From Deltaproteobacteria bacterium (GTDB lineage: Bacteria > Desulfobacterota > DSM-4660 > Desulfatiglandales > B25-G16): a stretch of DNA of 18,733 nt. Numbering within the stretch: position 1 is the first letter of the stretch; each line of letters opens with the position of its first letter. Positions 1-18,733 of this stretch are shown here, one piece after another. Location of the stretch: NCBI GenBank assembly GCA_020348625.1, contig CP070752.1, positions 301,518 to 320,250 on the forward strand, in the 5' to 3' direction. The notes under the pieces are model-generated. The model was not told the origin of the DNA, searched no databases, and was given only the letters and a program-made list of their open reading frames with translations. Both the position numbers and the translations under genes were made by a program.

Positions 1-888
1 ATTCAACAGCATGGCGCCAATCAAAATGGCAAAGATCATGCCCGTAGTCCGCCCCGCACTAAAAAGGCTGTCCATAACGGTTTGCCTATTAGCCAGTCCC
101 CTGACCGCCATGATGAAGAAACCCCCCAAGGCCCCAACTGCTGCCGATTCAGTTGGAGTGAAGACCCCCACATAGATACCGCCAATTACCACCAAAAACA
201 AACAACCTGCCACCCAGATATTTTTAAATCCGGAGAACCTTTCTCCCCAGGTCACCTGAGGTCCCGGAGGAGCCCAGTCGGGACGAAAACGGGTCATGAT
301 AAAGATCGTAAGCATATAAAGGCTGGCCTCAAGTATTCCAGGGAAAAAGCCAGCCATAAAAAGCCTGCCTATTGACTCCTCAGTCATTACCGCGTAAAGG
401 ACAAGAACTACGCTGGGAGGTATCAAGATCCCAATACTCCCACCAGCGGCAACGCATCCCGTGGCCAACTTTGGATTGTACCTAAACTTCCTCATCTCCG
501 CCAAGGCCACTGACCCCATGGTTGCTGCTGTGGCTAAGCTTGAGCCGGAAATAGCGGCAAAGCCCGCACATCCCCCCACGGTGGCCATGGCTAGACTGCC
601 CGGTATACCCCCGAGGATTTTGTTCATACCAAAGTAAAGATCCCTGCTCAACCGCGCACGGAACGCAACCTCTCCCATGAGCACGAAAAGGGGGATGACC
701 ACCATGGTATAAGAGGCCGAATACTGGTAGGGAAATGTCTTTAAGATGCTGAGCGCTCCGCTCATGCCAACGACATAGAATGCGCCGCAAAAGCCTATGA
801 GGGCCATACCGAAACCTACCGGCATACCCAAAAACAAGAGCATAAACAGGGCCATGAGGGCGATAATGGCAATAACCGTTAAATCCAT
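1..888 (-). CDS. dctM: TRAP transporter large permease (DctM family), partial
   Basis: This is the membrane subunit that carries substrate and sodium in a tripartite ATP-independent periplasmic (TRAP) importer of the inner membrane. An open frame of 296 codons runs from ATG 888 off the left edge of the window. DctM proteins are usually about 430 residues, so roughly the C-terminal third is missing. The start MDLTVIAIIALMALFMLLFLGMP, the long hydrophobic segments, the glycine-rich stretch GCAGFAAISGSSLATAATMG and the loop GGSIGILIPPS are typical of DctM. The ATG directly follows the stop codon of the small permease (TAGATG), so the two are probably translationally coupled. It is the last gene visible of the dctPQM order on the minus strand. 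The substrate is unknown, although the neighbouring catabolic genes suggest a carboxylate. Only the truncation by the window edge is unusual. Confidence 0.93.
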   Translation of the reverse strand, partial: MDLTVIAIIALMALFMLLFLGMPVGFGMALIGFCGAFYVVGMSGALSILKTFPYQYSASYTMVVIPLFVLMGEVAFRARLSRDLYFGMNKILGGIPGSLAMATVGGCAGFAAISGSSLATAATMGSVALAEMRKFRYNPKLATGCVAAGGSIGILIPPSVVLVLYAVMTEESIGRLFMAGFFPGILEASLYMLTIFIMTRFRPDWAPPGPQVTWGERFSGFKNIWVAGCLFLVVIGGIYVGVFTPTESAAVGALGGFFIMAVRGLANRQTVMDSLFSAGRTTGMIFAILIGAMLLN

Positions 889-1395
889 CTATTCCTCACC
901 TTTCGGTATCAGTGAGACCAATACATGTATTAACAATACCACACAGAGCAAAGCGCAACCAAAAGCCGCAAAGAGATAAAAGGGGTAAACAGGCACATGT
1001 AATATTGAAGATGTTAATCCTTCGGCTTGTAGGGCCTTGGCCCGCACTATATTCTGCTGAGCTATTAGGGCAAAGAGGCCCAAGCTGAGAATGGACATAA
1101 CACCCCTCAGCGCATTTTGGGCCGTCCGAGGCAAGCGAGAAACAACAAGGTCTATGATCACATGTCCATCTGCCGTTTCGGTGTAGCTAAGGGCACTGAA
1201 CACCACAACAGCCATCAGAAACATAACAAGTTCATTGCTGCTCGCTATAGGGCTATTAAACAGGTAGCGCAGGCAGACATCCGCCACAATGAGAAACATC
1301 AACGCCACCATGCCGCCTGCGCCACCTATAATGTAAACCACCCGGCTACAACGGTGAATTATCCGCCTCAAAGCATGCGCATAACCAGATTTCAT
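889..1395 (-). CDS. dctQ: TRAP transporter small permease (DctQ family)
   Basis: This is the small four-helix membrane subunit of the TRAP importer, which pairs with DctM. The 168-residue length is normal for the family. Four hydrophobic segments are visible at about residues 20-45, 55-72, 90-112 and 135-162. The N-terminal part contains the family-like stretch ADVCLRYLFNSPIASSNELV (residues about 39-58). The ATG at 1395 lies 26 bases after the DctP stop and is preceded by a moderate GAGG ribosome site about 11 bases away. The stop at 889-891 touches the DctM start. Function and partner assignments rest on family similarity and on gene order P-Q-M. Confidence 0.9.
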   Translation of the reverse strand: MKSGYAHALRRIIHRCSRVVYIIGGAGGMVALMFLIVADVCLRYLFNSPIASSNELVMFLMAVVVFSALSYTETADGHVIIDLVVSRLPRTAQNALRGVMSILSLGLFALIAQQNIVRAKALQAEGLTSSILHVPVYPFYLFAAFGCALLCVVLLIHVLVSLIPKGEE

Positions 1396-1421
1396 GGTTA
1401 TATGATCCTCGTTACTCGCCG

Positions 1422-2477
1422 CTATTTCGTGTACTGTTTCAAGAGCCGCTCCGCCTCATCGAGAACCGCTTTTCCCGGTAAGCCCTTTGCCTTCATATCA
1501 GACAGCCACCTTTCCCAGACGGGGGAAGTAATCTGCTTCCACTTCTTTACCTCTGCTGGTGAAAGCTCTATGATCTCTTTGCCTTTCATTGCCCCTACTT
1601 TCGCCTTGACCTCGTTGTTATAACGATCAAACTCTTTCCCAAAGAACAAGGACCCGGCGGCACCAGCATGCTCGTCAAATATCTTTTGAATGTCTGGGGG
1701 CAAGCCTTTCCAGGCATCAAGGTTCATCAGAAAAACGAGTGCCGGCTGGTACATGTATGCGGTAGTCCAATAGTCTGTTACCTCCCAGAGCCTGTGCCCA
1801 CCACAAGCCTCCCAGCTAATCATCCACCCGTCTATCACTCCCCTATCCATTGAGGTGTAAATCTCGCCTGGAGGCATGAGCGTAGGAGATGCCCCCAATT
1901 CCTTCAGCATTTCCGTTGGGGCACCGGCAAGGGACCTTATCTTCATCCCTTTAATATCTCCCGCAACGCGTACCGGCTTTTTGGTTCCGATCGGCGTTGG
2001 GGCATCACTGTAAAGATTAAGAACCTTTACGTCTGGGTAATCCTTCTTAAACTCTGGGATTTTTTCGTAAAGCGCCCAGAATATGCGGCTCCCAACCTCG
2101 GCACTGGGGAGGCCCAAAAAGGGGAGTTGTATCACGTTGGTGAGCGGGAAACGCCCCGGGAAGAAGCCCGGAATAACACAACCCATGTGAACAGCGCCTT
2201 GCTTAATCATCTCATAGGCCTCCATTGGCGGACCGAGAACGGCGCCCGGGTAAAAAGTCATCTTTACCTTACCGCCAGTAGCCTCCTCAACCTTCTTGAT
2301 CCAGGCCTGGTAAAAGAGAGCCTGTCCACCGGAAGGTGATCCATGATAATAGACGTTCAGTGATATGGGTTTGGCTGGCGCTTGTTTTGCGCCAACTGGC
2401 ATTAGAACGATCAGGGTCGCCGCCACTGCAATAACGAAAATACTCGTAAGTAACCTCGTCAATCCTTTCTTCTCCAT
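1422..2477 (-). CDS. dctP: TRAP transporter substrate-binding protein (DctP family)
   Basis: This is the periplasmic solute receptor of the TRAP importer: it binds the substrate and hands it to DctQM. The 351 residues begin with a basic start and a hydrophobic core (about residues 10-28), ending near VGAKQA, which is a classic Sec signal peptide. The mature part has DctP hallmarks: the GGKVKMTFYPGAVLGPP region after the first strand, an ALYEKIPEF helix, and GMKIRSLAGAP, which contains the conserved arginine that normally salt-bridges a substrate carboxylate. This is followed by MDRGVIDGWMIS. The start ATG has a strong site, GAAGGAG, 7 to 8 bases upstream. The ligand cannot be predicted from sequence. 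The retained arginine and the neighbouring BKACE and dehydrogenase genes favour an organic acid. Confidence 0.93.
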   Translation of the reverse strand: MEKKGLTRLLTSIFVIAVAATLIVLMPVGAKQAPAKPISLNVYYHGSPSGGQALFYQAWIKKVEEATGGKVKMTFYPGAVLGPPMEAYEMIKQGAVHMGCVIPGFFPGRFPLTNVIQLPFLGLPSAEVGSRIFWALYEKIPEFKKDYPDVKVLNLYSDAPTPIGTKKPVRVAGDIKGMKIRSLAGAPTEMLKELGASPTLMPPGEIYTSMDRGVIDGWMISWEACGGHRLWEVTDYWTTAYMYQPALVFLMNLDAWKGLPPDIQKIFDEHAGAAGSLFFGKEFDRYNNEVKAKVGAMKGKEIIELSPAEVKKWKQITSPVWERWLSDMKAKGLPGKAVLDEAERLLKQYTK

Positions 2478-2666
2478 GGCTTTTCTCCTTCTTCTAACTT
2501 TTTTCTTAGTTCGAATTCGGACTTGATGCCTGAGTCATTTTGCTATGGCACTTTTCGTTTTCACCTCCTTTCCTGCTATGCATGCATTATGGGGATCGAG
2601 GTTTCCTGGGCTAATTTGGATCTATAAGCCTCTGAGCATCGACCTTGCTGATTCTGGACTCGAGTC
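2478..2666 (-). other. Intergenic leader before dctP with an orphan strong ribosome-binding site
   Basis: The 189-bp gap separates the HCDH-family gene from dctP. On the minus strand an AAAGGAGGTGA site (2561-2571) is an almost full complement of the 16S 3' end, but no normal gene follows it. The nearest possible starts give only tiny peptides: GTG within the site followed by 8 codons, then an overlapping ATGA giving a 10-codon frame that ends before the dctP ribosome site. A near-palindrome (2510-2523, one mismatch) and a perfect 10-bp palindrome (2657-2666) are also present. No terminator-like hairpin with a T-run is seen, so read-through from upstream into dctP is possible. A leader peptide or a gene remnant would both fit. 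Confidence 0.4.
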
Positions 2667-3626
2667 TCAATCCCCCACCAACGATCCTCGTGCTTCCAGT
2701 CTCCTCAAGGTTCGTGCCATCTCGAGCAATCGTTTATCTCGTTCGCGATAGAGCTCTTGTTCGCTCTTTCCCTTATACTCGAAGAAACCTCGGCCTGTTT
2801 TAACGCCAAGGTATCCCTTGTCCACTAACTCTTGCAGCTTCTTGTATTCGTAGTCCAGCGGAACCTCCACAAATCCGGGGGGATGGCGGGTCTTCATGCT
2901 GATACCCCCAAAGTCATACCGAGCCACCACCCCCACCACCATCATGCGAAAGGCAAGGCCCACTATCACTGCCTCATCCAGGTGCTCGGGCGTGATATAA
3001 TCGTTGTCCAGGAGGAAGTTCACCTCGCGGTTCAGTGCGTGCTGGATACGGTTGACCGCGTAGCCCGCGATAAACTTGTTCATGACAACAGGGCGTTTGC
3101 CGATCTTCCGTAAGGTCTGAACCACAGAATCAAGGCTCGCCTGAGCCGTCTGCGGTCCCCCGGTCACATCCACCAGGGGGATCAACTGAGGAGGGGCATA
3201 CCAGTGGGTGATCAATACCTTGTCAGGGCGGGAGGTCTCTACGAAATCGAAGATATTCAAGAAAGAGGTATTGCTCGCCAACAGGGCCCTGGGGGGGCAG
3301 TAGGTGTCCAGCTGGATGAATATCTCCTTTTTTACCTCCACGTCCTCAAACACCGCCTCTATTGCCATATCAACATCCTCTGCCCCCTCTTTGAGGGAGG
3401 TGGTCCAGGTCACACGCTCGACGATGTTATCACGGGCTTCCTCCAGGAATCCCTCCTCTTCCATGGTCTGGAGGCTTGATTTCATCAAGTTCAAGCCCCG
3501 GTCCAGGGCCTGCTGGGTGGTATCGACCACGGAAACCCGGAAGCCTGCCTGGGCAAACGTCTGCGCGATCCCATGACCCATTACCCCCGCACCAACAATC
3601 AGGATCTTTCTTTTCTCTTGCTTCAT
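2667..3626 (-). CDS. 3-hydroxyacyl-CoA dehydrogenase-family NAD-dependent oxidoreductase
   Basis: The enzyme likely oxidises a 3-hydroxy acid or 3-hydroxyacyl-CoA to the 3-keto form with NAD+. Its 319 residues show an N-terminal Rossmann fold with GAGVMG (residues 12-17) and the acidic residue of VVDT near 35. The family active site follows: E90, S118-N119, the catalytic His141 in THWYAPPQLIPLVDV, and N192 in GYAVNRI; the C-terminal helical domain is complete. The ATG at 3626 is chosen because AGAGGA lies 7 bases upstream; an upstream TTG at 3665 would overlap the cupin gene and has weaker support. The motif HWYAPP instead of the usual HFFNPV hints at a non-classical substrate. Enzymes of this fold, such as L-carnitine dehydrogenase, are known to make the free 3-keto acid used by BKACE, which fits the BKACE two genes away. 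Confidence 0.85.
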   Translation of the reverse strand: MKQEKRKILIVGAGVMGHGIAQTFAQAGFRVSVVDTTQQALDRGLNLMKSSLQTMEEEGFLEEARDNIVERVTWTTSLKEGAEDVDMAIEAVFEDVEVKKEIFIQLDTYCPPRALLASNTSFLNIFDFVETSRPDKVLITHWYAPPQLIPLVDVTGGPQTAQASLDSVVQTLRKIGKRPVVMNKFIAGYAVNRIQHALNREVNFLLDNDYITPEHLDEAVIVGLAFRMMVVGVVARYDFGGISMKTRHPPGFVEVPLDYEYKKLQELVDKGYLGVKTGRGFFEYKGKSEQELYRERDKRLLEMARTLRRLEARGSLVGD

Positions 3627-3648
3627 AACGGTATCCTCTTGCTGAGCG

Positions 3649-3987
3649 TTAGTCAAGCTTGACAATGATCACAAGCATGGAACCCGGCTCGGTCCCCATG
3701 GCCTCAATGCTGCGTTCCTCGCCCGGTGGGATAAAGAGCACATCGCCCGGCTCAACGAGGTATTCGTCGCCCTGCTTTCCCCGCACCATGATAGAGCCAG
3801 AGATGCCGTAATAGATTCGCTCGGTGGGCGAGGCGTACATCTCGGCCCCTCCTTGAGGGAGGAAGTGGGAGATCGTAGCGCTGAGTCGCTGTGCTCCGTC
3901 CTTCGGACCTACCTTGTGAAGACCCCACTGATCGAAGTGGCGCTTTACCTCGACATGTTCACCTTCTCCTCTTTTAATGAGTTTCAT
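3649..3987 (-). CDS. Small cupin-domain protein lacking the metal-binding histidines
   Basis: This is a 112-residue single-domain cupin. The two cupin motifs are recognisable: GGAEMYASPTERIYYGISG (residues 46-64) and PGDVLFIPPGEER (80-92). In motif 1 the usual HxH pair is absent, leaving only E56, and in motif 2 the usual His is Arg92. A metal-dependent oxygenase or isomerase role is therefore unlikely, and ligand binding or sensing is more plausible. AAAGGAGG lies 8 bases before the ATG. It sits between the SDR gene and the HCDH-family gene in the same orientation with short gaps, so it belongs to the operon. The specific role is unknown. Confidence 0.8.
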   Translation of the reverse strand: MKLIKRGEGEHVEVKRHFDQWGLHKVGPKDGAQRLSATISHFLPQGGAEMYASPTERIYYGISGSIMVRGKQGDEYLVEPGDVLFIPPGEERSIEAMGTEPGSMLVIIVKLD

Positions 3988-4020
3988 TGCCAGAGCCTCC
4001 TTTCTTTGATAGTGTGCGAT

Positions 4021-4794
4021 TTAGCCGATCGCCGTCAGCCCGCCATCCAGGTAGATGATCTGACCGGTGATAAAATCCGAAGCCGGTGAGGCAAGAAACA
4101 CACAGAGCCCCGCCGCCTCCTTGGGATCGGCTACCCGCTTGAGGGGCACATTTCCCACGTATCGCTGAATCTGCTCAGGGGTGCGTTTCGCCAGTACCTC
4201 AGGGGTTGCCACCAGAGACGGGGCAATAGCATTGACCGTGATGTTGTATTGCGCCCACTCAGAGGCAAGTGCCCTGGTTATCATATCCACCGCTCCCTTG
4301 GTGGCACAGTAGCCCAGGTTTCCGCCCCACAGGGTGGCCCGTGCACCCCGCACCGATGAGAGGTTGATGATCTTGCCCTTCTTGTTGTTGATCATGGTCT
4401 TGCCGAACTCCCTGCAGCAAAACATGACTCCCCTCACGTTGAGATCAAAAAGGTAGTTCCAACCCTCCAAGGGGAATTTATCGGCAGGCTCCTTGGGAAA
4501 ACCCGAGCCATGGGCATTGACCAGTATGTCCACGGTGCCGAACTGAGAGACTATTTGCTCGGCTACCTGCATCACGCTCTGCTCATCATTCACGTCCACC
4601 TGAAACGCCGTGACCTCTGAGCCCGTATCGGCCTGAATGGTTTTGGCCACCTCCTGGAGCCGCTCCAGGTTGCGGCTTGCGATGGCAAGCCGAGCACCGT
4701 ACTGAGCCAGTCCGCTAGCCATTGATCCACCGATGCTGCCTGCTCCCCCTACAACGACAGCGACTTTGCCGTCTAATCGAAACATGTCCGCCAT
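4021..4794 (-). CDS. Short-chain dehydrogenase/reductase (classical SDR)
   Basis: This NAD(P)-dependent oxidoreductase probably interconverts a hydroxyl and a carbonyl on a pathway intermediate. The 257-residue length is standard for classical SDRs. Visible motifs are the cofactor loop GGAGSIG (residues 16-22), NAHG (93-96), N119, S146/S147 in NLSSVRG, the catalytic Y162-x3-K166 and the C-terminal FITGQIIYLDGG. The segment IASRNLERL after strand 2 has no acidic residue at the strand end and carries an Arg, which may favour NADP(H), but this is weak evidence. AAGGAGG lies 8 bases before ATG 4794. The gene follows the BKACE gene after about 50 bases and precedes the cupin gene. Its exact substrate is unknown. 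Confidence 0.92.
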   Translation of the reverse strand: MADMFRLDGKVAVVVGGAGSIGGSMASGLAQYGARLAIASRNLERLQEVAKTIQADTGSEVTAFQVDVNDEQSVMQVAEQIVSQFGTVDILVNAHGSGFPKEPADKFPLEGWNYLFDLNVRGVMFCCREFGKTMINNKKGKIINLSSVRGARATLWGGNLGYCATKGAVDMITRALASEWAQYNITVNAIAPSLVATPEVLAKRTPEQIQRYVGNVPLKRVADPKEAAGLCVFLASPASDFITGQIIYLDGGLTAIG

Positions 4795-4843
4795 ATCTTA
4801 GTCCTCCTTGTCTCACCCCTCTTGGGGCAATTCAATTTTACCC

Positions 4844-5713
4844 TCACAACGGCTTGAGGCCGAGTAGTTTCCGGGCCTCATTGGGTTTCATGGGCTCTTT
4901 GCCCAACTCCCGGGCAATCCGCACCGATCGAGCCACTACCTGGGCATTGCTAGCAGCAGGCTCACCCTTGCGGTAGTAAAGGTTATCCTCGAACCCGACA
5001 CGGATACCTCCCCCGAGGATCATGCCCATGGTAGTGAGAGGCAGTTCCTCCTTTCCGATGGCGAGGATGCTCCAGATCGTATCATCCGGTTCGGGAAGAT
5101 CCTCGAGAAACATCCATAGATGTCGAGGCGTCGCTTCCACACCTCCATGATACGCATGACCGAGCGCGAATTCCACGAGGTAGGGCTTGTCTACCAGGCC
5201 CTTGGCAATGAGGTTTTTTACCTCCCGCAGGTGAGAGAGATTGAATACCTCCATGGAGGGTTTCACCCCCGCCTCCCTCATCCTTTGGGCCCATTCTTCG
5301 AAGTGTTTCGCCCATCGCAAGTCCCCGGTGCCTGCATAGGGACCGAAGCTGCGGACCATCGTTCCCATATCCAGGGATGCCACCTCGGGTTTCGGATCCG
5401 CCCCGAGGCATCGTATCTTATCCTCCTCTGATACCTGGGGGCCGGTGCCGGTTGTATCCTGAATAATGATATCGCAACCGAGGGACCGTATCTTGCTGTG
5501 TATTTCGCTGTACACCGCCGGGTCTCCGGTGGGTATTCCGTTCTTGTCTCGGGCATGGATGTGGAGTTGACATGCACCTTCATTCCAGCAATCATAGACA
5601 GCTTTCGCGATCTCGTCAGGCTGTTCTGGTACATTGGGATTCCGATCCCTGGTTCCTGCAACCCCACCGGTTGTGGCCACCGTGATCATAACCTTATCTT
5701 CAGGTAATTTCAC
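4844..5713 (-). CDS. BKACE / 3-keto-5-aminohexanoate cleavage enzyme family (DUF849), copy 1
   Basis: Members of this family condense a 3-keto acid with acetyl-CoA to give acetoacetate and a new acyl-CoA, using a zinc ion in a TIM barrel. The 289 residues show the metal pair H51-x-H53 in LHIHARD, the strand-loop DIIIQDTTGTG, and GGGIRVGFEDN with the third metal ligand Glu. Starting with GTG at 5713, the gene lies two bases after the cyclase stop, and its GGAGG ribosome site is inside the last codons of that gene, so the two are coupled. By alignment from memory with the Kce reference enzyme, the active-site Glu14 position is Val18 here, so an amino-keto acid is probably not the substrate. The actual 3-keto acid is unknown. 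Confidence 0.92.
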   Translation of the reverse strand: MKLPEDKVMITVATTGGVAGTRDRNPNVPEQPDEIAKAVYDCWNEGACQLHIHARDKNGIPTGDPAVYSEIHSKIRSLGCDIIIQDTTGTGPQVSEEDKIRCLGADPKPEVASLDMGTMVRSFGPYAGTGDLRWAKHFEEWAQRMREAGVKPSMEVFNLSHLREVKNLIAKGLVDKPYLVEFALGHAYHGGVEATPRHLWMFLEDLPEPDDTIWSILAIGKEELPLTTMGMILGGGIRVGFEDNLYYRKGEPAASNAQVVARSVRIARELGKEPMKPNEARKLLGLKPL

Positions 5714-5715
5714 GC

Positions 5716-6471
5716 CTACTCCTCCACAATAGCCACTAACCGAACCAAAGAGGCATCGCCCTCCTCATACTTGATGGGAAAGGCCGCAATGGTACAGCGC
5801 ATTCCGGTTACCTCATCAACGTCGCCGCCGGCGTTCTCGATACCGGGGATTCCGGCACCGTAGAGAATCCGGTGGGCCGGTTCATTTTCAGGGTATTCTA
5901 TATCCGGGTCCCGTCCCGTCTCTCGCCGGTACTCCTCATCCAGCCAGGGCATTACCTTGGAGAGGGGATAGTGTCCCAACGCGAGGTCAGTGGCGCCGGC
6001 AGTCTGGGCAACCCCTTTCACCTTTTTCTTCACGAGCCACTCAGCCCCCTTTCGGTAGAGCCCGGGATAGTGATTCCAATACTCATAGTCTGAGACCTTC
6101 CATTTATGATGCCACCCCGTGTTGATCACCACCCAGTCTCCCGGTTCTATCTTAGGCTTGGCCTTCTCCAGGTCTTCTGGGGTGATTTCTTCCCATTTCT
6201 TCTTGTACCTCATATCCACGACCACACCGGTCCCATAACAGCTGGTGAGCGGCAGTTGGTCGATTGACCATCCTCCTGGTGTTACGTGGATCTCGGCATC
6301 CATATGGGTGCCGTGATGCATCTTTAAGGTGAGAACCGTGGTGTAGCGTCCCTTGTCACGAGCGGGGTATGCAACCCGTCTGATCTCCACATCCGGCATT
6401 TCCCCAGGGTGAGGCCACATGGGTGTATTCCGCCCTAACGGGTGGCTTAGATCAACAATTTTGGTACTCAT
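5716..6471 (-). CDS. Cyclase-family metal-dependent hydrolase (kynurenine formamidase-like), copy A
   Basis: The protein belongs to the cyclase/kynurenine formamidase family (PF04199), whose members hydrolyse amide or ring bonds with bound metal. In 251 residues it keeps H52-x3-H56-x-D58-x3-H62 in the stretch MHHGTHMDAEIHV, HYPLSKVMPW in the middle, and IENAGGDVDEVTG near the end, which supplies the usual catalytic Glu. The family motif normally reads HxGTHxDxPxH; here the Pro is Glu60. AAAGGAG precedes ATG 6471 by about 8 bases. It is the first structural gene after the GntR regulator and overlaps functionally with the following BKACE gene through a shared ribosome site. A ring-opening step feeding BKACE is inferred, not shown. 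Confidence 0.9.
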   Translation of the reverse strand: MSTKIVDLSHPLGRNTPMWPHPGEMPDVEIRRVAYPARDKGRYTTVLTLKMHHGTHMDAEIHVTPGGWSIDQLPLTSCYGTGVVVDMRYKKKWEEITPEDLEKAKPKIEPGDWVVINTGWHHKWKVSDYEYWNHYPGLYRKGAEWLVKKKVKGVAQTAGATDLALGHYPLSKVMPWLDEEYRRETGRDPDIEYPENEPAHRILYGAGIPGIENAGGDVDEVTGMRCTIAAFPIKYEEGDASLVRLVAIVEE

Positions 6472-6588
6472 TTTTATACTCCTTTTTTAAACGGTTATGT
6501 ATCTTAGCTCAAGCAATACTCTAGTTTTTCCATCCAAGCAGACATTGAAACATCCTTATAAGAACACCTTTATGATTTCATAGCAAAT
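6472..6588 (-). other. Gap between GntR regulator 1 and cyclase A
   Basis: This 117-bp spacer holds the AAAGGAG ribosome site of the cyclase gene. It is A/T-rich with a TATAAG hexamer near 6554-6560 on the minus strand, but I cannot pair it with a convincing -35 element at standard spacing. No hairpin followed by a T-run is seen. The structural genes may therefore be read through from the regulator promoter or have their own weak promoter here. Confidence 0.3.
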
Positions 6589-7317
6589 TCACGTTCTCGT
6601 CAACTCTATGCGATATTTGTATAAGTCAGGCCGGAAATACGTTAACGACATAAACAAGGGCGAACCATCTCTGGAATAGTATTCCCGTTCGATAACAAGA
6701 ACAGGGCTCTTTGGTGGAATGGATAGGTTTCTCGCAACGACCTCATCGGCTACCGCCACATCGATCGTTTGACTCGCACGGTGTGCCCTTGTATTCGATT
6801 TCTCCTCGACAAACACGATCATGTCAATCTTTTCCGACAGCTCTTCCGGGGAAATCTTTTCCCCCAAATCAGGAGGTAGATAGACAAAGGAATAACCAAA
6901 AGGCCCTTTTGTGGCTAACCGAACCGCTTCAACCATAAAAACCTTTTGATGTTCCTTTAACTTAAATACCTTGGCCACATGAGGTGGGGGAAGAAATTCC
7001 TTGTATGCTAAGACCTTGAGACGAGTGCCTCTCCCCGCAGCGATCAGGTTTTCAATCGTGCCCTTCAAGGCCAGCTGCTTAAGCCCCGTTCTATCGGTTA
7101 CAAAACTGCCCTTTCCACGCTCCCGATAAATAAAGCCCTCCTGCACCAATTCTGAGAGGGCTTGACGCACGGTAGCGCGGCTGAGTCCATAATCGATGCA
7201 GAGCGCGGATTCCGATGGCAGGCGCTCCTGACCTTTTAGTTCATTTGAAAGGATCTTAGATTTGAGGATATTCTTGAGTTGAAAATAAAGAGGAGTTGGT
7301 CCAGGATCAAACAGCAT
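6589..7317 (-). CDS. GntR-family transcriptional regulator, HutC/UTRA type, copy 1
   Basis: This is a ligand-responsive DNA-binding repressor or activator. In 242 residues, a winged-helix domain (about 5-75) shows LPSESALCIDYGLSRATVRQ and GFIYRERGKGSFVTD. A UTRA effector domain (about 95-240) follows, with PFGYSFVYLPP and the terminal SLTYFRPDLYKYRIELTR. The start MLFDPGPTPLYFQ is conserved with the second regulator in this window (15200-15928), which is also 242 residues from its best start. The recognition helices differ by only a few residues. It is transcribed toward the cyclase/BKACE genes and diverges from the ene-reductase. It most likely controls both and responds to a pathway acid or CoA ester; the effector is unknown. 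Confidence 0.93.
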   Translation of the reverse strand: MLFDPGPTPLYFQLKNILKSKILSNELKGQERLPSESALCIDYGLSRATVRQALSELVQEGFIYRERGKGSFVTDRTGLKQLALKGTIENLIAAGRGTRLKVLAYKEFLPPPHVAKVFKLKEHQKVFMVEAVRLATKGPFGYSFVYLPPDLGEKISPEELSEKIDMIVFVEEKSNTRAHRASQTIDVAVADEVVARNLSIPPKSPVLVIEREYYSRDGSPLFMSLTYFRPDLYKYRIELTRT

Positions 7318-7361
7318 GCCCTTTCTCCCAAAGGAAGAGATCAGACTATCTGATGAGAGAC

Positions 7362-7378
7362 TTATAATAACATTATAA
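7362..7378. promoter_or_regulatory. Inverted repeat between divergent GntR 1 and ene-reductase, possible operator
   Basis: TTATAAT-AAC-ATTATAA is a perfect 7-bp inverted repeat with a 3-bp spacer. The same stretch also reads as a direct repeat, with TTATAATAAC at 7362-7371 and 7373-7382. It sits just downstream of a candidate minus-strand promoter for the regulator, the layout expected of an autoregulatory operator. The sequence is very A/T-rich, so chance is possible. Confidence 0.4.
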
Positions 7379-7382
7379 TAAC

Positions 7383-7410
7383 CTAATATCTAATATATAT
7401 CATTTGTCAA
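7383..7410 (-). promoter_or_regulatory. Candidate sigma70-type promoter for GntR regulator 1
   Basis: On the minus strand, a consensus -35 TTGACA (7405-7410) is followed after 16 bases by TATTAG (7383-7388). On the plus strand the overlapping TTGTCA (7404-7409) has a 17-base spacer to TAGCAT (7427-7432), which could drive the ene-reductase. The two promoters would overlap at their -35 elements, a common arrangement for divergent control by one regulator. Confidence 0.35.
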
Positions 7411-7517
7411 TAAAAAAACTTTTTGCTAGCATTATTCTTGAGCAACACGAATATAAATAAGTTCGAGTATATCCTAAACCTGCCTCACACATCAGCGAAA
7501 CTAAGGAGATTCTAGAA

Positions 7518-9500
7518 GTGGTAAAGTATAAGCATGTGTTTTCGCCTTTCAAAATTGGGAATGTAGAGCTCAAAAACAGGATTGAGATGCCTCCTATATT
7601 GCCATGTTCTGCTACACCCGATGGTTTCATGACCAGGGAAATGATAGAGTTCTACCGGTCATTTGCCAAAGGCGGAGCTGCGATTATTACTATTGGGGAT
7701 ACCCCTGTAGACTTCGAGTATGCACGGGGACATTTTGCCCAGTTAAACCTCGGTGATGAGAGGGTGATACCTGGACTGAGCTCAGTGGCAGAGGTTATTC
7801 ATGCCTATGGGGCAAAGATATCCATCGAGCTGAACCACGCTGGCAGGTTAGCGCCACCACGGGTTCTCAATGGTAGAAATCCTATTGCGCCTTCGCCATT
7901 ACCTCCGAAAACGGAAGAGATAGCAGCTACGGTTGAAGGTAGACGGAAAACCCAGGTTACGGAGATGAACCAGGACATGATAGACCAGGTGATCGATAAT
8001 TTCGCTAGTGCCTGTTATCGATGCCTGGAAGCCGGGCTCGATATGGTAATGCTGCACGGCGGTCATGGCTGGCTTTTGGGACAGTTTGTATCGCCTTACT
8101 CGAACAAAAGGAAAGATGCCTATGGTGGAAGCCTTGAGAACAGGGCGAAATTCGTAGTCGACCTCCTGACAGCCATCAGGAGGCGAGTGGGCAACAGGTT
8201 GGCCTTGGAGTATCGCGTTAGTGTGGATGAAGTTATTCCCGAAGGAATGCACGAGGAGGAAACCATCGAGTTCCTTAAAATGATAGAAGATAAGGTCGAT
8301 CTCATTCATGCATCAGTGGGCCTAATAGGCGACCCTAGATGCACAACTCGTATAATCCAGCCTATTTACTCCGCACATGCTTTTAACGTGGGAAGAGCGG
8401 AAAAGATAAAGAAAGCGTTGAGAACTCCAGTGACATGCGTCGGCTCGATTATGGACCTGGCAACGGCTGATAGAATTATTGCGGAAGGAAAAGCCGATAT
8501 AGTCGCCATAGGACGGGCACATATGTCAGACCCTGAAATCATAAATAAGACTATCCGTGGTGAACTAGACGACATAAGGCCTTGCATTCGCTGCAACCTG
8601 TGTCATGAAAGAGTGGCTCCTCCCGTTTCCCTGCCAATTCGGTGTACGGTAAATCCAGTAGTCGGCAGGGAATTGGAATATAGATATATACGTATGCGGG
8701 AAAAGAGGAAGACTGTCCTTATAGCAGGAGGTGGGCCAGCAGGCATGGAAGCCGCCTTAGTGGCCTCTTCACGAGGGCATCAAGTAGCCCTGTATGAAAA
8801 GGAAAAAGAGCTGGGTGGAGCCCTCCATTACGCAGCAGGGCCTGCATTCAAATCCGATATGAAGAAGTATCTGGATTGGATGATAATGAAGACACAGCAG
8901 GCGCCCGTGGAGATCAAATTATCGACTGAGGCTACTGCCGTGTCCATCGAAGCCGCAAAACCGGATGTGCTCATAGTGGCAGTTGGTGCAGAGCCTATCA
9001 TTCCGGATATTCCGGGCGTGGATAAGCCTCATGTTACCTGGGCAGGGGATGTGGAGTTAGGCAAGGCAAAAACAGGGGAGACGGTACTAATAGTCGGAGC
9101 CGGATTGACCGGATGCGAAACTGCGCTGCACCTTGCTCAGCAAAGCAAAAACGTGAAGATCTTTGATATGATTAGTGAAGCGGAAATTGCCAAAGATGTC
9201 GCCTCTGTCAGCAGACCGGTGTTATTACAATTGCTTCGTGAGCACGGCGTTGAATTCAAGACCGAGGTGAAACTGGAAGAAATAACCGACAAGTGTGTCC
9301 TTGTCATTGATAGGCAGGGGAATCGATTTGAAATACCCGCTGACACCGTCGTGTTGTCCGCAGGCTTCAAGGCTCGGCGCGAAACCGTGAATTCATTTCG
9401 GGGATTAGCACCTGAGGTCTACGTGGTCGGGGATTGCTCAAGCCCACGCAATCTCATGGCGGCAATCCATGATGCCTTCAATGTTGCTGTGGAAATATGA
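7518..9500 (+). CDS. NADH:flavin oxidoreductase / 2,4-dienoyl-CoA reductase-type ene-reductase (FMN, 4Fe-4S, FAD)
   Basis: This enzyme reduces an activated C=C bond, passing electrons from NAD(P)H through FAD and a 4Fe-4S cluster to FMN. Its 660 residues split as an old-yellow-enzyme TIM barrel (about 1-340), a cysteine cluster (C356, C359, C362, C376) and a C-terminal two-dinucleotide-fold reductase. The latter has VLIAGGGPAGMEAA (near 402) and VLIVGAGLTGCETA (near 523). The barrel shows HGGHGWLLGQFVSPYSNKR, including the family HxxH-like substrate loop. The third cysteine spacing is C-x2-C-x2-C rather than the classic C-x2-C-x3-C. GTG at 7518 is chosen because AAGGAG is 9 bases upstream. 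It is the only plus-strand gene between the two minus-strand modules, and diverges from GntR 1. Possible substrates are an enoyl-CoA or a ring enone. Confidence 0.92.
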   Translation: MVKYKHVFSPFKIGNVELKNRIEMPPILPCSATPDGFMTREMIEFYRSFAKGGAAIITIGDTPVDFEYARGHFAQLNLGDERVIPGLSSVAEVIHAYGAKISIELNHAGRLAPPRVLNGRNPIAPSPLPPKTEEIAATVEGRRKTQVTEMNQDMIDQVIDNFASACYRCLEAGLDMVMLHGGHGWLLGQFVSPYSNKRKDAYGGSLENRAKFVVDLLTAIRRRVGNRLALEYRVSVDEVIPEGMHEEETIEFLKMIEDKVDLIHASVGLIGDPRCTTRIIQPIYSAHAFNVGRAEKIKKALRTPVTCVGSIMDLATADRIIAEGKADIVAIGRAHMSDPEIINKTIRGELDDIRPCIRCNLCHERVAPPVSLPIRCTVNPVVGRELEYRYIRMREKRKTVLIAGGGPAGMEAALVASSRGHQVALYEKEKELGGALHYAAGPAFKSDMKKYLDWMIMKTQQAPVEIKLSTEATAVSIEAAKPDVLIVAVGAEPIIPDIPGVDKPHVTWAGDVELGKAKTGETVLIVGAGLTGCETALHLAQQSKNVKIFDMISEAEIAKDVASVSRPVLLQLLREHGVEFKTEVKLEEITDKCVLVIDRQGNRFEIPADTVVLSAGFKARRETVNSFRGLAPEVYVVGDCSSPRNLMAAIHDAFNVAVEI

Positions 9501-9590
9501 GGAATAGACCTTTTTTCGGTAACAGGTGTTGCGAGCGTGTCCACACGTTGCAAGCGATGCCCACTGAAATGCCTATACTGTCCATGGTCT
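9501..9590. other. Convergent gap with an imperfect hairpin
   Basis: The ene-reductase and the deacetylase-like gene end toward each other across 90 bases. A weak hairpin (9529-9553; TTGC/GCAA and CGTG/CACG arms with an internal mismatch) is present. A T-run lies upstream of it on the plus strand (9511-9516), not downstream, so it does not look like a normal intrinsic terminator on either strand. Confidence 0.3.
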
Positions 9591-10394
9591 CTACTTCTCA
9601 CCAAATGGATAGTCGGGTTCCTCTTCTAACGGTATCTTTGGCTGAGGTGTTTGATACTGGACCTCGGTATTCATGGGGATTTGTGCATTTGGCAGAATGA
9701 GAGGATTGCTCACGAATTCATCCAGTGATTTCCAAGTAACAATATTTGCATCCAAGAAATCCTGGTAAACATTCCACCAGTGTAGCTTAACTCCGCTGAG
9801 GTGGGTTTGGGCCACCAGAATGATACGCTCTTCTTTCAAGCCAAATAGAATCTCTTTGAAATCCTGCGGAGTCGCACCTCTGCTCCACAAGGATTGGTCG
9901 CATAACGAGCCGGTACCCAGCTGTTTTGAAGGTACGTTGCTCACAGATACAATTGTGACATCATACTCCTTTGGCTTGTATACCACCGCTCTCGCTCCAG
10001 ACGCCCCTCGGGCAAACACATACCCAACTCCAAGTGCATCGGCCGCTTTCAGCGTAACTTCATCGTAGGCAGAGTACTTCGAGCCAAATATCCGCATGGG
10101 TTTACCTGTACGTGCTTCAACCTTGTGCTTTATGCGGGCCATCACTTCGTGTTGAAACCTATACGGTCTATCCCAAAAGGGCTGTTCATTGTAAGAACCG
10201 CAAATCTCAAATCCTTTCTTGGATAAATTTTTTATCATGCCGCTCTGCTCGGTTAGCATATACTCATTTGTCTGAATAACGGCGGGCATTCCCCTTCTTT
10301 CAAATTCATCAGCCCAGTGTCTTAAACCTTTAACATTTCCGTGGTCTATTATGAGAAACAGCGCTTCAATGTGATTAGCTTTACTCTTCTGCAT
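9591..10394 (-). CDS. Polysaccharide deacetylase-like (NodB-fold) protein, probably without deacetylase catalysis
   Basis: The 267-residue protein resembles the NodB/polysaccharide deacetylase fold: a first strand ALFLIIDHGN (11-20), a helix-strand pair ending in RGMPAVIQTNEYML, then GFEICGSYNEQPFW, and GSKYSAYDEVTLKAADALG. The usual DD of motif 1 is D17-H18, and the HxxxH metal pair of motif 2 is absent (GSYNEQ). Standard metal-dependent deacetylation is therefore doubtful; a related amide or ring hydrolase, or a non-enzymatic role, is possible. ATG 10394 has AGAAGG 7 bases upstream and is preferred to a TTG at 10424. No signal peptide is visible, so it is probably cytoplasmic. It is the last gene of the right-hand minus-strand group. 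The fold is moderately sure and the function unknown. Confidence 0.6.
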   Translation of the reverse strand: MQKSKANHIEALFLIIDHGNVKGLRHWADEFERRGMPAVIQTNEYMLTEQSGMIKNLSKKGFEICGSYNEQPFWDRPYRFQHEVMARIKHKVEARTGKPMRIFGSKYSAYDEVTLKAADALGVGYVFARGASGARAVVYKPKEYDVTIVSVSNVPSKQLGTGSLCDQSLWSRGATPQDFKEILFGLKEERIILVAQTHLSGVKLHWWNVYQDFLDANIVTWKSLDEFVSNPLILPNAQIPMNTEVQYQTPQPKIPLEEEPDYPFGEK

Positions 10395-10534
10395 CTCTCT
10401 GCCTTCTTTGGATTGATAAAACAAATAGATAAAGAACGAGGTTTCCCTTATTCAATGAGGTACCCAGAGTACAGTTCTTGGATTTTGCCGTAGGTGATCA
10501 CCCGGCTCGTCTGTCTGCCCAAATCTCATGACCC

Positions 10535-11293
10535 TTAGAGATCAAGCCCCTCAATAGCGACGACTCGGATCATCGAGCCGTCACCTTTTATCCACCTGAG
10601 CGGGAACGCTGCGATGGTAACCCGTTTGCCGGTAACTTCATCAATATCGCCCCCCACGTTCTCAATACCGGGAATATCGTTGCCGAGCAGGATTTTGTGG
10701 GCTGGCTCATAGATCGGCCATTTCTCTTGAGGATCCTCTCCGGTTTCTCGCTTGTATTCCTCATCCAGCCAAGGCATGATCTTGGAAAGTGGTGCATGGG
10801 CAAGTGGACTGTCAAGGGCACCACCAGTTATGCCGAAACCCTTAATCCCCTTCTCGAGCATCCATTCGGCCCCTTCTTTGTAGAGGCCAGGATAGTGGTT
10901 GATATAGGCGTAGTGGTCATCCCATTTGTGATGCCAACCAGTATTCACGATCACCCAGTCGCCCTTCTCAATCTTTGGAGAGGCCTTCTCTAAATCATCG
11001 GGGCCGATGATATCCCATTTTCCCAAGTGACGCATATCGACGACCACTCCGGTGCCAAAGCAACTGCTCAAAGCGACTTCATCAATACCTTTGCCATCAC
11101 CGATAACATGGAAGGGGGCATCCATATGGGTGGATGTATGCATTTTGCAGTGAAAAACAGCCGACTGCTTTCCGTCTCGTTCATGATACAGCATCCGCTC
11201 AATAACGAGGTCTTGCATCTGGCCAACCCACGGCCAAATGGGGATACCCATCTCAATAGGCTGTGATAGATTGTAGAATTTCAATTCTCTCAT
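10535..11293 (-). CDS. Cyclase-family metal-dependent hydrolase (kynurenine formamidase-like), copy B
   Basis: A second member of the PF04199 hydrolase family, 252 residues, in line with copies A and C. Metal-site residues are H52-x3-H56-x-D58-x3-H62 in MHTSTHMDAPFHV, where the usual glycine of HxGTH is Ser54. HAPLSKIMPW and IENVGGDIDEVTG supply the later conserved residues. AAAGGAGG lies 5 bases before ATG 11293. The gene directly follows a decayed thiolase fragment and precedes the deacetylase-like gene by about 140 bases. This copy differs from A and C in the loop residues after the metal motif and in IDEVALSSC, so it may act on a different ring compound. Substrate unknown. Confidence 0.9.
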   Translation of the reverse strand: MRELKFYNLSQPIEMGIPIWPWVGQMQDLVIERMLYHERDGKQSAVFHCKMHTSTHMDAPFHVIGDGKGIDEVALSSCFGTGVVVDMRHLGKWDIIGPDDLEKASPKIEKGDWVIVNTGWHHKWDDHYAYINHYPGLYKEGAEWMLEKGIKGFGITGGALDSPLAHAPLSKIMPWLDEEYKRETGEDPQEKWPIYEPAHKILLGNDIPGIENVGGDIDEVTGKRVTIAAFPLRWIKGDGSMIRVVAIEGLDL

Positions 11294-11318
11294 GACATCC
11301 TCCTTTTGCGCCTTGAAG

Positions 11319-11516
11319 TTATTTTCTGCACAACCCTTTCGCGTCAGGCTTTCTCGATGCCTGGGCTATCCCCATCTCTCGGTCGCCGCATATCGTCTCC
11401 ACGCCGTAGCAGCAACCTCTCCCTTTCAACTCATGAATGAGGGCAGCCAATCGAATGACAGCGGCTTTGGTGCATTTCCTCTCAAAAACTAATTCTATCG
11501 CTGAATTTTCAACCAA
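11319..11516 (-). pseudogene. Remnant of a thiolase (acetyl-CoA acetyltransferase) C-terminus
   Basis: The minus-strand frame ending at 11319 contains LAALIHELKGRG-x2-YGVETICGDREMGIA, which matches the end of thiolases, where the pattern is L-x-HEL-x-RG-x2-YG-x2-T-x-C-x-GG-x-GMGIA. The catalytic cysteine position is kept, but the glycines that shape the loop are replaced by Asp, Arg and Glu, and the residues before it no longer match a thiolase (no NxxGGAIAxGHP motif). Only about 40 residues are recognisable out of a normal 390, and no valid start or ribosome site is present. I interpret it as a truncated, mutated gene left in front of cyclase B. The identification is from remembered family motifs. 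Confidence 0.6.
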
Positions 11517-11807
11517 AAAAGGGCCCTAAGATCATTGAGAGATCAAGCGGCGCAACACCATCTCTCTGCATTTCAATTTCACAATGAAAGAATTAGATAT
11601 TTGTTTTGACATTGCATCCAGCAGATGCGTCCAGCAATTGTTGTGGTTGAGATAAAGTCTAATAATTTGATCGGCTTATCTTTGGATGTCACTAAAAGCA
11701 AGTGGACGCACTCCTGATGTTATGCTGAATTGTACATTTTGTGGTCATATATGGCTTACCCCAAAACGATGTATTTTATGTTTTGAGAGACTTTTTAATA
11801 TAGGTCC
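11517..11807. other. Non-coding stretch beside the thiolase remnant
   Basis: Together with the remnant this makes a 514-bp gap (11294-11807) between cyclase B and the radical SAM gene. It is more A/T-rich than the neighbouring genes. On the plus strand a short frame from 11686 encodes a CxxCGH...CxxC pattern resembling a zinc ribbon, but it has no ribosome site and its second half lies on the antisense of the radical SAM gene. On the minus strand a 20-codon frame (11509-11571) with coding-like codons follows a stop-rich region. I see no terminator or convincing promoter. The stretch looks like degraded coding DNA. Confidence 0.4.
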
Positions 11808-13133
11808 TCAGGACAAGGTTTTCTCGAAAGCAGGTATCCCTCTGTACCCTCTTGCCTCCAACTTTTGTTTGGATAAAGTCCCAGTGCCATGGTAATATTC
11901 CCAATCCATTTGACAACTGGGAACATAGGCATTAAAACCTCCCATTTGCGTTGCATACGGCATTTCTATGCCATGCTTCTGTCTCAGCTCTGCGTATGCC
12001 TTTTGGGCTTCTATGTAGTACTCAAGAGGAGGTGGTGTCTGGTCACCCAAAGCGGAACCGTGCTCGATAAACCAAAAGCGATGTCTTGGGAGCACTCCAT
12101 GGCTCATCAGGAAATCCCAACCCTCTGTTATTGACTTAACCGCTGTACTGACATCTGTAAATCCATATGGCTTTGCCATCTCAACCCCGAGGACGAAATT
12201 GGGATTGACCTGTAGCGGACCAAAAATATCTACTGCTTTGATAGTCCGCCTTATCCATTCATCATACCCGACAGATTTATTTTTCCCGGGGCAGATCCAC
12301 TCAAACAATTTCCTGTCCCAGACTTCCATATTGGGTTCAACGGAGGTGACTATTCCAGTATCGTGGATCACCTTCCAGTTCTCATCAGTCTGGGCACCAA
12401 TCTGGAGGGTGAGAGGAGGAGCTGCCCCTAGCTTTTCCCTCATGGCAGTCAGACGACTGCAGTAAAATTCCAGCTCAGTCTGCCCCTTGTATGTGCCCAG
12501 GATTGTCCCCCCCGATACAATGATGAATCTTTGGTGGAGAGGGTCTATGGAAAGAGCGGTCGCTAGTACCTCAGATATGGCCTCGGGTGTTTTTCTAACT
12601 ACGGTAGACTCGCCTCCTGCCTTTTGGTCCTTCAACGTTGGATTTATATTGCAGAAGAGACACTGGTCTTTTGTATTCCAATACTCACAATAATTATTAA
12701 ATATAAAAAATATTACTCTATCCCCAAAGCCTTGACAGATAGCCTCCATGGGTGTCCCATCTTCCAACTTCATACCATACCACCGGGGTTTGTGGGGAAA
12801 ATAAACATTCTCGGCGATTGTTTCGCCATTTTCAGTTATGATGAAGTCATCGTCTACGAAGTCAAGCAAGTATGGAGAATTTACATCTGTCTCTAGTTGT
12901 ACGGGACAACCATCCTCCAGTCGCAGCTGCATAGGAACTCTATCTGAAAAGACTCGTGTGTCCTGTCGATCATAGGAGAAGAAGTGGTATCCCTTCCAAG
13001 CTATGTCATCTAGTTCTTGAAATCGTTGTGAAGCCCCTTTGCCGATTCTTATACCCAACCGTGCCAAATCTGTCTTTAAGATAATATTGGGGTGAACATC
13101 GGGAAACTGTTTATAAAGATCGGTCATGCTCAT
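11808..13133 (-). CDS. Radical SAM-type protein with a CX8CX2C cluster motif
   Basis: Probably a radical S-adenosylmethionine enzyme, 441 residues. After a 140-residue N-terminal part, the cluster-like motif NNYCEYWNTKDQCLFC (C149, C158, C161) starts the predicted barrel. It is followed by IIVSGGTILG, which corresponds to the SAM-binding GGE-like strand, then SVEPNMEVWDRKLF, and VNPNFVLGVEMA, as in biotin-synthase-like enzymes. The classic spacing is CX3CX2C, and here it is CX8CX2C, which is unusual. AAAGGAG lies 8 bases before ATG 13133. It follows cyclase C in the same direction across a 220-bp leader containing three possible hairpins. The reaction is unknown: a ring rearrangement or a C-C bond reaction in an anaerobic pathway would suit the context. 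Confidence 0.78.
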   Translation of the reverse strand: MSMTDLYKQFPDVHPNIILKTDLARLGIRIGKGASQRFQELDDIAWKGYHFFSYDRQDTRVFSDRVPMQLRLEDGCPVQLETDVNSPYLLDFVDDDFIITENGETIAENVYFPHKPRWYGMKLEDGTPMEAICQGFGDRVIFFIFNNYCEYWNTKDQCLFCNINPTLKDQKAGGESTVVRKTPEAISEVLATALSIDPLHQRFIIVSGGTILGTYKGQTELEFYCSRLTAMREKLGAAPPLTLQIGAQTDENWKVIHDTGIVTSVEPNMEVWDRKLFEWICPGKNKSVGYDEWIRRTIKAVDIFGPLQVNPNFVLGVEMAKPYGFTDVSTAVKSITEGWDFLMSHGVLPRHRFWFIEHGSALGDQTPPPLEYYIEAQKAYAELRQKHGIEMPYATQMGGFNAYVPSCQMDWEYYHGTGTLSKQKLEARGYRGIPAFEKTLS

Positions 13134-13217
13134 TTATCAAGCTCCTTTCAATAAAACCATCTGGGAAACCTTCAACCCAGCACATAAGCCAGGCTGCAGC
13201 TTACCGCTTTCACATAG

Positions 13218-13334
13218 GGCGCACAGCCGAAACCGTATGCGCGCCACACCATAATTATTTAGATGCCCTCAGCTAACCGGTCACTGTAGTCACGATGTCA
13301 TACAGTCTGCACCTATCGGCCCTTTTGCCGGCGC
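13218..13334 (-). promoter_or_regulatory. Hairpin-rich leader upstream of the radical SAM gene
   Basis: Three inverted repeats are stacked in the 220-bp gap on the minus strand. The first is 13309-13334: GCGCC/GGTGC enclosing GGC/GCC with an AAAAGG loop. The second is 13283-13306: ACTGTA/TACAGT with a 12-base loop. The third is 13218-13245: GGCGCGCA/TGTGCGCC with one G-U pair and a 12-base loop. None is followed by a T-run, so they are not simple terminators. They may be a structured 5' leader, mRNA processing sites or an operator. I do not recognise a known riboswitch class. Confidence 0.35.
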
Positions 13335-13353
13335 CTTATCTCCAGTTCAGCAT

Positions 13354-14115
13354 CTATTCCTCTACAATCCCTACAAGACGAACCATGCCTCCATCTGCCA
13401 GCTCGCAACGGAAGGGAAAGGCAGCTATGGTGCACCGTTTTCCTGTCAACAGATCAACATCGCCCCCGGCATTCTCAATAGTGACAATCCCTTTTTTCAT
13501 GAGGATCCGATGGCATGGCTCATACTCCGGAAAATCCACATCCGGATCTCTCCCCGTTTCCTCCCTGTATTCCTTATCCAGCCATGGCATCGTTTGGGAA
13601 AGTGGGTAATGCCACAGAGGGCTGTCCGTGGCACCCCAGGTACCGGCAACCCCCTTAACCTGTCTTTTCACCAGCCATTCCGCTGCTTCCGGGCCAAGGC
13701 CGGGGTAGTGATTGTAGTACTCATAGTTGTTATAGCGCCAAAGCTTGTGCCATCCGGTATTAAATACCACAAAGTCCCCCGGCTCTATTGTTGGGTTAGT
13801 CTTCTCGAGATCCTCTGCCGTGATAACATGCCATTTCTTCATATGTTGAAAATCCACCACCACACCGGTGCCATAGCAATTTTCAAGGGGCACTTTATCG
13901 AGCATCACTCCACCTTCCGAAGGGTGTAATACATGGCTCGGCGCATCCATATGAGTCCCTGCGTGCAAGGTTCCGGTGTACACAACGCTTCTCTTATGGA
14001 AACGTCCCAAATACTCCACCCGCTGAAAGATAAGGTCCTGTCTCGGGCCCGGAAAGGGCCACAAAGGGGTATCCACCCCGAATGGTAGAGACAAATCATA
14101 AATCTTCGTTGCCAT
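13354..14115 (-). CDS. Cyclase-family metal-dependent hydrolase (kynurenine formamidase-like), copy C
   Basis: A third PF04199-type hydrolase, 253 residues, and the one with the most canonical motif: LHAGTHMDAPSHV with H51-x3-H55-x-D57-x3-H61. HYPLSQTMPW and IENAGGDVDLLTG carry the other conserved positions. Across the three copies in the window the blocks YGTGVVVD, GYDW/GDF-V-NTGWH, YNHYPGL and PWLD-EYR-ETG-DP are shared, so they are clear paralogues. AGAGG lies about 8 bases before ATG 14115. It is downstream of BKACE copy 2, the reverse of the left module where the cyclase comes first. It probably hydrolyses a related cyclic or amide compound. Confidence 0.9.
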   Translation of the reverse strand: MATKIYDLSLPFGVDTPLWPFPGPRQDLIFQRVEYLGRFHKRSVVYTGTLHAGTHMDAPSHVLHPSEGGVMLDKVPLENCYGTGVVVDFQHMKKWHVITAEDLEKTNPTIEPGDFVVFNTGWHKLWRYNNYEYYNHYPGLGPEAAEWLVKRQVKGVAGTWGATDSPLWHYPLSQTMPWLDKEYREETGRDPDVDFPEYEPCHRILMKKGIVTIENAGGDVDLLTGKRCTIAAFPFRCELADGGMVRLVGIVEE

Positions 14116-14163
14116 TTTCTTCCTCTCTCAAAATAGGTTAGCTTATTGAGTGAGATTCTTCAC

Positions 14164-14232
14164 CTAGTACACAATAACGTCCAGTCCTCCAGCCAGCAGT
14201 CCAGATACCGTCAAGTCTCCGTATTCATCCAT
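14164..14232 (-). CDS. Possible very small ORF after BKACE copy 2
   Basis: ATG 14232 opens a 22-codon frame beginning MDEYGDLTVSG and ending at a TAG at 14164-14166. The same frame is open back into the BKACE 3' end (+1 relative to it) for about 43 codons, and the codons look like real coding choices for this genome. Only weak AAGAAA precedes the ATG. It could be a tiny peptide, a fossil of a longer BKACE C-terminus after a frameshift, or chance. Confidence 0.15.
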   Translation of the reverse strand: MDEYGDLTVSGLLAGGLDVIVY

Positions 14233-14273
14233 TTTCTTTGTTTCTTCGAGCCCATTTCCAGGCAGTTCCTTTG

Positions 14274-15125
14274 TTAACCCGAAAGTCCCAGTATCTTTCT
14301 TGCCTCCTCGGGGGTGGCCGGCTCCTTGCCAAGCTCTCGGGCAATCCGCACCGATCGAGCCACAAGCTCAGCGTTACTCTTAGCCAGCTCACCTTTGCTA
14401 TAGTGGATATTGTCCTCCATCCCTACCCTGATACATCCCCCCAAGATCATGCCCATGGTAGTCAGAGGGAGCTGTGCGGCGCCCACCGCCGTTACATTAA
14501 AGATTGCATCCTCAGGAAGAAAATCGATTAGTGATTCAAGATACCTTGGGGTAGCTTCCACAGCCCCCTGATATTTCATGCCAAGGACGAGGTTGATGTA
14601 ATACGGTTTGTCCACAAGTCCTTTAGAGATCAGATTCTCAACCTCCCGGAACATGGCGTGGCTGTAAACCTCCATCTCGGGTTTCACACCCAACTCCCTC
14701 ATCCGCGTCACATACGTTTCGATATCTTCCCGCATGTTTGAGAAAGGAATACCCGCATACTGGCCCGAGACGCGCATCAAACTGCCCATGTTAAGAGAGG
14801 CCATCTCCGGTTTGGCATAGAGACACTCGATGCGCTGTTCAGAGGTCAGATTGGGGCCACCGCCCGTGGAGTCCTGAATGATGATATCGCACTTGGCGCG
14901 GATTCGGTCATGGATCTGCTGGAAGACCTCCTTGCTTCCTGTGGTTTTCCCTTCCTTGTCTCGGGCATGTATGTGGCAGATCGCCGCTCCCTCCGAATAA
15001 CAGGCGTGGGCCGATTCAGCAATTTCCTCGGGCTGTTCAGGGAGACTGGGGTTCATCGATTTCGTCACCAGGGCACCGGTCTGCGCCACCGTGATGATCA
15101 CCTTGTCCTCAGGTAAGCCGATCAT
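14274..15125 (-). CDS. BKACE / 3-keto-5-aminohexanoate cleavage enzyme family (DUF849), copy 2
   Basis: A second BKACE of 283 residues, paralogous to the copy at 4844-5713. It keeps H51-x-H53 in CHIHARD, the QDSTGGG loop, and GGCIRVGMEDN with the third metal ligand. The tail ATPEEARKILGL matches the family C-terminus. The residue aligned from memory with Kce Glu14 is Leu19 (QTGALV), again hydrophobic. AAAGGAG lies 8 bases before ATG 15125. It is the first structural gene after GntR 2, and cyclase C follows about 158 bases later. The reaction should be 3-keto acid plus acetyl-CoA to acetoacetate plus acyl-CoA. The substrate probably differs from that of copy 1. Confidence 0.92.
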   Translation of the reverse strand: MIGLPEDKVIITVAQTGALVTKSMNPSLPEQPEEIAESAHACYSEGAAICHIHARDKEGKTTGSKEVFQQIHDRIRAKCDIIIQDSTGGGPNLTSEQRIECLYAKPEMASLNMGSLMRVSGQYAGIPFSNMREDIETYVTRMRELGVKPEMEVYSHAMFREVENLISKGLVDKPYYINLVLGMKYQGAVEATPRYLESLIDFLPEDAIFNVTAVGAAQLPLTTMGMILGGCIRVGMEDNIHYSKGELAKSNAELVARSVRIARELGKEPATPEEARKILGLSG

Positions 15126-15199
15126 TTATTACGCTCCTTTCCTTTTTTTCACATTGAATTCCAGTCCATAAGACATAACCTCGTGCTTCCACCAGGGAT

Positions 15200-15928
15200 C
15201 TATGCTCTAGTCAGCTCTATTCTGTACTTGTATAGATCCGGTCGGAAACGCGTTAACGACATAAACAGGGGTTCTCCGTCCCTGGCATAGTATTGCCGTT
15301 CGATAACGAGAACTGGGCTCTCTGTTTTGATGGAGAGATTTCTTGCTACCTCCTCAGTTGCTAGAGCAACATCGATCGTTTGGCTCGCACGGTGAACTCT
15401 TGTGCTCAGTTTTCCTTCGACAAGAGTAATGAATTCAGTTGCTTCCGAGAATTCATCCCGTGAGATTGTTTTCCCTAATTCTGGCGGTAGATAGATAAAT
15501 GAATAGCCGAATGGGCCCTTTGGAGTCAGGCGAATTATTTCGAGCTGAAAGACGTCTTGATTATCCTTTATTCGCAAGATCTCGGCCACGCGGAGGGGGG
15601 GAGACACTTCCCGGTATTCCAAAACCTTGATCCGCGTACCCCGCCCGGCGGCAATAAGGTTTTCAATCGTACCTTTCAAAGAAAGCTGTTTCAGTCCCGA
15701 CTGATCGGTAACAAAGGTCCCCTTTCCACGTTCTCGGTAGATAAAGCCCTCCTTTTCCAACTCTAAAAGGGCCTGACGAACAGTCGCGCGGCTTATGCCG
15801 TACTTGATACATAACTCGCCTTCAGATGGCAAGCGTTGCTGACCCTTCAGTTGCTGTGTGGTGATCTGGGATTTAAGGATATTCTTCAGCTGGAAATACA
15901 GGGGTGTTGGTCCGGCATCAAGGATCAC
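15200..15928 (-). CDS. GntR-family transcriptional regulator, HutC/UTRA type, copy 2
   Basis: A close paralogue of GntR 1. The winged helix includes LPSEGELCIKYGISRATVRQ and GFIYRERGKGTFVTD, and the UTRA part includes PFGYSFIYLPP and SLTRFRPDLYKYRIELTR. I set the start at GTG 15928, which has GGAG 8 bases upstream and gives 242 residues beginning at ILDAGPTPLYFQ, exactly matching the length and start of the other copy; a TTG at 15949 would add seven residues not shared. The 271 bp to the stop of the preceding gap carry two palindromic sites. It diverges from the molybdopterin oxidoreductase and is read toward BKACE 2, so it probably controls both directions. Confidence 0.92.
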   Translation of the reverse strand: MILDAGPTPLYFQLKNILKSQITTQQLKGQQRLPSEGELCIKYGISRATVRQALLELEKEGFIYRERGKGTFVTDQSGLKQLSLKGTIENLIAAGRGTRIKVLEYREVSPPLRVAEILRIKDNQDVFQLEIIRLTPKGPFGYSFIYLPPELGKTISRDEFSEATEFITLVEGKLSTRVHRASQTIDVALATEEVARNLSIKTESPVLVIERQYYARDGEPLFMSLTRFRPDLYKYRIELTRA

Positions 15929-15977
15929 AATTCTCGCTCCAAGGGTCAACCTTCAGTGTGGATCAGGGTAGTGAAAC

Positions 15978-15989
15978 TTGTCATGACAA
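15978..15989. promoter_or_regulatory. Perfect 12-bp palindrome, probable GntR 2 operator
   Basis: TTGTCATGACAA is a perfect palindrome, 50 bp upstream of the GntR 2 start. It lies directly after the -10 hexamer of the candidate minus-strand promoter (15991-16019), where a repressor would block transcription. A near-copy is at 16013-16024. Confidence 0.55.
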
Positions 15990-15990
15990 C

Positions 15991-16019
15991 CGGATATCAG
16001 CATATCATCGACTTGTCAA
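15991..16019 (-). promoter_or_regulatory. Candidate sigma70-type promoter for GntR 2 operon
   Basis: A consensus -35 TTGACA (16014-16019 on the minus strand) is followed after exactly 17 bases by TATCCG (15991-15996). The -10 hexamer matches weakly, so the call depends mostly on the -35 and the spacing, with the adjacent palindromes as support. Confidence 0.4.
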
Positions 16020-16024
16020 GGCAA
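16013..16024. promoter_or_regulatory. Second operator-like site, two mismatches from the palindrome
   Basis: TTGTCAAGGCAA differs from TTGTCATGACAA at two positions and starts 35 bp away, a little over three helical turns. It overlaps the -35 of the GntR 2 promoter. Two sites at this spacing would allow cooperative binding of a dimeric regulator in the divergent region. Confidence 0.45.
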
Positions 16025-16243
16025 TTCTTATTCTCACGTCACTCTGCTGGCACTACCTCCGAACCATCCCCCCCACTTTTCCAGGGCAAAAGGCGCCTCC
16101 ATTCGGGCCCACCGGCGCTGATTTCAGGATTATGTTCAAATCCATTAGTATGCTTTCTGCAATTGCAATAATAGGGAATTGATGCTAGAGACTCGAGTGA
16201 AACCATAAGATTTAGATTTTTTCCATTGAATGGGAGAGTGCCT

Positions 16244-18322
16244 ATGAGCGAGGGTATCAGGTGGATAAAGACGCATTGCGCTCGAATGGACCACGGTGGC
16301 TGCGGTTTACTGGTAGGGGTTAAAGATAACAGAATCGTAAGGGTTAAGGGAGATCCTGACGGCTTTCTGAACAAAGGCTATATCTGCCCCAAGGGCATTG
16401 CCTCACCTGACCGGCTTACCCATCCTGACCGGCTCAAGCATCCCCTCAAGAGGGTCGGGAAACGGGGCGAGGGAAACTGGAAGCGGATCTCATGGCACGA
16501 GGCCCTCGGCGAGATTGCCGAGAACTTGCTGAAGATAAAAGAACACCATGGCGCAAGGGCCGTTGCGTTCGGGGCGGGTACGCCCAAAGGCCTGGAGCAT
16601 TTCGTCTTGATCCGTCTCGCCAATATTTTCGGCTCTCCCAATGTCGTTGCCCCCCAGGATGTATGCCACGCACCTCGGGAGGTGACAGGTGTGCACACCT
16701 GCGGGTTTTATCCCGTGGCGGATCTCCATCACCCAAGCAAGCTGATTCTCCTGTGGGCAAGTAATATCACCTCCACCAACGAGGAGGGCGAAATATGCAG
16801 TATGCTTTTGGAACAGGTGCAAAAGGGAGCCGATCTGATAGTTATTGACCCAAGAAAGATCGACCTGGTCAAAAAAGCTAAACACTGGCTTCAGCTCAGG
16901 CCTGGAACGGATCACGCCCTTGCGTTAGGTATGTTAAACGTAATTATTAATGAAAGTATCTATGATACTGATTTTATGAGAAATTGGACCTATGGTTTTG
17001 ATGATCTCGCAGGTCATATAGGAAAATACACCCCTGAAAAGATCTCGGAGATAACCTGGGTACCGCCGGGGCTGATTCGGGAGACGGCCAGGCTCTATGC
17101 CCTGGCAAAACCGGCGGTCATTCAGTGGGGAAATCCGATCGAACATACTATCCACGCCTTTGACATAATACGGGCGCTCACTTGCCTGATGGCCATATCC
17201 GGGAATCTGGATGTACCCGGTGGAAATATCCACGCCAAAGAGCCCGACATCATGGGTTTAGGAGCATTTGTGCGGGCCGATCTCATACCGGACAAGCGCA
17301 AAGAGATGATTGGTGCCTATCACGGGGTCATACCAAGGCTGATGACTACTCCCTCCGCCTTCTTCAGGCAAGCGATTCTCCAAGGAACGCCCTACCCGGT
17401 GAAGGGACTCTATTCCATGTGCGCTAACCCGCTCTTATCCTTTGCCGATGGCCGCAAAACATATGACGCATTGATGAAGTTGGACTTCATAGCAATTGCC
17501 GATCTAGTTATGACCCCCACAGCCGCCCTCGCCGATATTGTGCTTCCAGTTGCAACCCAGTTTGAAATTGACGATATCGGCCACTACGGGCTCGGCCATG
17601 GTTTTATCTTGGCACGACCAAAGGTAGTTGATCCACCCGAGGAGTGTTGGCCGGATATGAAGATACTCAACGAACTGGGTAAACTTGTTTCTCCCCAGGA
17701 ATACTGGTACGATGACCACACCCAGTTTTTGGACGATGTCCTGAAACCAAGCGGGCTCACGTATCCTCAGTTCGTTGAGAGGGGATATCTAAAGGGTCCA
17801 GAACGATTCAGGGCTTACAAGGAAAAGGGTTTTCGAACTCCTACGGGAAAGGTGGAACTCAGGCTGAGCCGGGCCGAGAAATTGAACCTATCGCCATTGC
17901 CTCAGTTTCAGGGCCTGCCGGAAGAGGATGATCCCGAGTATCCCTTGGTATTAACAAGCTCTAAGAGCCAATACTATCTCCACTCATCATACCGATGGGT
18001 CAAGAGGCTCAGGGAAAAAAGGCCGGACCCCAAGGTTGAAATCCATCCCCAAACTGCTGCACAGTACGGTATTGGCCAGGGCGATGAGATTGTTATCGAA
18101 ACAAAGGTCGGTGCCATAACCCAGGTTGCCCACCTCACTGACAGTGTCGACAAAAGGGTAATAAGCGCTTCCCACGGATGGTGGTTCCCGGAGCGAAAGC
18201 CCGAAACCCTGTATGAATGGGAAAGGTCCAATTTTAACATGCTCACCTCGACCACCAGCCTGGGCAAGGAATTCGGGACACCGAATCTGAAAGCAATTGG
18301 ATGCAGAATCAGGAAAGCATGA
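16244..18322 (+). CDS. Molybdopterin (Mo/W) oxidoreductase, formate dehydrogenase/DMSO reductase superfamily
   Basis: This is a bis-molybdopterin enzyme that could hydroxylate, dehydrogenate or hydrate a pathway compound. ATG 16244 is chosen because GGGAG lies 7 bases before it; a TTG at 16226 lacks such a site. The 692 residues start with a Fe-S domain: C12, C20 and C48, with GYICPKG closing it. The second ligand position holds D16 instead of a cysteine. The Mo-ligand region reads QDVCHAP with C141, analogous to the V-U/C-H-x-P of formate dehydrogenases. A dinucleotide-binding domain C-terminal end is seen at IGQGDEIVIETKVG. No twin-arginine signal is present, so it is cytoplasmic. It is divergent from GntR 2 and followed by an SDR; no separate electron-transfer subunit is visible in the window. 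Confidence 0.88.
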   Translation: MSEGIRWIKTHCARMDHGGCGLLVGVKDNRIVRVKGDPDGFLNKGYICPKGIASPDRLTHPDRLKHPLKRVGKRGEGNWKRISWHEALGEIAENLLKIKEHHGARAVAFGAGTPKGLEHFVLIRLANIFGSPNVVAPQDVCHAPREVTGVHTCGFYPVADLHHPSKLILLWASNITSTNEEGEICSMLLEQVQKGADLIVIDPRKIDLVKKAKHWLQLRPGTDHALALGMLNVIINESIYDTDFMRNWTYGFDDLAGHIGKYTPEKISEITWVPPGLIRETARLYALAKPAVIQWGNPIEHTIHAFDIIRALTCLMAISGNLDVPGGNIHAKEPDIMGLGAFVRADLIPDKRKEMIGAYHGVIPRLMTTPSAFFRQAILQGTPYPVKGLYSMCANPLLSFADGRKTYDALMKLDFIAIADLVMTPTAALADIVLPVATQFEIDDIGHYGLGHGFILARPKVVDPPEECWPDMKILNELGKLVSPQEYWYDDHTQFLDDVLKPSGLTYPQFVERGYLKGPERFRAYKEKGFRTPTGKVELRLSRAEKLNLSPLPQFQGLPEEDDPEYPLVLTSSKSQYYLHSSYRWVKRLREKRPDPKVEIHPQTAAQYGIGQGDEIVIETKVGAITQVAHLTDSVDKRVISASHGWWFPERKPETLYEWERSNFNMLTSTTSLGKEFGTPNLKAIGCRIRKA

Positions 18323-18403
18323 AGACTATAAGCATCTGCATTTGTCACATCTGCAATTGTGATGAGCGAATGGCTCATAGGAAATCGTGTGAGGAGGGGT
18401 CAA
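18323..18403 (+). other. Short gap between the molybdopterin gene and the SDR gene
   Basis: The 81-bp gap contains the strong ribosome site GAGGAGGGG before ATG 18404. No promoter or terminator is obvious, so the SDR gene is probably co-transcribed with the molybdopterin gene. Confidence 0.3.
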
Positions 18404-18733
18404 ATGAATGTATCACTTGAAGATAACGTAGCCCTCGTAACCGGTGGGAGTCGTGGTATTGGGAAGGCAATTGCCCTTGGGCTTGCTCGCGCAGGTGCAG
18501 ATGTTGCCATAGCAAGCCGAAAACTTTCGGACCTTCAAGAAGTGGCTGATGAGATAGGCAGCCTCGGCAGGAAGGCCCTAGCTTTACCAGCGCATGTTGC
18601 CAAGATAGAGGAAATAAACACCCTAGTTAATAAGGTTACGGATACCTTCGGGAGGATCGATATCCTGGTGAATAATGCCGGTTTCAATCCCGTTATGGAT
18701 TCAGCGCTGGACATAGATGAGAGAGCCTGGGAC
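18404..18733 (+). CDS. Short-chain dehydrogenase/reductase, partial (5' end only)
   Basis: 110 codons are visible before the window ends, about 43% of a normal SDR. The N-terminal cofactor loop TGGSRGIG (residues 14-21), the strand DVAIASRK, and NNAG (near 92) are clear; the catalytic Tyr-x3-Lys lies beyond the edge. GAGGAGGGG is a few bases before ATG 18404. It is related in type to the SDR at 4021-4794 but only moderately similar, so it is not simply a duplicate. In this position it probably acts on the product of the molybdopterin enzyme, or supplies its substrate. Confidence 0.9.
   Translation, partial: MNVSLEDNVALVTGGSRGIGKAIALGLARAGADVAIASRKLSDLQEVADEIGSLGRKALALPAHVAKIEEINTLVNKVTDTFGRIDILVNNAGFNPVMDSALDIDERAWD

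What the first reader, a model, noticed from the sequence alone, without database searches (positions are those of the whole stretch)
4844..15928. Two paralogous regulator/BKACE/cyclase modules in one locus with swapped gene order
Seen: GntR, cyclase, BKACE on the left (7317 down to 4844) and GntR, BKACE, cyclase on the right (15928 down to 13354), with a third cyclase further along. The regulators share length, start and almost identical recognition helices. Family knowledge: BKACE makes acetoacetate plus an acyl-CoA from a 3-keto acid. Inference: tandem duplication and rearrangement gave two branches of one pathway, probably for two related ring-derived acids. I know of no described pathway with this gene set.
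Basis: partly seen in the sequence, partly recalled or inferred. Interest (0 to 1): 0.8.

Follow-up and report, generated by a model that had tools for sequence, protein, structure and literature searches.

The report
Two-armed anaerobic polyphenol ring-cleavage locus
This stretch of an uncultured anaerobe's genome looks like a variant of the recently described phloroglucinol (polyphenol) breakdown pathway with two ring-opening/acid-cleaving enzyme sets of separate ancestry, which suggests, but does not prove, that it feeds on more than one ring compound.

Summary
In detail: two regulator/BKACE/cyclase sets in swapped order, plus a third cyclase. The set SDR + cyclase + 3-hydroxyacyl dehydrogenase + BKACE is the architecture of anaerobic phloroglucinol degradation (PGR, DPGC, TfD, TAL; PMC10470551), so it is not undescribed. 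Of 38 public loci with window-type cyclases 28 also hold BKACE and 32 the dehydrogenase; of 41 loci with more distant cyclases, 0 hold either. A recent local duplication is rejected: cyclase, BKACE and regulator pairs are not sisters (AU p 7e-6, 5e-113, 1e-8); an older duplication is not excluded. The cyclases fall in a sister clade of the one holding Clostridium-family cyclases with DPGC's Trp20/Tyr22, and carry His, Phe and Trp at the Tyr22 site. Both BKACEs lack the Trp of the proven enzyme and differ from each other in the pocket. Best reading: reductive ring cleavage of polyhydroxybenzenes in an uncultured desulfobacterotal anaerobe, with two substrate-specialised arms, probably sharing one reductase and one dehydrogenase. 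Substrates are unknown.

The parts
6589..7317 (-). GN1, GntR/UTRA regulator, left arm
   Evidence: Pfam GntR + UTRA; own 4-row clade 100/100
5716..6471 (-). CY1, cyclase-family (PF04199) predicted C-C ring hydrolase; W19-P20-H21 at the substrate-recognition site
   Evidence: columns H52/H56/D58/H62 invariant in 15 aligned rows (metal-ligand role recalled from isatin hydrolase); model pLDDT 85.8, best fold match isatin hydrolase 5nna
4844..5713 (-). BK1, beta-keto acid cleavage enzyme, left arm
   Evidence: PF05853 278.8 bits; BK1 clade 11 rows 100/100; pocket columns V14, T82, T85, D108
4021..4794 (-). SDR1, predicted NAD(P)H reductase of the ring compound
   Evidence: sister of the SDR in the BK1 set of genome G002, SH-aLRT 99 (quick tree)
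3649..3987 (-). small cupin, recurrent in these clusters, role unknown
   Evidence: present in 10 of 45 window-type loci thresholds
2667..3626 (-). HAD, 3-hydroxyacyl-CoA-dehydrogenase family, predicted 3-hydroxy-acid dehydrogenase (TfD-like); ATG start chosen at 3626
   Evidence: PF02737/PF00725; groups with the G002 and G004 BK1-set copies (quick tree)
1..2477 (-). TRAP transporter DctM (runs off the window), DctQ, DctP
15200..15928 (-). GN2, GntR/UTRA regulator, right arm
14274..15125 (-). BK2, beta-keto acid cleavage enzyme, right arm
   Evidence: PF05853 313.1 bits; BK2 clade 16 rows 96/87; pocket columns L14, S82, G85, N108
13354..14115 (-). CY2, cyclase-family, right arm; W-P-F at the recognition site
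   Evidence: clade with L001 and L108
10535..11293 (-). CY3, third cyclase; W-P-W at the recognition site
   Evidence: clade with L001 and L102 100/100; relative in the same stretch as transhydroxylase genes in L123
11808..13133 (-). variant radical SAM protein between CY2 and CY3; also in the L001 cluster (56%)
   Evidence: NF045502 218 bits, cut-off 125
9591..10424 (-). polysaccharide-deacetylase-like protein next to CY3; same pair in L001
   Evidence: PF01522 23.7 bits, cut-off 23.1
7518..9500 (+). OYE/BaiCD-like flavin enoate reductase, divergent from GN1; possible ring or alkene reductase
   Evidence: BaiCD model 457.9 bits, under its cut-off 825; relatives in 5 of 45 window-type loci
16226..18322 (+). 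molybdopterin/tungstopterin enzyme, acetylene-hydratase-like, divergent from GN2
   Evidence: best PDB match 2e7z 1.1e-85
18404..18733 (+). start of a second SDR, runs off the window; could serve the right arm
   Evidence: PF00106

Best explanation
The window is a reductive ring-cleavage locus for polyhydroxylated benzenes, built like the phloroglucinol pathway. Inferred steps: (1) the SDR (perhaps helped by the OYE-type flavoenzyme) reduces the keto form of a polyhydroxybenzene to a cyclic diketone; (2) a cyclase-family metallohydrolase opens the ring by C-C hydrolysis; (3) the 3-hydroxyacyl-dehydrogenase-family enzyme oxidises the 3-hydroxy acid to a 3-oxo acid; (4) BKACE cleaves that acid with acetyl-CoA to acetoacetate and an acyl-CoA. 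The right arm (GntR, BK2, CY2, with CY3) and the left arm (GntR, CY1, BK1) come from different lineages, have different pockets, and probably share the left arm's SDR and dehydrogenase. They most likely serve two related ring substrates under two related regulators. Shown: gene content, lineages, residues. Inferred: every reaction and the sharing.
For: Same four families as the biochemically reconstituted pathway. In the 38 loci with window-type cyclases a dehydrogenase relative occurs in 32, BKACE in 28, SDR in 22 and a transhydroxylase large subunit in 9; in 41 loci with cyclases under 35% identity BKACE and dehydrogenase occur in 0 and SDR in 2. [quoted passage not shown]). The CY1 model's best fold match is isatin hydrolase, the characterised enzyme closest to DPGC according to the paper. 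Both BKACEs keep H46, H48, R226, E230, D231 (roles recalled). Pocket differences: CY1 His, CY2 Phe, CY3 Trp; BK1 V14/T82/T85/D108 against BK2 L14/S82/G85/N108. BK1-SDR-cupin-HAD recurs in G002 and G004, GntR-BK2-CY2-SDR in G313 and L001.
Against: No activity is shown. The window holds no transhydroxylase genes. SDR1 is not close to the solved reductase that matches a Clostridium-family cluster (115 against 355 bits). BK2's own clade includes BKACEs from loci without cyclase or SDR (L135-L139, L142; contexts L143-L147, L149): dehydrogenase beside BKACE in 5 of 6, LacI regulator in the 3 tested, TTT or TRAP genes, so BK2 alone does not prove a ring substrate. Three of the 38 loci (L008, L014, L020) show none of BKACE, dehydrogenase or SDR, and the CY3-type locus L123 has none of them in 20 kb. 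The 38 loci are not independent: many are close relatives from Oscillospiraceae. The BK1 set of G002 has no cyclase in its 19 kb contig; a creatininase-family gene precedes BK1. Differing pockets need not mean differing substrates: several BKACE subfamilies occur beside cyclases of one clade. A second SDR starts at 18404 and the rest of the genome is unseen, so the sharing is unproven.
Confidence: 0.65

Rival explanations
1. Both arms are isofunctional: all three cyclases are divergent dihydrophloroglucinol hydrolases and both BKACEs cleave 3,5-dioxohexanoate; the doubling only changes dosage or regulation.
For: BKACE subfamilies look exchangeable between clusters: beside DPGC-clade cyclases both Trp-type and NF053538-like BKACEs occur. 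Sporobacter termitidis showed one cyclase match (window type, E <= 1e-15) and 5 transhydroxylase-like matches, two of them pieces of one frame, and is reported to O-demethylate and ring-cleave methoxylated aromatics (PMC4585845 passages), which could pass through phloroglucinol.
Against: Genomes G002 and G009 hold clusters of both cyclase clades; pocket residues differ between arms and from DPGC; separate regulators.
Confidence: 0.23
2. One reading: a recent tandem duplication of one regulator/BKACE/cyclase module followed by rearrangement.
For: Same families in both sets; regulators 72% identical.
Against: AU tests reject sister placement for cyclases, BKACEs and regulators. Both BKACEs, both regulators, CY2 and CY3 have much closer relatives elsewhere: BK1 35 listed proteins at 71-93%, BK2 120 listed at 82-99%. 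CY1 does not: its nearest is 62%, about as far as CY2. An older duplication is not excluded.
Confidence: 0.03
3. The locus degrades a non-aromatic cyclic diketone or cyclic amide or imide, or imported linear 3-hydroxy acids, rather than polyphenols.
For: Cyclase-fold enzymes include amide hydrolases; BK2's clade includes BKACEs without cyclase; a deacetylase-like hydrolase and an OYE-type enoate reductase are present.
Against: Conserved SDR, cyclase and dehydrogenase neighbourhood and repeated transhydroxylase genes in the same stretches.
Confidence: 0.12

Closest known systems
Anaerobic phloroglucinol degradation cluster of Clostridium scatologenes (PGR, DPGC, TfD, TAL; PMC10470551)
   Same: Same four enzyme families clustered, with a regulator and a transporter
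   Different: Window cyclases lie outside the clade that holds Clostridium-family cyclases with Trp20/Tyr22; BKACEs lack Trp16; SDR in another clade; two BKACE/cyclase sets plus a third cyclase; TRAP transporter and two UTRA-GntR regulators (the paper names a major-family transporter and a regulator)
Pyrogallol-phloroglucinol transhydroxylase (Pelobacter acidigallici enzyme, PDB 4v4c; predicted in sediment Chloroflexi, PMC3971608, passages seen)
   Same: Large-subunit relatives lie in the same fetched stretch as window-type cyclases in 10 of 45 loci tabulated
   Different: No such genes inside the window; the genome is not held, so presence elsewhere is unknown
Isatin hydrolase (PF04199)
   Same: Fold and metal-site columns
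   Different: About 25% identity; recognition residues differ
[quoted passage not shown]
   Same: Catalytic columns of BK1 and BK2
   Different: Glu14 replaced by Val and Leu; longer loop after the 106-110 region; below the NCBIfam cut-off (244 and 302 bits against 382)

Membership tests
Phloroglucinol pathway (PGR-DPGC-TfD-TAL) | SDR, cyclase, 3-hydroxyacyl-DH family and BKACE clustered together | tested here: met
Phloroglucinol pathway | DPGC with Trp20 and Tyr22 in the substrate pocket | tested here: not met
   CY1 W-P-H, CY2 W-P-F, CY3 W-P-W. All 18 W-P-Y rows in the tree fall in the sister clade; 9 more W-P-Y rows were not in that tree
Phloroglucinol pathway | TAL with Trp in place of Glu14 | tested here: not met
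   Val in BK1 (a one-residue insertion nearby makes this column less sure), Leu in BK2; Trp in 4 of 4 Clostridium-family BKACEs read
3,5-dioxohexanoate BKACE (NCBIfam NF053538, cut-off 430) | Profile score | tested here: inconclusive
   BK1 176.6, BK2 218.9; but the Trp-type BKACE of L037 also scores only 242.1, and the six BKACEs beside other DPGC-clade cyclases score 337-416, all under the cut-off, so the score does not settle TAL function
Phloroglucinol pathway | SDR orthologous to PGR | tested here: not met
   5g4k (that it is PGR is recalled): 354.9 bits for a Clostridium-family cluster SDR, 115.2 for SDR1; separate groups in a quick tree
Phloroglucinol pathway | Enzyme activities | not testable with these tools
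   no assay
Local tandem duplication | Paired copies are sisters in trees | tested here: not met
   AU tests; older duplication not excluded
BKACE (PF05853) | Profile match and conserved metal and catalytic columns | tested here: met
[quoted passage not shown] NCBIfam NF052387 cut-off 382 | tested here: not met
   244.1 and 302.1 bits; Val and Leu
Isatin-hydrolase-like cyclase family (PF04199) | Fold and HxxxHxDxxxH metal motif (motif recalled) | tested here: met
   (fold tested for CY1 only)

The most novel reading that the evidence does not exclude
The window's cyclase clade, with its own SDR and dehydrogenase groups, defines a second reductive ring-cleavage pathway parallel to phloroglucinol degradation that opens other polyhydroxybenzenes (for example a pyrogallol-, hydroxyhydroquinone- or resorcinol-derived ring, or alkylated or acylated forms) directly; in this organism it has split into two BKACE arms and three ring hydrolases with distinct pockets.
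Probability: 0.35. Interest if true: 0.65.

Novelty: new variant of a known kind. Interest (0 to 1): 0.45.

Why it matters
It turns an unexplained gene set into a testable polyphenol ring-cleavage pathway in uncultured anaerobes, and points to a sister clade of the known ring hydrolase, found here in Bacillota, Desulfobacterota-type, Chloroflexota and Synergistota loci, whose substrates I found no report of in the searches named. That bears on how polyphenols are broken down without oxygen.

Tried and rejected
Considered and rejected: recent tandem duplication (AU tests). Direct filing as a phloroglucinol pathway member (pocket residues and SDR group not met). NF053538 score as a test of TAL function: it does not separate the window BKACEs from a Trp-type one. 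Carnitine-type function for BK2 relatives: the two dehydrogenases tested stay far under the carnitine cut-offs. Shared operator for GN1 and GN2: no common palindrome found by a simple scan of the two divergent intergenic regions; a perfect TTATAAT-AAC-ATTATAA palindrome lies upstream of GN1 only. Structure of the deacetylase-like protein: model too poor to use (pLDDT 49.7). Conserved GntR-BK2 adjacency in metagenomes rests only on equal longest-contig lengths in two listings (10 pairs, one of them L001), a hint and not a test. The paper's supplement could not be read, so I cannot say whether its survey already includes window-type clusters. Literature searches for a described window-type pathway: (open-access library only).

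Rows dropped before counts: BKACE tree uses 60 of 138 non-redundant rows (296 in all) plus 4 Clostridium-family rows; four long-branch and ten near-identical rows and 64 of 88 listed database proteins were left out. The 89-row quick tree, with the long rows in, also keeps BK1 and BK2 apart. Cyclase tree: three long rows and eleven near-identical rows left out; the 61-row tree agrees. Regulator tree: 33 of the 120 listed proteins plus 4. SDR and dehydrogenase trees are quick trees without bootstrap.

In one search the BKACE frame of L004 (uncultured Dehalococcoidia, a metabolic enzyme) was translated across one in-frame stop, which the script dropped for display; the later trees used the frame up to its stop.
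Full report
OBSERVATION. All seven named genes are present as described. Left, reading down the minus strand: GN1 6589-7317, CY1 5716-6471, BK1 4844-5713, then SDR1 4021-4794, cupin 3649-3987, HAD 2667-3626 and TRAP genes to the window edge. Right: GN2 15200-15928, BK2 14274-15125, CY2 13354-14115, then a radical SAM protein 11808-13133, CY3 10535-11293 and a polysaccharide-deacetylase-like protein 9591-10424. Two plus-strand genes diverge from the regulators: an OYE-type flavoenzyme 7518-9500 and a molybdopterin enzyme 16226-18322; the latter is followed by the start of a second SDR (18404 on). Identities: GN1/GN2 72%, BK1/BK2 58%, CY1/CY2 61%, CY1/CY3 58%, CY2/CY3 52%. No whole genome is held for the window. 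Named relatives are a Desulfatiglandales MAG for BK2 (93%) and a Deltaproteobacteria MAG for GN2 (98%; GN2 itself was listed on a 3.03 Mb contig), so I take it for an uncultured desulfobacterotal bacterium.

WHAT THE GENE SET IS. Zhou et al. 2023 (PMC10470551; abstract, introduction, results up to TAL, survey section and discussion seen) showed that phloroglucinol is degraded by an SDR reductase (PGR), a 'cyclase' family Mn-dependent C-C hydrolase (DPGC), a 3-hydroxyacyl-CoA-dehydrogenase-family enzyme (TfD) and a BKACE (TAL), encoded together. The left set of the window has these four families plus a transporter. A scan of public genomes with the three window cyclases kept the best 80 loci of more. 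In the 38 loci with closely related cyclases a HAD relative is present in 32, BKACE in 28 and SDR in 22, and at least two of these three in 28; three (L008, L014, L020) show none. In the 41 loci whose cyclase is under 35% identical, BKACE is in 0, HAD in 0 and SDR in 2. One further locus, L037, belongs to the DPGC clade. Many loci are short contigs, so the positive counts are lower bounds, and many come from related Oscillospiraceae, so they are not independent. In a hand-listed set of 45 loci with window-type cyclases, relatives of the pyrogallol hydroxytransferase large subunit occur in 10 and of the small subunit in 11; one protein of each kind was compared with the PDB and matches the solved Pelobacter enzyme best (2.5e-137 and 1.2e-67). 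The CY3-type locus L123 has these genes but no SDR, HAD or BKACE in its 20 kb.

IT IS NOT THE PHLOROGLUCINOL PATHWAY PROPER. Cyclase trees (61 rows; 55 rows) show two clades. The Clostridium-family members read W20-P21-Y22, the residues and numbers the paper gives for CsDPGC: 9 of 13 as called here, the other 4 if a start codon a few residues further in is used. Their BKACE neighbours carry the paper's Trp (4 of 4 read). BKACEs beside six other cyclases of this clade score 337-416 bits on NCBIfam's 3,5-dioxohexanoate family NF053538, all under its cut-off of 430, three of them cut by the edge of the fetched piece. That score is not decisive: the Trp-type BKACE of L037 scores 242, BK2 218.9 and BK1 176.6. 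The other clade (33 rows, 96/93) holds all three window cyclases, the Sporobacter termitidis and Sporomusa silvacetica cyclases, and Chloroflexota, Synergistota and Desulfobacterota-type ones. Over the wider alignment the residue after Trp-Pro is Tyr in 27 rows (18 of them in the tree, all in the first clade), Phe in 32 (one more reads Gly-Pro-Phe), Trp in 9 and His in one (CY1); the outliers have Ser, Ala, Arg or another motif. The paper names this position as part of substrate recognition. SDR1 is far from the solved SDR 5g4k that matches a Clostridium-family cluster SDR (115 against 355 bits; that 5g4k is the phloroglucinol reductase is recalled). A quick SDR tree splits the same way.

ORIGIN OF THE TWO ARMS. 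Cyclases: CY2 groups with L001 and G313 (L108), CY3 with L001 and G025 (L102), CY1 stands alone with no relative above 62%; AU rejects CY1+CY2, p 6.8e-6. BKACEs: within a window-type clade of 40 rows (100/100), BK1 lies in an 11-row clade (100/100) and BK2 in a 16-row clade (96/87); AU rejects BK1+BK2, p 5.5e-113. Regulators: GN1 lies in a 4-row clade (100/100), GN2 in the neighbouring 13-row group (90/91) with G313's regulator; AU rejects GN1+GN2, p 1.5e-8. These tests exclude a duplication younger than the split from the other genomes, not an older one; the regulators, the least diverged pair, could descend from an old duplication. SDR1 is sister to the G002 copy, and HAD groups with the G002 and G004 copies; these genomes have BK1-like sets. 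So BK1-SDR1-cupin-HAD looks like one inherited unit. The right set is another: G313 (L119) has GntR-BK2-CY2-SDR-cupin-HAD, and L001 has GntR-BK2-CY2-SDR-HAD followed by a LUD-domain gene, the radical SAM protein, TRAP genes, an MmgE/PrpD gene, the deacetylase-like protein and CY3, although L001's regulator falls outside the GN1/GN2 group. In the window the right arm is not followed by its own SDR and dehydrogenase, so I infer that the arms share the left ones; the SDR at 18404 or genes outside the window could serve instead. I saw no other genome with both a BK1-clade and a BK2-clade set; G004 comes nearest.

ACTIVE SITES. [quoted passage not shown] BK1 has Val14, Thr82, Thr85 and Asp108; BK2 has Leu14, Ser82, Gly85 and Asn108; two Clostridium-family TAL relatives have Trp14, Thr82, Gly85 and Asp108 (Glu14's role is from the paper, other roles recalled; BK1 has a one-residue insertion near column 14). 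The window-type BKACEs also have a longer loop after the 106-110 region. The AlphaFold model of CY1 (pLDDT 85.8; residues 22-24, 32-38 and 40-45 poor) matches isatin hydrolase best (E 5.4e-16).

LIMITS. No activity is shown. BK2's own clade includes BKACEs from six loci without cyclase or SDR: a dehydrogenase sits beside the BKACE in five, a LacI regulator in the three tested, and TTT or TRAP genes in the three tested for them. BKACE subfamilies appear exchanged among clusters, so a different BKACE does not by itself prove a different substrate. Sporobacter termitidis showed only a window-type cyclase at E 1e-15 together with transhydroxylase relatives (5 matches, two of them pieces of one frame), and it is reported to O-demethylate and ring-cleave methoxylated aromatics (PMC4585845 passages). 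This would fit either a phloroglucinol route or a direct one. That G002 and G009 hold clusters of both cyclase clades argues for different roles.

VERDICT. It is a new variant of a known kind: a phloroglucinol-type reductive ring-cleavage locus from a sister enzyme clade, with two separately inherited arms and three ring hydrolases whose recognition residues all differ. A recent local duplication is rejected. Substrates remain to be found.

Noticed in passing
16226-18322: Molybdopterin enzyme whose best solved relative is acetylene hydratase (2e7z); relatives at 33-40% recur in cyclase or BKACE loci L017, L120, L123 and L124. PMC3971608 reports acetylene-hydratase-like and pyrogallol hydroxytransferase genes in sediment Chloroflexi (passages).
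   Followed up: partly
9591-10424: Polysaccharide-deacetylase-like protein, barely above the Pfam cut-off; matched in only 2 of 395 genomes of the phylum drawn, once beside CY3 (L001) and once beside a masked fragment that by eye resembles the window's radical SAM protein (L223).
   Followed up: partly
11808-13133: Variant radical SAM protein without a Pfam match (NF045502) inside the ring-cleavage locus; role unclear.
   Followed up: no
L197 19179-19901 (G924), L198: A cyclase 97% identical to CY3 over the part in L197, in a genome with a 5.09 Mb contig, next to transhydroxylase-like genes; possible gene transfer or a close relative.
   Followed up: no
L118 9790-10770: In G002 the BK1-SDR-cupin-HAD unit is preceded by a creatininase-family hydrolase instead of a cyclase, a possible alternative ring hydrolase.
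   Followed up: partly
L143-L147, L149: Loci with a BK2-like BKACE (64-68% by best segment) but no cyclase or SDR; LacI regulator in the 3 tested, dehydrogenase in 5 of 6, TTT or TRAP genes, possibly for imported 3-hydroxy acids.
   Followed up: partly
L199, L200, L201, L204: Tandem pairs of divergent cyclase-family genes next to an SDR in four genomes (G232, G274, G970, G063); a fifth, G976, also has a tandem pair.
   Followed up: no
7318-7517: Perfect palindrome TTATAAT-AAC-ATTATAA between GN1 and the OYE gene, not found upstream of GN2.
   Followed up: no
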